Part shown: in pieces, positions 1-64,000 of the stretch
Layout of the letters: each line of letters begins with the position of its first letter
How positions within the stretch are numbered: the first letter of the stretch is position 1
DNA from: Pseudomonas alkylphenolica
GTDB taxonomy: Bacteria > Pseudomonadota > Gammaproteobacteria > Pseudomonadales > Pseudomonadaceae
Length of the DNA: 64,000 bases
Assembly: GCF_000746525.1 (NCBI RefSeq)
Contig: NZ_CP009048.1
Location: 2,039,501 to 2,103,500, forward strand
Direction: 5' to 3'
The notes under the pieces: model-generated
The model's database searches: none
The model's input: only the letters and a program-made list of their open reading frames with translations
What the model was told of the DNA's origin: nothing
Position numbers and translations under genes: made by a program

Positions 1-3000
1 GAGTCCGGCCCGTTGCTGCGGGTACGTCTGCTGCGATTGGCCGACGAGCATCATGTGTTGCTGCTGACCCTGCACCACATCGTTGCCGACGGTTGGTCGA
101 TGGGAGTCATGCTCGAAACCTTCAGCCAGTGTTACGAAGCGCATTGCCAGGGGCGTCCGTTGGCATTGCCGGCGCTGCCGATCGAATATGCCGATTACGG
201 CCTGTGGCAGCGCCGTTGGCTTGAAGCCGGGGAGCAAGCGCGTCAGCTGGCTTACTGGCAGGCGCAGTTGGGTGACGAGGATCCGCTGCTGGAACTGCCG
301 CTGGATCACCCGCGCAGCGCGTTGCAGGATCGGCAGTGCAAGCGCCTGGAGTGGACGCTGGACGCGCAACTGGTGCGCGACCTCACAGCCCTTGCCGGCC
401 AGCATGGCCTGACCTTGTCGATGGTGTTGCTGGCCGGGTTCCAGCTGTTGCTACAGCGCTACAGTCAGCAGCACGACATACGCGTCGGTATGCCAATCGC
501 CAATCGCAACCGGGTCGAAACCGAGGGTCTGATCGGTTTCTTCGTCAATACCCAGGTGCTGCGCAGCGTGATCCAGCCGGACATGACTGTGGCCGAGTTG
601 CTGGCACAGGTGCGCGAGGCTGCTCTCGGCGCTCAGGCGCATCAGGAACTGCCTTTCGAGCGCCTGGTCGAGGGCCTCAAGGTGGAGCGTCGGCCAGGGG
701 TCAACCCGCTGTTCCAGGTGCTCTACAACCACCAGACCGAAGGCGGGCAGCTCAACGCGCTGAGGATGGCCAGTGGCTTGCAGATCAGTCCATTGCCCTG
801 GCGTTCGCGCACTTCGCCGTTCGATCTCGGTCTGGACACCTTCGAGCGTGAAGGTCAGGTGCAGGCGGCCTTCAATTACTGTGCGGCGTTGTTCGAGGCG
901 AGCAGTGTCGAACGCTTGCGCCGTCACTGGCAGAACCTGCTGCAGGGCCTGTGTGCGGGCGGTGAAGTTCGCCTTGAGGCGTTGCCGATGCTCGACCAGG
1001 CCGAGCAGACGGCGTGCCTGAGCGATGCCCGACCAGCGCCGCAGGTGTTTGCCTGCGCAAGCGTGCTGGCGCTGATGCGTCGGCGCACCGACACCCCGAA
1101 TCCGGCAGTGGTGTGTGCCGAACAGGTGCTGAGCGACGAGCAACTGCAATCCCAGGCCAACCGTCTGGCGCATCGGCTGATGGCCGCAGGGTGCGGGCCG
1201 GAAACCCGGGTAGGGATTGCAGTCGAGCGCAGTGCGCAGATGATCGTCGGCCTGCTGGCCGTGCTCAAGGCTGGCGCCGCCTATGTGCCGCTGGATCCGG
1301 ACCTGCCCCATGAGCGTCTGCAGTACATGATCGAGGACAGTGGCATCGCTCACCTGCTGACCCAGTCACACCTGCTCGAACGTCTACCGGGAGCTGATCA
1401 ACTGGACGTGCTGTTGCTCGATCAGGTCCATGCCGAGTGGCCAGACCATGAGCCTCAGGTTGCCGTATTGCCCGAACACCTTGCCTATGTGATTTACACC
1501 TCCGGCTCCACCGGGCGGCCCAAAGGCGTGATGATCAGCCATGGCGCCCTGGCCAACTACGTCCAGGGCATCGCTCACGTGCTGCCGCTGGATCAGGTGC
1601 GCAGCCTGGCAATCGTCTCCACGCTGTCGGCGGACCTGGGCCACACCACACTGTTTGCCGCCCTGTGCGCCGGGCGCACGTTGCATGTGATCGAGCGCGA
1701 CACGGCGCTCGACGCCGAGCGTTTTGCCACTTACATGAGCCAGCACGCTGTCGATGTGCTGAAGATCGTGCCGTCGCACATGGATGCCTTGCTCGGCGAG
1801 GTGGCCGATGCCCGGGCGCTGCCGCGGCACACCCTGGTCCTGGGTGGCGAGGCCTGCTCGCCAGCGCTGCTGCAACGTTTGCGTTCAGTGGCCGGTGCTT
1901 GTCGGATCCTCAACCACTATGGCCCGACCGAGACGACGGTGGGTGTCTTGACCCAAGATGCCCAGCTCAGTGCCGAGGGGCAGCGTCTGCCCCTGGGGCG
2001 GCCGTTGGCCAACGTCAGCTTGAGCGTGCTCGATGCGGCACTGATGCCGGTACCCGCCGCGGTGGCCGGTGAGCTGTATGTGGCCGGTGCCGGTTTGGCA
2101 CGGGGTTATCACGGGCGTCCGGGACTCACCGCCGAGCGCTTCGTGCCGGATCCGTTCGGCACGCCGGGTAGCCGGACTTACCGCAGTGCCGACCTGGTTC
2201 GTCGCGATGCCGAGGGTGTCATCGACTATGTTGGCCGTAGCGACCATCAACTGAAGATTCGCGGCTTTCGGGTCGAATTGGGAGAAATCGCTGCCAGTTT
2301 GCAGGCTCAGCCGCAGGTGCGCGAAGCCGTGGTGCGGCTGGTCGGTGACGGGCCATCGGCGCAACTGCTGGCCTGGTTGGTGCTTGAGGCCGACACGGTT
2401 GCCGGGGTCGCCCTGGCGCAGGTGCGCCAGCAACTGGCCGCGAGCCTGCCGGAGTACATGATTCCGGCACAGCTACTGGCGCTCCCGGCGCTGCCGTTGA
2501 CCCTCAATGGCAAGCTCGATGTCCAGGCCTTGCCACAGCCGGCGGCGAGTGCCAGCGGCGCTTTCGAGGCGCCGCACACTGCGCTGCAGATTAGTCTGGC
2601 CGAGGTCTGGCGCGAGGTGTTGAAGGTCGAGCGGGTGGGCCTGGCGGATAATTTCTTCGCCCTGGGCGGCCACTCGCTGCTGGCGACCCGGGTCATTGCC
2701 CGCTTGCGCAGCCGCCTGGCCCTGGAAGTACCGCTGCGCAGTCTGTTCGAACATGCCACCTTCGGCCAGTGGTGTGCGGCACTGGAACACCTGGTGCCGG
2801 GCAGTGGCCGCACACAGATCCAGGCCCTGGGGCGCGACGCAGACCTGCCTGCGTCCCATGCCCAGTACCGGCAATGGCTGTTCTGGACCCTCAACCCGGA
2901 CAATCCGGCCTACAACACGCCGATTGTGGTGCGCCTGCGTGGCGCGTTGAACCTGGCGGCCGTGCAGACGGCTTTCGATGCGCTGGTGGCGCGCCACGAG

Positions 3001-6000
3001 CCCCTGCGCACCACCTTCCGCCTGAACGGCGAGACCTTGCTGCAGGTCATTCAGCCGGCGCAGCCGGTCACCCTTGAGTACGAGTCGCTGCGCCACGAAA
3101 ACGGTTGGGCCGATGACGCTTTGGTGCGCCAGCGGGCGGTCCAGGAGACTCAGCGTCTGTTCGACCTGGACCACGGGCCCTTGCTGCGGGTCAAGCTGCT
3201 GCAGTGTGCCGAGGACGAACATGTCCTGGTGCTGACCTTGCATCATATTGTCTGCGATGGCTGGTCAATGGATGTGATGGCGCGCGAGTTCGTCAGCAAC
3301 TACCAGGCCTGTTGCCTTGGCCAGTTGCCGGATCACCCGGCACTGGCGGTGCATTACGCCGATTATGCGCAGTGGCAGCGGCAATGGCTGGCCGAGGGTG
3401 AAATGCAGCGCCAGCTCGATTACTGGACTGTGCAGTTGGGCGGCGAGCAGCCGTTGCTTGAGTTGCCGCTGGATCATCCGCGTGTGCCAGGCGCGGTGAT
3501 GCGCGAAGGGCGCATCGACCTGCGTTTGCCGGTAACGCTGGAGGCGCGTTTGCGCAGCTTCCTGGCGCAGCACAACATGACCCAGTTCCAGTTGTTCCTG
3601 GGGGTGTTCGGTTTGCTGTTGCAACGTTACAGCGGCCAGTCGGACCTGCGCATCGGCGTACCGATCAGCAACCGTAATTGTGAAGAGGTCGAAGGCCTGA
3701 TCGGCTTCTTCGTCAACACCCTGGTACTGCGCTTGCAGATCGAACCACAGGCTTCGGCGCTGCACCACCTGTGCCGGGTGCGCGAAGCGGTGTTGGCCGC
3801 CCAGGCCCATCAGGATCTGCCGTTTGACCGGCTGGTGGAGGCGCTCAACCCACAGCGCCTGGCTGACCACAATCCATTGTTCCAGGTCATGTACAACCAC
3901 CTGTCCAGTCGCGAAGGCGAAGTCGGCAGCAACAGCCTGCATGGGCTCAGCGCCCAGGAGCTGCCGCTGGATGGCATCACCGCGCAATTTGACCTGACCC
4001 TGGAGACCCTGGAAACCCGTGACGCCATCCAGGTTTCCCTGCTGTACGCGGCCGACCTGTTTGAGCGCAGCCGTATCGAGCAGATGCTCGGGCACTGGCT
4101 GAATCTGCTTGAGGCTGTGGTCAGCACTCCGGCCACGCCGGTAGCGGCACTGGCCTTGCTCAGCAGCAACGAGCAGCAGGCATTGTGCGCCCCTGTGCCG
4201 CCATCCAGTGCAGCGGCCAGCGTCATCGAGTTGTTCGAGGCGCATGCTGCTTCGGCACCTTCTGCGACAGCGCTGATTCTGGGTGAGCAGAGCCTCAGCT
4301 ATGGCCAGCTTCAGCAGCGTGTCGCGCAACTGGCTGCACGTCTGCAGGCGATGGGCGTTGCTCCCGACACCCTGGTCGGCGTCTGTGCACCCCGCGGTTT
4401 TGAACTGATTGTCGCGTTGCTGGCGGTGCACCGGGCGGGCGCCGCCTATGTGCCGCTGGACCCGGCCTATCCGGTTGAACGCCTGAAACACATGGTCAAT
4501 GACAGCGGCCTGAGCGTACTGCTGTGCGACACCCCGGCCCCGTGGATGCAGGCGCTGGCGGCGGTTCGCCGCTGCAGTATCAGCCCGGACGACAGCGTCG
4601 CGCCGGTCGTGCCCGCGCCGCTGCAGGTACTCGGACAAAACCTGGCCTATGTCATCTACACCTCTGGCTCCACTGGTCTGCCCAAAGGCGTGGCCGTCAG
4701 CCATGGCGCTCTGGCCATGCATTGCCAGGCGGCTGCCGCGTTGTACGCGGTGGGTGCGGGTGATGGCTTGCTGCAGTTCGCTTCAGCGAGTTTTGACGCA
4801 GCGGCCGAACAGATCTTCATGGCGCTTGGCAGTGGCGCCCGGCTGTTGCTGGGTGACGTGGCGCAGTGGAGTGGCGATGAACTGGCCGATCAACTGCAAC
4901 GTCATCACATCGATATGGTCGATCTGCCGCCGGCCTATCTCGCTCAGTTCGACCAGGCCCTGGCCGCTTCGGGCCGCCAGGTTGCCGTGCGCACCTGTGT
5001 ACTGGGGGGTGAGGCTTGGGACGAGCAGCTGATTCAGGGGCTCGGTCATTTCAGTTTCGAGCGCTTGTTCAACGCCTATGGCCCGACTGAAGCGGTGATC
5101 AGCCCGTTGCTGGACCACTACCGGCCGGGCAGCGGGCTGGGCGGCAAGCCGAGTATTGGTCGGCCGGTCGGCCAGCGCCGGGCTTATCTGCTCGATGCTG
5201 AGTTGAACCTGGTGCCGAAGTCGGTGCGTGGCGAGCTGCTGATCGGTGGCCTGGGGTTGGCGCGTGGTTACCTGCATCAGCCTGGGTTGACGGCCGAGCG
5301 CTTCGTCCCCGATCCGTTAGGCGCAGTGGGTGAACGCCTGTACCGCACGGGGGATGCCGGGCGCTATCTGGACGATGGCCGGGTGGTGTTTGCTGGCCGT
5401 ATCGACGAGCAGCTGAAAATTCGCGGGTTCCGGATCGAACCGGGCGAGATCGAAGCCGCGCTGCTGAGTTTGGATCGCGTGCGCGAAGCGGCGGTGATTG
5501 CTCGGCCCGGGCCTGCTGGCGCACGTCTGGTTGCCTACGTGGCAGGTCAGGCCCTGGAGTCTGATGCTTTACAGGCACTGTTGCGCGAACGTCTGCCCGA
5601 GCACATGGTGCCGCGGCGGATCATGTGCCTGGCGCAACTGCCGATGACCCTCAATGGCAAGCTCGATCGCCATGCGCTGCCGCCTATGCAAGAACAGGAC
5701 ACCGCGACGCAGCCCGTGGCTCCAGGCAATGCCCTGGAGCGTGAGATCGCCGAGCTCTGGGCGCAGGTGCTGCGCCTGCCACAGGTGGGGGTAGCGGATA
5801 ATTTCTTCGAGCTGGGCGGTGACTCGATCATCTCGATCCAGGTCGTCAGCCGGGCTCGTCAGGCCGGCATCCTGTTCTCGCCTCGTGACCTGTTCAAGTA
5901 CCAGACGGTGCGCGAGTTAGCGCGCATCGCTCAGCGTGGTGCGCTCGCGCCGGCGGTCGATCAGGGGCCGGTCAGCGGCGAACTGGTGTTGCAACCGGCG

Positions 6001-9000
6001 CAGCAACGTTTCTTCGACGAAGCCATCCCGGCGCGTCATCACTGGAACCAGACCGTCCTGCTGAGCACCACCACGCCCTTGCAGGCCGAGCTGCTCGAGC
6101 ACGCCCTGCAAGCGGTGGTGGCGCACCATGACAGCCTGCGCAGCCGCTTCCGTCAGGGCGAACAGGGCTGGCAGGCGCATATCGCAGACCCGCAAGCGCC
6201 ACGGCAAACGCTGCTGTGGCGCGCCCGTGTGGAGGCCGGTGAGTCGCTGCTGGCGCTGTGCGAGAACGCCCAGCGCAGCCTCGACCTGGGCGAGGGGCCG
6301 CTGCTGCGCGGCCTGTTGATTGAGGCTGAAGATGCTTCCCAGCGTTTGTTGCTGACCGTGCATCACCTGGTGATTGACGGTGTGTCGTGGCGGGTGCTGT
6401 TGGAGGATCTGCAGGCTGTTTATGGACAGCTGCACGCAGGTCTTGCGCTGCAACTGCCGGCCAGAACCACCTCGACTCAACGCTGGGCTGCGCGCCTGGC
6501 CGAACAGGCGCGCAGCCCGGCCTGGGCCGATGCCGCACAACACTGGCAGGCGGCGTTGGCCGGCGCCGACGCGACGCTGCCGGCCAACAATCCGCACGCG
6601 CTGTGTGTGCAAGGTGATGCGCAGAGCATCAAGGTGCAGCTCGACAGCGCGCTGACCCGGCAGTTGCTGCAACAGGCACCGGCCGCCTATCGCACTCAGG
6701 TCAATGACCTGTTGCTGACCGCCCTGGCCAGGGTGGTCGCCGACTGGACGGGGCGCGCCGAAGTCCTGCTGGAGCTGGAGGGCCATGGCCGCGAAAGCTT
6801 GTTCGATGACCTTGACCCGAGCCGTACCCTGGGCTGGTTCACCAGCCTGTTCCCGGTGCGCCTGAGCGTTGCCGAAGACCGTGTCGGTACCCTCAAACAG
6901 GTCAAAGAACAGCTGCGTGCGATTCCTCAGCGTGGCGTGAGTTTTGGTGCGCTGCGCTACCTGGGGGAAGAAACCGTGCAGCAGGCCCTGGCGGCGTTGC
7001 CGCCGCCGCGCATCACCTTCAACTACCTGGGGCAGTTCGATGGCAGTTTCCAGGCCGATGAAGGGGCCTTGTTCGTACCCTGCAGCGATGCCTTCGGTCG
7101 TACCATGAGCGCAGAGGCGCCGCTGGGCAACTGGCTGAGCATTGACGGTCAGGTGTATGGCGGCCAACTGACCCTGGGCTGGACGTTCAGTACGGCGATG
7201 TTCGATCCGGCATCGATCGAGGCACTGGCCGCTGCCTATATCCGCGAACTCGAAGCGTTGATCGGCGAGTGCGTGCACAGCCGTGACGGCGGTGTCACAC
7301 CGTCGGACTTCCCGTTGGCCGGGTTGACCCAGGCTGAACTCGACCGCCTGCCGCTGGCCGCACGCCAGCTGGAGGACCTCTATCCACTGTCGCCGTTGCA
7401 GCAGGGACTGCTGTTCCATGCGCGCTACGGGCAGGGCCAGGGCGACTACATCAACCAGACCTGCGTCGACATTCACGGGCTCGATGTCGGGCGCTTCGAG
7501 CAGGCCTGGCGCGAGACCCTGGCCGCTCACCCGATTCTGCGCAGCGGCTTCATCTGGCAGGGCGAAATGCACCAGCCGCTGCAGCTGGTGCAGCGTGATG
7601 TAGCGCTGCACATGACTCAGCATGACTGGCGCGCGCATCCGGCTGCGCAGCAGGCAGTGCTGGCGCTGGAACAGGAGGAGCGCGAGCGTCCCTTCGACTT
7701 GAGCCGGGCGCCGTTGTTGCGTCTGGTCCTGGTGCGCCTGGCTGACGACAGCTACCGGCTGATCTACACCAACCACCACATTCTCCTCGACGGCTGGAGC
7801 AACGCCCGGCTGATCGGCGAGGTGCTGGCGCGTTACAACGGCCAGGCGGTTGCAGCGAGCCCGGGCAGTTACCGTGACTACATCCAGTGGCTGCAAGGCC
7901 GTGATGTGCAGCGTGATCGTGCATTCTGGCAGGCTCAATTGGCCCGCCTGCCGGCGCCAACCCGCTTGTCGCAAGCGCTGCAGGGGATGGTGCTCGATGA
8001 TGTTGCGCTGCGCCATGGTCATGGGGACCTGCGCAGCAGTCTGGACCAGCAAGCGACAGCGCGTCTGGTGCAGGCTGCACGCCACGCCAAGGTCACCGTC
8101 AACACCCTGGTTCAGGCAGCATGGCTGTTGCTGCTGCAACGCTGTACCGACCAGCCCGCCGTGGCGTTCGGCGCCACAGTTGCCGGCCGGCCCAGTGACT
8201 TGCCGGGGATCGAGGAGCAGGTCGGGCTGTTCATCAACACCTTGCCACTGATCGCCGAACCGCAGCCGCAACAGCCGCTGGGGGCCTGGCTTGGCGAACT
8301 GCAGGCACTCAACCTGGCGATGCGTGAACACGAACATACGCCGTTGTTCGAGATCCAGTCGTGGGCCGGGCAGGGAGGCGATGCGTTGTTCGACAGCATC
8401 CTGGTGTTCGAGAACTACCCGTTGGCCGAAGCCTTGCAGCGCCACTCGGCGCAAGACGTACAGTTCGGGTTGCCGAGCAACCACGAACAGACGCATTACC
8501 CGCTGACCCTGGCTGTAGCCCTGGATGCGCAACTGAGCATTCATTACAGCTACCAGCGCGAGGCGTTCACTGATCAGCAGGTGGCGTGCCTGAATCAGTA
8601 CCTTGGCGGCTTGTTGCAGCAAATCGCCGAAGCGTCGCTGGAGCTGCCGTTGGGTGAGCTGCGTTTGCTCGACGACGCGCAGCAGGCCGAACGCCTGCTG
8701 GCCGGCAGCGACTGCCCGTGGCACTTCCCGGCCAGCCGTTCGTTGCTCGGCATGATTGCCGAACACGCGTGCAAGCGACCGTTTGCCCCGGCGCTGATCG
8801 ACGGCCAGCGCCGGGTCGATTTCGCTCAACTTGAACAGGCCTCCAACCGCCTGGCCAGGCATCTGCTGAGCCTGGGCGTAGGGCGCGGGGTCAAGGTCGG
8901 GGTGGCCCTGGCCCGTGGCGTCGAGGTGCCGATCGCGTTGCTGGCGATTCTCAAGACCGGCGCCGCCTATGTGCCGATGGACGCCAGTTATCCTGCCGAG

Positions 9001-10584
9001 CGCCTGGCCTACATGATCGAAGACAGCGGCATGACACTGCTGCTGAGCCAGCGCCAACTGGCTGCGCAGCTGAGCTGCCCGGCGCAGGTCCAGGTACTCT
9101 TGCTCGATGAGTTGAGCCAAGACGTGGAGGCCCTGTCGGACCAGGCGCTGGCGCTGGCTATCGAAGAGCAGGACCTGGCGTATGTGATCTATACCTCAGG
9201 CTCCACCGGCCAGCCCAAGGGCGTATGCGTCAGCCACGGGCCGCTGAGCATGCATTGCCAGGCCATTGCCGAACGCTATGAAATGCATGAAGACGATTGC
9301 GAGCTGCACTTCCTGTCGTTTGCCTTCGACGGTGCCCATGAGCGCTGGCTGACGGTCCTTACCAGCGGTGCCAGCCTGCTGATCCGCGACGACAGTCTGT
9401 GGACCCCGAGCCAGACCCTGGAAGCCATGAAACAGTACGGTGTGAGCGTGGCCGCATTCCCGCCGCTGTACCTGCACCAGCTGGCCGAGAGTGCGCTGCA
9501 GCAGGGCCGGCCACAGCGCTTGCGGGTGCTGTGCTTTGGCGGTGATGCGGTGCCGCGGGCGAGCTTTGATCTGGTGCGTCGGGCGCTGGACCCGGAGTAC
9601 ATGATCAACGGTTACGGGCCGACCGAAACCGTGGTCACACCGCTGATCTGGAAAGCCGGACGCCAGGACCCTTGCCCAACGGCCTACGCGCCGATTGGCA
9701 AGCGCATCGGCCAGCGTAGCGGCTATGTGCTCGATGCTTGCCTGCAGCCGGTGGCCAAGGGCATGCCGGGCGAGTTGTACCTGGGCGGTGAAGGGGTCGC
9801 CCTGGGGTATCTGCAGCGCCCGGGGCTGACTGCCGACCGTTTCGTCTGCGATCCGTTCGACCCGTGTGGCGCACGCTTGTATCGCAGCGGTGACCTGGTT
9901 CGCGAGCTGCCTTGTGGCAACCTCGAATACCTCGGGCGCCTGGACAGCCAGGTGAAGATACGTGGCTTCCGGGTCGAAGCCGGTGAGATCGAAGCGCGCC
10001 TGCGTCAGCTCCCCGAAGTGGCCGAAGCCGCCGTGATTGCCAGCGTCGGTGCCCAGGGTCAGCAATTGCATGCCTACCTGGTGGCACAGGATGGCGCGGT
10101 GCTCGACACCGAGCAATCTCGCCACCAAGTGCGCCAGCACGTACGCCAGGCGCTGGCCAAGAACCTTCCGGACTATATGGTGCCATCGAGCTTTACCTGG
10201 CTGGCCAGCCTGCCGCTGTCACCGAACGGCAAGCTCGACCGCAAGGCCTTGCCACTGCCGGAGACGGTGGGTTGCGGGCGTCCTTACGTGGCGCCGGAGT
10301 CAGTGTTGGAGCAGCAGATTGCAGGGATCTGGGCATCGGTCCTGCAGGTGGAGCAGGTGGGGCTCGACGATCATTTCTTCGAACTGGGCGGCCACTCGCT
10401 GCTGGCCACTCAGGTCACCGCGCGCGTCGAAACCGAGCTCGGTACCACCGTACCGCTGGATCTGCTGTTCAAGGCCGAATCGCTTAAAGACTACGTAGCG
10501 TCAACCGTCCCTTATCTGAGACTGGGTTCCGAGAGCGATCTCAACGAACTGCAAGACTTCCTCTCGGAATTGGAGACGATCTGA
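1..10584 (+). CDS. Pyoverdine-type NRPS 1 (5'-truncated): C-A-T-C-A-T-E-C-A-T
   Basis: This is a modular NRPS assembling part of a pyoverdine-type siderophore in the cytoplasm. The frame is open from base 1, so the true start lies upstream. Counting from the first codon, condensation motifs HHIVADG (about 25), HHIVCDG (1081) and HHILLDG (2592) mark three C domains. A-domain cores (YTSGSTG) sit near 499, 1553 and 3064. Carrier motifs are LGGHSLL (889), LGGDSI (1938) and LGGHSLL (3463). An intact epimerisation domain (HHLVIDG near 2121, EGHGR, FNYLGQF) follows carrier 2. Pocket residues read by eye are DLTKVGHVG (classic Asp code), DAEDVGAIS (acid-lined, so a basic substrate such as Lys or Orn) and DGEACGGVT (a code I associate with Lys in pyoverdine synthetases; unverified). 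The acidic C-terminus may dock on NRPS2, which starts 2 bp downstream. It resembles PvdI/PvdJ-type enzymes. Confidence 0.95.
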   Translation, partial: ESGPLLRVRLLRLADEHHVLLLTLHHIVADGWSMGVMLETFSQCYEAHCQGRPLALPALPIEYADYGLWQRRWLEAGEQARQLAYWQAQLGDEDPLLELPLDHPRSALQDRQCKRLEWTLDAQLVRDLTALAGQHGLTLSMVLLAGFQLLLQRYSQQHDIRVGMPIANRNRVETEGLIGFFVNTQVLRSVIQPDMTVAELLAQVREAALGAQAHQELPFERLVEGLKVERRPGVNPLFQVLYNHQTEGGQLNALRMASGLQISPLPWRSRTSPFDLGLDTFEREGQVQAAFNYCAALFEASSVERLRRHWQNLLQGLCAGGEVRLEALPMLDQAEQTACLSDARPAPQVFACASVLALMRRRTDTPNPAVVCAEQVLSDEQLQSQANRLAHRLMAAGCGPETRVGIAVERSAQMIVGLLAVLKAGAAYVPLDPDLPHERLQYMIEDSGIAHLLTQSHLLERLPGADQLDVLLLDQVHAEWPDHEPQVAVLPEHLAYVIYTSGSTGRPKGVMISHGALANYVQGIAHVLPLDQVRSLAIVSTLSADLGHTTLFAALCAGRTLHVIERDTALDAERFATYMSQHAVDVLKIVPSHMDALLGEVADARALPRHTLVLGGEACSPALLQRLRSVAGACRILNHYGPTETTVGVLTQDAQLSAEGQRLPLGRPLANVSLSVLDAALMPVPAAVAGELYVAGAGLARGYHGRPGLTAERFVPDPFGTPGSRTYRSADLVRRDAEGVIDYVGRSDHQLKIRGFRVELGEIAASLQAQPQVREAVVRLVGDGPSAQLLAWLVLEADTVAGVALAQVRQQLAASLPEYMIPAQLLALPALPLTLNGKLDVQALPQPAASASGAFEAPHTALQISLAEVWREVLKVERVGLADNFFALGGHSLLATRVIARLRSRLALEVPLRSLFEHATFGQWCAALEHLVPGSGRTQIQALGRDADLPASHAQYRQWLFWTLNPDNPAYNTPIVVRLRGALNLAAVQTAFDALVARHEPLRTTFRLNGETLLQVIQPAQPVTLEYESLRHENGWADDALVRQRAVQETQRLFDLDHGPLLRVKLLQCAEDEHVLVLTLHHIVCDGWSMDVMAREFVSNYQACCLGQLPDHPALAVHYADYAQWQRQWLAEGEMQRQLDYWTVQLGGEQPLLELPLDHPRVPGAVMREGRIDLRLPVTLEARLRSFLAQHNMTQFQLFLGVFGLLLQRYSGQSDLRIGVPISNRNCEEVEGLIGFFVNTLVLRLQIEPQASALHHLCRVREAVLAAQAHQDLPFDRLVEALNPQRLADHNPLFQVMYNHLSSREGEVGSNSLHGLSAQELPLDGITAQFDLTLETLETRDAIQVSLLYAADLFERSRIEQMLGHWLNLLEAVVSTPATPVAALALLSSNEQQALCAPVPPSSAAASVIELFEAHAASAPSATALILGEQSLSYGQLQQRVAQLAARLQAMGVAPDTLVGVCAPRGFELIVALLAVHRAGAAYVPLDPAYPVERLKHMVNDSGLSVLLCDTPAPWMQALAAVRRCSISPDDSVAPVVPAPLQVLGQNLAYVIYTSGSTGLPKGVAVSHGALAMHCQAAAALYAVGAGDGLLQFASASFDAAAEQIFMALGSGARLLLGDVAQWSGDELADQLQRHHIDMVDLPPAYLAQFDQALAASGRQVAVRTCVLGGEAWDEQLIQGLGHFSFERLFNAYGPTEAVISPLLDHYRPGSGLGGKPSIGRPVGQRRAYLLDAELNLVPKSVRGELLIGGLGLARGYLHQPGLTAERFVPDPLGAVGERLYRTGDAGRYLDDGRVVFAGRIDEQLKIRGFRIEPGEIEAALLSLDRVREAAVIARPGPAGARLVAYVAGQALESDALQALLRERLPEHMVPRRIMCLAQLPMTLNGKLDRHALPPMQEQDTATQPVAPGNALEREIAELWAQVLRLPQVGVADNFFELGGDSIISIQVVSRARQAGILFSPRDLFKYQTVRELARIAQRGALAPAVDQGPVSGELVLQPAQQRFFDEAIPARHHWNQTVLLSTTTPLQAELLEHALQAVVAHHDSLRSRFRQGEQGWQAHIADPQAPRQTLLWRARVEAGESLLALCENAQRSLDLGEGPLLRGLLIEAEDASQRLLLTVHHLVIDGVSWRVLLEDLQAVYGQLHAGLALQLPARTTSTQRWAARLAEQARSPAWADAAQHWQAALAGADATLPANNPHALCVQGDAQSIKVQLDSALTRQLLQQAPAAYRTQVNDLLLTALARVVADWTGRAEVLLELEGHGRESLFDDLDPSRTLGWFTSLFPVRLSVAEDRVGTLKQVKEQLRAIPQRGVSFGALRYLGEETVQQALAALPPPRITFNYLGQFDGSFQADEGALFVPCSDAFGRTMSAEAPLGNWLSIDGQVYGGQLTLGWTFSTAMFDPASIEALAAAYIRELEALIGECVHSRDGGVTPSDFPLAGLTQAELDRLPLAARQLEDLYPLSPLQQGLLFHARYGQGQGDYINQTCVDIHGLDVGRFEQAWRETLAAHPILRSGFIWQGEMHQPLQLVQRDVALHMTQHDWRAHPAAQQAVLALEQEERERPFDLSRAPLLRLVLVRLADDSYRLIYTNHHILLDGWSNARLIGEVLARYNGQAVAASPGSYRDYIQWLQGRDVQRDRAFWQAQLARLPAPTRLSQALQGMVLDDVALRHGHGDLRSSLDQQATARLVQAARHAKVTVNTLVQAAWLLLLQRCTDQPAVAFGATVAGRPSDLPGIEEQVGLFINTLPLIAEPQPQQPLGAWLGELQALNLAMREHEHTPLFEIQSWAGQGGDALFDSILVFENYPLAEALQRHSAQDVQFGLPSNHEQTHYPLTLAVALDAQLSIHYSYQREAFTDQQVACLNQYLGGLLQQIAEASLELPLGELRLLDDAQQAERLLAGSDCPWHFPASRSLLGMIAEHACKRPFAPALIDGQRRVDFAQLEQASNRLARHLLSLGVGRGVKVGVALARGVEVPIALLAILKTGAAYVPMDASYPAERLAYMIEDSGMTLLLSQRQLAAQLSCPAQVQVLLLDELSQDVEALSDQALALAIEEQDLAYVIYTSGSTGQPKGVCVSHGPLSMHCQAIAERYEMHEDDCELHFLSFAFDGAHERWLTVLTSGASLLIRDDSLWTPSQTLEAMKQYGVSVAAFPPLYLHQLAESALQQGRPQRLRVLCFGGDAVPRASFDLVRRALDPEYMINGYGPTETVVTPLIWKAGRQDPCPTAYAPIGKRIGQRSGYVLDACLQPVAKGMPGELYLGGEGVALGYLQRPGLTADRFVCDPFDPCGARLYRSGDLVRELPCGNLEYLGRLDSQVKIRGFRVEAGEIEARLRQLPEVAEAAVIASVGAQGQQLHAYLVAQDGAVLDTEQSRHQVRQHVRQALAKNLPDYMVPSSFTWLASLPLSPNGKLDRKALPLPETVGCGRPYVAPESVLEQQIAGIWASVLQVEQVGLDDHFFELGGHSLLATQVTARVETELGTTVPLDLLFKAESLKDYVASTVPYLRLGSESDLNELQDFLSELETI

Positions 10585-10586
10585 AC

Positions 10587-13500
10587 ATGCGTAATGAAGA
10601 ACAACTGGCCCTGGTCCAACGCTTCGTCCGTTTGCCGTTGGCGCAGCGCAAGGCCTTCCTGGAAAAGCTCGGTGCCAAAGGCATGAGCCTGGCGCAGTTG
10701 CCCATTGCGCCGGTCAGCGAGGGTGTGCAGAGCTTGCCGCTGTCTTACGCACAACAGCGCCAGTGGTTTCTCTGGAAGTACGAGCCGGCAAGCCCGGCCT
10801 ATCACATTCCGGTGGCGTTGCGCCTGCGCGGGCCGTTGAACTTCGATGCCTTGCAGGCGGCCTTCAACGACCTGGTGGCACGTCATGCGGCCTTGCGCAC
10901 TCGCTTTGTCGAGCAGCAAGGGCATGCGTTGCAGGTGATCGAGGCGCAGGCCGAAGTGGCGATCGAACGCAGTGAAGGCGGGTTCGACGATGCGCTGGAT
11001 CAACCGCAGGCACTGGCGGCGTTCATTGAAGGGCAAACCCGGCGTCTGTTCGACCTGGCCTCGGGCCCGCTGTTGCGCGTTCACCTGCGCACGCTCGGCG
11101 CTGACGATCACCTGTTGGTGCTGACCGTGCATCACATCGTTGCCGATGGTGCCTCGATGCCGGTGATGGTCCGCGAGTTGAGCGCCTGCTACGAAGCCCG
11201 TAGCCAGGGACAGTCCGCGACGTTGCCGGCGCTGCCTGTTCAGTACGCCGATTACGCACTGTGGCAGCGCAGCTGGATGGAAGCCGGCGAGCAACAACGG
11301 CAACTGGCGTACTGGTGCGAGCAGTTGCAGGGTGATCAGCCGGTGCTGGAGTTGCCGTTGGACCGTGCGCGTCCGCTAAGTCGCGACGGCCGGGGCGATA
11401 GCCGGCAGGTGCAGCTGCCTCTTGAACTGCTGAGCGCGCTCAGGCAATTGGCGCAACGTCAGGGGGTGAGCCTGTTCGTGTTGATGATGGCCGCGTTCCA
11501 GACCCTGCTGCACCGTTACAGCGGGCAGCAGGAGATCTGCGTCGGCGTGCCCTTTGCCAATCGCAACCGTGTGGAGACGCAGGGGCTGGTTGGTTTTTTC
11601 GTTAATACCCAGATCCTGCGCGGACGCTTCGATAGCCGTGCGCGTTTCACCGATGTACTGGCGCAGATGGGCCAGACCGCCATTGAGGCTCAGCGCTATC
11701 AGGACCTGCCGTTCGACCTGTTGGTCGAAGCCTTGCAGCCCGAACGCAGCACTCGCCACAACCCGTTGTTCCAGGTCATGTTCAACTATCAGCATGACCA
11801 GGCGGCTGGCGCCAGTGGTCGTCGTTTCTCCGGGCTGGGCATCGAGGGCGTGCAATGGCAGAACCGCTCCGCGCAGTTCGACCTCAGCCTGGATATCGTC
11901 GAGGCCGAGCAGTCACTCACCAGCAGCTTTATCTTTGCCACCGATGTGTTCGAAGCAGCCACCATCGAGCGCATGATGCAGCACTGGCAAACGATGCTGT
12001 GGGCGATCGTCGATCGGCCTCAGCGCAGCATCGGTGAGCTGCCGATGGTGTCCGCAGCGCAGCAGCAAGTCATCGTCCAGGGCCTGAACCCGACAGTGGC
12101 CAGCCACGCCAGCCAGGTTTGCCTGCATGAGCAGATTGCCGCGCAGGCTGCGCGCACGCCGCAGGCTGTGGCCTTGGTATTTGAAGGGCAGCAGCTGAGC
12201 TATGCCCAGCTCAACGCGCGGGCCAACCGTCTGGCTCACCGGCTGATCGCCGCCGGGGTTGGCCCGGAGAGCCGGGTCGGTCTGGCGGCCGAGCGTTCGC
12301 TGGAGCTGGTGGTCGGTTTGCTGGCGATCCTCAAGGCGGGCAGCGCCTACGTGCCGCTGGACCCGATGTACCCGGCCCAGCGTCTGGAGTACATGATCCA
12401 GGACAGCGGCATCAGCTTGCTGTTGAGCCAACCGGGTCTGCGCCTGCCGGCGTTTGACGGTCCGTGCCTGAGCCTGGACGAGGACCTGCAGGGCTTCAGC
12501 GATGCCGATCCGCAGGTGAGCATGACCCCGGATAACCTGGCCTATATCATCTACACCTCGGGCTCGACCGGGCAGCCGAAGGGGGCGCTACTCAGCCACC
12601 ACAACGTGCAGCGGCTGTTTGCGGCCACCGGGCAATGGTTCAGTTTCGACAGCCGCGACACCTGGACCCTGTTCCATTCCTACGCCTTCGATTTCTCGGT
12701 CTGGGAAATCTTCGGCGCGCTGCTGCATGGCGGTCGGTTGGTGATCGTGCCGTACCTGGTCAGCCGTTCACCGGAAGACTTCCATCAGTTGCTGATCGAT
12801 GAGCAGGTGACGGTGCTCAACCAGACACCGTCGGCGTTCCGTCAGTTGATGCATGTGGCCTGTGCCGACTCGCGCGAGCATTCGCTGCGCGCAGTGGTAT
12901 TCGGTGGAGAGGCGTTGGATGTGCAGGGCCTGCGTCCCTGGTTCGAACGCTTCGGCGACGCACCGACGCGGCTGATCAACATGTACGGCATCACCGAAAC
13001 CACGGTGCATGTGACCTACCGGCCGCTGTCCTGGGCCGACCTCGACAGCGGTGCTGCAAGCCCCATCGGTCTGCCGATTCCCGATTTGTCCTGGTACGTG
13101 CTGGATGCCGAGCTGAACCCGGTGCCGGCCGGTTGTGTAGGTGAACTGTATGTCGGCCGTGCCGGTCTGGCGCGCGGCTACCTGAACCGTGGCGACCTCA
13201 GTGGCGCACGCTTTATTCCTGATCCCTTCGGCGCGGACGGTGGTCGTCTGTACCGCACCGGTGATCTGGCCCGTTACTGCGCGGATGGCGCGGTGGAATA
13301 CATCGGTCGTCTGGATCAACAAGTGAAGATCCGTGGCTTCCGTATCGAGCTGGGCGAAATCGAAGCCCGTTTGCAAGCCATGCCGCAGGTGCGCGAAGCG
13401 GTGGTGCTGGCCGAAGACGGCCGTCTGCTGGCTTACGTGGTACCAACGGCAGAGGAAGCGGGCTTGCGCGAAATGTTGCAGGCACAGCTCAAGGCCGACC

Positions 13501-16500
13501 TGCCGGATTACATGGTGCCCGCGCACTGGCAGTTCCTCAGCGTGTTGCCGCTGACCGCCAACGGCAAGCTCGACCGCAAGGCCTTGCCGCGCCCGGACGC
13601 AGCGCAATCGCAACAGACCTACGTGGCACCGGTGGGCGAGATCGAGAAGCAAATCGCCGCGATCTGGCAGGAAGTGCTCGGCGTCGAGCAGGTCGGGGTC
13701 AACGACAACTTCTTCGAACTGGGCGGCGACTCCATCGTCTCCATCCAGGTGGTCAGCCGCGCCCGCCAGGCCGGGATTCGCTTCACCCCCAAAGACCTGT
13801 TCCAGCACCAGACCGTGCAAGGCCTGGCCTCGGTGGCGCAGACCGGTGAGGCAGCACAGATCGTCCAGGCGGCGGCCGAAGGTGAACTGATGTTGCTGCC
13901 GATCCAGCAGCAGTTTTTCCAGGACGTGGTTGCTAGCCGTCATCACTTCAACCAGTCGGTGTTGCTGCAAGCGCGTGAAACCTTGCAGGTCCCTGCGCTG
14001 GAAACAGCCTTGGCGGCACTCTGGGCGCATCACGACGCCTTGCGCCTGCGCTTTAGCGAAGAGCGCGACGGCTGGCGTGGCCGTTACAGCGATGCGGCGG
14101 CGCCGAGTGACCTGCTGTGGCAGGTGACGGTGGCCGATGCCCAGGCCCTTGAGGCCGAGGGCGAACTGGCCCAGCGCAGCCTGGACCTGAGTGCCGGGCC
14201 GCTGTTGCGCGCGGTGCTGATGAACCTTGCCGACGGCAGCCAGCGCTTGCTGCTGGTGATCCATCACCTGGCGGTGGACGGGGTGTCGTGGCGGATTTTG
14301 CTGGAAGATTTGCACAGCGCCTACGAACAGGCCTGCGCCGGGCAACAGCCGCTGTTGCCGGCACGCACCAGTTCGGTGAAGGCCTGGGCTGAGCGTTTGC
14401 AGCAGTATGCTCGCGAAGGGGCGCTGGCCGAGGAGCTGGTGTATTGGCGCGAACAACTGCATGGCGTGGTGAACGACTGGCCGCAGTGCAACAGCCAGGG
14501 GTCGCTGGACAAGCGCCATGCCGCCAGTGTCGACACGCGCCTTGATGCACAGGCAACACGGCAGCTGCTCAAAGAAGCCCCGGCGGCCTATCGCACCCAG
14601 GTCAACGACTTGCTGCTGACCGCGCTGGCCCGGGTCATCGGGCAATGGACCGGCAACCCGCATACCTTGCTGCAACTGGAAGGCCACGGTCGCGAAGACC
14701 TGTTCGAGGACATCGACCTGACCCGTACCGTTGGCTGGTTCACCAGCCTGTTTCCGCTGCGCCTGAGCGTCTGCGACGACCTGCGCAGCTCGATCCTGCA
14801 GGTCAAGGAACAGCTGCGCGCGCTGCCGAACAAAGGCCTGGGCTATGGCGTGTTGCGTCACCTGGGCAACGCCGAGCAGCAGGCGGCCTTGCAAGGTATG
14901 GCGCAGGGACGCATTACCTTCAACTACCTGGGGCAGTTCGACTCCAGTTTCGATGCTCACAGCAATGCCCTGTTGCGTCCGGCCACTGAGGCCCGCGGTT
15001 CGGAAATCGGCAGTGCGGCGCAATTGGCCAACTGGTTGTCGATCAATGGTCAGGTCTATGGCGGTGAGCTGACCCTGAGCTGGACCTTCAGCCGCGAAAT
15101 GTTTGCCGAGGCTACGGTGCAGGCGTTGGCCGATGCCTTTGCGCTCGAATTGCGCGCGCTGATTGCGCACTGCTGCGACCCGGCCCAGGGCGGTGTATCG
15201 CCCTCTGACTTCGCCCTGGCGCGTTTGCCTCAGACAACCCTGGACACGCTGCCCGTACCGGCGCGGGAGATCGACGATCTGTACCCGCTGTCGCCGATGC
15301 AGCAAGGCATGCTGTTCCACTCGTTGTACGAACAGGCCGGTGGCGACTACATCAACCAGGTGCGTGTGGATATCCACGGCCTTGATCCGCAGCGGTTCCA
15401 GCAGGCCTGGCAGGCGGCGGTCGATCGCCATGACATCCTGCGCACCGGGTTCGTCTGGGAGGGGCTAGAGCAGCCGCTACAAGTGGTGCGCAAGCAAGCC
15501 AGCGTGGCCTTCGAGCTCATCGAAGCGCCAGGCCTGGGCGAAACTGAACTCGACAGCCTGGCGCAGGCGCACAAACACGGCTTCGACCTGGGGCGCGATG
15601 CCTTGTTACGGCTGTTGCTGGTGCGCACGGGTGAGCATACGCACCACCTGATCTACACCCATCACCACATCCTGATGGACGGCTGGAGCAATGCGCAGTT
15701 GCTCGGTGAAGTGCTGCAGCACTACCACGGCCACGGGCTGTCGAGCACCACGGGTCGTTATCGGGATTACCTGGCCTGGTTGCAGCAGCGCGATGGCGAG
15801 GCCGCGCGCAGCTTCTGGCAGAGCCAGCTCAATACCCTGGATGAGCCGGTCCGTCTGGCCGAGGCCCTGCTGCCTGAAACCCTTGGCGAAGGCCAGGGCG
15901 ATCAGGTGCACCAGGCCAGTGATGCGCTGTTCCAGCGCCTGCAGCTTTTTGCCCGGCAAACGCGGGTTACCCTCAACACGGTGCTGCAGGGTGCCTGGCT
16001 GTTGCTGTTGCAGCGCTACAGTGGCAAATCGACCGTTGCCTTCGGCGCCACGGTGGCGGGGCGTCCGACCGAGCTCAATGGCATCGAGCGGCAGATCGGG
16101 CTGTTCATCAACACTTTGCCGATCATCGAAAGCCCCTCGGCCGAACTGCGCCTGGGCACCTGGCTGGAACGTCTGCAGAACCTCAACCTGGCCTTGCGTG
16201 AGTATGAGCACACGCCGCTGGCAGACCTGCAGCGTTGGGCCGGCTTCAACGGCCAGCCACTGTTCGACACCAACCTGGTGTTCGAGAACTACCCGGTGTC
16301 GCAAGCCTTGAGCGCCAGTGAAGGCACCCCTGTCAGCTTCTCTGGCCTGCGCAGCCATGAGCAAAGCAGCTTCCCGTTGACCCTGATCGTCACCTGCGAC
16401 GACGCGCTGCGCCTGCACCTGCGTTATCAACGTGGCCTGTTCAGCGAGACGCAGATCGCCACCCTGATGGTTAACCTTGAACAGTTGCTCGACAGCCTGG

Positions 16501-19500
16501 TTCACGCCAGCGTCGACACACCGCTGGGTGAGCTGGACATGCTCGGTGATCGTCGCCAGGACAGCCTGCGCGCGCTCAATCCGGCAGTGGTCAGCCACGC
16601 TAGCCACGTCTGCCTGCATGAACAGATTGCCGCGCAGGCTGCCCGTACGCCGCAGGCTGTGGCCTTGGTCTTTGAAGGGCAGCACCTGAGCTATGCCCAG
16701 CTCAACGCGCGGGCCAACCGCCTGGCTCATCGCCTGATCGGCGCCGGGGTCGGCCCGGAGAGCCGGGTCGGTCTGGCGGCCGAGCGTTCGCTGGAACTGG
16801 TGGTCGGTTTGCTGGCGATTCTCAAGGCGGGCGGCGCCTATGTGCCGCTGGACCCGATGTATCCGGCCCAGCGGCTGGAATACATGATCCAGGACAGCGG
16901 CATCAGCCTGCTGTTGAGCCAGCCGGGTCTGAACTTGCCAGTGTTTGACGGTCCGTGCCTGCATCTGGACGAAGACTTGCAAGGCTACAGCGACGCCAAT
17001 CCGCAGGTGAGCATGAGCCCGGATAACCTGGCGTACATCATCTACACCTCGGGCTCGACCGGGCAGCCGAAAGGCGCCTTGCTCAGTCACCACAACGTGC
17101 AGCGGCTGTTCGCCGCCACTGGGCAATGGTTCAGTTTCGACAGCCGCGACACCTGGACCCTGTTCCATTCCTACGCCTTCGACTTCTCGGTCTGGGAAAT
17201 CTTCGGTGCGCTGCTGCATGGCGGTCGGTTGGTGGTCGTGCCGTACCTGGTCAGCCGCTCGCCAGAAGACTTCCATCAGTTGCTGATCGATGAGCAGGTG
17301 ACGGTGCTCAACCAGACACCGTCGGCGTTCCGCCAGTTGATGCATGTGGCCTGTGCCGAGGCGCGTGAACATTCTCTGCGCGCAGTGGTGTTCGGTGGTG
17401 AGGCGTTGGATGTGCAGGGTCTGCGCCCCTGGTTCGAGCGCTTCGGCGATGCGCCGACGCGGCTGATCAACATGTACGGCATCACCGAGACCACGGTGCA
17501 TGTGACCTACCGGCCGCTGTCCTGGGCGGACCTCGACAGCGGTGCTGCAAGCCCCATCGGTCTGCCGATTCCCGACCTGTCCTGGTACGTGCTGGATGCC
17601 GAGCTGAACCCGGTGCCGGCCGGTTGCGTGGGTGAGCTGTATGTCGGTCGTGCCGGTCTGGCGCGCGGCTACCTGAACCGTGGCGACCTCAGTGGCGCAC
17701 GCTTTATCCCGGATCCTTTCGGTGCAGAGGGTGGCCGCCTGTACCGCACCGGTGACCTGGCCCGTTACTGCGCGGATGGCGCGGTGGAATACATCGGTCG
17801 TCTGGATCAACAAGTGAAGATCCGTGGCTTCCGTATCGAGCTGGGCGAAATCGAAGCCCGTTTGCAAGCCATGCCGCAAGTACGCGAAGCGGTGGTACTG
17901 GCCGAAGACGGCCGCCTGCTGGCTTACGTGGTGCCAAGGGTTGAGCAGGACGGCCTGCGTGAAGTCCTGCAGGCGCAACTCAAAGCCGACCTGCCGGAGT
18001 ACATGGTGCCCGCGCACTGGCAGTTCCTCAGCGTCCTGCCGCTGACCGCCAACGGCAAGCTCGACCGCAAGGCCTTGCCGCGCCCGGACGCGGCGCAATC
18101 GCAACAGGCTTACGTGGCGCCGGTTGGCGAGATCGAGAAGCAAATCGCAGCGATCTGGCAGGAAGTGCTCGGCGTCGAGCAGGTCGGGGTCAACGACAAC
18201 TTCTTCGAACTGGGCGGCGACTCCATCGTCTCCATCCAGGTGGTCAGCCGCGCCCGCCAGGCGGGAATTCGCTTCACCCCCAAAGACCTGTTCCAGCACC
18301 AGACCGTGCAAGGCCTGGCCTCGGTGGCGCAGACCGGTGAGGCAGCACAGATCGTCCAGGCGGCGGCCGAGGGTGAGCTGGTGTTGCTGCCGATCCAGCA
18401 GCAGTTTTTCCAGGACGTGGTTGCTAGCCGTCATCACTTCAACCAGTCGGTGTTGCTGCAAGCGCGTGAAACCTTGCAGGTCCCTGCGCTGGAAACAGCC
18501 TTGGCGGCACTCTGGGCGCATCACGACGCCTTGCGCCTGCGCTTTAGCGAAGAGCACGACGGCTGGCGTGGCCGTTACAGCGATGCGGCGGCGCCGAGTG
18601 ACCTGCTGTGGCAGGTGACGGTGGCCGATGCCCAGGCCCTTGAGGCCGAGGGCGAACTGGCCCAGCGCAGCCTGGACCTGAGTGCCGGGCCGTTGTTGCG
18701 CGCGGTACTGATGAACCTGGCCGACGGCAGCCAGCGCTTGCTGCTGGTGATCCATCACCTGGCGGTGGACGGGGTGTCGTGGCGGATTCTGCTGGAAGAT
18801 TTGCACAGCGCCTACGAACAGGCCTGCGCAGGGCAACAGCCGCTGTTGCCGGCACGCACCAGTTCGGTGAAGGCCTGGGCTGAGCGCTTGCAGCAGTATG
18901 CCCGCGAGGGTGCGCTGCAAGAAGAACTCGGTTACTGGCAGTCTCAGGTCCAGGATATCGACACCACGCTGCCTTGCGACGCGCCGGACGCGGGCTTGCA
19001 GATTCGTCATGCCGGCAGCGTCCACAGCCGCCTGGATGCGCGCCTTACCGGTCAGTTGTTGCAGGACGCTCCCGCCGCCTACCGGACCCAGGTCAATGAC
19101 CTGCTGCTGACCGCGCTGGCCCGCGTGATTGCCAGGTGGACCGGGCGTGACGAGGTGATGGTGCAACTGGAAGGCCACGGCCGCGAGGACCTGTTCGAAG
19201 ATATCGACCTGACCCGCACCGTCGGCTGGTTCACCAGCCTGTTCCCGCTGCGCTTGAGTGTTGCCGAGGATCTGCCTGGCTCGATCCTGCAGGTCAAGGA
19301 ACGCCTGCGCGCCGTGCCTAACAAAGGCGTGGGCTATGGTGTCTTGCGCCATCTGGGCAGCACTGAGCAACAGGCGCTGCTCAGCCGCATGCCGCAACCG
19401 CGGATCACCTTCAACTACCTGGGGCAGTTCGACGCCTCGTTCCAGGGCCAGACCGGCGCCTTCCTGCCTGCCGCTGAAGCCCACGGGCTGGAGGTGGGCG

Positions 19501-22500
19501 AAGACGCACCACTGGGCAACTGGCTGTCAGTCAATGGCCAGGTCTATGGCGGTGAACTGAGCCTGAGCTGGACCTTCAGCCGCGAAATGTTCGCCGAGGC
19601 TACGGTGCAGGCGCTGGCCGATGCCTTTGCGCTCGAATTGCGCGCGCTGATTGCGCACTGCTGCGACCCGGCCCAGGGCGGCGTGTCGCCTTCGGACTTC
19701 CCGCTGGCACAGCTGAGTCAGGCGACGTTGCACAAACTGCCAGTGCCGGCGCGGCAGATCGATGACCTGTATCCGTTGTCGCCGATGCAGCAAGGCATGT
19801 TGTTCCACTCACTGTACGACCAGGCGGGCGGTGACTACATCAACCAGGTGCGCCTGGACATTCACGGTCTCGACCCGCAGCGCTTCGAACAGGCCTGGCA
19901 GGCGGCGCTCGACCGTCACGACATCCTGCGCACCGGCTTTGTCTGGGAGGGCCTTGAGCAGCCATTGCAGGTAGTGCGCAAGCAGGTAAAGGTGCCGCTA
20001 CGACTGCTCGATGGGCGCCCTGAAGCTGCTCTTGAACAGTATCTGGACCGTGTTGCGCAGGACGAACTGAACGCCGGCTTCGACCTGGCGGCGGCACCCT
20101 TGTTGCGCCTGGTGCTGGTACGCAACGGCGAGGGCAGCTGGCATGTGATCTACACCAACCATCACATTCTGATGGATGGCTGGAGCAACGCGCGCCTGCT
20201 CGGTGAAGTGCTGCAACGTTATGCCGGTGACGCGCCGCCACGTCATCCAGGACGCTACCGTGACTACATTGGCTGGCTGGCCGCTCCGGATGTCGAGCAG
20301 GATCGTCGCTTCTGGCAAGCTGAACTGGCTGATCTGGCCGAGCCTGCACTGCTGGTTGCGGCTGTCGGCGCCGGGGCCACTGGCGACAGTGGCTACGACG
20401 AACGCCACCTGCGCCTGAGTGTCGAGCAGACCGCACAGCTGGCCGAGTGTGCCCGTGCACTGAAGATCACGGTCAACACCCTGGTCCAGGGCGCCTGGGC
20501 CATTCTCTTGCAGCGCTATCTGGGCCGTGATCAGGTGGTCTTCGGTGCCACGGTGGCCGGGCGGCCGACCGAACTGCAAGGGGTCGAGGAGCAGATCGGG
20601 CTGTTCATCAACACGCTGCCGGTGCGTTTTGAGCACACTGGCAGCACACCGGTGCAGCAAGGCCTGCGTGAGTTGCAGGCACGTAACCTGAGTTTGCGCG
20701 AACATGAGCATTCGCCGCTGTTCGACATTCAGCGCTGGGCCGGGCAGGGCGGCGAGGCGTTGTTCGACACCTTGATGGTGTTCGAAAACTACCCGGTTTC
20801 CCAGGCTCTGGCAGCGGGCACGCCGAGCGGTCTGCGCTTCGGCGAGGTCGCCAATCGTGAGCAGAGTCACTATCCACTGACCCTGGTGGTCGGACTCAGC
20901 GATCAACTGTCGGTCGAGATGCGTTACGACCGCGGCTGTTTTGCTCCGGGCGTGATGGACAATCTGGTGTGCCATCTGGGCAACCTGCTGTTGTCCATGG
21001 TCCGCGCTGATGCCCGGACCCTGATCGGCCAGCTTGATCTGCTCGGTGATCAACGCACGGAGTTGATCGCGGCCATGAACCCGGCCGTGGTCAGCCACAG
21101 TACCCACGCCTGCCTGCATGAGCAGATTGCCACGCAGGCTGCGCGCACGCCGCAGGCTGTGGCTTTGGTGTACGAGGGGCAACGCCTGAGCTATGCCCAG
21201 CTCAATGCAAGGGCCAACCGCTTGGCTCACCGCCTGATCGCCGCCGGGGTCGGCCCGGAGAGCCGGGTCGGTCTGGCGGCTGAGCGTTCGCTGGAACTGG
21301 TGGTCGGCTTGCTGGCGATTCTCAAGGCGGGCGGCGCGTATGTGCCGCTGGACCCGATGTACCCGGCCCAGCGCCTGGAGTACATGATCCAGGACAGCGG
21401 CATCAGCCTGCTGTTGAGCCAGCCGGGTCTGAACTTGCCAGTGTTTGACGGTCCGTGCCTGCATCTGGACGAAGACTTGCAGGACTACAGCGACGCCGAT
21501 CCACAAGTGAGCATGAGCCCGGACAACCTGGCCTATATCATCTACACCTCGGGCTCGACCGGGCAGCCGAAAGGTGCCTTGCTCAGCCACCACAACGTGC
21601 AGCGGCTGTTCGCAGCCACTGGGCAATGGTTCAGTTTCGACAGTAGCGACACTTGGACCCTGTTCCATTCCTACGCCTTCGATTTCTCGGTCTGGGAGAT
21701 CTTCGGCGCGCTGCTGCATGGTGGCCGGTTGGTGATCGTGCCGTACCTGGTCAGCCGTTCGCCGGAAGACTTCCATCAGTTGCTGATCGACGAGCAAGTG
21801 ACGGTGCTCAACCAGACACCGTCGGCGTTCCGCCAGTTGATGCATGTGGCCTGTGCCGATCCACGCGAGCACAGCCTGCGGGCAGTGGTGTTTGGCGGTG
21901 AAGCCTTGGATGTGCAAGGCCTGCGTCCCTGGTTCGAACGCTTCGGCGATGCGCCGACGCGGCTGATCAACATGTACGGCATCACCGAAACCACGGTGCA
22001 TGTGACCTACCGGCCGTTGTCCTGGGCAGACCTTGACAGCGGTGCGGCCAGCCCGATCGGCCTGCCGATTCCCGACCTGTCCTGGTACGTACTGGATGCC
22101 GAGCTGAACCCGGTGCCGGCCGGTTGCGTGGGGGAACTGTATGTCGGCCGTGCCGGTCTGGCGCGCGGTTATCTGAACCGTGGCGACCTCAGTGGCGCAC
22201 GCTTTATCCCTGATCCCTTCGGTGCAGAGGGTGGTCGTCTATACCGCACCGGTGATCTGGCCCGCTACTGCGCCGATGGCGCGGTGGAATACATCGGGCG
22301 CCTGGATCAACAGGTGAAAATCCGTGGCTTCCGTATCGAACTGGGCGAAATCGAAGCCCGTTTGCAGGCGATGGAGCAAGTGCGCGAAGCGGTGGTACTG
22401 GCCGAAGACGGCCGTCTGCTGGCTTACGTGGTGCCAAGCGCTGAGCAGGACGGTCTGCGTGAAATCCTGCAGGCACAGCTCAAGGCCGACCTGCCGGATT

Positions 22501-25337
22501 ACATGGTGCCCGCGCACTGGCAGTTCCTCAGCGTGTTGCCGCTGACCGCCAACGGCAAGCTCGACCGCAAGGCCTTGCCGCGCCCGGACGCGGCGCAATC
22601 GCAACAGGCTTACGTGGCGCCGGTGGGCGAGATCGAGAAGCAAATCGCCGCGATCTGGCAGGAGGTGCTCGGTGTCGAGCAGGTCGGTGGCAACGACAAC
22701 TTCTTCGAGCTCGGCGGTCATTCGTTGCTGGCCACCCAGGTGGTTGCGCGCTGCCGTGACTGCTTGCCTGTTCAGGTGCAATTGCGTGATCTGTTCAGTC
22801 ATCCGCAGCTGGCTGATCTGGCCGCCCACTTGAATGCACAACGGGCACCGTTGGCCAGCCGCTATCCACGGCTGCAGCGCCAGACATTCGTCGGTGAGGC
22901 GCCGCTGTCCTTGGCCCAGCGTCGTTTGTGGGTGGTCGAGCAGCTCTCAGGTGCAGGCGCCGCGTATGGCATGCCGCTGGCCTTGCGCTTGCACGGTGAC
23001 CTGTCGACCGAGCATCTGATGCGCAGCCTGACGCTGATCGTTGCCCGTCACGATGTGCTGCGCACCGCCTACCTGCAGAATGATGATGGCGACCCGGTGG
23101 CGTTGATCCATCCGCAGATCGAGCTGAATGTTCCGCTGGTCGACCTGTCGATGCTGAGCCGGGCGCAGCAGGAGCACCAGGTGGCCGAAGATGCCCTGGC
23201 CAATGCCTGCCTGGCAATCGATCTGGAGCAGGCACCGCTGTGGCGCGCACGTATCCTGCGCCTGTCCGCCGACGAGCATGTGTTGCTGTTCTCCATGCAC
23301 CACATCATCTCCGATGGCTGGTCGATGGGCGTGCTGGTCAACGAACTGGTGACCTTGTATGCCCAGCTGCAACAAGGCCAGGCGCCGCAGCTGGCACCGT
23401 TGCCGATCCAGTATGCCGACTATGCGTGCTGGCAGGTGCAGTTGCAGGACAGCGGTGTGCTGGGCCAGCAGGCCGACTTCTGGCGCACTACCCTGGATGG
23501 CTGCAGCGGTCAGTTGGCCTTGCCCGGCGATTTCCCGCGGCCGGTCCGTGCCAGTCAGGAAGGTGGCCTGGTCTCGTTCGAACTGTCGGCGCCCTTGAGT
23601 CGACGCATCACCGCCATGGCGCGCCAAGCCGGGGTTACGCCCTATGTGGCCTTGCTGACCGCCTTCAGCATGTTCCTGCACCGCGTGTGCGGCAGTGATG
23701 ACCTGGTCATCGGCGCCGACATCGCCGGACGTCATCAGCCGGAGCTGGAAGGTTTGATCGGCTTCTTCGTCAACGTCCTGCCGCTGCGCTCGCAGTTCCC
23801 TGCCAGCAGCAGCTACCGCGAGCGCATGGCCCGCCTGCAAGCGATCACCCTGGATGCGCTCGAACACCAGGACCTGCCGTTCGACCAGATCGTCGAGGCC
23901 GCCGCTGCTCCACGCTTGCCGGGTATGAACCCGCTGGTACAGGTGCTGTTCGTGATGAACAACCTGCCGAGCCGGGCCAGCAGTCTGAGTGGCATACGGG
24001 TCGAGGAACTGCCGCTGACCCAGGTACACAGCAAGTTCGACATGGCGCTGTTCATGAGCGAGCAGGGTGAGTGCCTGAGTGGGGTCTGGCAGTACGCCGC
24101 ATCGCTGTTCAAACAAGAAACCATCGAATCCTTCGTGAAGGCCTGGATTGCCATCCTCGAACAGATTACTGCCGATCAGGCAGCCACAGTGGGAGATATC
24201 GACATGGCTCTAGCCAGCAGCGCAGTGCCACCGGCCAACCCGGGCAAAAAGGACAAGGTCGACAAGTTGGGCAAGTTCCTGAAAAAGGCCGCCAGCCCGG
24301 CTCGTTCTGCCAGCACCAGCGTGCGCGAGTATCGACTGCTACCAGCGCAGAGCTTTCCCTTGGTGATGGAGCCGACGGACCCGGGCGTCGACCTGGTTCA
24401 ATGGGTCAACGAGCATCGTGACGAGATCGAGCGCAAGTTGGTCGAACATGCCGGCATTCTCTTCCGCGGTTTTGACGTCAGTGGCATTGAAGGCTTCGAA
24501 GCCTTTGCCGAGGCGGTCCAGCCGGGGTTGTACGGGCAGTACGGCGACTTGCCGAAGAAGGAAGGCGGCAAGAACACCTACCGTTCCACGCCGTACCCGG
24601 AGCAGAAAATGATCCTGTTCCACAACGAGAGTTCGCACCAGGACCGCTGGCCGCGCAAGCAGATGTTCTACTGCGAGCTGCCTTCACCTGTGGGCGGCGC
24701 GACACCGGTGGTCGATTGCCGGGTCATGTACCGGCAATTGCCGGTGCCGCTGCGCCAGACCCTGGAAGAGAAGGGCCTGCTTTACGTGCGCACCTTCACC
24801 GGCAACCTCGATGTGCCGTGGCAGCACTTCTTCAAGACCGAGGAGCGCAGCGAGGTTGAGGCGCGCTGCCGAGAAAGCGGCATCGAGTGGTCGTGGCTGG
24901 ACGATGACGCCCTGCAGATTCGCACCTGGTGCCCGGCCATCATCAGTCATCCGCATACCGGCGAACGCTCGTTCTTCAACCAGGTGCAGTTGCATCACCC
25001 GTTCTGGCTCGACGCCGATGTGCGCGAAGATTTGTTGGCCCTGTTTGGTAATGATCGCCTGCCGCGAAACGTTTACTACGGAGATGGCAGCCCGATTGCC
25101 GAATCCGACCTGCAGTTGATCGGTGAACTGTACGAAGCCTGTGCGGTGCGCTTTGACTGGAGGAAGGGCGACATCATTCTGCTGGACAACATGCTCGTGG
25201 CCCACGCCCGCGATCCCTATGAGGGACCGCGCAAAATCGTGGTTGCCATGGGTGACATGGTGGAGCGGGTCGCCCTGGCCGAAACACGTCCGCGGGTGAT
25301 CGATCCATCGGCGGACAAGGAGACAATCGACGCATGA
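10587..25337 (+). CDS. Pyoverdine-type NRPS 2: (C-A-T-E)x2, C-A-T, C-hydroxylase
   Basis: A 4916-residue NRPS. Module 1 is C (HHIVADG near 182), A (core near 656), T (LGGDSI near 1045) and E (HHLAVDG near 1226). Module 2 has the same order (about 1693, 2153, 2545, 2726). Module 3 is C (3192), A (3653) and T (LGGHSLL, 4043). All three A domains show DFWNVGMVH, the threonine code, and are nearly identical in DNA. Two intact E domains should give D-allo-Thr twice. A fourth C domain (HHIISDG near 4238) has no A domain after it. It is followed by a TauD/SyrP-type Fe(II)/2-oxoglutarate oxygenase domain with HNE near 4679 and a distal His in AHARDP near 4873. Siderophore hydroxylases of this type hydroxylate carrier-bound Asp; here the likely target is the Asp module on NRPS3. 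The stop overlaps the NRPS3 start as ATGA. Confidence 0.95.
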   Translation: MRNEEQLALVQRFVRLPLAQRKAFLEKLGAKGMSLAQLPIAPVSEGVQSLPLSYAQQRQWFLWKYEPASPAYHIPVALRLRGPLNFDALQAAFNDLVARHAALRTRFVEQQGHALQVIEAQAEVAIERSEGGFDDALDQPQALAAFIEGQTRRLFDLASGPLLRVHLRTLGADDHLLVLTVHHIVADGASMPVMVRELSACYEARSQGQSATLPALPVQYADYALWQRSWMEAGEQQRQLAYWCEQLQGDQPVLELPLDRARPLSRDGRGDSRQVQLPLELLSALRQLAQRQGVSLFVLMMAAFQTLLHRYSGQQEICVGVPFANRNRVETQGLVGFFVNTQILRGRFDSRARFTDVLAQMGQTAIEAQRYQDLPFDLLVEALQPERSTRHNPLFQVMFNYQHDQAAGASGRRFSGLGIEGVQWQNRSAQFDLSLDIVEAEQSLTSSFIFATDVFEAATIERMMQHWQTMLWAIVDRPQRSIGELPMVSAAQQQVIVQGLNPTVASHASQVCLHEQIAAQAARTPQAVALVFEGQQLSYAQLNARANRLAHRLIAAGVGPESRVGLAAERSLELVVGLLAILKAGSAYVPLDPMYPAQRLEYMIQDSGISLLLSQPGLRLPAFDGPCLSLDEDLQGFSDADPQVSMTPDNLAYIIYTSGSTGQPKGALLSHHNVQRLFAATGQWFSFDSRDTWTLFHSYAFDFSVWEIFGALLHGGRLVIVPYLVSRSPEDFHQLLIDEQVTVLNQTPSAFRQLMHVACADSREHSLRAVVFGGEALDVQGLRPWFERFGDAPTRLINMYGITETTVHVTYRPLSWADLDSGAASPIGLPIPDLSWYVLDAELNPVPAGCVGELYVGRAGLARGYLNRGDLSGARFIPDPFGADGGRLYRTGDLARYCADGAVEYIGRLDQQVKIRGFRIELGEIEARLQAMPQVREAVVLAEDGRLLAYVVPTAEEAGLREMLQAQLKADLPDYMVPAHWQFLSVLPLTANGKLDRKALPRPDAAQSQQTYVAPVGEIEKQIAAIWQEVLGVEQVGVNDNFFELGGDSIVSIQVVSRARQAGIRFTPKDLFQHQTVQGLASVAQTGEAAQIVQAAAEGELMLLPIQQQFFQDVVASRHHFNQSVLLQARETLQVPALETALAALWAHHDALRLRFSEERDGWRGRYSDAAAPSDLLWQVTVADAQALEAEGELAQRSLDLSAGPLLRAVLMNLADGSQRLLLVIHHLAVDGVSWRILLEDLHSAYEQACAGQQPLLPARTSSVKAWAERLQQYAREGALAEELVYWREQLHGVVNDWPQCNSQGSLDKRHAASVDTRLDAQATRQLLKEAPAAYRTQVNDLLLTALARVIGQWTGNPHTLLQLEGHGREDLFEDIDLTRTVGWFTSLFPLRLSVCDDLRSSILQVKEQLRALPNKGLGYGVLRHLGNAEQQAALQGMAQGRITFNYLGQFDSSFDAHSNALLRPATEARGSEIGSAAQLANWLSINGQVYGGELTLSWTFSREMFAEATVQALADAFALELRALIAHCCDPAQGGVSPSDFALARLPQTTLDTLPVPAREIDDLYPLSPMQQGMLFHSLYEQAGGDYINQVRVDIHGLDPQRFQQAWQAAVDRHDILRTGFVWEGLEQPLQVVRKQASVAFELIEAPGLGETELDSLAQAHKHGFDLGRDALLRLLLVRTGEHTHHLIYTHHHILMDGWSNAQLLGEVLQHYHGHGLSSTTGRYRDYLAWLQQRDGEAARSFWQSQLNTLDEPVRLAEALLPETLGEGQGDQVHQASDALFQRLQLFARQTRVTLNTVLQGAWLLLLQRYSGKSTVAFGATVAGRPTELNGIERQIGLFINTLPIIESPSAELRLGTWLERLQNLNLALREYEHTPLADLQRWAGFNGQPLFDTNLVFENYPVSQALSASEGTPVSFSGLRSHEQSSFPLTLIVTCDDALRLHLRYQRGLFSETQIATLMVNLEQLLDSLVHASVDTPLGELDMLGDRRQDSLRALNPAVVSHASHVCLHEQIAAQAARTPQAVALVFEGQHLSYAQLNARANRLAHRLIGAGVGPESRVGLAAERSLELVVGLLAILKAGGAYVPLDPMYPAQRLEYMIQDSGISLLLSQPGLNLPVFDGPCLHLDEDLQGYSDANPQVSMSPDNLAYIIYTSGSTGQPKGALLSHHNVQRLFAATGQWFSFDSRDTWTLFHSYAFDFSVWEIFGALLHGGRLVVVPYLVSRSPEDFHQLLIDEQVTVLNQTPSAFRQLMHVACAEAREHSLRAVVFGGEALDVQGLRPWFERFGDAPTRLINMYGITETTVHVTYRPLSWADLDSGAASPIGLPIPDLSWYVLDAELNPVPAGCVGELYVGRAGLARGYLNRGDLSGARFIPDPFGAEGGRLYRTGDLARYCADGAVEYIGRLDQQVKIRGFRIELGEIEARLQAMPQVREAVVLAEDGRLLAYVVPRVEQDGLREVLQAQLKADLPEYMVPAHWQFLSVLPLTANGKLDRKALPRPDAAQSQQAYVAPVGEIEKQIAAIWQEVLGVEQVGVNDNFFELGGDSIVSIQVVSRARQAGIRFTPKDLFQHQTVQGLASVAQTGEAAQIVQAAAEGELVLLPIQQQFFQDVVASRHHFNQSVLLQARETLQVPALETALAALWAHHDALRLRFSEEHDGWRGRYSDAAAPSDLLWQVTVADAQALEAEGELAQRSLDLSAGPLLRAVLMNLADGSQRLLLVIHHLAVDGVSWRILLEDLHSAYEQACAGQQPLLPARTSSVKAWAERLQQYAREGALQEELGYWQSQVQDIDTTLPCDAPDAGLQIRHAGSVHSRLDARLTGQLLQDAPAAYRTQVNDLLLTALARVIARWTGRDEVMVQLEGHGREDLFEDIDLTRTVGWFTSLFPLRLSVAEDLPGSILQVKERLRAVPNKGVGYGVLRHLGSTEQQALLSRMPQPRITFNYLGQFDASFQGQTGAFLPAAEAHGLEVGEDAPLGNWLSVNGQVYGGELSLSWTFSREMFAEATVQALADAFALELRALIAHCCDPAQGGVSPSDFPLAQLSQATLHKLPVPARQIDDLYPLSPMQQGMLFHSLYDQAGGDYINQVRLDIHGLDPQRFEQAWQAALDRHDILRTGFVWEGLEQPLQVVRKQVKVPLRLLDGRPEAALEQYLDRVAQDELNAGFDLAAAPLLRLVLVRNGEGSWHVIYTNHHILMDGWSNARLLGEVLQRYAGDAPPRHPGRYRDYIGWLAAPDVEQDRRFWQAELADLAEPALLVAAVGAGATGDSGYDERHLRLSVEQTAQLAECARALKITVNTLVQGAWAILLQRYLGRDQVVFGATVAGRPTELQGVEEQIGLFINTLPVRFEHTGSTPVQQGLRELQARNLSLREHEHSPLFDIQRWAGQGGEALFDTLMVFENYPVSQALAAGTPSGLRFGEVANREQSHYPLTLVVGLSDQLSVEMRYDRGCFAPGVMDNLVCHLGNLLLSMVRADARTLIGQLDLLGDQRTELIAAMNPAVVSHSTHACLHEQIATQAARTPQAVALVYEGQRLSYAQLNARANRLAHRLIAAGVGPESRVGLAAERSLELVVGLLAILKAGGAYVPLDPMYPAQRLEYMIQDSGISLLLSQPGLNLPVFDGPCLHLDEDLQDYSDADPQVSMSPDNLAYIIYTSGSTGQPKGALLSHHNVQRLFAATGQWFSFDSSDTWTLFHSYAFDFSVWEIFGALLHGGRLVIVPYLVSRSPEDFHQLLIDEQVTVLNQTPSAFRQLMHVACADPREHSLRAVVFGGEALDVQGLRPWFERFGDAPTRLINMYGITETTVHVTYRPLSWADLDSGAASPIGLPIPDLSWYVLDAELNPVPAGCVGELYVGRAGLARGYLNRGDLSGARFIPDPFGAEGGRLYRTGDLARYCADGAVEYIGRLDQQVKIRGFRIELGEIEARLQAMEQVREAVVLAEDGRLLAYVVPSAEQDGLREILQAQLKADLPDYMVPAHWQFLSVLPLTANGKLDRKALPRPDAAQSQQAYVAPVGEIEKQIAAIWQEVLGVEQVGGNDNFFELGGHSLLATQVVARCRDCLPVQVQLRDLFSHPQLADLAAHLNAQRAPLASRYPRLQRQTFVGEAPLSLAQRRLWVVEQLSGAGAAYGMPLALRLHGDLSTEHLMRSLTLIVARHDVLRTAYLQNDDGDPVALIHPQIELNVPLVDLSMLSRAQQEHQVAEDALANACLAIDLEQAPLWRARILRLSADEHVLLFSMHHIISDGWSMGVLVNELVTLYAQLQQGQAPQLAPLPIQYADYACWQVQLQDSGVLGQQADFWRTTLDGCSGQLALPGDFPRPVRASQEGGLVSFELSAPLSRRITAMARQAGVTPYVALLTAFSMFLHRVCGSDDLVIGADIAGRHQPELEGLIGFFVNVLPLRSQFPASSSYRERMARLQAITLDALEHQDLPFDQIVEAAAAPRLPGMNPLVQVLFVMNNLPSRASSLSGIRVEELPLTQVHSKFDMALFMSEQGECLSGVWQYAASLFKQETIESFVKAWIAILEQITADQAATVGDIDMALASSAVPPANPGKKDKVDKLGKFLKKAASPARSASTSVREYRLLPAQSFPLVMEPTDPGVDLVQWVNEHRDEIERKLVEHAGILFRGFDVSGIEGFEAFAEAVQPGLYGQYGDLPKKEGGKNTYRSTPYPEQKMILFHNESSHQDRWPRKQMFYCELPSPVGGATPVVDCRVMYRQLPVPLRQTLEEKGLLYVRTFTGNLDVPWQHFFKTEERSEVEARCRESGIEWSWLDDDALQIRTWCPAIISHPHTGERSFFNQVQLHHPFWLDADVREDLLALFGNDRLPRNVYYGDGSPIAESDLQLIGELYEACAVRFDWRKGDIILLDNMLVAHARDPYEGPRKIVVAMGDMVERVALAETRPRVIDPSADKETIDA

Positions 25338-28300
25338 GCACATTGCTACAGCAGCCCGTAGACACGGGTATGGCGCTGAGCCCGGAGCAGGCCGCCATCC
25401 TCCAGACGCGGCCGGCCTCGTGGGCGGCTGCCGCCCATACCCTGGTCATGAGCTTCGACGGTGTGCTGGATCCGGCGCGCCTGCAGCAGGCGCTGGAACA
25501 GCTGTTGGGCAACCAGCAGGCGCTGGCACTGCAGCTCAAGGAAGTTGTCGGCTACCGAGGCTTGCGCCAGTTCTTCGCGCCTGCCGCCATTGCGCCGTTG
25601 CAGTGGCAGCAGGGACCGGTCGATGAGTCGAGCCTGCAGGCCTGGCTGCAGCAGCCCTTTGATAGCCAGGCGGCGTTGCTGCGCATGGCTGCCTGGCAGG
25701 CACCCCAAGGCGGCACCCTGGCCCTGGCCGTAGCGGCCTGCGCTTGCGACGAAGCGGGCCTGGCGTTGCTCCATGATCAGTTGCTGACGGCCTATCAGGC
25801 CGGTGGCCAGGCGCCTGGAGCCGACGATGAGGCCAGTTTCAGTCAATACCTGCAATGGCGTGCCGAAGTGGCTCAGGACGAGGACGCCGACAGTGCCCGA
25901 GGCTGGTGGCAACAGCAGGCCCGGCAGGCGCATGCGAGCGCCGGGCCGGCGTTGGTCCAGGGGCCGGCTGCGACAGTCACGCAGTCGGGGATCGCCGGTA
26001 TCGCCGAGCTGGCGGAGCGTCTTCAGCAGCCTGCGCAGCGTGTGCTGCAGGCGGCCTGGTACTGGCTGCTGGCGCGGGTCAGCGGGCAGCAGGCGTTCAC
26101 TGTCGCCTGGCAACACGATGGACGTGAGGACTACGCGTACTTTGCCGATTGTGCCGGGGTGTTCAGCCACACATTGCCGTTGAACCTGCACATCGACGCC
26201 GGGGAAACCTTCGGCAATTGGCTTGCGCGCCTGGGTAATGATCTGGACGAACAGATCACCTGGCAAGAGTACTGCCCGGCACCGGCAGCGCCGCTATGGT
26301 TGCCTTTCCGCTATCAATCGCAACTGGCAGCAGTCAGCGGCGATGGGCTGCAGTGGCAAGCCCGATTGCTCGGGGCCGCAGGTGAACAGCGAGGCCTCAC
26401 CTTGCAGGCGCTGCTTGACGATGCCGGTCAGGTCGCCGAACTGCGCCTGCACTATCCGCAACCCTATGCCGGGGCAGCGGCCATGCAGGCGCTGCTGGTG
26501 CAATACCGGACGTTGCTGGAACAACTGCTCGCACAGCCTCAGGGCACTTTCGCGACGATGCACTTGCTGGCACCCGCCGAGCAGCAACGGCTGCTGGCGC
26601 AGGCCTGTGGTGCGCCGTTGGCGCGGGCGGCGCTGCTGGTGCCGCAGGCGATTGCCGATCAGGCCCGGGTGCACCCTGATGCCTTGGCCGTGGTCGAAGG
26701 CGGGCAGCAATGGCGGTATGGCCAGTTAATGGAGCACGCCGAGCGCGTCGCGGCCCGCTTGCAAGAGGCTGGGGTCGGTCGAGGTGATCGGGTCGCCCTG
26801 GCCTTGCCGCGTAGTGCCTCGTGGGTTATCGCTATGCTGGCCGTATGGCGTTGTGGCGCCGCTTATGTTGCGCTCGACCGGCAATGGCCGATCCCGCGCC
26901 AATTGCAGATCATCGACCAGGCTGCGGTCCGTTGCGTGCTGGGCGATGTGCAAGCAGTCGGGGCGTTGGCACAGGCATCGGCACCGCTGCTTGAGCTGGA
27001 GCAGGCGCTAGCGTGTGCCGGTACCTTGCAGCCGGTAGCGGTCGAAGGGCACGACACGGCCTATGTACTGTTCACCTCCGGCTCTTCCGGTAGCCCCAAA
27101 GGGGTGGTGATCGAACACCGGCAGTTGGCCAACTATGTGGCGGCCGCCAGCGAGGCGCTGTCGCTTGAGCAATGCCGGCATTTTGCTTTTGGTTCCAGTG
27201 TGGCCGCTGACTTGGGACACACCAGTCTGTTTGGTGCGTTGTACCAGGGGGCGACGCTGTATGTGGCCGACGACGCGACAATGCAGGATGCCGATGGCTT
27301 TGCCCGCTTTATTGATGCGCACGGCATCGACTGCCTGAAAATAGTGCCTTCACACCTGGCGGCCTTGCTCGAAGCGCAAGCGCCGCGCCTGCCGCAGACC
27401 CTGGTGCTGGGGGGCGAAACTGCGAGCCCGGCATTGCTTGAACGTGTGCTGCAGTTGCGTCCAGACCTGCGTCTGTTCAATCACTATGGTCCGACGGAAG
27501 CCACTGTGGGCGTGATGATTCACCGCATCACTGAGGCCGGGGGCGAGGTGCCTTTGACCCGCGTCCTGGCGAACAATCGTGTGTATGTGCTGGATGAGCA
27601 CGGTCAGTTGTTGCCAAGCGGCATTGACGGTGAGCTGTACATCGGCGGCGACCAGCTTTGCGCGGGCTACCTCAATAGCCCCGAGCAGAGCGCTCAGGCC
27701 TTCATCGACGACCCCTTCAATCCAGGCCAGCGCCTGTACCGTACGGGGGATCGGGCTCGTTACTGCGCTGAAGGGGGCCTCACCTTGCTGGGGCGCATCG
27801 ACCAGCAGATCAAGGTTCGCGGCATTCGTGTGGAGCCTGCGGAAATCGAGGCGTGCCTGCGTCAGGATGAGCAGGTGTCTGATGCCTTGGTACTGATGCA
27901 TCAGGACGAGTTACTGGCCTTTGTGACCTCCAGTGCTGCGGACAGCGCCTTGCCATTGCTGGAGCAGCTACGCGCCCGTTTGCCGCTTGCTCTGGTGCCC
28001 AGCCGGGTGCTGGTGCTCCAGCAATGGCCGCGTCTGGTCAACGGCAAGATCGATCGTCAGGCACTGGTCGGCAATCTGCTGCCTCAGGCCGCCACTGCCT
28101 CCCGAGAAGCGCAGACAGCGCTGGAGCGTTGGTTGGTTGAGCGCATGAGCCAGTTGCTTGGCGCCCGGTCGCTGGGGGTAGAGGAGGATTTCTTTGCCGC
28201 CGGTGGACACTCGCTGCTGGTGATCAAACTGGTGGCGGCGGTGCGCAAGTTGCTGCAGTGCGAGATACCGCCAGCCATCGTCTTTGACCATGCAAGCGCT

Positions 28301-28456
28301 GCACAGTTGGCGCAGGCATTGCTGACGGTAGAGCCGGCAGCGGGGCAGTTCGAACGTCTGGCCCAAGCGCGCTTGCGTCTTGATGGCATGAGTGAGCAGG
28401 AGAAGGCGGACCTTTTGGCCAAGGCGCGGGTGCTCAAGCAAAACCAGTCGGCTTGA
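25334..28456 (+). CDS. NRPS 3: degenerate C, A (Asp), T
   Basis: A 1040-residue single-module NRPS. The N-terminal ~430 residues look like a condensation domain, but the HHxxxDG site reads AACACDE (near 134), so both His are lost and only Asp remains. The A domain (core FTSGSSGSPKG near 578) has pocket residues DLTKVGHVG, the aspartate code. The carrier motif AGGHSLL is near 956, and a charged helical tail that could dock on NRPS4 follows. There is no E or thioesterase. Its start overlaps the NRPS2 stop, implying translational coupling. With the terminal C and hydroxylase domains of NRPS2 it probably forms one split module that inserts beta-hydroxy-aspartate, a common iron ligand in pyoverdines. 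Whether the dead C domain has a structural role is unknown. Confidence 0.93.
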   Translation: MSTLLQQPVDTGMALSPEQAAILQTRPASWAAAAHTLVMSFDGVLDPARLQQALEQLLGNQQALALQLKEVVGYRGLRQFFAPAAIAPLQWQQGPVDESSLQAWLQQPFDSQAALLRMAAWQAPQGGTLALAVAACACDEAGLALLHDQLLTAYQAGGQAPGADDEASFSQYLQWRAEVAQDEDADSARGWWQQQARQAHASAGPALVQGPAATVTQSGIAGIAELAERLQQPAQRVLQAAWYWLLARVSGQQAFTVAWQHDGREDYAYFADCAGVFSHTLPLNLHIDAGETFGNWLARLGNDLDEQITWQEYCPAPAAPLWLPFRYQSQLAAVSGDGLQWQARLLGAAGEQRGLTLQALLDDAGQVAELRLHYPQPYAGAAAMQALLVQYRTLLEQLLAQPQGTFATMHLLAPAEQQRLLAQACGAPLARAALLVPQAIADQARVHPDALAVVEGGQQWRYGQLMEHAERVAARLQEAGVGRGDRVALALPRSASWVIAMLAVWRCGAAYVALDRQWPIPRQLQIIDQAAVRCVLGDVQAVGALAQASAPLLELEQALACAGTLQPVAVEGHDTAYVLFTSGSSGSPKGVVIEHRQLANYVAAASEALSLEQCRHFAFGSSVAADLGHTSLFGALYQGATLYVADDATMQDADGFARFIDAHGIDCLKIVPSHLAALLEAQAPRLPQTLVLGGETASPALLERVLQLRPDLRLFNHYGPTEATVGVMIHRITEAGGEVPLTRVLANNRVYVLDEHGQLLPSGIDGELYIGGDQLCAGYLNSPEQSAQAFIDDPFNPGQRLYRTGDRARYCAEGGLTLLGRIDQQIKVRGIRVEPAEIEACLRQDEQVSDALVLMHQDELLAFVTSSAADSALPLLEQLRARLPLALVPSRVLVLQQWPRLVNGKIDRQALVGNLLPQAATASREAQTALERWLVERMSQLLGARSLGVEEDFFAAGGHSLLVIKLVAAVRKLLQCEIPPAIVFDHASAAQLAQALLTVEPAAGQFERLAQARLRLDGMSEQEKADLLAKARVLKQNQSA

Positions 28457-28463
28457 GGTTGGG

Positions 28464-29066
28464 TTGGGTTGGGTTGTTGAGGCTGTGAGCTTATCCATTT
28501 GGGATGGCGACGCTGCCGGCCCCTTCCGCCCTTACGGCGGCCTACTTTTTTCTTGGAAAAAGTAGGCAAAACCGCTGGCTCCTACATACGGCCCTACGCT
28601 GCGCTCCGGGTCCCTTCGCTACGGTGCCTTCCAGGGGCATCGCGGCCTACGACTTGCTTCGCCAAGTCTACGGCTCGCGAACTTCGGCTAAGGCCGAAGG
28701 GTGCTGCGCACCAGCCCCCTCCAGACACCTACGCTCAGCCTCCTGAAGTCGCAAAGTTACGGGCGGCGCCTGTGCTGACGTATCTTCAAAATCTGATTCT
28801 GGCGGCGCCAGGATGTTATCGCGGGGCAAGCCCGCTCCCACCGGGCTAATTGATCTCCCGGTGGGAGCGGGCTTGCCCCGCGATATCGACCCGCCAGTTA
28901 CATCGCTTCGCGGGAAAATCCCGCTTTAACGTGTTGATCTTGATCTTCATGCACGCAAGTGCAGGCGCCGCGGACTGCGACTTCAGGAGGCTGAGTGGAG
29001 GTGCCTGTAGGGGCCAGCAGCATCGCCACACAAATGGATAAGCTCACAGCCTCAGCATCCCAACCC
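28464..29066. repeat. Long palindromic intergenic repeat, copy 1
   Basis: About 600 bp between NRPS3 and fpvA. Its ends are inverted repeats, exact over 24 bp (28478-28501 against 29031-29054) and imperfect further out. A nested inverted pair lies at 28734-28753 and 28976-28995. Much of it matches copy 2 at 47287-47824 in the same orientation. Short open frames inside it are unlikely to be genes because they lie in a palindrome and recur in copy 2. The 28457-29222 gap otherwise holds only the fpvA promoter region. Function is unknown; it looks like a non-autonomous or structural intergenic repeat. Confidence 0.85.
28818..28884. repeat. REP doublet (REPIN-like) inside repeat copy 1
   Basis: Two inverted copies of a Pseudomonas REP palindrome, core GCGGGGCAAGCCCGCTCCCA, lie at 28818-28842 and 28860-28884 around a short spacer. 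Copy 2 of the host element has only the start of one REP at the matching place and lacks about 70-90 bp here. The doublet therefore looks like an insertion or an expansion. REP doublets are moved by RAYT transposases elsewhere in Pseudomonas genomes; none is seen in this window. Confidence 0.8.
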
Positions 29067-29126
29067 CAAGATCACGCGCCCCGAGATTGCGTGCAGAATT
29101 TTTTACCCACTGAAAACACGCACAAA

Positions 29127-29150
29127 TAAATCGGCAAAAAAGTTTTCCGG
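29127..29150 (+). promoter_or_regulatory. Candidate PvdS/FpvI-type promoter of fpvA
   Basis: TAAAT at 29127-29131 is followed after exactly 16 bases by CGG. The iron-starvation box is TAAAT-N16/17-CGT, so this differs by one base, in the -10 element. It lies 73 bp before the fpvA start in an AT-rich stretch. The spacing equals that of the three exact boxes in this window. The receptor gene is known to be under PvdS/FpvI control in P. aeruginosa, but the mismatch lowers confidence. Confidence 0.4.
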
Positions 29151-29222
29151 TTTTTAACCACTCCTGCGTCTAATACAAAACACATATATAAACAGAATCA
29201 TTCTCGTTTACTTGGGGTTGTC

Positions 29223-31694
29223 ATGAGTCTTGCCGCACGTCGTCTGCGTTCGTTGATCTCACCCTTTGCCGGGGTAGAGCGTTCCAGGTCTGCACCATGG
29301 GTGCTGCTGGGGGTATTGGGCTTGGCTTCGCTGGCCGAAGCGGCGCCGGTAACGGTCAACATTCCTGCCCAGAGCCTGGCCAGCGCTTTGCGCGAGTTCG
29401 GCGAGCAGTCAGGCCTGCAAGTGCTGTACGAGCCAAGCCTGGTGGAAGGCAAGCGTGGCGCAGCGGTCAGCGGGGAGATGGAGTCCAACGACGCGCTGGG
29501 GCAATTGCTGCGTGGCAGCGGCCTGCGTTATCAGATCGACAACGGCACCGTGCTACTGCTCGGTACCCCAGACAACGCTGCGCTGGAACTGGGCGCCACC
29601 AGCATCACCGGCGCCGGCCTGGGGGCGGCCACAGAGCGCACCGGCTCCTACACCGCAGGTTCTGTATCGATCGGCAAGATGCCGCAGTCGATCAAGGACA
29701 CTCCGCAGAGCGTCAGCGTCATCACCCGGCAACGGATGGAAGACCAGCATCTGACCACCATGAACGATGTGCTCACCCAGACCACCGGGGTGACCGCCTA
29801 TCAGGGCAGCATGACCAACTCCCGCTACCTGGCGCGGGGTTTTGAAATCACCAACTTCCGTCTTGACGGTGGCGCACCGGTGGGGGTCAGTGCCTTCGCC
29901 TGGAAAGACCTCGACATGGCCATCTATGACCATGTCGAAATTCTACGCGGCGCCGATGGCCTGTATTCGGGCAACGGCGAGCCAGGCGGCAGCGTCAACC
30001 TGGTGCGTAAGCGTCCCACTGCCTACAACCAGTTCTCGGTGACCCAGTCCATCGGCAGCTGGGACAATTACCGTACCGAACTCGATGTCAGCGGCCCACT
30101 GGGCTTTGAAGGCAAGCTGCGCGGGCGCAGCGTCATCGTCTACCAGGACCGCAACGCCTACATCGACGAGTTCGACTCTGATCGCCAGTTGTTTCATGGC
30201 GTGCTGGAGGCTGATCTCACTGACAGCACCTTGCTCACCGTTGGCTACACCCACGACCGCCTGAACTCGTCCGACCAGGCCTATGGCCTGCCGCGCTACA
30301 GCAACGGCACTGATCTGGACCTGTCGCGCAGCACCTTTCTGGCCGGCAAGCACGACTACAAGAACCGTCGTGGCGACAACTTTTATGCACGGCTTGAACA
30401 GCATCTGAACGAAGACTGGACGGCGACGCTGGATGCTATCTATGCCAAGAACCAGCAGGACCGCGATTACTACAACTTTATTGGCGCCATCGATCCGGTG
30501 ACCCATACGGGATCTAGAGGCGTTTGGGCCTTTCAAGACGAAACCTATCGTGATCGCGCTGTAGATTTCTCCCTCAAGGGTGGCTTCGACCTGTTTGGCG
30601 GCCGTCACGATGCGGTGCTGGGGTATACCTGGCAGAACTCCAAGCAGGACATTGATGCCTATGCGTCCGGAGGGCGCGTTTCGGCGGGCGATATTTTTGC
30701 CTTCGATCCGAGCAAATTTCCTTCGCTCAAAGGCAATAGTTACCCGAGCCAGGTGTTGCCGACCTATATCAAACAGAACGGTTTCTACGGTTCGCTGCGT
30801 CTGCAGCTGGCTGACCCGTTGCATTTGATCCTCGGTGGTCGCTACAACGATTACTACTACAGCTTCGAAGCCACTCGTTTCAACGCCGCCGGTGCGCAGA
30901 CCTCCAACAGTAGGACGGTGTACAGCGACGACAACGTGTTCACCCCGTTTGCCGCGTTGACATACAAATTGACCGATGAATGGACCGCCTATACCAGCGT
31001 TGCCGAGATCTACAAATCCCAGGCCAATTATCTCAAGGGGCCAAGTCCCGGCACTTCGTCGCTGGACCCGGTCAAAGGGCGTGCCTACGAGCTGGGCGTC
31101 AAAGGCGAACTGTTCGAAGGCCGTTTGAACACCACCACCGCGCTGTACTACACCAAGCGTGATGGTGAGGCTGTGCAAGACCTCAACGAAGACTATGTGG
31201 TCTCCGGGCAGGGCGCTTCGTGCTGCTTTCTGGATGAGGGCGAGGTCACCAGCAAGGGTATTGAGTTCGAAGCCAGCGGGCAGATTACCGAGCGTCTGGA
31301 AGGTACTTTCGGCTACACCTACAACCACAACCGCAACGTAGCCACCGAAAGCGGCTCGACCACCGCTACTGCCTTGAGCCTGACGCCCAAGCACCTGGGC
31401 AAGGCGTTCCTGACCTACCGCATGCCGGGTGCGCTGGAAAACCTGCGCGTCGGTGGCGGTGTCACGGCTCAGAGCGCGAGCTACGTATCGGAGGGCAACA
31501 TCGACTTTTCCCAGCCGGGTTACGCGGTGTACAACGCCTTTGCCGACTACCGCCTGAACGAACACTGGAGCGTGGCCCTCAACGGCAACAACCTGGCCGA
31601 CAAGAAGTACTACTCGACCATTGGTAACTCTATGTACGGCAACTTCTACGGCGACCCGCGCAACTTCGTGTTGACCCTGCGCGGTACTTACTAA
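29223..31694 (+). CDS. fpvA: TonB-dependent ferripyoverdine receptor, FpvA-type
   Basis: An 823-residue outer-membrane receptor that takes up ferripyoverdine using TonB energy. The N-terminus is a signal peptide ending near EAAP. A secretin/TonB short N-terminal (STN) signalling domain follows (about residues 40-110, beginning VTVNIPAQSLASALREFGEQ). The plug starts near KDTPQSVSVITRQRMEDQ, and the rest is a beta-barrel ending in an aromatic residue. The STN domain implies cell-surface signalling to an anti-sigma factor (FpvR type) that controls PvdS/FpvI; neither is in the window. It stands alone between NRPS3 and the convergent NRPS4. The length fits the family (about 800). Which pyoverdine it accepts cannot be read directly, but its position argues for the product of the flanking synthetases. 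Confidence 0.93.
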   Translation: MSLAARRLRSLISPFAGVERSRSAPWVLLGVLGLASLAEAAPVTVNIPAQSLASALREFGEQSGLQVLYEPSLVEGKRGAAVSGEMESNDALGQLLRGSGLRYQIDNGTVLLLGTPDNAALELGATSITGAGLGAATERTGSYTAGSVSIGKMPQSIKDTPQSVSVITRQRMEDQHLTTMNDVLTQTTGVTAYQGSMTNSRYLARGFEITNFRLDGGAPVGVSAFAWKDLDMAIYDHVEILRGADGLYSGNGEPGGSVNLVRKRPTAYNQFSVTQSIGSWDNYRTELDVSGPLGFEGKLRGRSVIVYQDRNAYIDEFDSDRQLFHGVLEADLTDSTLLTVGYTHDRLNSSDQAYGLPRYSNGTDLDLSRSTFLAGKHDYKNRRGDNFYARLEQHLNEDWTATLDAIYAKNQQDRDYYNFIGAIDPVTHTGSRGVWAFQDETYRDRAVDFSLKGGFDLFGGRHDAVLGYTWQNSKQDIDAYASGGRVSAGDIFAFDPSKFPSLKGNSYPSQVLPTYIKQNGFYGSLRLQLADPLHLILGGRYNDYYYSFEATRFNAAGAQTSNSRTVYSDDNVFTPFAALTYKLTDEWTAYTSVAEIYKSQANYLKGPSPGTSSLDPVKGRAYELGVKGELFEGRLNTTTALYYTKRDGEAVQDLNEDYVVSGQGASCCFLDEGEVTSKGIEFEASGQITERLEGTFGYTYNHNRNVATESGSTTATALSLTPKHLGKAFLTYRMPGALENLRVGGGVTAQSASYVSEGNIDFSQPGYAVYNAFADYRLNEHWSVALNGNNLADKKYYSTIGNSMYGNFYGDPRNFVLTLRGTY

Positions 31695-31705
31695 GCTTCA
31701 TCCCC

Positions 31706-31741
31706 CAAGGCCGGCAGCCAGTAATGGCTGCCGGCCTTGTC
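31706..31741 (+). terminator. Hairpin terminator after fpvA
   Basis: A perfect 14-bp stem (31707-31720 against 31725-31738) with a GTAA loop begins 12 bases after the fpvA stop. There is only a short T-rich tail (TTGTCG). It separates fpvA from the convergent NRPS4 and could act on both strands. Confidence 0.8.
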
Positions 31742-31762
31742 GTTTCCGGAGGTGCTACCCCC

Positions 31763-31834
31763 GGTGGGAGCGGGCTTGTCCCGCGATGCGATGTGGCTGA
31801 CAGCCCGCAATCGCGGGGCAAGCCCGCTCCCACC
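31763..31834. repeat. REP doublet between convergent fpvA and NRPS4
   Basis: Inverted REP copies at 31763-31787 and 31810-31834 enclose a 22-bp spacer. They carry the same core as the doublet at 28818-28884, with one difference in the left arm (CTTGTCCC). It ends 5 bp from the NRPS4 stop codon. REPs in 3' intergenic space commonly protect mRNA ends or aid termination. Confidence 0.85.
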
Positions 31835-31839
31835 AGGGG

Positions 31840-34800
31840 TCAGGCCAAGGCCTGGCAGATTGCGTCAATGACTTCTGGCGAGTACGCCAGGGTTGCGTGA
31901 GTGACCTCGAACCCGCGGCTGCAGGCCACCCGCTGCCGCGTATTCAAGCGTCGCAGGGCCTCGGTGCGCGCCTGAAAGTCCGGGGTGTCGAGCGCCGACC
32001 ACCAGCAATGCGCAGCGACCTGCAACGGCGGGTAGTGGAGGTCTTCGCTGAGCTTTTCCAGGTAGGCATACACCGATTTGCCCAGGGCCACTTCGCGTTC
32101 GGTGCTGACGTTGAGGAATACCGCTCGCGCCTGCTCGGCGCTGATGTCGGCAACGCCCGTTGACCACTGGATGAAGTCTTCGACCACGGTATCGTCGAGC
32201 AGTGGATTGCCCTGTGCCTGGCAATAGTGCGTGGCGGTCTGTGCATGGTTGACGAACAACAGCGAGAAAAACCCGGTCAGCGCTTGCAGCCGCAGCGGCT
32301 GGTCGCTGTTGTCCGTCTCGGTGACTGCCTCGATAGGGGCCGGGCCCTTGTGCTCGACGGTCGGGTCGAGCAGGCCGACGAACGCCACGGTCCGGCCCAG
32401 GTCTTCCAGGTTTTGGGCAATCTGCATCGCCAGCGGCGCGCCCAGGGACCAGCCCAGCAGGTGGAACTCGCCTTCGGGTTGGTCAGCGAGGATCTGCCGG
32501 GTGTAGTCGTCGACCATCTGTTGCCAGCTCGGCCGCGGGCTGTTCGGCTCATTGACGTAGTCATGGAACATCAGGCCCTTGACCCGGATGTGTTCGGCCA
32601 GTGCTGCCGCCAACGGGAAATAGCACAGCGCTGAACCGCCGCCCGGGTGCAGGCAGTACAGCGTCCGAGGCTGTGCTGAGCGGTTGAGGTCGATGATCGC
32701 GCTGCGCTGGCTGCCCTGGCCCTCGAGGTAGGCACACAGCTCACGCAACGACGGTTGCTGGATAAAGGCGTGCAGCGTGAGCTCCACGCCCAGCTCGGCC
32801 TTGATCGCCGACACGGCCACCAGGACTTTCAGCGAATGGCCGCCGAGCTCGAAGAAGTTGGCATCCACCGCGACATGCTCAGGCTCAAGCTCCAGTACCT
32901 GGGCCCAGAGGCGTTGCATGCGCTGCTCGCTGGCCGTGGCCGGCGCGCTGTTGGTCGCGGCCTGGACACGTTCGGGCAACGGCAGGCGGCGCCGGTCGAT
33001 CTTGCCATTGTGAGTCAAGGGCCAGTGTTCAAGCGGGACGATATCGCTGGGGACCATATAGGCCGGCAACTGCTCGGCCAAGCGGCGTTTGAGCGCGGCA
33101 GGATCAGCGTGCTTGAACGATTTGCTGTCGGTGAAACTCGCGTAGGCCAGCAGGCTGTCGGCCTGTGGATGGCGCATGACCAGGGCCTGATGGATGCCAG
33201 GCAAGCTGCACAGACGGCTTTCGATTTCGCCGGCTTCCATGCGCAGCCCGCGGATCTTCAGTTGCTGATCGCTACGGCCGTGGTAGTACAAGGCCGCATC
33301 GCTACCGCGTTCGGCCAGATCACCGGTGCGGTACAGGCGCGCGCCGGGGGCGCCAAAGGGATCGGGGAGGAAGCGTTGTGCGGTCAGGCCGGGCTGATTG
33401 AAGTAACCCAGGGCCAACAGTTCACCGCCCAGGTACAGCTCGCCGCTCAGCTGCTCGGGGAGCTGGCCGAGCATGCTGTCCAGGACGTACGCCTGGCGTG
33501 CGCCCAGCGGCTTGCCGATGGCCAGGCGTGCGCCGTGGACGTCCAGCGGTACGGTCCAGGCCAGCGGGGTAATCACCGCTTCGGTCGGTCCATAGGCATT
33601 GATCAGCCGTTGGCAGCGGATACCGTGCTGCTTGTCGAAATGCTCGCGGCTCCAGCCTTCACCGCCAAGAATGCAGGTCTTGACCTGCACCTTGCGACCC
33701 TGGCTCTGCAGCACCCGCGCGGTCTCGAAGAAGTACGAGGGCGGCAGGTTCAGGCAGGTCACGCCGTGGCGCTCGACGGCATCGGCCAGCTGTTGGCTGG
33801 TCCATCGGTGGGTGTCACCGATCAGCAGGCTGGCACCGCACAGCAGGGGCATGAGGATCTGCTCACTGGCCGCATCGAAGCTGATCGAGGCGAACTGCAG
33901 GCAACGATCCCGGGCGTTCAGCTCGTAGGCCGCGGCGGCACTGAGGCAGTGCCGGGCCACGGCCTGGTGTTGTACGGCAACGCCCTTGGGCAGGCCGGTG
34001 GAGCCGGAGGTATAGATGATGTAGGCCAGTTGCTCCGGCCAGCTGCAGCGCTGGACCGCTGGCAAGGCTTGTGCGGTCAGTGCATCGATCGAGGCGATAT
34101 TCAGGGTCGGGCCAGGGAAGGGCGGTAGTTTGTCGAGGACGGCGGACTCGCTCAGCAGCAGGCTCAGGCCACTGTCTTCGATGATGTGCTGCAGGCGTTC
34201 CCGTGGGTAGCCAGGGTCCAGCGGCACATAGCTGCCGCCGGCCTTGAGGATGCCCAACAGCGCGGCAATCCGCGTGAATGACGGGTTCAGGGCCAGGCCG
34301 ACGCGGCCTTGCGGTGTAAGGCCGAGACTGATCAGGTAGCGGGCAATGTGGTCAGCCTGCTGCAGCAGTTCGCCATAGCTGAGGTGGCCGTGCGCATCGA
34401 CCAGGGCAATGGCATCGGGCGTGCGCCGGGCCTGTTGCTCGAACAGGTCATGGACACAGGCTGGTGCTGCTGGCGTCAGCACCGGAGTTGGCTGCGGCCG
34501 GGTGAGGGTGAGTTCGCCTGCCGGCTGTTGCGCGCTGGCCTGGCCCAAGGCCTGCAGCCAGGCAACGAAATGTCCGGTGATCTGTTCGGCACGTGCGCTG
34601 CTTACGTGATCGAGGCGATGGTGCAGCTTGATCTCCAGGCGCTGTCCCAGGGTGACCGCCACGCTGATCGGGTAATGCGTTTGACCATGGGTGCTGATGT
34701 TGCCGATGTGCAACTGATCGTCGGCTTGCTGTTGCAGGGCTTCGTCCACGGGATAGTTTTCGAACACCAGCAGGGTGTCGAACAGAGGGCCACCGAACAG

Positions 34801-37800
34801 ACGCTGGATTTCGAACAGCGGGCTGTGTTCGTGTTCACGCAGGCTCAGGTTGTCTGCCTGCAGGCTGCGCAACCATTGTGCCAGGGGTTGCTCGGGGCGC
34901 GGCTCGACGACCACCGGCAAGGTGTTGATGAACAAGCCCATCTGCTGATCGGCATGGGCCAGCGAGCTTGGCCGGCCGGCGACCGTGATACCGAACACGA
35001 CGCTGGCCTGTGCGCTGTATTGCTGCAGCAGCAAGGACCAGGCGGCCTGGACCAGGGTATTGACGGTAACCCTGGCGTTGCGCGCGAGTTGCTCCAGTGC
35101 GCGGGTTTGCCCAGCCTCAAGCAGACGCTGGCAGCAACCATGGCCGAGGTCTGCCGGGTGACTGTTGACGGTGGCCGGAGCGAGCAAGGTCGGTTCGTCC
35201 TGGCCGCGCAGGTACTGCTGCCAGAAGAGCCGGTCGGCATCGTGGTCGCGCCCTTGCAGCCAGGCAATGTAGTCCTTGAAGTGCGCCTTGGGCGCGGGCA
35301 CCGGGATGCCGTGATAACGCTGCATCAGCTGCGCGAACAGCTGCGAGGTGCTCCAGCCGTCGAGCAGGATGTGGTGGCTGGTGAACACCAGGTGCCAGCG
35401 CTGGCGGTCTTGCTGCAGGGCGGCCCAGCGCAGCAACGGTGCCTGGCTGAGATCGAAGCCGCGTTCGCGTTCCTGGCGCGCCAACTGCTCGGCACTCAGG
35501 CTGCCCTGGGCATGGCAGGTGAAATCGGCGTTCAGTTGTCGGGTCACCCGTTGCAGCGGTTGCGCCAGGCCATCACCCCAGTGGAAGCTGCTGCGCAGAA
35601 TCGCATGACTGTCCAGAGTGGCTTGCCAGGCACGCTGGAAACGCTCGATGTCGAGACCGTCAACCTCTAGCTGCAACTGTTGCTGGTAGTCACCATGGTC
35701 GGCATTGAGCTGGGCATGGAACAACATGCCTTGTTGCATTGGCGACAACGGATAGAGGTCTTCGAGCTGGCGGGGCGTGTCGATCAGGCGGTCAAGCTGG
35801 GCCTGGGACAGCTGCGCCAGTGGCACGTCGTGGGGCGTTATCGCGCCCTGGTCGGGTGTGCAGCAGTGTTCGATCAACGCGTGCAACTGCTCGCCCAGGG
35901 CGTCGGCCAGTGCCTGGATCGTTGCTGTTTCGAAGGCGGTCTGGCTGAAACACCACACCACACTCAACGTGCCGGCGCGGACTTCGGCGGTAATTTCCAG
36001 ACCGTCGCCCAGCGGCCCATAACTGTCTTGCCGGGCACCGGCCGCTTCGTCGCAAGGGGCGAATAACGCGTCGGCGGCGTCGCTGAAGCGCGCTTGGTAA
36101 TGGCCCAGGTAGTTGAAAGTGACGCGCGGCGTTGGCAGGGACGCGAGGGCTTCGCGGCTGGCGTGATCACCCAGATAGCGCAGGGCACCGAAGCCCAGGC
36201 CGTTGTTGGGGACGCCGCGCAACTGCTCCTTGATGCCTTTGATCGAGTCTGCCAGCGAGGGTGCGGTGCTCAGGCACAGTGGGAACCGCTGGGTGAACCC
36301 GCCCAGGCTGCGCGTCAGGTCGACATCGTCGAACAGGGCATTGCGGCCCGGCTCCTGGAGCTGGAGCAGTACCTGCGGCTGAGCACTCCAGTGGCACAGG
36401 GTGCGGGCCAGCGCGGTCAACAGCAGGTCGTTGGTTCGGGTGCGGTAGGCGGCCGGCGCCTGTTGCAGCAAGCGTTGGGTCTGGTTGCGGTCCAGCCGGG
36501 TGTGAACAAGGACGGTTTGCGGTTCAGTGCAAGGCGTTTGCGCAGGGGCACCGGGCAGGTCGGGGTGGGGGCCCTGCAACTGCTGCTGCCAGAACTCACG
36601 CTCGGCGCTGCCCTCAGGGCTACGGGCGAATTGCTCCAGGCGTTCGCTCCAGTGGCCCATGGCATGGGTCTTGGCCGCCAGCGGTTGGCCAAGGTACGCC
36701 GATTGCAAATCTTCCAGCAGAATTCGCCAGGACACGCTATCGATCACCAGTGAGTGGATCACCAACAGCAGGCGCTGGCTGCCGTCGGCCAGGTCCATGA
36801 GCGCTGCCCGCAACAGCTGACCCTGCTCCAGGTCGAGGCTGTGCCGGGCGCGCTGGAGCGTTGCGCCAACCTCTTCGACCTGCAGGTGCCAGAGCAGGTC
36901 CTGCACCGGTGCGTCGCAATGGCAGGCGCTCGCGTCGGTAAAACGCAGGCGCAGGGCGTCGTGATGGATAAGCAACTGATGCAGCGCCTGGCTCAGGCGC
37001 TGTGCATCGAGCGTGCTGGACGGTTTGAGCAACATCGACTGATTGCAGTGGTTGCGTTGCGCAATGTCCAGTTCGAAGAATGCATGCTGGAACGGCAGCA
37101 GTGGGCTGACACCCCGTAGCGGGCCTTGGTCGATCTGCGCGCGTTGATCGTCTTCGACCACGACCTTGGCCAGGCTTTCGATGGTCTGGTGCTCGAATAC
37201 ATCCTTGGGGCTTAAGTGCAGGCCCAGGCGGCGCGCGCGGCTGACCACCTGGATAGAGATGATCGAGTCGCCACCGAGCTCGAAGAAATTGTCGCTGATG
37301 CCGATCGACTCGCGGCGCAGCACGTCCTGCCAGAGCTGCACCAGCTGTCGTTCGCGTGCGGTACGCGGTGCCAGGTGTTCTCGCTGGATGGCCTCGGGCA
37401 GCGGCAGGGCGCGGCGATCCAGTTTGCCGTTGGGGCTCAGCGGCAGTGCATCGAGCAGGAGGATATGCGCCGGTACCATGTAGTCCGGCAACTGGCTGCG
37501 CAGGGCGCTTTGCAGTTCGCTCACCTGCGAGTCGGCAGCGCCGACCACATAGGCCACCAGTTGCAAACCGGTCAGGCCGGGTTGGGCCAGTACTGCCGCT
37601 TCGCGCAGGCCAGGCTGTTCGAGCAGGCGCGCCTCGATCTCGCCGAGCTCGATGCGCAGGCCGCGGATTTTCACTTGATGGTCGAGGCGTCCGCAGTAGT
37701 CGATAGCACCATCGGTACGGTAGCGGGCCAGGTCGCCGGTGCGGTACAGACGCGCGCCCGGCGTCGGGCTGAACGGGTCGGGTATGAAACGTTCGGCGGT

Positions 37801-40368
37801 CAGCGCCGGACGGCGGTGATACCCACGGGCCAGGCCGCAGCCGCCGAGCAACAGTTCGCCCTGGGTGCCGATGGGCACCGGCCCGAAACTGTGGTCGAGG
37901 ACATGGGTATAGAGGTTGGCGATCGGGTGGCCGATCGGCACGCTGTCCAGGCCTTCGTCGCGGCAAGTCCAGTGGGTGACGTCGATGGCCGCCTCGGTGG
38001 GACCATAGAGGTTGTACAGGCCGGTAGCGGGCAACTTGTCGAAGACGTGATACTGGGCGTCGGCCTGTAGCGCTTCGCCGGAGCAGATGATGCGCGTCAG
38101 CGAGGTGCAGCGCTCGACCCCCGGCTCGTGAATAAACACCTGCAACATCGATGGCACGAAGTGCAAGGTGGTGACCTGGTGGCGTTCGATGGTGGCGATC
38201 AGTTTGTCCGGTTCGCGGTGCTCGCCCGGCGCGGCGATGACCAGGCGCGCCCCCTGGATCAGCGGCCAGAAAAACTCCCAGACCGAGACATCAAAGCTGA
38301 ACGGGGTCTTTTGCAGCACGGTGTCGGCCGCGCTTAGTTGGTAGGCCTGCTGCATCCAGGCCAGGCGGTTGTGCAGGGCCAGGTGACGGTTGCCGGCGCC
38401 CTTGGGCTTGCCGGTGGAGCCGGAGGTGTAGATGACGTAGGCCAGGTGTTCGCCATCGACCTCGACCGCCGGGGCCTGATCGGGCCAGCGGCTGAAATCA
38501 TCGTCCAGTAGCAGCGTCTGGCCGGCGAAAGCAGGCAGCTTGTCTTGCACCTGCTGCTGGGTCAGCAACAGGCCGATGGCGCTGTCGTCGAACATATAGG
38601 CCAGGCGCTCGCCCGGGTATTCCGGGTCCAGCGGCACATAAGCGCCGCCGGCCTTGAGGATGGCGAGCAGACCGATGACCATTTCCAGCGAGCGTTCGGC
38701 GGCAATCCCGACCAACACTTCGGGGCCGACGCCGTGCTGGATCAGGGCGTGGGCCAACTGGTTGGCGCGCTGGTCGAGCTGGCGGTAAGTGAGGCTCTGG
38801 TCGGCGAAGACCAGCGCACAGGCATCGGGGCTTCGCTGTGCCTGTTGCTCGATCAGGCGCTGGACCCGGAACTCGCCGGGGTAGGGCTGCGCGCTCGGGT
38901 TGAGGCCGCGCAGGATTGCCTGTTGCTCGGCAGGGCTGAGCATCGGCAGTTCATCCAGGCGCCTGTCGGGGCCAGCCAACAGCGCCTGCAGCAGGTTAAG
39001 CCAGTGCCGGGCCATGCCGGCGACGGTGGCCGGGCTGAACAGGTCAGTGCAGTATTCCAGGCTCACGGCGATGGCGTCGGGCGCATAGTCCACCTCCAGT
39101 GACAGGTCGAACTTGGCCTGCCGCGAGCCGCCTTCAAGGAACGTCACCGCAAGCTCGCCAAGGTTCAGGGCGGTTGTGCCCGGGGTGCTTACGCGCCAGT
39201 TGAACAGGGTCTGGAACAGCGGATTGGCCAGGCTGCTACGGTGCAGTTCGAGGGATTCGAGAATCAACTCGATGGGGTAGTCGGCATGCTCCAGCGCCGC
39301 CAGGCTGTCGGCCTTGAGGCGGTTGAGCAACTGCAGGCCGGTGCTCTGCGCTGGCAGCTGAGCGCGGTAGACCTGGCTGGTGACAAACAGACCCACCAGT
39401 TGATGGGTTTCGCTACGGGTGCGGGTGGCACTGGGAATGCCCACGGTGAAATCGGTCTGCCCGCTGTAACGCCCCAGCAGCAGTTGCCAGGCCGCCAGCA
39501 GTACCACCATCGGTTGCAATTTGTGGGCACGGCACAGGGCCTGCAATTGCTGGCAGGTGTGCGTGTCCAGTTGCTCCAGGTGATAGCCGGCGACGTGGCG
39601 CTGCGCCGCTTGGCGCGGGTAGTCCAGGGGCAGGGCCAACGGCTGGATTTCGTCGCCCAGGTAGTCACGCCAGTAGCGAGCACTGGCAGCGAACTGCGGG
39701 CTGTCGGGGTAGTGCTGGCGTTGCCAGCGGGCATAGTCGGCGTACTGCTGCGCCGGCACTGGCAGGCTTTGCTCGGTCGGCAGTGCATAGGCCTGGGACA
39801 GGTCGGCGACCAGCAGTGGATTGGACCAGGCATCGGAGACGATATGGTGCAGGGTCAGCAGCAGGAAATGCTGTTGGACTCCGGTCTGCAGCAGTGTTGC
39901 ACGGATCAGTGGTGCCACTTGCAGGTCGAATGGCGTGCTTGCCTGGTCGGCAATGTGTCGTTGCAGCTCGCGCTCCAGCCTGTCGCCGTGCAGATGACTC
40001 AATGGCACGTGCTGCAGTGTGAGGCGTGCATCGGGCTCGATGATTTGTTGCGGCTCGTTGTCGTCCTGGGTAAAGCGCGTGCGCAAGATGGCATGGCGTT
40101 CGATCACCCGGTTCAGCGCACGCTCCAGGCGTTGTGCATCGAGTTGGCCGTCCAGGCGCAGGACGCGCGGCAGGTTGTAGGCGCTGCTCCCCGGATCCAC
40201 TTGCTGCAAGAACCACAGGCGCTGCTGGGCAAATGTCAGTGGCTGCGGCCCTGATAACGTCTCAGCTTGGTCAGCGGTGGTGTCAGGGGCGAAATCGAGG
40301 GGTGATTCGTCTTCGGCCAGCAGCAGGGCCAACAGGTCGTCTTCGAGGCAGGGATCGAGGGTGTGCAT
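31840..40368 (-). CDS. Terminal pyoverdine-type NRPS 4: C-A(Ser)-T-E(degenerate)-C-A-T-TE
   Basis: A 2842-residue final synthetase, PvdD-like in position and in its thioesterase. C1 has HHIVSDA (near 174; the usual Gly is Ala). A1 pocket residues read DVWHISLID, the Ser code. The following domain is epimerase-like, but its HHxxxDG reads HSLVIDS (near 1205), EGHGR reads QEPGR, and GWFTSLFP reads GGFTQRFP. The catalytic second His is lost, so it is probably inactive. C2 (HHILLDG) is of the type that follows epimerase domains. A2 reads DAENIGAIT, an acid-lined pocket fitting a basic or hydroxy-ornithine substrate. The C-terminal thioesterase has GWSLG (Ser near 2641) and an Asp in LLDPTVE. It should release the finished peptide, commonly with cyclo-hydroxyornithine at the end. 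An exact PvdS box lies upstream. Confidence 0.94.
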   Translation of the reverse strand: MHTLDPCLEDDLLALLLAEDESPLDFAPDTTADQAETLSGPQPLTFAQQRLWFLQQVDPGSSAYNLPRVLRLDGQLDAQRLERALNRVIERHAILRTRFTQDDNEPQQIIEPDARLTLQHVPLSHLHGDRLERELQRHIADQASTPFDLQVAPLIRATLLQTGVQQHFLLLTLHHIVSDAWSNPLLVADLSQAYALPTEQSLPVPAQQYADYARWQRQHYPDSPQFAASARYWRDYLGDEIQPLALPLDYPRQAAQRHVAGYHLEQLDTHTCQQLQALCRAHKLQPMVVLLAAWQLLLGRYSGQTDFTVGIPSATRTRSETHQLVGLFVTSQVYRAQLPAQSTGLQLLNRLKADSLAALEHADYPIELILESLELHRSSLANPLFQTLFNWRVSTPGTTALNLGELAVTFLEGGSRQAKFDLSLEVDYAPDAIAVSLEYCTDLFSPATVAGMARHWLNLLQALLAGPDRRLDELPMLSPAEQQAILRGLNPSAQPYPGEFRVQRLIEQQAQRSPDACALVFADQSLTYRQLDQRANQLAHALIQHGVGPEVLVGIAAERSLEMVIGLLAILKAGGAYVPLDPEYPGERLAYMFDDSAIGLLLTQQQVQDKLPAFAGQTLLLDDDFSRWPDQAPAVEVDGEHLAYVIYTSGSTGKPKGAGNRHLALHNRLAWMQQAYQLSAADTVLQKTPFSFDVSVWEFFWPLIQGARLVIAAPGEHREPDKLIATIERHQVTTLHFVPSMLQVFIHEPGVERCTSLTRIICSGEALQADAQYHVFDKLPATGLYNLYGPTEAAIDVTHWTCRDEGLDSVPIGHPIANLYTHVLDHSFGPVPIGTQGELLLGGCGLARGYHRRPALTAERFIPDPFSPTPGARLYRTGDLARYRTDGAIDYCGRLDHQVKIRGLRIELGEIEARLLEQPGLREAAVLAQPGLTGLQLVAYVVGAADSQVSELQSALRSQLPDYMVPAHILLLDALPLSPNGKLDRRALPLPEAIQREHLAPRTARERQLVQLWQDVLRRESIGISDNFFELGGDSIISIQVVSRARRLGLHLSPKDVFEHQTIESLAKVVVEDDQRAQIDQGPLRGVSPLLPFQHAFFELDIAQRNHCNQSMLLKPSSTLDAQRLSQALHQLLIHHDALRLRFTDASACHCDAPVQDLLWHLQVEEVGATLQRARHSLDLEQGQLLRAALMDLADGSQRLLLVIHSLVIDSVSWRILLEDLQSAYLGQPLAAKTHAMGHWSERLEQFARSPEGSAEREFWQQQLQGPHPDLPGAPAQTPCTEPQTVLVHTRLDRNQTQRLLQQAPAAYRTRTNDLLLTALARTLCHWSAQPQVLLQLQEPGRNALFDDVDLTRSLGGFTQRFPLCLSTAPSLADSIKGIKEQLRGVPNNGLGFGALRYLGDHASREALASLPTPRVTFNYLGHYQARFSDAADALFAPCDEAAGARQDSYGPLGDGLEITAEVRAGTLSVVWCFSQTAFETATIQALADALGEQLHALIEHCCTPDQGAITPHDVPLAQLSQAQLDRLIDTPRQLEDLYPLSPMQQGMLFHAQLNADHGDYQQQLQLEVDGLDIERFQRAWQATLDSHAILRSSFHWGDGLAQPLQRVTRQLNADFTCHAQGSLSAEQLARQERERGFDLSQAPLLRWAALQQDRQRWHLVFTSHHILLDGWSTSQLFAQLMQRYHGIPVPAPKAHFKDYIAWLQGRDHDADRLFWQQYLRGQDEPTLLAPATVNSHPADLGHGCCQRLLEAGQTRALEQLARNARVTVNTLVQAAWSLLLQQYSAQASVVFGITVAGRPSSLAHADQQMGLFINTLPVVVEPRPEQPLAQWLRSLQADNLSLREHEHSPLFEIQRLFGGPLFDTLLVFENYPVDEALQQQADDQLHIGNISTHGQTHYPISVAVTLGQRLEIKLHHRLDHVSSARAEQITGHFVAWLQALGQASAQQPAGELTLTRPQPTPVLTPAAPACVHDLFEQQARRTPDAIALVDAHGHLSYGELLQQADHIARYLISLGLTPQGRVGLALNPSFTRIAALLGILKAGGSYVPLDPGYPRERLQHIIEDSGLSLLLSESAVLDKLPPFPGPTLNIASIDALTAQALPAVQRCSWPEQLAYIIYTSGSTGLPKGVAVQHQAVARHCLSAAAAYELNARDRCLQFASISFDAASEQILMPLLCGASLLIGDTHRWTSQQLADAVERHGVTCLNLPPSYFFETARVLQSQGRKVQVKTCILGGEGWSREHFDKQHGIRCQRLINAYGPTEAVITPLAWTVPLDVHGARLAIGKPLGARQAYVLDSMLGQLPEQLSGELYLGGELLALGYFNQPGLTAQRFLPDPFGAPGARLYRTGDLAERGSDAALYYHGRSDQQLKIRGLRMEAGEIESRLCSLPGIHQALVMRHPQADSLLAYASFTDSKSFKHADPAALKRRLAEQLPAYMVPSDIVPLEHWPLTHNGKIDRRRLPLPERVQAATNSAPATASEQRMQRLWAQVLELEPEHVAVDANFFELGGHSLKVLVAVSAIKAELGVELTLHAFIQQPSLRELCAYLEGQGSQRSAIIDLNRSAQPRTLYCLHPGGGSALCYFPLAAALAEHIRVKGLMFHDYVNEPNSPRPSWQQMVDDYTRQILADQPEGEFHLLGWSLGAPLAMQIAQNLEDLGRTVAFVGLLDPTVEHKGPAPIEAVTETDNSDQPLRLQALTGFFSLLFVNHAQTATHYCQAQGNPLLDDTVVEDFIQWSTGVADISAEQARAVFLNVSTEREVALGKSVYAYLEKLSEDLHYPPLQVAAHCWWSALDTPDFQARTEALRRLNTRQRVACSRGFEVTHATLAYSPEVIDAICQALA

Positions 40369-40412
40369 GGTCGATTCTCAAGCGGGCTTCGCGGAAAAGT
40401 TCTGCTTATGGA

Positions 40413-40437
40413 ACGAAGCACCGGGAGATCGATTTAG
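40413..40437 (-). promoter_or_regulatory. PvdS (iron-starvation) box before NRPS4
   Basis: On the minus strand CTAAAT is followed by 16 bases and CGT (TAAAT complement at 40432-40436, CGT complement at 40413-40415), 45 bp upstream of the NRPS4 start. This matches the (G/C)TAAAT-N16/17-CGT consensus of the ECF sigma factor PvdS and implies expression under iron limitation, separately from the pvdA-E-O unit. Confidence 0.88.
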
Positions 40438-40501
40438 GCGGGCTGGCGGCGCGGGGCAAGCCTTGCCGGCAGACAAGTACCTGCCTCGCGCCGGGGTAGG
40501 G

Positions 40502-41353
40502 TCAGAGGTCGCGGGCTACCCGAAAGCCCAACCAGTCGCCGAGCACTTGTGGCGCTCGGGTGTTGCGGTTGCCGGAACGGGTGAAAATCGGCGCCTCGGT
40601 CCAGTCGTTGCCGCGGATCTGCCGGGTTTCGCAGCCCTGATCGGTCCAGGAGCTGCCGTCGCCGGGGGCGCCCTGGTAGTTCTCGTGCCAGCAATCCTCC
40701 ACCCGCTCATAGACGTTGCCGTGCATGTCGTAGAGGCCGAAGGCGTTGGCCGGGTAACTGCCCGATGGTGCGGTGTAGCTGAAACCGTCGGAGGGACCGT
40801 AGGTGTTGGCGTGTTTGCTGATCTGGTATTCGCCTTCCTTGTCGAAGGGGAACGGGAAGGGGCCGCTGGAGCCTGCGCGGGCGGCATATTCCCATTCGGC
40901 TTCGCTGAGCAGGCGGTAGGTGGCGCCGGTTTTTTTCGACAGCCAGCTCAGGTAGCCCTGCATGTCCTGGTAGTTGATGCACACCTGGGGTTGCTCCGGG
41001 CCCATGGTGTAGGTCGGTTTACCGGCTTTGCAGGCACGGCCGGGGCGGGTGTCGCCGTCAGGCGGGGTGGCGCCGGTGGCTTTGCTGTAGGCACTCCATT
41101 GCCCGGCGGTGACGGCGTAGCGGCCCACTGCAAACGGGCGGGCGAAGGTCACCGGATGCTGGGGGCCTTCATCGGCCTCGCGGCCCAGCTCATCTTCCGG
41201 GGCGCCCATGACAAACTGGCCGGCAGGCACGACGACCATCTGCGGGCAGTCCTTGCAGTCCTGAAACACGGTACCCGGCGTGGTGGGGGCGGCGCCGTGG
41301 GCACTGAGGCTGAACAGGCCCAGCGCCACGGCGGCAAACAGCGGATGATTCAT
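40502..41353 (-). CDS. pvdO: PvdO, periplasmic FGE/SUMF1-fold pyoverdine maturation protein
   Basis: A 283-residue protein with a signal peptide (start MNHPLFAAVALGLFSLSAHG, cleavage near AHG-AAP). It is followed by a formylglycine-generating-enzyme/sulfatase-modifying fold: MVVVPAGQFVMGAPEDE, AEWEYAARAG, LYDMHGNVYERVEDCW and a GFRVARDL end. In P. aeruginosa PvdO acts in the periplasm and is required for oxidising ferribactin or dihydropyoverdine to the fluorescent chromophore. It sits 14 bp after pvdE, with AAAGGA as a probable ribosome site, so it is likely the last gene of the pvdA-E-O transcript. NRPS4 downstream has its own box. Confidence 0.92.
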   Translation of the reverse strand: MNHPLFAAVALGLFSLSAHGAAPTTPGTVFQDCKDCPQMVVVPAGQFVMGAPEDELGREADEGPQHPVTFARPFAVGRYAVTAGQWSAYSKATGATPPDGDTRPGRACKAGKPTYTMGPEQPQVCINYQDMQGYLSWLSKKTGATYRLLSEAEWEYAARAGSSGPFPFPFDKEGEYQISKHANTYGPSDGFSYTAPSGSYPANAFGLYDMHGNVYERVEDCWHENYQGAPGDGSSWTDQGCETRQIRGNDWTEAPIFTRSGNRNTRAPQVLGDWLGFRVARDL

Positions 41354-41367
41354 CGTAAGGATTCCTT

Positions 41368-43017
41368 TCAGGCGGGTTCAGGCTCGGCGGCGACGCAGCC
41401 GGCTTTCATTCGCACCAACTGGTCGGCTACGTGGAAATAGCGGTCGTCGTGGGAGATGACAATGATGGTCTTGCCCAGGCGTTTGAGGTCCGGCAGCAGC
41501 TCGTTGTAGAAAATGTGCCGGAACGTCGGGTCCTGGTCGGCGGCCCATTCGTCGAACACCAGCACCGGGCGTTGCTCAAGCCACGCACTGACCAGCGCCA
41601 GGCGCTTGCGCTGGCCGGTGGAGAGGTCGGTGGTGGTGAAACGGCCGTTGTCGATACTGACCTTGTGAGCGATCTGCAGGCGTTGCAGGTACTGGTTGGC
41701 TTCCTCGGGAATGTTCTCGTCGCCTTGCACCAGGTCATCGAACAGGAAGTAGTCGGCGAAGATGGTGGTGAACGACTGGCGATAATCGTCGCGTGTCTCG
41801 GGGCTCACCACCTTGCCGTTGAGCTGCAGCTCGCCGTGTTGCGGGGCATAGAGGCCGAGCAGCAGCTTGATCAGGGTGGTCTTGCCACCGCCGTTTTCAC
41901 CGACGATGAACACGATGTCGCCACGCTGCACCTTGAGGTTCACCGGCCCCAGGCTGAAGGGGGCGGCGCCGGCAACGGCAGGGAAGGTGTAGCCGGCGTT
42001 GCGCAGTTCAAGGCTGGTGAAGGGCTCGGTCGTGCTGGCCTTGTCGTTGAGCAGCAGGTGCGGCTCGGGTGAAGAGAACTGTTTGGAAAGCTCGGCGATG
42101 CGGCGAAACGCGATCTGCGCCCGGCTGACAATCGGTAGCACGCTGACCAGATAATCCAGCGGCCCCTTCATGTACAGCAGTACCAGCACGAACCCGCTCA
42201 TGGCGGCTTTGTCCATGCCCGGCCACAGGCTCTGGATCAGTAGTGCCAGGCCAATGACCACGAAGAACAGGGTCGAGCCAAAGGTTTTGGCGACGATGAA
42301 GGTGTTCACCGCGCGAACCTGCGTGCTGCAGATGTCATCGGCAGTTTGCACAATGCGCTGGGTGAACAGGCGATTGCGCCGCGGGCGGTGGATGCGCAGT
42401 TCCTTGGCGCCTTCGGCGATGGCGTGGTAGTGCTTTTGCAGTTCGTCCTGCGCTTCGCGGGCCTTGTCGAAACCCTGGATACCCCGGCGGCGAGCGACCA
42501 GCTGCGCGCCCAGGCCAATCGCCAGGCCGCCGACCATCAACAGGAACAACGGCCACGAGAGCGTCGCCAGGTAGCCCAGGCAGCCCAGGGTGACGGTCAT
42601 GGAGATGGTCAGCGGGGCGAAGGCGAAAGAGAAGTCGCTGATGGTGTTGATGTCGTGGGTGAGCACCGGGATCAGACGATGACTCTTGTAGCGCTCGATC
42701 TGGTCGATAGGCGCGCAGAGCACCTTTTCCCCCAGCTCCTTGCGCAGCTTGAGGATGATTTTCTGGCCGACGAAGTTGCTGGCCATGTCCGAAAATCCGG
42801 TACTGAGCAGCGACAGCACACACAGCCCGGCAAAGGCCCAGAGCATGCCGCTGGCGACACCTTCGGGCGCATGCAGGGCCGTGTTGATGCTGGATAGCAG
42901 CGTGGTGACGCTGGCGCCACCGACAATGCCCAGGGCAATCGACAGCAGCACGATGGGCCAGAACGGTTTGAGCAGGTGCAAGAGTTCACGGGTCGCGCCG
43001 CGAGCGTTGTGGTTCAT
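41368..43017 (-). CDS. pvdE: PvdE, inner-membrane ABC exporter of the pyoverdine precursor
   Basis: A 549-residue fused ABC exporter half-transporter. Six hydrophobic segments fill about residues 1-300. The nucleotide-binding part has Walker A GENGGGKTT, signature LSTGQRKR, Walker B VLVFDEWAADQDP and a His switch VISHDDR. In pyoverdine systems PvdE moves the acylated precursor (ferribactin) from the cytoplasm to the periplasm, where PvdN, PvdO, PvdM and PvdP act. Its first codons overlap the pvdA stop (ATGA), so the two are translationally coupled. The length is normal for cyclic-peptide exporters of this family. Confidence 0.95.
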   Translation of the reverse strand: MNHNARGATRELLHLLKPFWPIVLLSIALGIVGGASVTTLLSSINTALHAPEGVASGMLWAFAGLCVLSLLSTGFSDMASNFVGQKIILKLRKELGEKVLCAPIDQIERYKSHRLIPVLTHDINTISDFSFAFAPLTISMTVTLGCLGYLATLSWPLFLLMVGGLAIGLGAQLVARRRGIQGFDKAREAQDELQKHYHAIAEGAKELRIHRPRRNRLFTQRIVQTADDICSTQVRAVNTFIVAKTFGSTLFFVVIGLALLIQSLWPGMDKAAMSGFVLVLLYMKGPLDYLVSVLPIVSRAQIAFRRIAELSKQFSSPEPHLLLNDKASTTEPFTSLELRNAGYTFPAVAGAAPFSLGPVNLKVQRGDIVFIVGENGGGKTTLIKLLLGLYAPQHGELQLNGKVVSPETRDDYRQSFTTIFADYFLFDDLVQGDENIPEEANQYLQRLQIAHKVSIDNGRFTTTDLSTGQRKRLALVSAWLEQRPVLVFDEWAADQDPTFRHIFYNELLPDLKRLGKTIIVISHDDRYFHVADQLVRMKAGCVAAEPEPA

Positions 43018-44354
43018 GCGATTGCCTTGACGGTATGGGCATTGTTCAAGGGGCGCGTGGCGGTTTTACCCAGGGTCTGGTACAGCGATTCGCCGATTTC
43101 CCGGGCACGGATCGGCAGTACCGAGAGCAGGGTATCGCTCAAGCCGTGGCTGGCTTCACAGAACCCCTGCAGGTACACCGCAGCCTTGAAGCCGTGGTTG
43201 GTCAGGCATTGGTAATCGCGATTGACCGCGAACGCTTGCAGGTGTTCGGCCAAAGGCGCCAACAGGGTCTGGTGCGAACGGCGCTCATAACCGGTGGCCA
43301 GGATCACGGCATCGTAGCGATGGGTTTGCGCTTGCTGGGTGGCAAGATCACGCAGGGTCAGCTCGATGCCTTCAGCGTTGCTGACCACCGCTTCCACCTG
43401 GCGGCGGCAGAGCACGGCATGGCGGAACTGGTGGGCGACTTTCTGACGATAAAGAATGCCGTAGATACGCTCGATCAGGTCGATGTCGACTACCGAGTAG
43501 TTGGTGTTGTGGTACTCCTCGATCAACTTGGCGCGCTCGTTTGTCGGCTGGTTGAACACCAGGTCCGTGTAGTCGGGGGCGAACACTTCGTTGACGAACG
43601 GGCTGTCGTCGGCAGGCTTGAGCGCCGAGCCACGCAGGATCATCTCGACCTTCACCGACGGGTAGCTGTCATTGAGGTCGATGAAGGCTTCTGCCGCGCT
43701 CTGGCCGGAGCCGATGATGGCGATGCGCATGGGCTTGCCCTGGGCGCAAGGCAGTTGCCCCAGGCTGCTCAGGTAGCGCGAATGGTGGAACACCCGCGCA
43801 TCGTCGCGCAGTGCCTTGAAGACCTCCGGGATTTTCGGCGTACCGCCGCTGCCGATCACCACCGAACGGGCCCCGCGGCTGTGCTCATGGCCGTTGGCGT
43901 CACGGCTGATCAGGCGCAAGTGATCGACCTGGCCGTTGTCCATCACCGGCTCAATGCGCAGCACTTCCTCGCCATAAACGGCCTGGCTGGCGAAGTGGTC
44001 GGCGGCCCACTTGAGGTAGTCGTTGTACTCCAGGCGGCAGGGATAGAAGGTGCCCAGGTTGATGAAATCGACCAGGCGCTGCTTCTGGTGCAGGTAGTTG
44101 ACGAAGCTGTAGGGACTGGTGGGGTTGCGCAGCGACACCAGGTCCTTGAGGAACGAGATCTGCAGCTCGCTCTGGGTCGCCAGGGTGTTGCCATGCCAGC
44201 GGTAGTCGCTCTGTTTGTCGATGAACAGGGCATCGAGGGCATGGCCGTTGGTTTCAGCCAGTTCTTCCAGGGCAATGGCCAGGGCCAGGTTGGAAGGGCC
44301 GAAACCAACGCCGATCAGGTCGTGGATTTTTTCGAAAGGGTGGGACTGGCTCAT
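43014..44354 (-). CDS. pvdA: PvdA, L-ornithine N5-monooxygenase
   Basis: A 446-residue flavin monooxygenase converting L-ornithine to N5-hydroxyornithine with NADPH and O2, the first step to the hydroxamate iron ligand. Visible motifs are the FAD site IGVGFGPSNLALAIALEE near the start, the NADPH site IIGSGQSAAEAF near residue 215 and the ATGYE motif near 355. The product is the expected substrate of the last A domain in NRPS4. No pvdF-type formyltransferase is seen in the window, so cyclo-hydroxyornithine rather than formyl-hydroxyornithine is more likely. It overlaps pvdE by 4 bp. An exact PvdS box lies upstream. Confidence 0.96.
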   Translation of the reverse strand: MSQSHPFEKIHDLIGVGFGPSNLALAIALEELAETNGHALDALFIDKQSDYRWHGNTLATQSELQISFLKDLVSLRNPTSPYSFVNYLHQKQRLVDFINLGTFYPCRLEYNDYLKWAADHFASQAVYGEEVLRIEPVMDNGQVDHLRLISRDANGHEHSRGARSVVIGSGGTPKIPEVFKALRDDARVFHHSRYLSSLGQLPCAQGKPMRIAIIGSGQSAAEAFIDLNDSYPSVKVEMILRGSALKPADDSPFVNEVFAPDYTDLVFNQPTNERAKLIEEYHNTNYSVVDIDLIERIYGILYRQKVAHQFRHAVLCRRQVEAVVSNAEGIELTLRDLATQQAQTHRYDAVILATGYERRSHQTLLAPLAEHLQAFAVNRDYQCLTNHGFKAAVYLQGFCEASHGLSDTLLSVLPIRAREIGESLYQTLGKTATRPLNNAHTVKAIA

Positions 44355-44429
44355 GCTGGGCGGTTCCTTGGATGGTCGGGAGGGGGCTTGGTGCCGCGCC
44401 CCCTGGTCCTGCGCAAGTACACCGATAGA

Positions 44430-44454
44430 ACGAGCCGTCCGTGGCAGAATTTAC
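44430..44454 (-). promoter_or_regulatory. PvdS (iron-starvation) box before pvdA
   Basis: The minus strand reads GTAAAT, 16 bases, CGT (44430-44454), 76 bp before the pvdA start and just after the pvdN stop. This is the full consensus, so pvdA-pvdE-pvdO should form a PvdS-driven transcript separate from pvdM-pvdN. Confidence 0.92.
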
Positions 44455-44462
44455 TGCTGTGC

Positions 44463-45743
44463 TCAGCCAAGTTTTTTGCGCAACAGGGCGACGGCGCGGT
44501 CGATTTGCGCTTCGTCGTTGAGCAGGCCGGGCGCCATGCGCAGCACCGGACCAACGTCACGGTCCACGGCATCGACGACGATACGGTTGTGGTTGAGGTA
44601 GCTGGCCAGGGCATCGCAATTCTGGTCTTTGACCCGCAGGAAGGTGAAACCGGCCGAGTATTCGGCGCTCAACGGTGTCACCAGTTCGATGGCCTTGTGC
44701 TCGAACAGGCGTTGCTTGAGGTAGTCGTTGAGCTGGTGAATGCGCGCCTGGACCTCCGCCTTGCCCAGCTGCAGGTGCAGTTCGAAGGCCTTGCCCAGCG
44801 CCCAGCGGTGCTCGAAGGCGTGATAGCCGCCCGGGGTCATGGTGGTGGCGAAGTCCTTGTCTTCGGAGAAGGTGGCGAAGGTCGGCACCAGGTTCTGCAT
44901 CGATTCGGAGGCGGCGCAGATGATGCCGGTGCCGCGCGGGCCGAACATCCATTTGTGTGTGCCGGAGATGAAGTAGTCGCAGTTGAAATCGGCGAAGTTG
45001 GCGTTCTCCACGCCAAAGCCGTGGACGCCGTCGACGACATAGAGAATGCGCCGGTCTTCGTCGCGGTTGCGGTTGTGCGCGCGCACCAGTTCGCCGATCT
45101 GCCCGATCGGCAGTTTGACCCCGCTGCCCGAATGCACCCAGGTCATGCCCAGCACCCGTGTGTTGGCGTTGATGGCTTTGTCGATAGTGCTCAGCACCTG
45201 ATCGCTGGACACCTCCCGCGGGTGCTGGAACAGCCGCAGCTTACGGACCCGGGTGCCGTCCTGGCGCTGGCGGAATTCCAGGGTCTTGCGGGTCGCGTAG
45301 TGCTCGTGCTCGGTGGTGAGGATTTCCTGTCCAGGGGCAACCTTGAGCCGACCGTAGATCATCCCCAGGCCTTCGGTGGTGCTGCCCGTCAGGGCGATTT
45401 GCCGGGGCCTGACCGCCAGGTAGCGGGCGGCCCACTCGCGCACCTCGCCCTCGCGCTGCCATTCGATCTGGGTTTCCCAGTCGACCCAGTGCGCCGGGTT
45501 GCGGTCGATCTGCGCGCGGTAGTAGTCAATGGCCTCCTGCACCGGGCGCGGGTGGGCGGTGACCAGGAAGTTGGCGAAATGCGCGTAGTCAGGGTCGAGG
45601 GGGAACAGCTGGCGTAGCTGCTGCCATTTTTCCTTGCCGGGCAGTGATGCCAGAGGCGGTGTTGCCGCCAGTGCCTGGGGGAGCAGTGGCAGGCTGGCGG
45701 CGAGCAGGCCGGCCTGTTTGAGGAAGGTACGACGGTCAGTCAT
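44463..45743 (-). CDS. pvdN: PvdN, Tat-exported PLP-dependent enzyme of pyoverdine side-chain modification
   Basis: A 426-residue class-V aminotransferase-fold protein. The chosen start gives a twin-arginine signal (MTDRRTFLKQAGLLAASLPL, AxA near 25). Upstream codons of the longer frame overlap pvdM and lack a ribosome site. The PLP lysine lies in SGTHKWMFGPRGTG. In P. fluorescens and P. aeruginosa PvdN acts in the periplasm, converting the glutamate side chain on the chromophore to succinamide. It lies 16 bp after pvdM and shares its promoter. Confidence 0.92.
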   Translation of the reverse strand: MTDRRTFLKQAGLLAASLPLLPQALAATPPLASLPGKEKWQQLRQLFPLDPDYAHFANFLVTAHPRPVQEAIDYYRAQIDRNPAHWVDWETQIEWQREGEVREWAARYLAVRPRQIALTGSTTEGLGMIYGRLKVAPGQEILTTEHEHYATRKTLEFRQRQDGTRVRKLRLFQHPREVSSDQVLSTIDKAINANTRVLGMTWVHSGSGVKLPIGQIGELVRAHNRNRDEDRRILYVVDGVHGFGVENANFADFNCDYFISGTHKWMFGPRGTGIICAASESMQNLVPTFATFSEDKDFATTMTPGGYHAFEHRWALGKAFELHLQLGKAEVQARIHQLNDYLKQRLFEHKAIELVTPLSAEYSAGFTFLRVKDQNCDALASYLNHNRIVVDAVDRDVGPVLRMAPGLLNDEAQIDRAVALLRKKLG

Positions 45744-45759
45744 GTCGGAGTTGCCTGGT

Positions 45760-47121
45760 TCAAGGAGTGGAGAGGCTGGCGACTGGTTGGGCGGCTTTTT
45801 GCACCTGCGCCCAGACCCGCAGGAAGTTACCGCCCCAGAGCTTGGCAATATCGGCTTCCGAGTAACCACGGCTGAGCAGCTCGGCGGTGACATTGCGAAT
45901 CTCGCTGACATCCTTCCAGCCATCGAGGCCACCGCCGTCGTTGAAGTCCGAACTGATGCCGACGTGGTCGATGCCCATCTTCTTCACGGCATAGTCGATG
46001 GCGTCGCCGTAGTCCTTGAGCGTGGCCTTGGGCTCCAGGTCGACGATGTCGTAGAGACTGCCGGCATATTCGCCGAAGCGCTTCTCAGGCCAGATGGCGA
46101 TCACCGCGTCGCCGGGCATCAGGGTGTTGGCCAGGCCTTGCAAGGGTTGCAGGTCAAAGCGCGCGCGCAGGGCTTCGAGTTTTTCCAGGCTCGGCTTGCT
46201 CAGGGGCTTGAGGTAGGTGCCGAAGGCGACTACCTGGAGCACGCCACCGCTGTCCTTGATCAGTTGCATTTCCTTGTCGCTGAGGTTGCGTGGAATATCC
46301 ACCAGCGCTCGGGGCGCCGAGTGCGACGCCACCAGTGGTGTGCGGCTCAGGCGCGCGACGTCTTCAAGGGCCAGGGTCGACATCTGCGAGACATCGATGA
46401 TGATCCCCAGGTCGTTCAAACGCTTGACCGCTTGCTCGCCCAAGGACGAAAGGCCGCCGAGGGCATCAGGGGTGTCGTTGAAGAATGGCAGAGGGCGCGA
46501 AGAGTCGGCCCAGTCGTTGTTGGCCACATAGCTAAAGCCGAACATGCGCATGCCGCGGGCGGCCCACAGGTCCAGTTGAGACAGGTCACGACCCAGCGGG
46601 TAGGCATTGAGCATGCTGATGAAAATGGCGAACTTGCCTTCGCCATTCAGGCGCCGGAAGTCTTCCGGGGTGTAGGCGATACCGACCTGGTTGGGGAAGT
46701 CGCGAACCATGTTGCTGATGATCTTGTAGCGCACTTCCTGCTGGTGTCGGGCCTCATCGACAAAGCCTGGCGTTGGACGATGAGGGGCATTGGGGCCGTT
46801 CCACAGCTCCGGCCAGCCGAAGATGGTCAGCGCCGCACCGGACAGACGACCCTGGCCAGCCTTGATCAGGTCGAACTGATAGCGACCGTTCTTATCGAAC
46901 TCGGTGCCTTCACCGCCGAAGGCCAGTGGCACGGTGATGTGACTGTCGAACGACAGCATGTGCTCATGCAGGGCATTGGCCTGCTCGACGATTTTGCGCG
47001 GGTAGCCGACGTTACTCTGGAAGTACAGGTAACCGGCAACGGCGGCGCCTGCAGCGACCGCCAGGGCAAGGGGCAGGCCGATATACAGGGCTTTGCGGGA
47101 ACGGGGCTTGGTCTTGGTCAT
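45760..47121 (-). CDS. pvdM: PvdM, periplasmic membrane-dipeptidase-like pyoverdine maturation protein
   Basis: About 453 residues of the renal dipeptidase (M19) family. The start MTKTKPRSRKALYIGLPLAL gives a basic N-terminus and one membrane anchor; an in-frame ATG two codons earlier (47127) is an equal candidate. Family motifs include SHSAPRALVD and the metal-site region GISSDFNDGGGLDG. PvdM is needed for periplasmic pyoverdine maturation in P. aeruginosa, but its exact reaction is not settled. It is the first gene of a pvdM-pvdN pair, preceded by an exact PvdS box. Confidence 0.9.
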   Translation of the reverse strand: MTKTKPRSRKALYIGLPLALAVAAGAAVAGYLYFQSNVGYPRKIVEQANALHEHMLSFDSHITVPLAFGGEGTEFDKNGRYQFDLIKAGQGRLSGAALTIFGWPELWNGPNAPHRPTPGFVDEARHQQEVRYKIISNMVRDFPNQVGIAYTPEDFRRLNGEGKFAIFISMLNAYPLGRDLSQLDLWAARGMRMFGFSYVANNDWADSSRPLPFFNDTPDALGGLSSLGEQAVKRLNDLGIIIDVSQMSTLALEDVARLSRTPLVASHSAPRALVDIPRNLSDKEMQLIKDSGGVLQVVAFGTYLKPLSKPSLEKLEALRARFDLQPLQGLANTLMPGDAVIAIWPEKRFGEYAGSLYDIVDLEPKATLKDYGDAIDYAVKKMGIDHVGISSDFNDGGGLDGWKDVSEIRNVTAELLSRGYSEADIAKLWGGNFLRVWAQVQKAAQPVASLSTP

Positions 47122-47202
47122 TGCCATCTCGACGCTGGGCTGATCGGAACGGTTTGCCCGGCGCACGGGTGGGCCAGGGGCAAAGCTCGGGTATCAGGAG
47201 GG

Positions 47203-47227
47203 ACGAACGGTGCAGGGGTAAATTTAT
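47203..47227 (-). promoter_or_regulatory. PvdS (iron-starvation) box before pvdM
   Basis: The minus strand reads TAAAT (complement at 47222-47226), then 16 bases, then CGT (complement at 47203-47205), 82 bp upstream of pvdM. The base before TAAAT is A rather than G or C; the rest fits the consensus. Confidence 0.86.
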
Positions 47228-47286
47228 GGTTCTTCACAGAGTCCCGGGGAGCATGGTCTTGGGGCTGGGCTGGGCTGGGCTGGGCT

Positions 47287-47824
47287 GGGGTTGGGATGTT
47301 GAGGCTGCGGGCTTATCCATTTTGTGTGGCGATGCTGCCGGCCCCTTCCGCCTTTACGGCGGCCTACTTTTTTCTTGGAAAAAGTAGGCAAAACCGCTGG
47401 CTCCTGCATCCGGCCCTACGCTGCGCTCCGGGTCCCTTCGCTCCGGTGCCTTCCAGGGGCATCGCGGCCTACGACTTGCTTCGCCAAGTCTACGGCTCGC
47501 GAACTTCGGCTTTGGCCGAAGGGTGCTGCGCACCAGCCCCCTCCAGACACCTCCACTCGGCCTCCTGAAGTCGCAAAGTTACGGGTGGCGCCTGTGCTGA
47601 CGTATCTTCGAAATCTGATTCTGGCGGCGCCAGGATGTCATCGCGGGGCAAGCCCGCTTTAACGTGTTGATCTTGATCTTCATGCACGCAAGTGCAGGCG
47701 CCGCGGACTGCGACTTCAGGAGGCTGAGCGGAAGGTGCCGTAGCGAAGGGACCCGGAGCGCAGCGTAGGGCCGGCAGCGTCGCCACACCAAATGGATAAG
47801 CTCCCAGCCTCAACAACCCAACCC
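47287..47824. repeat. Long palindromic intergenic repeat, copy 2
   Basis: About 538 bp with imperfect inverted ends of roughly 54 bp (47287-47341 against 47771-47824). It matches copy 1 (28464-29066) in order and orientation, but lacks the REP doublet. It carries an extra inverted arm (about 47742-47779) that pairs with about 47412-47452. Short frames in it are repeat-derived. It lies between the pvdM promoter and the next gene. Its function is unknown. Confidence 0.85.
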
Positions 47825-47944
47825 AGGATCAATAGTCCCCAAGGTTCCGTGAAGAACCAAATGTATGCGCGGACAGACGGCTCAAGTTTTGTGGCCGATA
47901 GCCGATAGCAGAGTCAACCCATAGACCATCAGGATGATAGAAGC

Positions 47945-48385
47945 ATGGTTGGCATCAATGCCGTATCGATCAATGGCAACCCGCTGAGCAGCGGGACCCC
48001 AGGTGTTGTCAGCGTCAATCTCGGCGCTCAGGACCCGGCGGCGAAAACTGAAGAAGGCACGCTCAAGGTCAACCTTTCCGGCGTCGCCGAAAGCAACAAG
48101 GCCGAATCCAGCCAGAGCAGCGAAAGTAGCGAGCCGGCGCACATCCGCCAGTTGCGTGAAATGATCAAAGAGCTGCAAAAGCAGTTGGCCGAACAGCAGA
48201 AACAACTGCAGGCAATCATGGCCAGCAATATGGAAGAGACCGCCAAGGCCTCGGCGGTTGCCGCCGCGCAGTCATCGGTGAGTACCACCATGGGCGCGAT
48301 CCAGACGGCCACCGCGCAGTTGCTCAAAGCCCTGCTGGACAGCGGTGGCAGCAGCTCCGGCAGCATGGTCAGCACCAGCGCTTGA
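47945..48385 (+). CDS. Hypothetical coiled-coil protein (FlxA-like?)
   Basis: A 146-residue protein with no signal peptide. It has a Ser/Thr/Gly-rich N-terminus, a heptad-rich coiled coil around residues 70-95 (REMIKELQKQLAEQQKQLQA), and an Ala/Ser-rich C-terminus. The coiled coil and low-complexity flanks recall FlxA-like proteins, but I do not firmly recognise it. Base composition is ordinary for the genome. The start has AGGA 10 bases upstream. It converges on pbpG across a shared hairpin and has no visible functional tie to pyoverdine. Confidence 0.75.
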   Translation: MVGINAVSINGNPLSSGTPGVVSVNLGAQDPAAKTEEGTLKVNLSGVAESNKAESSQSSESSEPAHIRQLREMIKELQKQLAEQQKQLQAIMASNMEETAKASAVAAAQSSVSTTMGAIQTATAQLLKALLDSGGSSSGSMVSTSA

Positions 48386-48390
48386 TGGGC

Positions 48391-48424
48391 AACGGGCCTG
48401 GCGCCGATGGCGCGCAGGCCCGTC
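48391..48424. terminator. Bidirectional hairpin between the coiled-coil gene and pbpG
   Basis: A strong GC-rich stem (ACGGGCCTG at 48392-48400 against CAGGCCCGT at 48415-48423) has an inner stem, GCGCC against GGCGC. It lies between two convergent genes, with no long T-tract on either side. Confidence 0.65.
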
Positions 48425-48427
48425 AGC

Positions 48428-49351
48428 TCAGTCGACCGCAGGGCGGTTCTGGCCGCGCTCGGATTTATAGCGCATGGCCACCGCTGGTGCCGGTTTGGTG
48501 CTGCCGGTTTCCAGCCACTGACGCATGCGGTTGGCGTCGGCGAAGTGGGTGTACTTGCCGAAGGCATCGAGAATCACCATGGCCACCGGACGGTTGTCCA
48601 TCCTGGTCAACAGCACCAGGCAGTGCCCGGCATCGTTGGTGAAGCCGGTCTTGGTCAGGTCGATATCCCAATTGCTCTTCTTGACCAGATGGTCGGTGTT
48701 ACGAAAGCCCAGGGTGTAGTTGGGTTTGCGAAACGCCACGGTCTTCTCGGGAGTGACGCTCAACTGCTTCAGCAGCGGGTAGTTGCGTGCCGCCAGCAGC
48801 AGCTTGCCCAGGTCGCGCGCGGTGGACACGTTGCTGGTCGACAGGCCGGTGGGTTCGACATAGCGGGTGTTACTCATGCCCAGGGCCCTGGCCTTGGCGT
48901 TCATCGCCTTGATGAACGCGTTGTAGCCACCGGGGTAGTTATGCGCCAGGGTCGAGGCGGCGCGGTTTTCCGATGACATCAGGGTAATCAGCAGCGTTTC
49001 CCGGCGGCTGAGCTGGCTACCGAGGCGCACCCGCGAATACACCCCTTTCATTTCCTTATTCTGGGCGATGGTCATGGTCAGCATCTCGTCCATGTTCTGC
49101 TTGGCGTCGAGCACCACCATGCCGGTCATCAGCTTGGTCACCGAGGCGATAGGCACCACCCGGTCGGCATTGTTGGCGTAAAGCACCTTATTGGTCTGCA
49201 GATCGATCAGCAGAGCGGCGCCAGAAGCCAGGTGCAACTTGGCAGGATCGCGTTGTACCTGGGCAGGGGGTTGCGCAGCAGTGGCGGTGGGGACAGTCGC
49301 GGTACTGGTGAGCAACAGCAGCAGGCTTAGAATCGAAAGGGAGGTTTTCAC
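48428..49351 (-). CDS. pbpG: D-alanyl-D-alanine endopeptidase (PBP7 family)
   Basis: About 307 residues, a periplasmic low-mass penicillin-binding protein that cleaves peptidoglycan cross-links. The start is a GTG (49349-49351) that places the signal peptide ([19 protein letters not shown]) at the N-terminus. The longer ATG frame back to 49507 runs into the integrase and is not plausible. Active-site motifs are SVTK (SxxK), SEN (SxN) and KTG in LTKTGFTN. The prophage integrase ends only 130 bp upstream, so the native pbpG promoter may lie in that gap or have been displaced by prophage insertion. Confidence 0.9.
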
Positions 49352-49481
49352 GTCGAGGCTCACTAAAAGTTGGTATGTCGTTGGCTGTGCAAGGGTTTTC
49401 CCCCAAAAACGCTCGCATTCTGGAGTATGGCCTAGAGTCTGTCGATTAGCCCGTAAACATTGGGCTAAAGATGAACGAAAT

Positions 49482-50675
49482 TTAATCCTGTACCAATTCT
49501 GTACCAATTAGCTGCATTTCGAGCTTCTCCAGTTCGGACCAATCATTGGCCGAGCTCAGCCACTTCGCATAGGTCGACAGCAGTACCTGGACAGAATGTC
49601 CAAGCTGACCTGCAATGAATGCGGGATTCATCCCTGACATGAGGCACATCGTCGCGTAAGTGTGTCGGCAATTGTACTGTGGGCGCGGACGAATCCCCTT
49701 GCCGGCAATCGCCTCATTGAAGTGACCTCCGGGGGTGCTCGGGCCCTTCATGTGAGGCGACCGCCCCGCGGGCTGAAAGACGAACGGCGAGTCAGTGGAT
49801 ACCCGGCGCTTTTGCCTGGAACGATAATGTGATATTTCCCGCGCCTTTTCGAGAGCGCCCATGGCCCTACTGTTCAGCATGACCGTGCGCGTGTATTTGG
49901 TTTTGGTACGCTCCACCACCTGGTTCTCGACGACGATCCGGCATATGTGGGCGGTCTTTTTCTCCAAATCGATCTCATCCCAGCGCAGCGCCATGATCTC
50001 GCCAGTGCGCATTCCGGTATAGAAGGCGAACTCGTAGAACGCAGCGAACACCTGGTTGCACCGCGAGAAGTTCGCATACATCCACTCAATCAGGGCATCG
50101 GCTTCTTCGACGGTGAAGGGGTCTACCTGTTTTCGGTTTTTCTGGGGCAACTGGATCGACGCCGCAGGGTTCTTGTCCACCACCTCGTCATAGACCGCCG
50201 CTCTAAACATCGCCTTGACCCGGGCGATAGCGGCACGCTTGACTGTCGAACTCTTCCATTTGGTCTTCGCGACCACCTCCCTCAGCACCATAGGTGTCAC
50301 TGCCCTGATAGGCAGCGCAGCCAAATGGGGCATCCAGTAGTTGTTCATCAAGCCTTTGTAGTTGGACCTTGTGTCTTGGACCACCTCCAGACTGTCTAGC
50401 CAGCTCTGCGCGTACTCGCCGAACATGAGTTCACTCGTCGGCGCGGTATAGCTCGAAACCGGGAACAGCTCGGCGTACCGCTTCTCGTCCAGAACCCCAT
50501 GGTTGGCTAGGCTGATTACTTGAGTGCGTAGGTCGGCTGCCGCCTTGATCCCCTTGGCGGTTTGTGGATACGCGAGAGTCTCGGATCGACGTTCACCGTT
50601 GACAGTAAAACGGATGCGGATTGACTTGCCGATGAACTCGACTCCAGTGGGTAGCCCCATTCTCCTTCCAGCCAC
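49482..50675 (-). CDS. int: Phage tyrosine-recombinase integrase
   Basis: About 397 residues. The N-terminal arm-binding region begins near [18 protein letters not shown], then a core-binding domain, then the catalytic domain with Arg in [24 protein letters not shown], His in LGHS and Tyr in STYAKW (the R-H-R-H-Y set). I chose the GTG start at 50675 because CAGGAG lies 9 bases before it; the ATG at 50660 has its AAGGAG only about 2 bases away. The 5' end overlaps xis by about 160 bp. It is the leftmost phage gene, next to pbpG, and catalyses integration and excision. Confidence 0.93.
49488..49509. repeat. 11-bp tandem direct repeat at the end of int
   Basis: CTGTACCAATT occurs twice head to tail inside the last codons of int, right beside the expected attachment region. 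Such repeats can be arm-type integrase sites; here this is only suggested by position. Confidence 0.5.
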
Positions 50676-50860
50676 GTTTCGTATCTCCTGATGCTGTAAA
50701 AAATCCTGCCGTCGATCTTTTTCCATACCCCCTCCGGGATCACGCCGCGGCTGCGCTTCCCCTCCAGGGCTCTTTGGGTTGTGCCGATCAGTTCCGCCAT
50801 TCGCTTTTCCGGAACTTTGTCGGACGCATAGGTAATCGGCTGCCTTTCTTCGTCTTGCAT
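50516..50860 (-). CDS. xis: Excisionase-like phage protein
   Basis: About 114 residues. The start at 50860 has GGAG 6 bases upstream; a longer frame to 50881 is possible. The N-terminal half contains a winged-helix-like stretch (KRMAELIGTTQRALEGKR, then [20 protein letters not shown]) typical of small excisionases in Pseudomonas prophages. A Ser/Ala-rich basic tail is read in a different frame over the first 160 bp of int. It should bind near attL and steer Int to excision. Confidence 0.7.
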   Translation of the reverse strand: MQDEERQPITYASDKVPEKRMAELIGTTQRALEGKRSRGVIPEGVWKKIDGRIFYSIRRYETWLEGEWGYPLESSSSASQSASVLLSTVNVDPRLSRIHKPPRGSRRQPTYALK

Positions 50861-50902
50861 GATTGTCTCCACGCCGCGCATGGCGGCAGAGGTGGGGAGG
50901 GG

Positions 50903-51226
50903 TTAATCGACCTGGTAGTAGGCGTAGCAGTTGACGCCCTGAGCCTTAAGCGATTGGCGCATGGCTTGGACGCCGGCGCTTTGCCGATTGCCGGTCCCGG
51001 GCCACGGCGTATCCAGATGGATGCCCTGCTGGTGGTAACGGCTCTTTTTCTGCATGTACCCGGGGAGGCTTGGCAGGGAGCTGGCGCGCAGGCCCGGTAC
51101 CGGGATTACGACGCGATCGAGGTTGGCGCTACCGCCGTCGTTGCTGCAGGCCGCTGCGGCAGCCTTGCCTACCTCGATGGCGAGACGGACCTTCTCGGGC
51201 AGGCCGGCCAGTTCTTCTTTCGTCAT
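50903..51226 (-). CDS. Hypothetical phage protein
   Basis: 107 residues, soluble, with no recognised domain. The N-terminus is helical (TKEELAGLPEKVRLAIEVGK). The start has GGAG upstream. It belongs to the leftward early block between xis and a reversed small gene. No function is assigned. Confidence 0.7.
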   Translation of the reverse strand: MTKEELAGLPEKVRLAIEVGKAAAAACSNDGGSANLDRVVIPVPGLRASSLPSLPGYMQKKSRYHQQGIHLDTPWPGTGNRQSAGVQAMRQSLKAQGVNCYAYYQVD

Positions 51227-51300
51227 GGCAATAGCTCTCCATGCCCGCGCTGCAGGCTGTAGAATCGTTGGAAATTTATTAATGAATCTGAGGAGTTAGG

Positions 51301-51480
51301 GTGAGAGGTCTAGAGAAGTTCGTATCGCTTCAATTCTTGCTTACGTTGGCTTTCATCGCACTGGGTGGCTACCTTCATGGACAAGGCAAGGTAGAGTTTT
51401 GGGGCATGTTCGCCATCATGATGCTGCCGAATATCGCTTTTGGTGTGCTTCGGCGTGTTCGGCGTCGCAAAGCCGCCTGA
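51301..51480 (+). CDS. Small two-helix membrane protein (GTG start)
   Basis: 59 residues read from a GTG with AGGAG 5 bases upstream. There are two hydrophobic segments (SLQFLLTLAFIALGGYL and FAIMMLPNIAFGVL), and a highly basic C-terminus (RRVRRRKAA) that should face the cytoplasm. It is a lone rightward gene among leftward early genes, in a locally AT-richer patch. I do not recognise it; it could be a lysogenic-conversion or superinfection-exclusion type protein. Confidence 0.6.
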   Translation: MRGLEKFVSLQFLLTLAFIALGGYLHGQGKVEFWGMFAIMMLPNIAFGVLRRVRRRKAA

Positions 51481-51528
51481 GATCTCCCTTCAGTTCTCGG
51501 TAGGCTTGAGTTCTTGTAGGGGGAGGGG

Positions 51529-51711
51529 TTAGGGCTTCGGCGCGGGCTTGAGCTTGTTCCAGTGCCGGTAGATGTTCTCCTCGGGCACCTTCTTCTGGAG
51601 GGTGAAGTCGCAGTCGTTGCAGATCACCCAGCTGAGGCTGAGGTTTGAGCTGCTGTCGAGCTCCAGGTTGTCGCCGTTGCATTGAGGGCACGGTTTCAGT
51701 TCGTCACTCAT
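51529..51711 (-). CDS. Lar-like zinc-ribbon protein
   Basis: 60 residues beginning MSDELKPCPQC. Two CxxC pairs (CPQC and CNDC) and the C-terminal YRHWNKL stretch match the Lar restriction-alleviation family, whose founding member modulates type I restriction. The short start is preferred because the upstream extension overlaps the 51773-52156 gene. It is coupled by ATGA overlap to a tiny upstream frame. Confidence 0.65.
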   Translation of the reverse strand: MSDELKPCPQCNGDNLELDSSSNLSLSWVICNDCDFTLQKKVPEENIYRHWNKLKPAPKP

Positions 51712-51776
51712 GGCCTCGGCCCCTTCCGGATCATCCAGGCCATGTAGAGCGGGGCGGCGATGGGTAGGAGGATCAT
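51708..51776 (-). CDS. Possible 22-residue hydrophobic peptide
   Basis: ATG at 51776 overlaps the stop of the upstream gene (ATGA), and its own stop overlaps the Lar-like start (ATGA). It encodes MILLPIAAPLYMAWM and a basic tail. Double overlap makes a coupled three-gene chain plausible, but the size is marginal and it may be only a re-initiation bridge. Confidence 0.35.
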   Translation of the reverse strand: MILLPIAAPLYMAWMIRKGPRP

Positions 51777-52156
51777 GGCTGCGCCTCTGGACTGTCCTTG
51801 TCGAGCTGGCAACCGTTGTTGCAGCCACCACAGGCGCCGCATTGTTCAGGCTCTTTGCGCTTGACCCAGCTCACACACGGGCCGTCCTCAGTATCGAAGA
51901 TGCCGAGCAGGAACCACTCAGGCCCCGGTGGCTCAGGGTTCCAACCGAGGCAGTGGCACTCACCGTCTTCGTAGGGGTGATGGCCATCGATATCGGCGTC
52001 CATGTGCCACTGGGTCAGCTCCAACCCTTGCTGCACGAGCCAGGCCTTGAAGGCGGCGAAGTCTTCATCGAAGTCCGGCTCGTCGGGGTGGCCCCACCAG
52101 CCGTCTTCATCGCGCTCGACGGTCACACGTTGGATCAGCTTCATTTCTTCAGGCAT
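51773..52156 (-). CDS. Hypothetical acidic phage protein with Cys cluster
   Basis: 127 residues, acidic (PDEPDFDEDFAAFKAWL), with a C-terminal cluster CGACGGCNNGC that could bind a metal. A 32-bp repeat lies just upstream of its start. It is in the leftward early operon. No family recognised. Confidence 0.7.
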   Translation of the reverse strand: MPEEMKLIQRVTVERDEDGWWGHPDEPDFDEDFAAFKAWLVQQGLELTQWHMDADIDGHHPYEDGECHCLGWNPEPPGPEWFLLGIFDTEDGPCVSWVKRKEPEQCGACGGCNNGCQLDKDSPEAQP

Positions 52157-52159
52157 GAC

Positions 52160-52191
52160 TTCTCCAAAGCCGCCATATAACGGCTATTCAA
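52160..52191. repeat. 32-bp direct repeat, left copy
   Basis: Identical to 53181-53212 at 31 of 32 positions, same orientation. It contains the imperfect palindrome GCCGCCATATAACGGC. It borders a two-gene rightward cassette. Confidence 0.85.
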
Positions 52192-52293
52192 GGTTTGGAT
52201 TTTGTTTTGAATGGGTTCAAAGAACCGGAGGAGCGGTGTGGCCGTTCCTTCAGGTGTGTGCCTTACTGAATGCAGATCCAGTGGAGGCCGGTA

Positions 52294-52587
52294 ATGCGAA
52301 TTAGAGGCAGCATGTATCGTGATTGGGAGGACTCCCAGCTTGAAAGCATTACGCATGAAGAGACACTTGAAAGCGGAAGCATCATTGAGGTTCAAGCGCG
52401 ACTTTCATCCGCGGGCGACACTCAGCTATTCATTGGCGTGTACTCATCAGACGGGGTCGCAGTGATAGAAATCGCTTATGACTCACGGCCTGGAGAAACT
52501 GTTACTGAGGCTTTGGCCTGGGGAGTTGCCAAGGCAAGAGGGTTTGTATCGCTGGAATCGACACTGCGGCCGCAACAGAGCGCTTAA
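52294..52587 (+). CDS. Tandem paralogue A, hypothetical (about 97 aa)
   Basis: Starts MRIRGSMYRDWEDSQ with GTGGAGG 6 bases upstream; an in-frame ATG 8 codons earlier has no ribosome site. The central part, SSAGDTQLFIGVYSSDG, and the ALAWGVAKARGFVS helix recur in the gene at 52711. No signal peptide or known domain. It reads against the neighbouring leftward genes. Confidence 0.75.
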   Translation: MRIRGSMYRDWEDSQLESITHEETLESGSIIEVQARLSSAGDTQLFIGVYSSDGVAVIEIAYDSRPGETVTEALAWGVAKARGFVSLESTLRPQQSA

Positions 52588-52710
52588 GGCCCAGTAGTCA
52601 GTAACCCTGCCAGTTGTCCGATAATGCCCAAAGTCATGAACTACAAATTGTCTTTGTCGTTCTATTTATTACGCTGGAATCTCACCCACAAATCCGAGCA
52701 GGAGGCGGTT

Positions 52711-53004
52711 ATGAGATACAGAGGAGAGAAGTTCTGGGCATGGGCAGACCCTACTCTTCACCACCGTTGTCATGATGAAATCCTCGACGACGGCACCACG
52801 ATTGATGTCCAGGTCCGCCTGTCACGGACCGGAGACACGCAGCTGTTCATTGGCGTTTACGCGCTCGGCGGAACGCTCCTCATGGAAGAGGCTTATTACT
52901 CTCGCCCACATCAATCGATGAGCCGAGCCTTGGCCTGGGGAGTGGGTCGAGCAAGGTCATTCGTGTCGAACCCGGTCCCAGTCCAATCCATTCAGTCTGC
53001 ATAG
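52711..53004 (+). CDS. Tandem paralogue B, hypothetical (about 97 aa)
   Basis: Starts MRYRGEKFWAWADPT with AGGAGG 5 bases upstream. It shares GDTQLFIGVY, ALAWGV.RAR.FVS and the overall length with the gene at 52294, so the pair arose by duplication. The 123-bp spacer has no gene and no clear promoter. A terminator follows at 53116. No function known. Confidence 0.75.
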   Translation: MRYRGEKFWAWADPTLHHRCHDEILDDGTTIDVQVRLSRTGDTQLFIGVYALGGTLLMEEAYYSRPHQSMSRALAWGVGRARSFVSNPVPVQSIQSA

Positions 53005-53115
53005 CTATCGGAGTGCGCTCGTATCGTACTAATGCATCCAAGCTCAAAAAGACCAACTAGACTTGAAAGCGTCTTCTCCCATTGGAGGCAAAGCGTTACA
53101 CCGAAGTTGATTAGT

Positions 53116-53157
53116 CCACCTCTCCCGCTCCTCCCCAAGGGAGAGGTGGATTTTTTT
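53116..53157 (+). terminator. Rho-independent terminator of the two-gene cassette
   Basis: The 11-bp stem CCACCTCTCCC (53116-53126) against GGGAGAGGTGG (53139-53149) is followed by a run of seven T. It points rightward and lies 112 bp after paralogue B. Confidence 0.9.
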
Positions 53158-53180
53158 CGTCTGTGGATTTCCGGCATCGA

Positions 53181-53212
53181 TTCTCCAAAGCCGCCATATA
53201 GCGGCTATTCAA
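53181..53212. repeat. 32-bp direct repeat, right copy
   Basis: Second copy of the 52160-52191 sequence with one change (A to G) inside the palindrome. It lies just beyond the cassette terminator and downstream of the leftward gene that ends at 53259. Confidence 0.85.
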
Positions 53213-53258
53213 TAGAGGGGAGAGGGGTAGGGTACAAATGTACTCCTTCGGTCAAAAA

Positions 53259-53684
53259 CTACTGCGGGAGCGGCAAAGCGCGAATGGCCTGGGCCAGTTC
53301 CGGATAGTCAGCGGCAAGCTCCGCTGCAGCCTTGATCCCGTTCCGGTAGCCGTCGGCGCCTTGGGCTGTCATCTGCTCGGGGCTGGCGCCGTCTGCGGTT
53401 GGTGGGTGGGTATAGAGTTCCTGCCAGGCACCGATGATGATCGCGGGGAGATTTTCGCCATAGCAGTAGCCTCTTCCGCCCAGTTGTTCCCATCGATACG
53501 CCGTCGGTTTGCCTTGGCGTTTGGCGGCTGGCTGGGCGAGGAGGTTACGCAACTCATCCCTCTCAGACTTGGCTGCCTTGAAAGCAGTGGCTGCATGATC
53601 AAGTCGTGACTGAATGCGCTGGGCCAGTTCACGCGGCACGCTGACCATCTGTTCGGTGTTGCTGGATCGGTTTTCTGTGGGCAT
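53259..53684 (-). CDS. Hypothetical phage protein
   Basis: 141 residues, soluble. Helical N-terminus (LAQRIQSRLDHAATAFKAAK), then a central YRWEQLGGRGYCYGENLP stretch, then an Ala-rich C-terminal helix. It belongs to the leftward early block. No family recognised. Confidence 0.7.
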   Translation of the reverse strand: MPTENRSSNTEQMVSVPRELAQRIQSRLDHAATAFKAAKSERDELRNLLAQPAAKRQGKPTAYRWEQLGGRGYCYGENLPAIIIGAWQELYTHPPTADGASPEQMTAQGADGYRNGIKAAAELAADYPELAQAIRALPLPQ

Positions 53685-53911
53685 GGGGATACCTCGCGGG
53701 TTTGCGATGTAGGGATGATGGCTTTACGAGATCACTTCGACCGGATAGAGTTACGCCAACCCTGAACCACCGTTTTATCGAACAAAAGTCAGTAGCCGAT
53801 GCAGGGCGTATCTGCATGGTGAACACACTCGGCGTTAGCCGATGCGGGGGGACGTAGCCGTGGTTAACACCATTGCTCGTTCGTACTTTAGTTCGATACG
53901 GGGGATTCTGT

Positions 53912-53989
53912 ATGCAAATAGAGATCACAATCAGGTTAGACCTGAAGATCTTGATCATGCTGCTGAAATACGCGCTGTTCTTGATTTAA
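53912..53989 (+). CDS. Possible 25-residue membrane peptide
   Basis: Encodes MQIEITIRLDLKILIMLLKY and five more hydrophobic residues, with GGGG 8 bases upstream. It sits in the 350-bp gap 53685-54033, which otherwise shows only a repeated TAGCCGATGC motif (about 53791 and 53834) and no other gene. The amphipathic start and hydrophobic end resemble small phage membrane peptides. Evidence is only the frame and its character. Confidence 0.35.
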   Translation: MQIEITIRLDLKILIMLLKYALFLI

Positions 53990-54033
53990 GGTTGACCCCA
54001 GGGGCAGAGCCGCATCCTGGGTTTCATCATAAT

Positions 54034-54423
54034 TTAAGCGACCTGCACCGCCATTTCTGGCAAGTAATCCACCCACCCAACCTTCGGCGCCTTGGTCTTC
54101 TCGTTGATGATCGGCCTGCCTCCGGCATCGGTAAGTACACACTTGGCCCTGATCCGCAGATCCCGACACTTGCACTGCTTGCGTGTCGGTTCCATGAACT
54201 GCTGAGCGTACTGCGGCGCATCGAACATCTGGCTTAGCTGCTTCACCTTTTCGCCGGCCATGATCTTGGCCGCCTGCTGCTCTACGGCCAGGTTCCACTC
54301 AGCCAGGGTCAGCTCTAGGGGGGGGCAGCCAGCTTTACCGCTTGGCTTGGTGGTCTTGGTAATCTTCCTGGCCTCAGCCAGCGCTACGTCGGCGGTCATA
54401 CCGAAGACTGCGAATGTGCTCAT
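54034..54423 (-). CDS. Hypothetical phage protein
   Basis: 129 residues starting MSTFAVFGMTADVALAEARK, with a basic middle containing CKCRDLRIRAKC. It belongs to the leftward early block. No domain recognised. The overlapping rightward frame (53842-54237) is judged a shadow. Confidence 0.7.
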   Translation of the reverse strand: MSTFAVFGMTADVALAEARKITKTTKPSGKAGCPPLELTLAEWNLAVEQQAAKIMAGEKVKQLSQMFDAPQYAQQFMEPTRKQCKCRDLRIRAKCVLTDAGGRPIINEKTKAPKVGWVDYLPEMAVQVA

Positions 54424-54635
54424 GGGTATCTCCAGGCAGCCACCAGCCTCGCCGGGGTGGCGTGATTCGTTGAAGTGGGAGATGGTTCAGTTCAATCGGA
54501 GAGGTGTAACAGGGTTGATGCCAAGAGAGCACCTGACGGCTCTCGGAAAATTCCTACAAAAACTACGGCAGCTTCCTAGAGCAAAAGTAAAAATTGCCTC
54601 ATACCATTTTCGCTCATTTTTATGAGTAGGGCCGT

Positions 54636-55451
54636 GTGTTGAACAGTAATAGATCTTATTGGGCTGCGCTTTTGTTTCTACTCTGCTTAGTGGGTAGTGC
54701 TGCGCATGCCGTTACAATTCAGTCCACTCGAAGTCAATATGAGGTGGGCGGTGTTCGATATTATTTTACTGTTACGAGCTGGGAGGGGGGTGGGGATAGT
54801 TTTTGTAATGATATGCAGGCAGTTACATGTAGCCTGTACCTAGTTGGGGCGCAACGCCCTGGTGAATACCTGTCTATGGTGCTCGGCACGAACTATTGGA
54901 GGATTAAACCTAGTACCTCCATGACGACGGTGCGCAACCAAATGAGTGGTTTTTCAATTCCCTTTGAAAGTAGTTTGTTTGTGCCAAAGGAGAAAAAAAT
55001 AAGCGATAGTTTTTGCATCAGCTTCGCTCAAGGTTACAGTTATTCTGGGTCTGGAGGTATAATTGTTCCGGTTGGTCCTTGTGCTTCTGTTATAAAGCCA
55101 GCGCTGCAGTGCGAGATTAAAGGAAATGCTATTATTAACCATAGGGATGTAAGCGACGCTGCTATTGATGGTAATGAAGCAGGAACCACACTTCAGTTAA
55201 CTTGCTCAGGGGCAACTAGCGTGATCGCTTCAGCAAGTAAAGAAAGCCCTTCTGGCGTTAAGCTCAAGGCGGACGGCAGCTTGTACTCCAAGCTCACGAT
55301 CGAAGATAAGGCTGCGGCACCGGGCGTTTCAATTAAAGTAGAAGATGGACTAGCTACCCCTATAGCCATAAAATCTACGCTGTACAGCAAAGGAACCGTA
55401 GAGCCTGGTCCTTTCTCCGGATCTACAGTGCTGACGATCTCTCCGCCTTAG
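54636..55451 (+). CDS. Secreted MrpH-like fimbrial-adhesin-type protein (prophage cargo)
   Basis: 271 residues from a GTG start. A clear signal peptide (SYWAALLFLLCLVGSAAHA) is followed by a Cys-containing lectin-like N-terminal part (SWEGGGDSFCNDMQAVTC). A pilin-like C-terminal part (CEIKGNAIINH, LTCSGATSV, LTISPP end) recalls MrpH-family adhesins. It is markedly AT-richer than the surrounding genes, with many A- and T-ending codons, and is oriented against the leftward phage block. These are signs of separately acquired cargo. No usher or chaperone gene is nearby, so it may join a host fimbria or act alone. Family assignment is by pattern only. Confidence 0.6.
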   Translation: MLNSNRSYWAALLFLLCLVGSAAHAVTIQSTRSQYEVGGVRYYFTVTSWEGGGDSFCNDMQAVTCSLYLVGAQRPGEYLSMVLGTNYWRIKPSTSMTTVRNQMSGFSIPFESSLFVPKEKKISDSFCISFAQGYSYSGSGGIIVPVGPCASVIKPALQCEIKGNAIINHRDVSDAAIDGNEAGTTLQLTCSGATSVIASASKESPSGVKLKADGSLYSKLTIEDKAAAPGVSIKVEDGLATPIAIKSTLYSKGTVEPGPFSGSTVLTISPP

Positions 55452-55537
55452 GCAGACACCGCGGCCGGATGCGGTATTTGAGAATTGGAATAGATATTGC
55501 TCTAACCACCAAACCTAATATGGTTGGGGGCTGGGTA

Positions 55538-55678
55538 ATGATTGATCTCGAAATCTACCTCGATGTCGCTATGGTCGTGATAGCTCTGGCTGTTGATTTG
55601 GTGGCCATTTATCTGTATCGAGAGACGAGTCTCGGACCGAATGAGGGCCCCGGTCGATTGACCCGATATGCCCCTTAA
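55538..55678 (+). CDS. Small single-helix membrane protein
   Basis: 46 residues from MIDLEIYLDVAMVVIALAVD, one membrane helix and a polar tail. In-frame ATGs at 55469 and 55520 could extend it; GGGG and CTGGG lie just before the chosen ATG. It is in the AT-rich cargo patch after the adhesin-like gene. No function known. Confidence 0.5.
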   Translation: MIDLEIYLDVAMVVIALAVDLVAIYLYRETSLGPNEGPGRLTRYAP

Positions 55679-55751
55679 TCGGGGCTGGCTGGCAATGCGG
55701 CGGTGGATGGGCTATTACGAATTACAGATATGCGGCCGAATGGAGACGGAA

Positions 55752-55961
55752 ATGACCGACTTAGGGATATTCACTACTGACTATCGTGAACACCGGCTAA
55801 CCGCTGACTTCATGCAGAGCCCGCAAGGGATAGTGATTGGGCTGAAGGCCGGTCCGCTGCCTTGGAGGCATTTTGATGACACGCTGTACCCCACTTATGA
55901 AGAGGCTAAGTCCGCAGCAGTAGCTGAGGGGCGCCGACTTATCGATCAGCTTGTGGGATAG
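55752..55961 (+). CDS. Small hypothetical protein
   Basis: 69 residues starting MTDLGIFTTDYREHR with GGAG 6 bases upstream; an upstream frame to 55668 has no good ribosome site. Mixed alpha/beta composition, with no membrane segment. It converges on and overlaps by 23 bp the end of the leftward gene at 55939. Confidence 0.55.
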   Translation: MTDLGIFTTDYREHRLTADFMQSPQGIVIGLKAGPLPWRHFDDTLYPTYEEAKSAAVAEGRRLIDQLVG

Positions 55962-56274
55962 CGATTTCGTCGCCAGGATCCTGCTGAATTATCAGCATGC
56001 TCTTGCGGCTGAACTCCAGCGCCAAAGAATGTGAGATCTCGTATTTGTGGCGCGGCGGGGTGAGCAGGGGCGCCGCCCCGCTCGGGCCAAGCCCATGCAG
56101 GTGATGAATCATCAGCGTCATTGCCTCGCCCTGCTCATCAATACCTGCCCATTCCATCAGTTCCAGCAGGGCCTGCTTAGTACCTGGTCGAACCTTCAAG
56201 CGCAGGTCTTCTTCCTGCAGCTTGTCCTCCTTCAAGCGACGGCGTTCGCCGCGCTGTTGTGGCGTCATCGCCAT
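55939..56274 (-). CDS. Hypothetical phage protein, possible ribbon-helix-helix type
   Basis: 111 residues. A very basic N-terminus (PQQRGERRRLKEDKLQEEDL) is followed by LRLKVRPGTKQALLELMEWA, a strand-helix pattern like small DNA-binding phage proteins. The start has AAGGGG upstream. It belongs to the leftward early block. Confidence 0.65.
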   Translation of the reverse strand: MAMTPQQRGERRRLKEDKLQEEDLRLKVRPGTKQALLELMEWAGIDEQGEAMTLMIHHLHGLGPSGAAPLLTPPRHKYEISHSLALEFSRKSMLIIQQDPGDEIAIPQADR

Positions 56275-56355
56275 ACGGTATCCCCTTCAATCCGCTTGGC
56301 GGCAGTTTGATCCATTGCTGGCGCCGACCATGCCGGGCGCGGTTGTTGATTCGCC

Positions 56356-56817
56356 TCATGCCGCGACCTTTTCCTGTCGCCAGGCGCCGACGGCTTCGAA
56401 TACTGCGGCGGCCTGCGCCTCTTCAAGCGTCAGGTCCGTCGGAATCGCGATCCATCCGGCGGCCACGATGTGCTGCGGGTTGCACTGGGTGCGCAGATCC
56501 GTGTAGGTGGCCTCGATCACATCGGTGAGGTGCGAGGCCAAGTAGTTGCCCTGAGGGGCGACCTCGATAGATTTGCAGTACTGCTCGCCATCTGTTTTCT
56601 GGCACATCACGCTCAGATAGATGGTCCAGCGGTGTGCGATGTCGCAGACGGCGTTGACGACCTGTTCCTGCCGTATCTGCTTGCAGTTCTTCCAGTTGAC
56701 CAGCACCTGCTGCCCGCTGGGGTCGATGTTCACTACTGCCGCGTGATTGGATGCGACCAAGGCTCTGCAGGAGCGCTCCAGGCGGGCACGCATGCTGTGC
56801 GGCTTGCGCTTGCTCAT
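56356..56817 (-). CDS. Hypothetical phage protein
   Basis: 153 residues starting MSKRKPHSMRARLERSCR, basic at the start and otherwise soluble. It overlaps the upstream gene by ATGA. No recognised domain. Confidence 0.7.
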   Translation of the reverse strand: MSKRKPHSMRARLERSCRALVASNHAAVVNIDPSGQQVLVNWKNCKQIRQEQVVNAVCDIAHRWTIYLSVMCQKTDGEQYCKSIEVAPQGNYLASHLTDVIEATYTDLRTQCNPQHIVAAGWIAIPTDLTLEEAQAAAVFEAVGAWRQEKVAA

Positions 56818-57083
56818 TGCCGCCCGACCAGCTTGCGCGTTGCAGCTGCCTCCATCGCGTCGACGAACTGTTGAGCCATCAGATAACTGCCACAGAAGCC
56901 GCAAGTCTTGCCGGTCTTCCTATCGATGATGTGCCACATCTTGCCTTTGTTGACGGCCTGGAAGCGCGGCGCCGATGCCGGGGCGGCGAGCCCGATCTTG
57001 GCGTAGAAGTCAGCCGTTGCGAGAGTGGCGCGGGCGCGCAGATCGGCCAGACCGTCCCGGCGAGCTTGGATAGCTGTATGCAT
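56814..57083 (-). CDS. Hypothetical phage protein
   Basis: 89 residues starting MHTAIQARRDGLADLRARAT; GAGGAC 6 bases upstream decides this start over a longer frame. It has GKTCGFCGSYLMAQQFVDAM near the end, with a single CxxC. Coupled to the next gene by ATGA. Confidence 0.7.
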   Translation of the reverse strand: MHTAIQARRDGLADLRARATLATADFYAKIGLAAPASAPRFQAVNKGKMWHIIDRKTGKTCGFCGSYLMAQQFVDAMEAAATRKLVGRQ

Positions 57084-57105
57084 ATTGAAGTCCTCGGGGT
57101 AGGTA

Positions 57106-57276
57106 TCAAGCGTGCAGGTCGAACGATTCGGCCTTGCGGATGATTCGGACCTGGGCAATACGTCGCTCAGGCACGCGGCGGTCGCGGCGCATTGGGTCGG
57201 CATCGCCCATGACGGCGTGCATAGCCATCAACCCGGCCAGGGCGATGCACAGCGGGCTGATGATCTGTTGACGCAT
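57106..57276 (-). CDS. Small hypothetical protein with N-terminal hydrophobic helix
   Basis: 56 residues starting MRQQIISPLCIALAGLMAMH and ending in a basic tail. The same frame stays open about 20 codons upstream (ELGRQAGRRIEAVTKA) without a start codon, so the gene may be 5'-truncated or use a non-standard start. The ribosome site is weak. The 57277-57461 stretch above it shows no convincing gene. Confidence 0.4.
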   Translation of the reverse strand: MRQQIISPLCIALAGLMAMHAVMGDADPMRRDRRVPERRIAQVRIIRKAESFDLHA

Positions 57277-57461
57277 GGCCTTGGTGACGGCCTCGATGCG
57301 GCGGCCGGCTTGGCGGCCTAACTCTCTGATGTCTCAGTAGCTCGCCAACGAGACTAGATTTGCGCATCAGCCTGCGCAGTCAGACCACACTCCGATGCAG
57401 CCTGGTGATGGGGGACCAGGTGATCGGGCAGTTAACGTCAGGCTGACGTGGCGCTGGTTGT

Positions 57462-57638
57462 TCAGCTGTCAAAAGGTGGCTTTTCGCCGATACGCTTCAG
57501 CTTTTCTTGCTGGAATGCTTCGGCGATATCGAAAGCCTTGGCTGGCGCCACGCTGTGATCAGTTCCTCCCTGGCTCAGCAAGCCGATGAGGACCGCCATT
57601 GCATAACCTTCAAGGTCTTCGTATTCAGCACGTTTCAT
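57462..57638 (-). CDS. Small phage early protein
   Basis: 58 residues starting MKRAEYEDLEGYAMAVLIGL, with a strong AGGAG ribosome site 6 bases upstream. It is the first well-supported gene of the leftward transcript starting from the promoter at 57855-57883. It contains one weakly hydrophobic helix. Function unknown. Confidence 0.7.
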   Translation of the reverse strand: MKRAEYEDLEGYAMAVLIGLLSQGGTDHSVAPAKAFDIAEAFQQEKLKRIGEKPPFDS

Positions 57639-57854
57639 AGCTTTCTCCTGGTTGATTTCCCGTCTGGCCCTGTCGTCAAGGCCAGCCAGTGAAATCTGGT
57701 GTTTCTTTCTCTCCGGCCGCGACCCTGGTCCGCCGGATAACTCGTCTTGGCGCTTTAAGCTGCACGCCTGGGTCAGTTGCCAACCCTCTGGACTGTTGAG
57801 GCCTGTCCATCGCTGCCTTTGTTGCTGGCCGGTGGTGATCCAGCGTTGAGGTGA

Positions 57855-57883
57855 AATATAAGTACACTTATCTATTGTGTCAA
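57855..57883 (-). promoter_or_regulatory. Leftward early promoter (PL-like)
   Basis: The minus strand reads TTGACA (57878-57883), a 17-base spacer, TATATT (57855-57860), a near-consensus sigma-70 promoter. Both elements are covered by the two left operators, so repressor binding should block it. Confidence 0.85.
57858..57871. promoter_or_regulatory. Left operator OL-a (ATAAG-N4-CTTAT)
   Basis: Perfect dyad ATAAGTACACTTAT overlapping the -10 of the leftward promoter. Same arms as four other sites around the repressor gene. Confidence 0.8.
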
Positions 57884-57896
57884 TAAGCGTGCTTAT
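57883..57896. promoter_or_regulatory. Left operator OL-b (ATAAG-N4-CTTAT)
   Basis: Perfect dyad ATAAGCGTGCTTAT at the -35 of the leftward promoter, centre 25 bp from OL-a. Confidence 0.8.
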
Positions 57897-57913
57897 AATT
57901 TTTCGGGCAGGCA

Positions 57914-57938
57914 TGAAAAAGCCCGCATGAGCGGGCTT
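57914..57938 (-). terminator. Terminator of the repressor gene
   Basis: On the minus strand the stem AAGCCCGC/GCGGGCTT (loop TCAT) is followed by TTTTC, 18 bp after the repressor stop and before the left operators. Confidence 0.85.
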
Positions 57939-57955
57939 GGGGTGGGGGAGTTGAA

Positions 57956-58699
57956 TTACTTTCGCCGAGGGGACCTGCGAACAGTGGACCACCAGAATAC
58001 GCGTCCCAGCATGCGGACCTCGTCATGCCACTGCTCGGCGGTCATCACTTCATCTGGGTATTCGTCGTCGTTTTCGCTGCTGATGCGAATCGAGCCTTGC
58101 GGTAGGCGATACAGGTATTTGGTGCGCAGCATGCCGCCATGATTGAAGGCATAGATTTCTCCGTCGATGATCGACGTGTCGCTCATGTCGAAGCCAATGG
58201 CTGCGCCGTCCAGAATCAGCCGTTCCATACTTCGGCCCTTGACCCTGGCGACCGCTGCGCTCCTCTTGTCGACTCCGGCTGCGCGTAGGGTGGCGCAACT
58301 GAAGCGCAGCTTACGGCCAGCAACCTCTATTACTTCTGTCATTCCATTGCCACCAGAAAACTCCACTTCGGCGAAGTAGGGGACTTCGACGTCGTCTTCA
58401 TCAAGCGGGTCGCCTTCGTCCCATGCCGAAAGCTCACCCAGTAACTCAATCTCGTGATGGGTGACCTGGTTGGTGGGCTTCGTACCTTCCTGAACCATAG
58501 GGCCTACGCCTTCGGCAAGCCAGATAGGGCTCACCTGGCATACCTGAGCAATTTTGGTTAGGTGGACGCTACGGAGGTTCTTGCCCGTTTCCAGCTGCGA
58601 AATGACGGGTTGCTCTACACCGACCTTTTCGGCCAGGGAGCGCTGGGTCAGCTGCGCGTGCTTGCGAGCTGCCTTGATTCGATCTGCGAGGGTATCCAT
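57956..58699 (-). CDS. CI-type prophage repressor (XRE HTH + S24 domain)
   Basis: 247 residues. The N-terminal helix-turn-helix is seen in LTQRSLAEKVGVEQPVISQLE. The C-terminal LexA/S24-like fold has Ser in VKGRSMERLILDG and Lys near RTKYLYRL, the pair used for self-cleavage in this family. I see no obvious Ala-Gly or Cys-Gly cleavage site before it. The start at 58699 lacks a ribosome site. TATAAA lies only about 9 bases upstream, so the message may be leaderless, as for lambda cI. Five operators flank the gene, which should maintain lysogeny by silencing both early promoters. Confidence 0.9.
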   Translation of the reverse strand: MDTLADRIKAARKHAQLTQRSLAEKVGVEQPVISQLETGKNLRSVHLTKIAQVCQVSPIWLAEGVGPMVQEGTKPTNQVTHHEIELLGELSAWDEGDPLDEDDVEVPYFAEVEFSGGNGMTEVIEVAGRKLRFSCATLRAAGVDKRSAAVARVKGRSMERLILDGAAIGFDMSDTSIIDGEIYAFNHGGMLRTKYLYRLPQGSIRISSENDDEYPDEVMTAEQWHDEVRMLGRVFWWSTVRRSPRRK

Positions 58700-58711
58700 G
58701 CCAGTGAATTT

Positions 58712-58725
58712 ATAAGGCAACTTAT
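58712..58725. promoter_or_regulatory. Right operator OR-a (ATAAG-N4-CTTAT)
   Basis: Dyad ATAAGGCAACTTAT, 12 bp upstream of the repressor start and covering its likely -10. Probably autoregulatory. Confidence 0.8.
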
Positions 58726-58729
58726 AGGC

Positions 58730-58758
58730 TTGCAAATAAGCCTCCTTATTCATAAAGT
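58730..58758 (+). promoter_or_regulatory. Rightward early promoter (PR-like)
   Basis: TTGCAA (58730-58735), 17 bases, TAAAGT (58753-58758), with one or two mismatches to each consensus element. OR-b fills the spacer and OR-c lies at the start point. It would drive the Cro-like gene and replication genes. Confidence 0.6.
58736..58749. promoter_or_regulatory. Right operator OR-b (ATAAG-N4-CTTAT)
   Basis: Dyad ATAAGCCTCCTTAT inside the rightward promoter, centre 24 bp from OR-a. Confidence 0.8.
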
Positions 58759-58772
58759 ATAAGCACGCTTAT
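58759..58772. promoter_or_regulatory. Right operator OR-c (ATAAG-N4-CTTAT)
   Basis: Dyad ATAAGCACGCTTAT just downstream of the rightward -10, centre 23 bp from OR-b and 15 bp before the Cro-like start. Confidence 0.8.
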
Positions 58773-58786
58773 CAGGAGTTAAATCC

Positions 58787-58993
58787 ATGACCCCCATTGA
58801 AAAGCTCGTCGATTTCTTTGGCGGGCAAGCAAAGACGGCTGCAGCGCTCGGCGTAAGTCAGGCGGCCGTTTCGTATTGGTTCACTGGAGCTCACACCATG
58901 AGCGCCAAGCGGGCATTTCTTGCTGAAGAGCTGACAGACGGCGCAGTAACGGCGAAAGAGCTGTGTCAGCCAGTGAAAGGCAAAGCGGCCTGA
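58787..58993 (+). CDS. Cro-like / YdaS-type HTH protein
   Basis: 68 residues starting MTPIEKLVDFFGGQ, with AGGAG 8 bases upstream. The helix-turn-helix TAAALGVSQAAVSYWFTG is typical of Cro/YdaS family regulators. It is the first gene rightward of the operators, so it is the expected lytic-side repressor. Length fits the family. Confidence 0.85.
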   Translation: MTPIEKLVDFFGGQAKTAAALGVSQAAVSYWFTGAHTMSAKRAFLAEELTDGAVTAKELCQPVKGKAA

Positions 58994-59082
58994 CGAGGTG
59001 AATTATCCGTCTCCTGGCATTGCGCCAGTAGATGACCAAAACACCTGCTGATCCATCCAGTACCCAAATCGCAGGCACAAAA

Positions 59083-59104
59083 AAGCCGGTGGCTAGACCG
59101 GCTT
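59083..59104. terminator. Hairpin between Cro-like gene and Rha gene
   Basis: AAGCCGGT (59083-59090) pairs with ACCGGCTT (59097-59104), preceded by an A-run and followed by TC-rich DNA. It could be a weak terminator or attenuator in the 136-bp gap, which has no gene. Confidence 0.5.
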
Positions 59105-59129
59105 CTTCACAACACAACGAGGTGCAATT

Positions 59130-59873
59130 ATGCACACCGCATTCGATACAGGCAACACCCATCCTCCCGCGACAGGTTCTGCTATTTCGCCAAACCTGTC
59201 GCGTCAGGTCATGTCGTCCCGGGAGATTGCCGAGCTGATCGGTAAGGCGCACGACAACGTGCTGCGGGACGCCCGCGCCCTGGTCAAACAGGGTGTCCTC
59301 AAATCTGAGGAGACCCCTTACACCCATCCGCAAAACGGCCAAGCCTACCCGGAGTTCCTGCTCAGCCAACGTGACACTCTGGTGCTGGTCTCCGGTTACA
59401 ACGCGCAGCTGCGCGCCAAGATCATCGATCGCTGGCAGGAGCTGGAGGGCAGGGTAGTTGGCCAGTTCCAAATCCCGACCACCTTCGCCGAGGCCCTGCG
59501 CGCTGCTGCCGACCAGGCCGAGCAGAATTTGCAATTGCAAAAAGTGGTCGAGCTGCAAGCGCCAAAGGTCGCGGCCATCAAGCGCTTGGCGGCTGCCGGT
59601 GGCGCGATCTGCATCACCGATGCTGCCAAGCACCTCCAAGTCTCACCCTCCAAGCTGTTCGACTGGCTGGAGCAGCACCGCTGGATCTTCCGCCGCAAGG
59701 GTTCCCGTCGCTGGATCGCTTATCAGCCACGCATCACGGCCGGCCTGATGAAGCACAAGGTGACCGGCCTGAAGCCAGATGCAGAAACCGGCGCAGAGCG
59801 CGCTGCGTTTGATGTGCTGGTAACACCGAAGGGAATTGCCCGATTGGCAGAGCTTCTGCGGGAGGTCGCGTAA
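59130..59873 (+). CDS. Rha-family phage regulatory protein with C-terminal KilA-C/ANT domain
   Basis: 247 residues. The Rha domain spans about residues 25-105 (SSREIAELIGKAHDNVLRDA ... LVSGYNAQLRAKIIDRWQEL). A KilAC/antirepressor-type winged-helix domain spans about 140-245 (ICITDAAKHLQVSPSKLFDW). GAGGTG lies before the start. The stop overlaps the next gene. Rha proteins influence lysogenic regulation of lambdoid phages; the exact role here is unknown. Confidence 0.88.
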   Translation: MHTAFDTGNTHPPATGSAISPNLSRQVMSSREIAELIGKAHDNVLRDARALVKQGVLKSEETPYTHPQNGQAYPEFLLSQRDTLVLVSGYNAQLRAKIIDRWQELEGRVVGQFQIPTTFAEALRAAADQAEQNLQLQKVVELQAPKVAAIKRLAAAGGAICITDAAKHLQVSPSKLFDWLEQHRWIFRRKGSRRWIAYQPRITAGLMKHKVTGLKPDAETGAERAAFDVLVTPKGIARLAELLREVA

Positions 59874-60622
59874 TGGCTGGAGATTGGATCAAGTTCGAAC
59901 TGACCACCTTGGACAAGCCCGAGGTCTGTCAGATCGCTGACCTGGCCGACATCGATCTTGATGCCGTGATTGGAAAACTCATGCGCGTCTGGGGTTGGTT
60001 CGATCAGCAGACCGAGAAAGGTAACGCTCCAAGCGTTAGTAAAAAGTTACTGGATCGCTTGGTCGGCGTTATTGGTTTCTGCGAGCACATGAAGTCGGTT
60101 GGCTGGATGGTCGAATCCGACGGGGTGATTAGCCTTCCTCATTTCGAGCGACACAACGGCAAGACCGCCAAAAACAGGCTTCTCACTGCCAAGCGGGTCG
60201 CAAACCATAAGGCAACTAACGCCAAAGGTAACGCTGCGAACGTTAGCGGTGCGTTACCTAAAGAAGATGTAGATAAGAATAAAGAACCTCTCTCTACGCA
60301 CGAACCCGTCGACCCCCGCATGCCCAGCGAAATGACCTTGGCCTGGGTGCCGGATGACAAACTGCTGAAAACTTATGCCGTGCACAGCGGCGTAGCGCTG
60401 ACCCTGTTCACCGAAGAAGTACGCCGCGCGTTCACTGCCCACTATGAATCCCGCGGGCAAGTAAACACCCAGGCCGAGTGGGTGCAGATGCTGGTCAAGT
60501 GGGTGGTCAGCGACAAAAACCGGGCTGCCGCCTCCAATGTCACCCAGTTCCGGCCGAAGGGCTCGCCTACGCAGGAATTCGATGACGACGATGACCACTG
60601 GGCGCCGGGGGTGCAATCGTGA
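59873..60622 (+). CDS. Phage replication protein, lambda O-like with DnaT-type C-terminus
   Basis: 249 residues. The N-terminal part (DWIKFELTTLDKPEVCQIAD) is of the helix-rich kind found in phage replication initiators. The C-terminal FTEEVRRAFTAHYESRG and AEWVQMLVKWVVSDK stretch resembles the DnaT DNA-binding domain. The stop overlaps the P-like gene by 4 bp. It should bind the phage origin; a short-repeat origin inside it was looked for but not clearly seen. Confidence 0.8.
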   Translation: MAGDWIKFELTTLDKPEVCQIADLADIDLDAVIGKLMRVWGWFDQQTEKGNAPSVSKKLLDRLVGVIGFCEHMKSVGWMVESDGVISLPHFERHNGKTAKNRLLTAKRVANHKATNAKGNAANVSGALPKEDVDKNKEPLSTHEPVDPRMPSEMTLAWVPDDKLLKTYAVHSGVALTLFTEEVRRAFTAHYESRGQVNTQAEWVQMLVKWVVSDKNRAAASNVTQFRPKGSPTQEFDDDDDHWAPGVQS

Positions 60623-61308
60623 TGAAAAACGTAGCCGTGATTGCCCAGGGCTTGTGGTCGGATGCCAAGGCCGGCGAGCTTATCCCTGCCGGTGTCAGCG
60701 AGCAGAAGGTCCGCGACACTGAAGAACGCAACACACTGGTGGCAGCGATCAACGAGCTGTTCAAAGAGCTTCGTTCTATTCGCTCAGCTTGGCGCCAGGC
60801 CTGGCCCGACAAGGAGACCTACCAAGCAGCGAAGCGCCAGTGGTACCAGGCATTTCTAGAAGAGGGCATTTGCAGTCAGGGTCAAGTGGCCTTCGGCATG
60901 GCTCAGGCCCGCAAGCAGCCTGGTGACTTCATTCCGAGCCCTGGCCAGTTCATTGAGTGGTGCAAGCCGTCACCCGAAATGCTGGGCCTCCCGCCGCTGA
61001 TCAAGGCCCATCGCGAAGCCTGCCGCAACGCCCACCCTGGCATGGCCGGGCAGGGTAACTGGTCGCATGATGCCGTTTGGCACGCAGCGAAAGAGTGCGG
61101 CTTCGAAAACCTGAACCGCCTCGCGACCGAACTGAGCTTGAAGCTCTTCGAGCGCAACTATGCCATTGCGGTACGTCGCATTCTTGCCGGCCAGCCGCTT
61201 CAGCCCATGCCATTGGCGATCACGCATCACGCACCGGTGCGCTCCACTCCTGAGGTTGGCCGTGAAGCGCTCGCCGCATTGCGTGCCGCGCGAGGCGCCC
61301 AGGCATGA
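60619..61308 (+). CDS. Phage replication protein P-like
   Basis: 229 residues matching the replication P family pattern: ELFKELRSIRSAWRQAWPDK, CSQGQVAFGMAQARKQPGDF, SPGQFIEWC. P proteins load the host DnaB helicase at the phage origin delivered by O. It sits right after the O-like gene with overlapping start, the lambda order. Confidence 0.88.
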   Translation: MMKNVAVIAQGLWSDAKAGELIPAGVSEQKVRDTEERNTLVAAINELFKELRSIRSAWRQAWPDKETYQAAKRQWYQAFLEEGICSQGQVAFGMAQARKQPGDFIPSPGQFIEWCKPSPEMLGLPPLIKAHREACRNAHPGMAGQGNWSHDAVWHAAKECGFENLNRLATELSLKLFERNYAIAVRRILAGQPLQPMPLAITHHAPVRSTPEVGREALAALRAARGAQA

Positions 61309-61508
61309 CTGACCCGATGCTGATCAAGCCTGACCTCACCGAGTACCGCTGGGCCCTGTACGCCTGCGGGCATCTGCTCGATCTCACTGATAAGCCACAT
61401 CCGCCCGTTGGCCTGTACCGCGATGAGGCGTCGGCACGCATCCACGGCAAGCGCATGTGGCCCGCCACCTTCACTGTTGTTGACCTCCACAAGGACGACC
61501 GCCCATGA
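61305..61508 (+). CDS. Small hypothetical phage protein
   Basis: 67 residues (YRWALYACGHLLDLTDKPHP), overlapping both neighbours by 4 bp in the replication operon. No domain recognised. Confidence 0.7.
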   Translation: MTDPMLIKPDLTEYRWALYACGHLLDLTDKPHPPVGLYRDEASARIHGKRMWPATFTVVDLHKDDRP

Positions 61509-61801
61509 AGCAATCCAAGTTGAGCAAGGCCGCGCGTGGCCGGGAGTGCCAGGTGCGCATCCCAGGCGTATGCAACGGCAACCCCGAGACCACAGTGCTG
61601 GCTCACTACCGGATGTCCGGCACCTGCGGCGTTGGCATGAAGCCGAACGATCTTCAGGGCGCCTGGGCGTGCAGTGCCTGCCACGACGCATGTGACGGCC
61701 GCAGCCAGTTGATCAGCCGCGCCGAAGCCCGCCAGCACCACGCCGAGGGGGTTATGCGCACCCAGGCCAAGCTGATCAGTGAGGGGGTAGTTGCGGCATG
61801 A
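61505..61801 (+). CDS. YbcO/DUF1364-type nuclease
   Basis: 98 residues. It has RGRECQVRIPGVCNGNPETT, the AHYRM motif and the Cys pair CSACHDACDG characteristic of DUF1364 (YbcO) zinc-containing nucleases in lambdoid nin-like regions. Overlaps its neighbours by ATGA. Confidence 0.82.
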   Translation: MKQSKLSKAARGRECQVRIPGVCNGNPETTVLAHYRMSGTCGVGMKPNDLQGAWACSACHDACDGRSQLISRAEARQHHAEGVMRTQAKLISEGVVAA

Positions 61802-61965
61802 GCATGGAGAACTGCATCTGGCTGATCGTGTTTGGCCTGCTGCTGATCGGGGTCGTGGTAGCGCATGTGCTCGACCAGCGTCGCCGCCGTTCCTACGAAG
61901 AGTTCAACCGCCAATTTCGGGATCGGAAGACTGAAGTCGAGCGCCAAGCAAGGAAGGCCCTATGA
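61798..61965 (+). CDS. Small membrane protein, 55 aa
   Basis: Starts MSMENCIWLIVFGLLLIGVV: one N-terminal membrane helix, then a strongly basic coiled-coil-like tail (HVLDQRRRRSYEEFNRQF). Both ends overlap neighbours by ATGA, so it is part of the coupled chain YbcO-like, this gene, VRR-NUC. Function unknown. Confidence 0.7.
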   Translation: MSMENCIWLIVFGLLLIGVVVAHVLDQRRRRSYEEFNRQFRDRKTEVERQARKAL

Positions 61966-62393
61966 AAACCACCAAGCCAGCCCTGTTCCGCCCAAAAAAG
62001 ACCCGGGCCAAGCCCATTGACCGCGAAGGCCTGGAGCAGGCCTCGCTGATGCGAGAGGTCGCGCTGCGCTATCCGGCTGCCGCCAAGTTGATCTACCACG
62101 TCCCGAATGGTGGTCATCGGCACAAGCTGGTGGCGATCAAGCTGAAAGAGCAGGGCGTGAAAGCCGGTGTTCCCGACCTGGTATTGCCCATGGCGCGTGG
62201 CGGGCACTTTGGCCTGTACATCGAGTTCAAGGCCAAGCCGCCGTTTGATGCCGCCGTGTCGCCAAGCCAGGACGCCTACATGCAGGCGCTGCTCGATCAG
62301 GGCTATCTGGCGATTGTCTGCCGCGGCGCCATCGACGCGCTGGAGGCGATTCGCGCGTACCTGCTGCAACCGCAGACCAAGGTGGCCGCATGA
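61962..62393 (+). CDS. VRR-NUC domain nuclease
   Basis: 143 residues with the VRR-NUC pattern: N-terminal EGLEQASLMREVALRYP, HVPNGGHRH, GVKAGVPDLVLPMARG (catalytic GxPD), YIEFKAK (ExK), then SPSQDAYMQALLDQGY. These are PD-(D/E)XK nucleases used as structure-specific nucleases or resolvases by phages, functionally like RusA in this position. Confidence 0.85.
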   Translation: MKTTKPALFRPKKTRAKPIDREGLEQASLMREVALRYPAAAKLIYHVPNGGHRHKLVAIKLKEQGVKAGVPDLVLPMARGGHFGLYIEFKAKPPFDAAVSPSQDAYMQALLDQGYLAIVCRGAIDALEAIRAYLLQPQTKVAA

Positions 62394-62451
62394 CGTTGGC
62401 TGTCGCTTTCTCTGATGCCGAAATTCGCCGCCGAAGCGCCGGATCGAGGCG

Positions 62452-62649
62452 ATGGAAGAGGATGTAATCATCTTGGCCGACAGCTTTTACGACATGAACA
62501 CCTGGGACTTGGACGCCACGCCAGAGCCGACGCGCCGCCGCTGGAGGGCTCAGATCAACGAAAAGCTCGACGGCATGGTGGACGACGCCTTGGCTGAAGT
62601 GCGGGTGATTCTGGAGGCTGAAGGATTGCTGATGAAAGAGGCAGCATGA
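62452..62649 (+). CDS. Small acidic phage protein
   Basis: 65 residues starting MEEDVIILADSFYDMNTWDL, helical and acidic; GAGG lies 1-5 bases before the ATG. The frame is open 12 codons upstream without a start. It is the last gene before the terminator at 62729. A late-antiterminator role would fit the position but nothing in the sequence shows it. Confidence 0.6.
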   Translation: MEEDVIILADSFYDMNTWDLDATPEPTRRRWRAQINEKLDGMVDDALAEVRVILEAEGLLMKEAA

Positions 62650-62728
62650 TTGCCTGTTGACATCAGTGAGCGACTGAGCGAAATTGTCCCCATCCTATCA
62701 TTCCTGCGCGTGTTGAGGAGTGACCCCG

Positions 62729-62759
62729 AAAGCCCGGCCTAAGTGTCGGGCTTTTTTGT
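62729..62759 (+). terminator. Rho-independent terminator of the replication operon
   Basis: AAGCCCG (62730-62736) pairs with CGGGCTT (62747-62753), followed by TTTTTG. It separates the replication operon from the DUF2513 gene. Confidence 0.88.
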
Positions 62760-62804
62760 TATCGCTTCGGTGATATCGTAGCGCTTCAAGGAAAAGGAGT
62801 TGCT

Positions 62805-63065
62805 ATGCGTCGCGATCTGAAGCTGGTTAACCATTTGCTACGTTTGATTCAAGACCACGCGGACTATCAAGGGATCTATTTGATAAATCTGACCGATATG
62901 TGGGAAGGCTCAAGCGATTCCTCGAGCGGGCCGCTCGCTTATGATCAGCTTGTCTATCTGGTCAACCGGTGTGAGGAGGCAGGATTTCTGTCTGTTGCCG
63001 CTGGCAATCTCATTCAGCTGACTTGGCAAGGTCACGATTATCTCGACGCCCAAGACGGCAAATAA
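62805..63065 (+). CDS. DUF2513-family protein
   Basis: 86 residues with the DUF2513 pattern: MRRDLKLVNHLLRLIQDHAD, a central YLVNRCEEAGFL helix and LTWQGHDYLDA near the end. AAGGAG lies 5 bases before the start. It is a single-gene unit between two terminators, the layout of an accessory (moron-type) gene. Its biochemical role is unknown. Confidence 0.82.
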   Translation: MRRDLKLVNHLLRLIQDHADYQGIYLINLTDMWEGSSDSSSGPLAYDQLVYLVNRCEEAGFLSVAAGNLIQLTWQGHDYLDAQDGK

Positions 63066-63085
63066 AGTTTAATTCACTCTTCATG

Positions 63086-63110
63086 AGCCCCGAGTTTCGG
63101 GGCTTTTTCA
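63086..63110 (+). terminator. Rho-independent terminator after DUF2513 gene
   Basis: Perfect stem AGCCCCGA/TCGGGGCT with a 3-base loop, then TTTTC. Confidence 0.9.
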
Positions 63111-63140
63111 TTTGCGCTCCCCGAAAAGGGAGGAACTGAG

Positions 63141-63464
63141 ATGCCTAACATGCCCGAGAAGGACCCTGGCCTGTGGGCCGCAGTGATTGCCTGGGCGATC
63201 GCTCACCAACCGCAGCTGTACACCGGAGGCACAGCCGCGGCTGTTGCGATGTGTCGCGTTATCTACGGTGGTGGTGGTCGCCGCAAGATGTTCCTTGAAG
63301 GAATCCTGTGCGGCTTGATCGGTACGAGCCTGATGCCTGTGCTGGAGTACTTCTCGCTGCCCACTAATCTGGCGGTGTTCGCTGGCTGCATGGTCGGCTT
63401 CATCGGGGTGGAGAAGCTGCGCGAATACTCCGACCGGTTCATGAGCCGGAAGGTTGAGGGCTGA
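63141..63464 (+). CDS. Phage holin
   Basis: 107 residues with three hydrophobic segments (LWAAVIAWAIAHQ, LEGILCGLIGTSLMPVL and LAVFAGCMVGFIGV) and a basic tail (REYSDRFMSRKVEG), as in lambda-type/HP1-type holins of Pseudomonas phages. GGAGG lies upstream. The stop overlaps the HNH gene. No endolysin follows it here. Confidence 0.82.
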   Translation: MPNMPEKDPGLWAAVIAWAIAHQPQLYTGGTAAAVAMCRVIYGGGGRRKMFLEGILCGLIGTSLMPVLEYFSLPTNLAVFAGCMVGFIGVEKLREYSDRFMSRKVEG

Positions 63465-63775
63465 TGGCTACCGGTTCGTCCTGGCATCACCTGTACAAGA
63501 CCAAGCGCTGGTATCGATTGCGCTGGCATCAGCTGCAGGCTGAGCCCTTGTGTCGGTTGTGCGCTGCCCTTGGGTTGGTGACAGCTGCCAACACCGTCGA
63601 CCACATCAAGGCTCACAAGGGCGTCGAGTCGTTGTTCTTCGATGCCAGCAACCTGCAGTCGCTGTGCAAGCACTGCCATGACTCGATTAAGCAGCGGCTG
63701 GAGAAGACCGGCCACCTGGTTGGGCATGACCTGTCGGGCGTACCGCTCGACCCGATCCGGTTGGTAATGCCTTGA
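63464..63775 (+). CDS. HNH endonuclease
   Basis: 103 residues. The zinc/HNH pattern is CRLC, then TVDHIKAHKG, then NLQSLCKHCHDSIK. In cos-type phages this protein partners the terminase in DNA packaging and lies just before terS. The usual C-terminal Pro-His-Trp-type ending after GVPLDP is replaced by IRLVMP and the stop overlaps a connector fragment, so the last few residues may be junction-derived. Confidence 0.88.
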   Translation: MATGSSWHHLYKTKRWYRLRWHQLQAEPLCRLCAALGLVTAANTVDHIKAHKGVESLFFDASNLQSLCKHCHDSIKQRLEKTGHLVGHDLSGVPLDPIRLVMP

Positions 63776-63924
63776 ATATCACCAAGGCTATTCGCCAGGG
63801 TGCCCTCCTGTTGATCGGGCACTGGTATGCAAGTCGCGAGACTGTCGTTATCGGAACGATCACCGCCGAGCTCCCCATGGCCACCAACGCCCTGTGGAAG
63901 CCGCATCGCTGGGTGAATATATGA
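63772..63924 (+). pseudogene. Remnant of head-tail connector (HK97 gp6-like), C-terminal end only
   Basis: A 50-codon frame from TTG: IRQGALLLIGHWYASRETVV and ELPMATNALWKPHRWV, the signature end of gp6-like connectors, which are normally about 100-190 residues. The N-terminal part is missing. It abuts HNH directly and overlaps the head-closure start by ATGA, keeping the normal downstream order. It reads as the right side of a deletion. Confidence 0.75.
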
Positions 63925-64000
63925 GGGCCGGCCCGCTGAAGCACCGCTGCGTGGTGACGAAGCCGCACAGGCAGAAGAACACCTCTGGTGGTGCCGCCGA
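63921..64000 (+). CDS. Phage head closure / head-tail adaptor protein (3'-truncated by window)
   Basis: The first 26 codons (MRAGPLKHRCVVTKPHRQK and on) match the start of SPP1 gp16/HK97 gp7-type head-closure proteins, which usually begin with a short M-x-x-G-x-L-x-H-R motif. The rest lies beyond the window. It overlaps the connector remnant. Confidence 0.7.
   Translation, partial: MRAGPLKHRCVVTKPHRQKNTSGGAA

What the first reader, a model, noticed from the sequence alone, without database searches (positions are those of the whole stretch)
36330..37060. Degenerate epimerisation domain in the Ser module of the terminal synthetase
In NRPS4 the HHxxxDG site is HSLVIDS, EGHGR is QEPGR and GWFTSLFP is GGFTQRFP, while all three E domains in NRPS1 and NRPS2 keep the intact motifs. 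Loss of the catalytic second His predicts an L-Ser product even though the downstream C domain is of the post-epimerase type. Standard domain callers would predict D-Ser.
Basis: partly seen in the sequence, partly recalled or inferred. Interest (0 to 1): 0.7.

Follow-up and report, generated by a model that had tools for sequence, protein, structure and literature searches.

The report
Dying epimerase domain, rewired downstream gate
In a Pseudomonas iron-scavenging peptide factory, the part that should flip serine into its mirror form is dead, is half deleted in related bacteria, and sits before a joining enzyme that has lost the residue that usually accompanies mirror-form building blocks, so the serine is probably the ordinary L form that standard annotation would miss.

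Summary
NRPS4 (window 31840-40368, minus, 2842 aa, C-A(Ser)-T-E*-C-A-T-TE) carries a full-length epimerisation domain (residues 1085-1548, window 35725-37116) in which the catalytic His (HSLVIDS) and Glu (QEPGR) are both lost. The other three E domains of the locus and that of PvdL are intact.

A 99%-identical protein from other data has the same motifs. Two orthologues (81-82% identical over the C-terminal part) share the Glu-to-Gln loss and have deleted E residues 1089-1216 in frame, including the HHxxxDG site, while the other domains stay 79-93% identical. E* is therefore an old, eroding remnant, and L-Ser is the best prediction.

All 15 C domains after a dead or eroded E in that set have Gly, and on a tree all 8 acid/Gly switches fall on branches where the E state changes. 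Fresh Pseudomonas regions confirmed the intact side (94 of 99 acidic, no Gly) but held only two eroded cases, one for and one against. Outside Pseudomonas acid is not universal. L-Ser itself is untested.

The parts
31840..40368 (-). NRPS4, terminal pyoverdine synthetase, 2842 aa, C-A-T-E*-C-A-T-TE
   Evidence: ORF, Pfam, domain scan; same open frame in the genome search
38911..40239 (-). C1 condensation domain (residues 44-486), LCL/start type; motif HHIVSDA
37399..38850 (-). A1 adenylation domain (residues 507-990), code DVWHISLID, Ser by the recalled specificity code
37144..37356 (-). T1 carrier domain (residues 1005-1075), GGDSI motif
35725..37116 (-). E*: degenerate epimerisation domain (residues 1085-1548)
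36721..37104 (-). Part of E* (residues 1089-1216, N-terminal lobe with the HHxxxDG site) that is deleted in frame in orthologues P0123 and P0124
36736..36756 (-). HSLVIDS, degenerate HHxxxDG site (catalytic second His lost)
36343..36357 (-). QEPGR, degenerate EGHGR site (catalytic Glu to Gln; the Gln is shared with P0123 and P0124)
36280..36303 (-). GGFTQRFP, degenerate GWFTSLFP
34474..35748 (-). C2 condensation domain (residues 1541-1965), DCL-type by sequence, HHILLDG intact
34684..34686 (-). Gly1895 of C2 (THGQTHYP): acidic in most C domains after an intact E, Gly here (place worked out from the residue number; one search shows His1894 at 34687-34689)
32977..34446 (-). A2 adenylation domain (residues 1975-2464), residues D,A,E..A,I,T at the code positions read; hydroxyornithine presumed from its place before the TE
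31843..32670 (-). TE thioesterase (residues 2567-2842)

Best explanation
The E domain of the Ser module is a catalytically dead, slowly eroding remnant. The catalytic Glu was lost before the NRPS4 lineages in hand split (shown by the shared Glu-to-Gln change). The BJa5-type branch then deleted the N-terminal lobe in frame, with further small deletions (shown). The synthetase is otherwise conserved and presumably works (inferred). Ser therefore stays L on the carrier (inferred). The next C domain can use it because its acidic residue, present in most post-epimerase C domains of Pseudomonas, has become Gly (change shown; role as a stereochemical gate inferred from co-evolution). The product is predicted to be a pyoverdine with L-Ser next to the C-terminal hydroxyornithine-type residue. 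E* in this genome is probably now an inert folded spacer (inferred).
For: Catalytic residues lost, change concentrated in the core motifs. Same state in P0020. P0123 and P0124: shared E1338Q, H1340P/T, W1357H/N, in-frame loss of residues 1089-1216; E remnant 59-61% identical to NRPS4 against 79-93% for C1, A1, T1, C2, A2, T2 and TE. Controls: in 912 pairs of intact E domains (208 domains, so not independent) whose next C domain is 75-83% identical, E identity has median 0.81 and minimum 0.577; NRPS4-P0124 is 0.573, below all, and NRPS4-P0123 is 0.597, in the lowest 2.2%. In the related protein P0233 the two intact NRPS2 E domains are 82.5-83.3% identical with no gaps beside C domains of 79-85%. 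C2 gate: acidic in 516 of 523 C domains after an intact E, Gly in 0; Gly in 15 of 15 after a dead or eroded E. On the masked-column tree all 8 acid/Gly switches coincide with a change of the E state, whatever the choice at ties (300 tries).
Against: No chemistry: the Ser configuration of this siderophore is unknown. E* here is still full length, keeps 101 of 113 highly conserved positions, and differs from P0020 by about as much as its flanking domains do, so within the species decay is not visible. The gate column was picked by eye from a list of 30 contrasting columns and then tested. In fresh data the dead-E side had only two Pseudomonas stubs, one Gly and one Asp. The rule is not universal: 7 of 523 C domains after an intact E have V, T or Q, as have 5 of 99 in the fresh Pseudomonas set (all Thr); outside Pseudomonas only 23 of 56 after an intact E are acidic (the rest Ser or Thr, none Gly), and 9 of 9 stub-like cases there have Asp. 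The 15 Gly cases are not 15 independent events. C2 keeps the N-terminal Gly of the post-E type (QQGM).
Confidence: 0.82

Rival explanations
1. E* lost catalysis but was kept for a new non-catalytic job, such as recruiting a tailoring enzyme or positioning the carrier domain, as X domains and interface domains do.
For: Full-length open frame with 101 of 113 highly conserved positions kept, confident E fold, no faster change than its neighbours between this strain and P0020. The last 60 residues and residues 1371-1417 stay 77-88% identical in the orthologues, and the orthologue's remaining lobe is predicted to fold.
Against: Orthologues deleted a whole lobe and the rest is the fastest-changing domain of the protein. 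Fold matches rank E domains first. The hydroxylase candidate of the locus is fused to NRPS2, and an Asp-type module with its own degenerate C domain follows.
Confidence: 0.12
2. The product still contains D-Ser, made by residual E* activity, by epimerising activity in C2, or by loading of free D-Ser.
For: C2 is DCL-type overall, keeps the QQGM glycine, and the first H and the D of HHxxxDG remain in E*.
Against: Both catalytic residues are lost, and orthologues lack the N-terminal lobe altogether. C2 lacks the dual-domain motif HH[I/L]xxxxGD quoted in PMC9229766 (passage): it reads AQLNADHGD, without either His. Its acidic residue has become Gly.
Confidence: 0.1
3. The degenerate motifs are a sequencing or assembly artefact, or the cluster is dead as a whole.
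For: None found.
Against: Same motifs in P0020 from another source; the four NRPS frames, receptor, PvdA-like and ABC genes are open; GC at third positions of E* matches the flanking domains.
Confidence: 0.02

Closest known systems
Inactive E domain of linear gramicidin synthetase LgrA, after PCP2 (figure-legend passage seen in PMC8150014)
   Same: E domain retained after a carrier domain but inactive.
   Different: There the residue is glycine (recalled), so no stereochemistry is at stake; here the residue is Ser. No graded erosion series is described in the passage seen.
E domain of module 8 of diperamycin synthetase (passages seen in PMC10888640)
   Same: HHxxxDG lost; the authors suggest inactivity and say the same of the related Art cluster.
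   Different: Its residue is glycine; ours is Ser, so the predicted product changes.
Post-epimerase (DCL) condensation domains
   Same: C2 falls with them by tree and by sequence score, and keeps the QQGM glycine.
   Different: C2 has Gly instead of Glu/Asp at residue 1895, as after other dead E domains. Its DCL score (558; orthologues P0123 467, P0124 470) lies below all 132 reference DCL domains (minimum 593); reference LCL and start domains have median -1487, 95th percentile 131, maximum 503.
Engineered Glu-to-Leu change in a C domain that switches donor preference from D to L (Peng et al. 2024, seen only as a passage of the review PMC11546977)
   Same: Loss of one Glu in the C-domain pocket turns donor preference from D to L, as inferred here.
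   Different: That paper was not held, so whether it is the same residue was not checked; here the change is natural and to Gly.
X domains (P450-recruiting) and siderophore interface domains
   Same: C-superfamily domains without the catalytic motif (X domains: PMC8949500, passage; interface domains recalled).
   Different: Those are kept for recruitment; this one is being deleted in relatives.

Membership tests
NRPS epimerisation (E) domain | Sequence and fold of the E subfamily | tested here: met
NRPS epimerisation (E) domain | Catalytic HHxxxDG with the second His | tested here: not met
   HSLVIDS
NRPS epimerisation (E) domain | Catalytic Glu of EGHGR | tested here: not met
   QEPGR
NRPS epimerisation (E) domain | Epimerises the carrier-bound residue | not testable with these tools
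   needs assay or Marfey analysis
DCL condensation domain (C2) | Overall DCL sequence type | tested here: met
   tree and log-odds score, at the low edge of the class
DCL condensation domain (C2) | Small residue instead of Arg in the acceptor channel (PMC8097023 passage; that this is the QQGM position is my reading) | tested here: met
   QQGMLF; in our set Gly in 134 of 136 DCL, Arg in 40 of 53 LCL and 67 of 70 start domains
DCL condensation domain (C2) | Acidic residue in xExTxYP, found here for Pseudomonas DCL domains | tested here: not met
   Gly1895; acidic in 516 of 523 after an intact E
Inactive E domain in a glycine module (LgrA, diperamycin M8) | Module residue is achiral glycine | tested here: not met
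   A1 code DVWHISLID, Ser-type by recalled code
Dual condensation/epimerisation domain (C2) | Extra N-terminal HH[I/L]xxxxGD motif | tested here: not met
   C2 reads AQLNADHGD; both His are absent
X domain or interface domain | Conserved non-catalytic domain that recruits a tailoring enzyme | tested here: inconclusive
   Erosion in orthologues argues against; recruitment itself was not testable

The most novel reading that the evidence does not exclude
One residue of post-epimerase C domains in Pseudomonas siderophore synthetases is the stereochemical gate for the donor. A single-codon switch between Glu/Asp and Gly lets the C domain use an L or achiral donor and releases the upstream E domain from selection; the switch has happened repeatedly and in both directions. 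NRPS4 and its half-deleted orthologues are snapshots of one such release, in a Ser module where it changes the product.
Probability: 0.45. Interest if true: 0.78.

Novelty: new variant of a known kind. Interest (0 to 1): 0.62.

Why it matters
D or L is commonly predicted from genomes by the presence of E domains; this locus would be called D-Ser. The residue reported here offers a quick genomic check for such false calls in Pseudomonas and a testable candidate for what makes a C domain demand a D donor, a question on which a recent review says clear conclusions have not been reached (PMC11546977, passage). The graded series (dead, half deleted, stub) shows how a stereocentre of a siderophore can change without loss of the assembly line.

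Tried and rejected
DNA of P0020, P0123 and P0124 was not obtained, so dN/dS was not computed. A tree of E domains puts NRPS4 E* with the other degenerate E domains (support 0.89); I take this as long-branch attraction and do not use it. The idea that degenerate E domains sit in Gly modules elsewhere: the four others (P0021, P0022, P0033, P0252) have the code DLWNNALTY (P0033 with one gap), but the DLWNNAL type belongs to 78 of the 567, so 74 keep both catalytic residues, and whether it means Gly or Ala rests on memory; it is only a lead. That acid is a universal mark of a working E upstream: rejected. Dual C/E activity of C2: motif absent. In one search I listed C domains without a called E but with a positive DCL score: all but two of those shown have Gly at the gate; the two with Glu are edge cases (P0287: an E scoring 677 bits ends 127 residues upstream, beyond my 60-residue limit; P0138: the record begins inside the C domain). 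In one search, 12 C domains whose E was cut by the end of a locus or frame were dropped from the counts (11 Pseudomonas: Glu 10, Thr 1; one other: Val). The scan also included locus L009 (Pseudomonas shirazensis) with the 60 regions. Searches for print: in the listings and passages seen, no paper on an inactive E domain in a pyoverdine synthetase or on a truncated E domain; only the open-licence library was searched and most listed papers were not opened. Reitz 2019 (recalled for interface domains) and Peng 2024 were not held.

Full report
What is there. The window is the side-chain locus of a pyoverdine-type siderophore in a Pseudomonas genome of 5.76 Mb (the genus is inferred from the named homologues), with four NRPS genes, a TonB receptor, an ornithine/lysine monooxygenase and an ABC transporter. 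A PvdL-like synthetase (open frame 4358 codons) lies elsewhere in the genome (the name PvdL is recalled from its size). NRPS4 (31840-40368, minus, 2842 aa) reads C-A-T-E*-C-A-T-TE. Its first A domain has the code DVWHISLID, Ser by the specificity code as I recall it.

How unusual. Among 567 E domains over 100 bits in the homologue proteins (some duplicates), 565 span both catalytic positions and 6 of these have lost one or both. In the 29 other loci fetched as best matches to the C-terminal part of NRPS4 (304 of 398 genomes had a match), all 30 E domains found are intact at these motifs. Of 160 E-bearing Ser-type modules, only the four of the NRPS4 lineage are affected.

Dating the decay. The search with the C-terminal part of NRPS4 lists three close relatives among its best 120 of 2727 hits: P0020 (99%), P0123 (82%) and P0124 (81%, Pseudomonas sp. 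BJa5); the other listed hits are 35-45% identical. P0020 has the same dead E domain. P0123 and P0124 lack residues 1089-1216 of it, in frame; between 1217 and 1300 P0123 lacks 7 more positions and P0124 25. All share Gln for the catalytic Glu and have lost the His of EGHGR and the Trp of GWFT. So catalysis was lost first and the N-terminal lobe later. The E remnant is 59-61% identical to NRPS4, while the other domains are 79-93%. Two controls show that this is not usual for intact E domains at this distance: 912 pairs of intact E domains (median 0.81; the eight lowest pairs all involve one domain, P0119_1104), and the intact NRPS2 E domains of a relative at similar distance, P0233 (82.5-83.3%, no gaps). 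The remaining lobe of P0124 is still predicted to fold (mean pLDDT 78.6).

Between this strain and P0020, however, E* differs no more than its neighbours do (second half 97.5%, N-terminal part 100%, other domains 97.8-100%). This tells against fast present decay in this species, or simply reflects few differences.

The downstream C domain. By tree and by score C2 is a post-epimerase (DCL) domain, at the low edge of the class, and it keeps the small residue of that class at the QQGM position (class rule from PMC8097023, passages). In the list of 30 contrasting columns one stood out, because the C2 domains of all four NRPS4 orthologues had Gly where the window's other DCL domains have Glu, and so had three C domains after other degenerate E domains. 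Tested on all 538 pairs of an E (whole or remnant) and its next C that passed the filters in the protein set: after an intact E the residue is Glu 428, Asp 88, Val 4, Thr 2, Gln 1; after a dead full-length E it is Gly in 6 of 6; after an eroded E it is Gly in 9 of 9 (P0123, P0124, P0258, P0263, P0267, P0288, P0289, P0292, P0295). Five of the nine (P0263, P0288, P0289, P0292, P0295) are short stubs of the E C-terminus. It is the strongest contrast of any column. In C domains not preceded by an E, Gly is the commonest residue among internal ones (137 of 314) but rare among first ones (2 of 327, mostly Arg and His).

These cases are related, so I mapped them on a tree with the column masked (304 leaves). 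The smallest clade holding all E-preceded C domains has 180 leaves: 147 intact E with acid, 26 without a working E with Gly, 5 intact E with another residue, and 2 labelled as lacking E but acidic, both edge cases. Parsimony gives 8 switches between acid and Gly, and all 8 lie on branches where the E state also changes: five losses (the NRPS4 lineage, a group of nine, P0263, P0252, and one deep clade of 41) and three regains. The count is the same in 300 random choices at ties. Support on some of these branches is modest (0.88 for the group of nine), and it is one tree.

Fresh test. I fetched 60 regions from Pseudomonas genomes without regard to this residue. After an intact E: Glu 88, Asp 6, Thr 5 of 99, no Gly (62 of the 99 are under 90% identical to the first set). 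Two stubs: one Gly (L154), one Asp (L123, against the rule). In 40 loci of other genera, after an intact E: Glu 23, Ser 17, Thr 16 of 56, no Gly; nine stub-like cases all have Asp. So acid is a Pseudomonas feature rather than a law, Gly was not seen after an intact E in any set, and the dead-E side of the rule still rests mainly on the first set.

How it most likely works. L-Ser is loaded by A1, is not epimerised, and is passed by C2, which no longer has the acidic residue. A review passage (PMC11546977) reports that a Glu-to-Leu change in a C-domain pocket switches donor preference from D to L; that paper was not held, so I cannot say whether it is the same residue. That Gly1895 is the permissive change is therefore inferred from co-evolution.

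Comparison. Inactive E domains are known or proposed, for example in LgrA (PMC8150014, legend) and diperamycin module 8 (PMC10888640, passages), the latter in a glycine module where nothing is lost. An inactive E domain was also proposed, as one of two options, for an L-Leu in a Brevibacillus peptide (PMC3940840, passage). A Ser module with a graded erosion series and a co-switching residue in the next C domain makes this a variant.

Noticed in passing
window 10587-25337: NRPS2 carries three near-identical Thr-type modules: A domains 95-96% identical in protein, 91-93% in DNA, suggesting recent internal duplication.
   Followed up: partly
window 24225-25334 and 25334-28456: NRPS2 ends in a TauD-type dioxygenase (156 bits) after a C domain, and NRPS3 begins with a degenerate C domain lacking HHxxxDG before an Asp-type A domain. 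This looks like a hydroxy-aspartate module with an interface-type domain (family name recalled).
   Followed up: partly
window 38911-40239: C1 of NRPS4 has HHIVSDA instead of HHxxxDG (Gly to Ala); the orthologues P0123 and P0124 have HHIVCDA.
   Followed up: no
window 49482-61308: Phage-type integrase, S24/HTH repressor, KilAC antirepressor and lambda-P-like replication gene: looks like a prophage next to the pvd locus.
   Followed up: no
P0021, P0022, P0033 and P0288, P0289, P0292, P0295: The same middle module seems to exist with a dead full-length E and with the E almost fully deleted, both followed by a C domain reading GKSIGHGVTNVPMDL at the gate.
   Followed up: partly
P0252 residues 4128-4555 (Pseudomonas proteolytica): Another degenerate E domain, just before the last C domain of its synthetase, with the His and Glu sites lost and Gly at the gate.
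   Followed up: partly
L123 (unnamed Pseudomonas genome G015): A stub-like E end (profile 399-471, 46 bits) before a C domain with Asp at the gate, the one Pseudomonas case against the Gly rule.
   Followed up: no
P0030 residues 1113-1713: E domain running directly into the middle of a C domain (E profile 1-321, C profile 144-425); internal deletion or assembly error.
   Followed up: no
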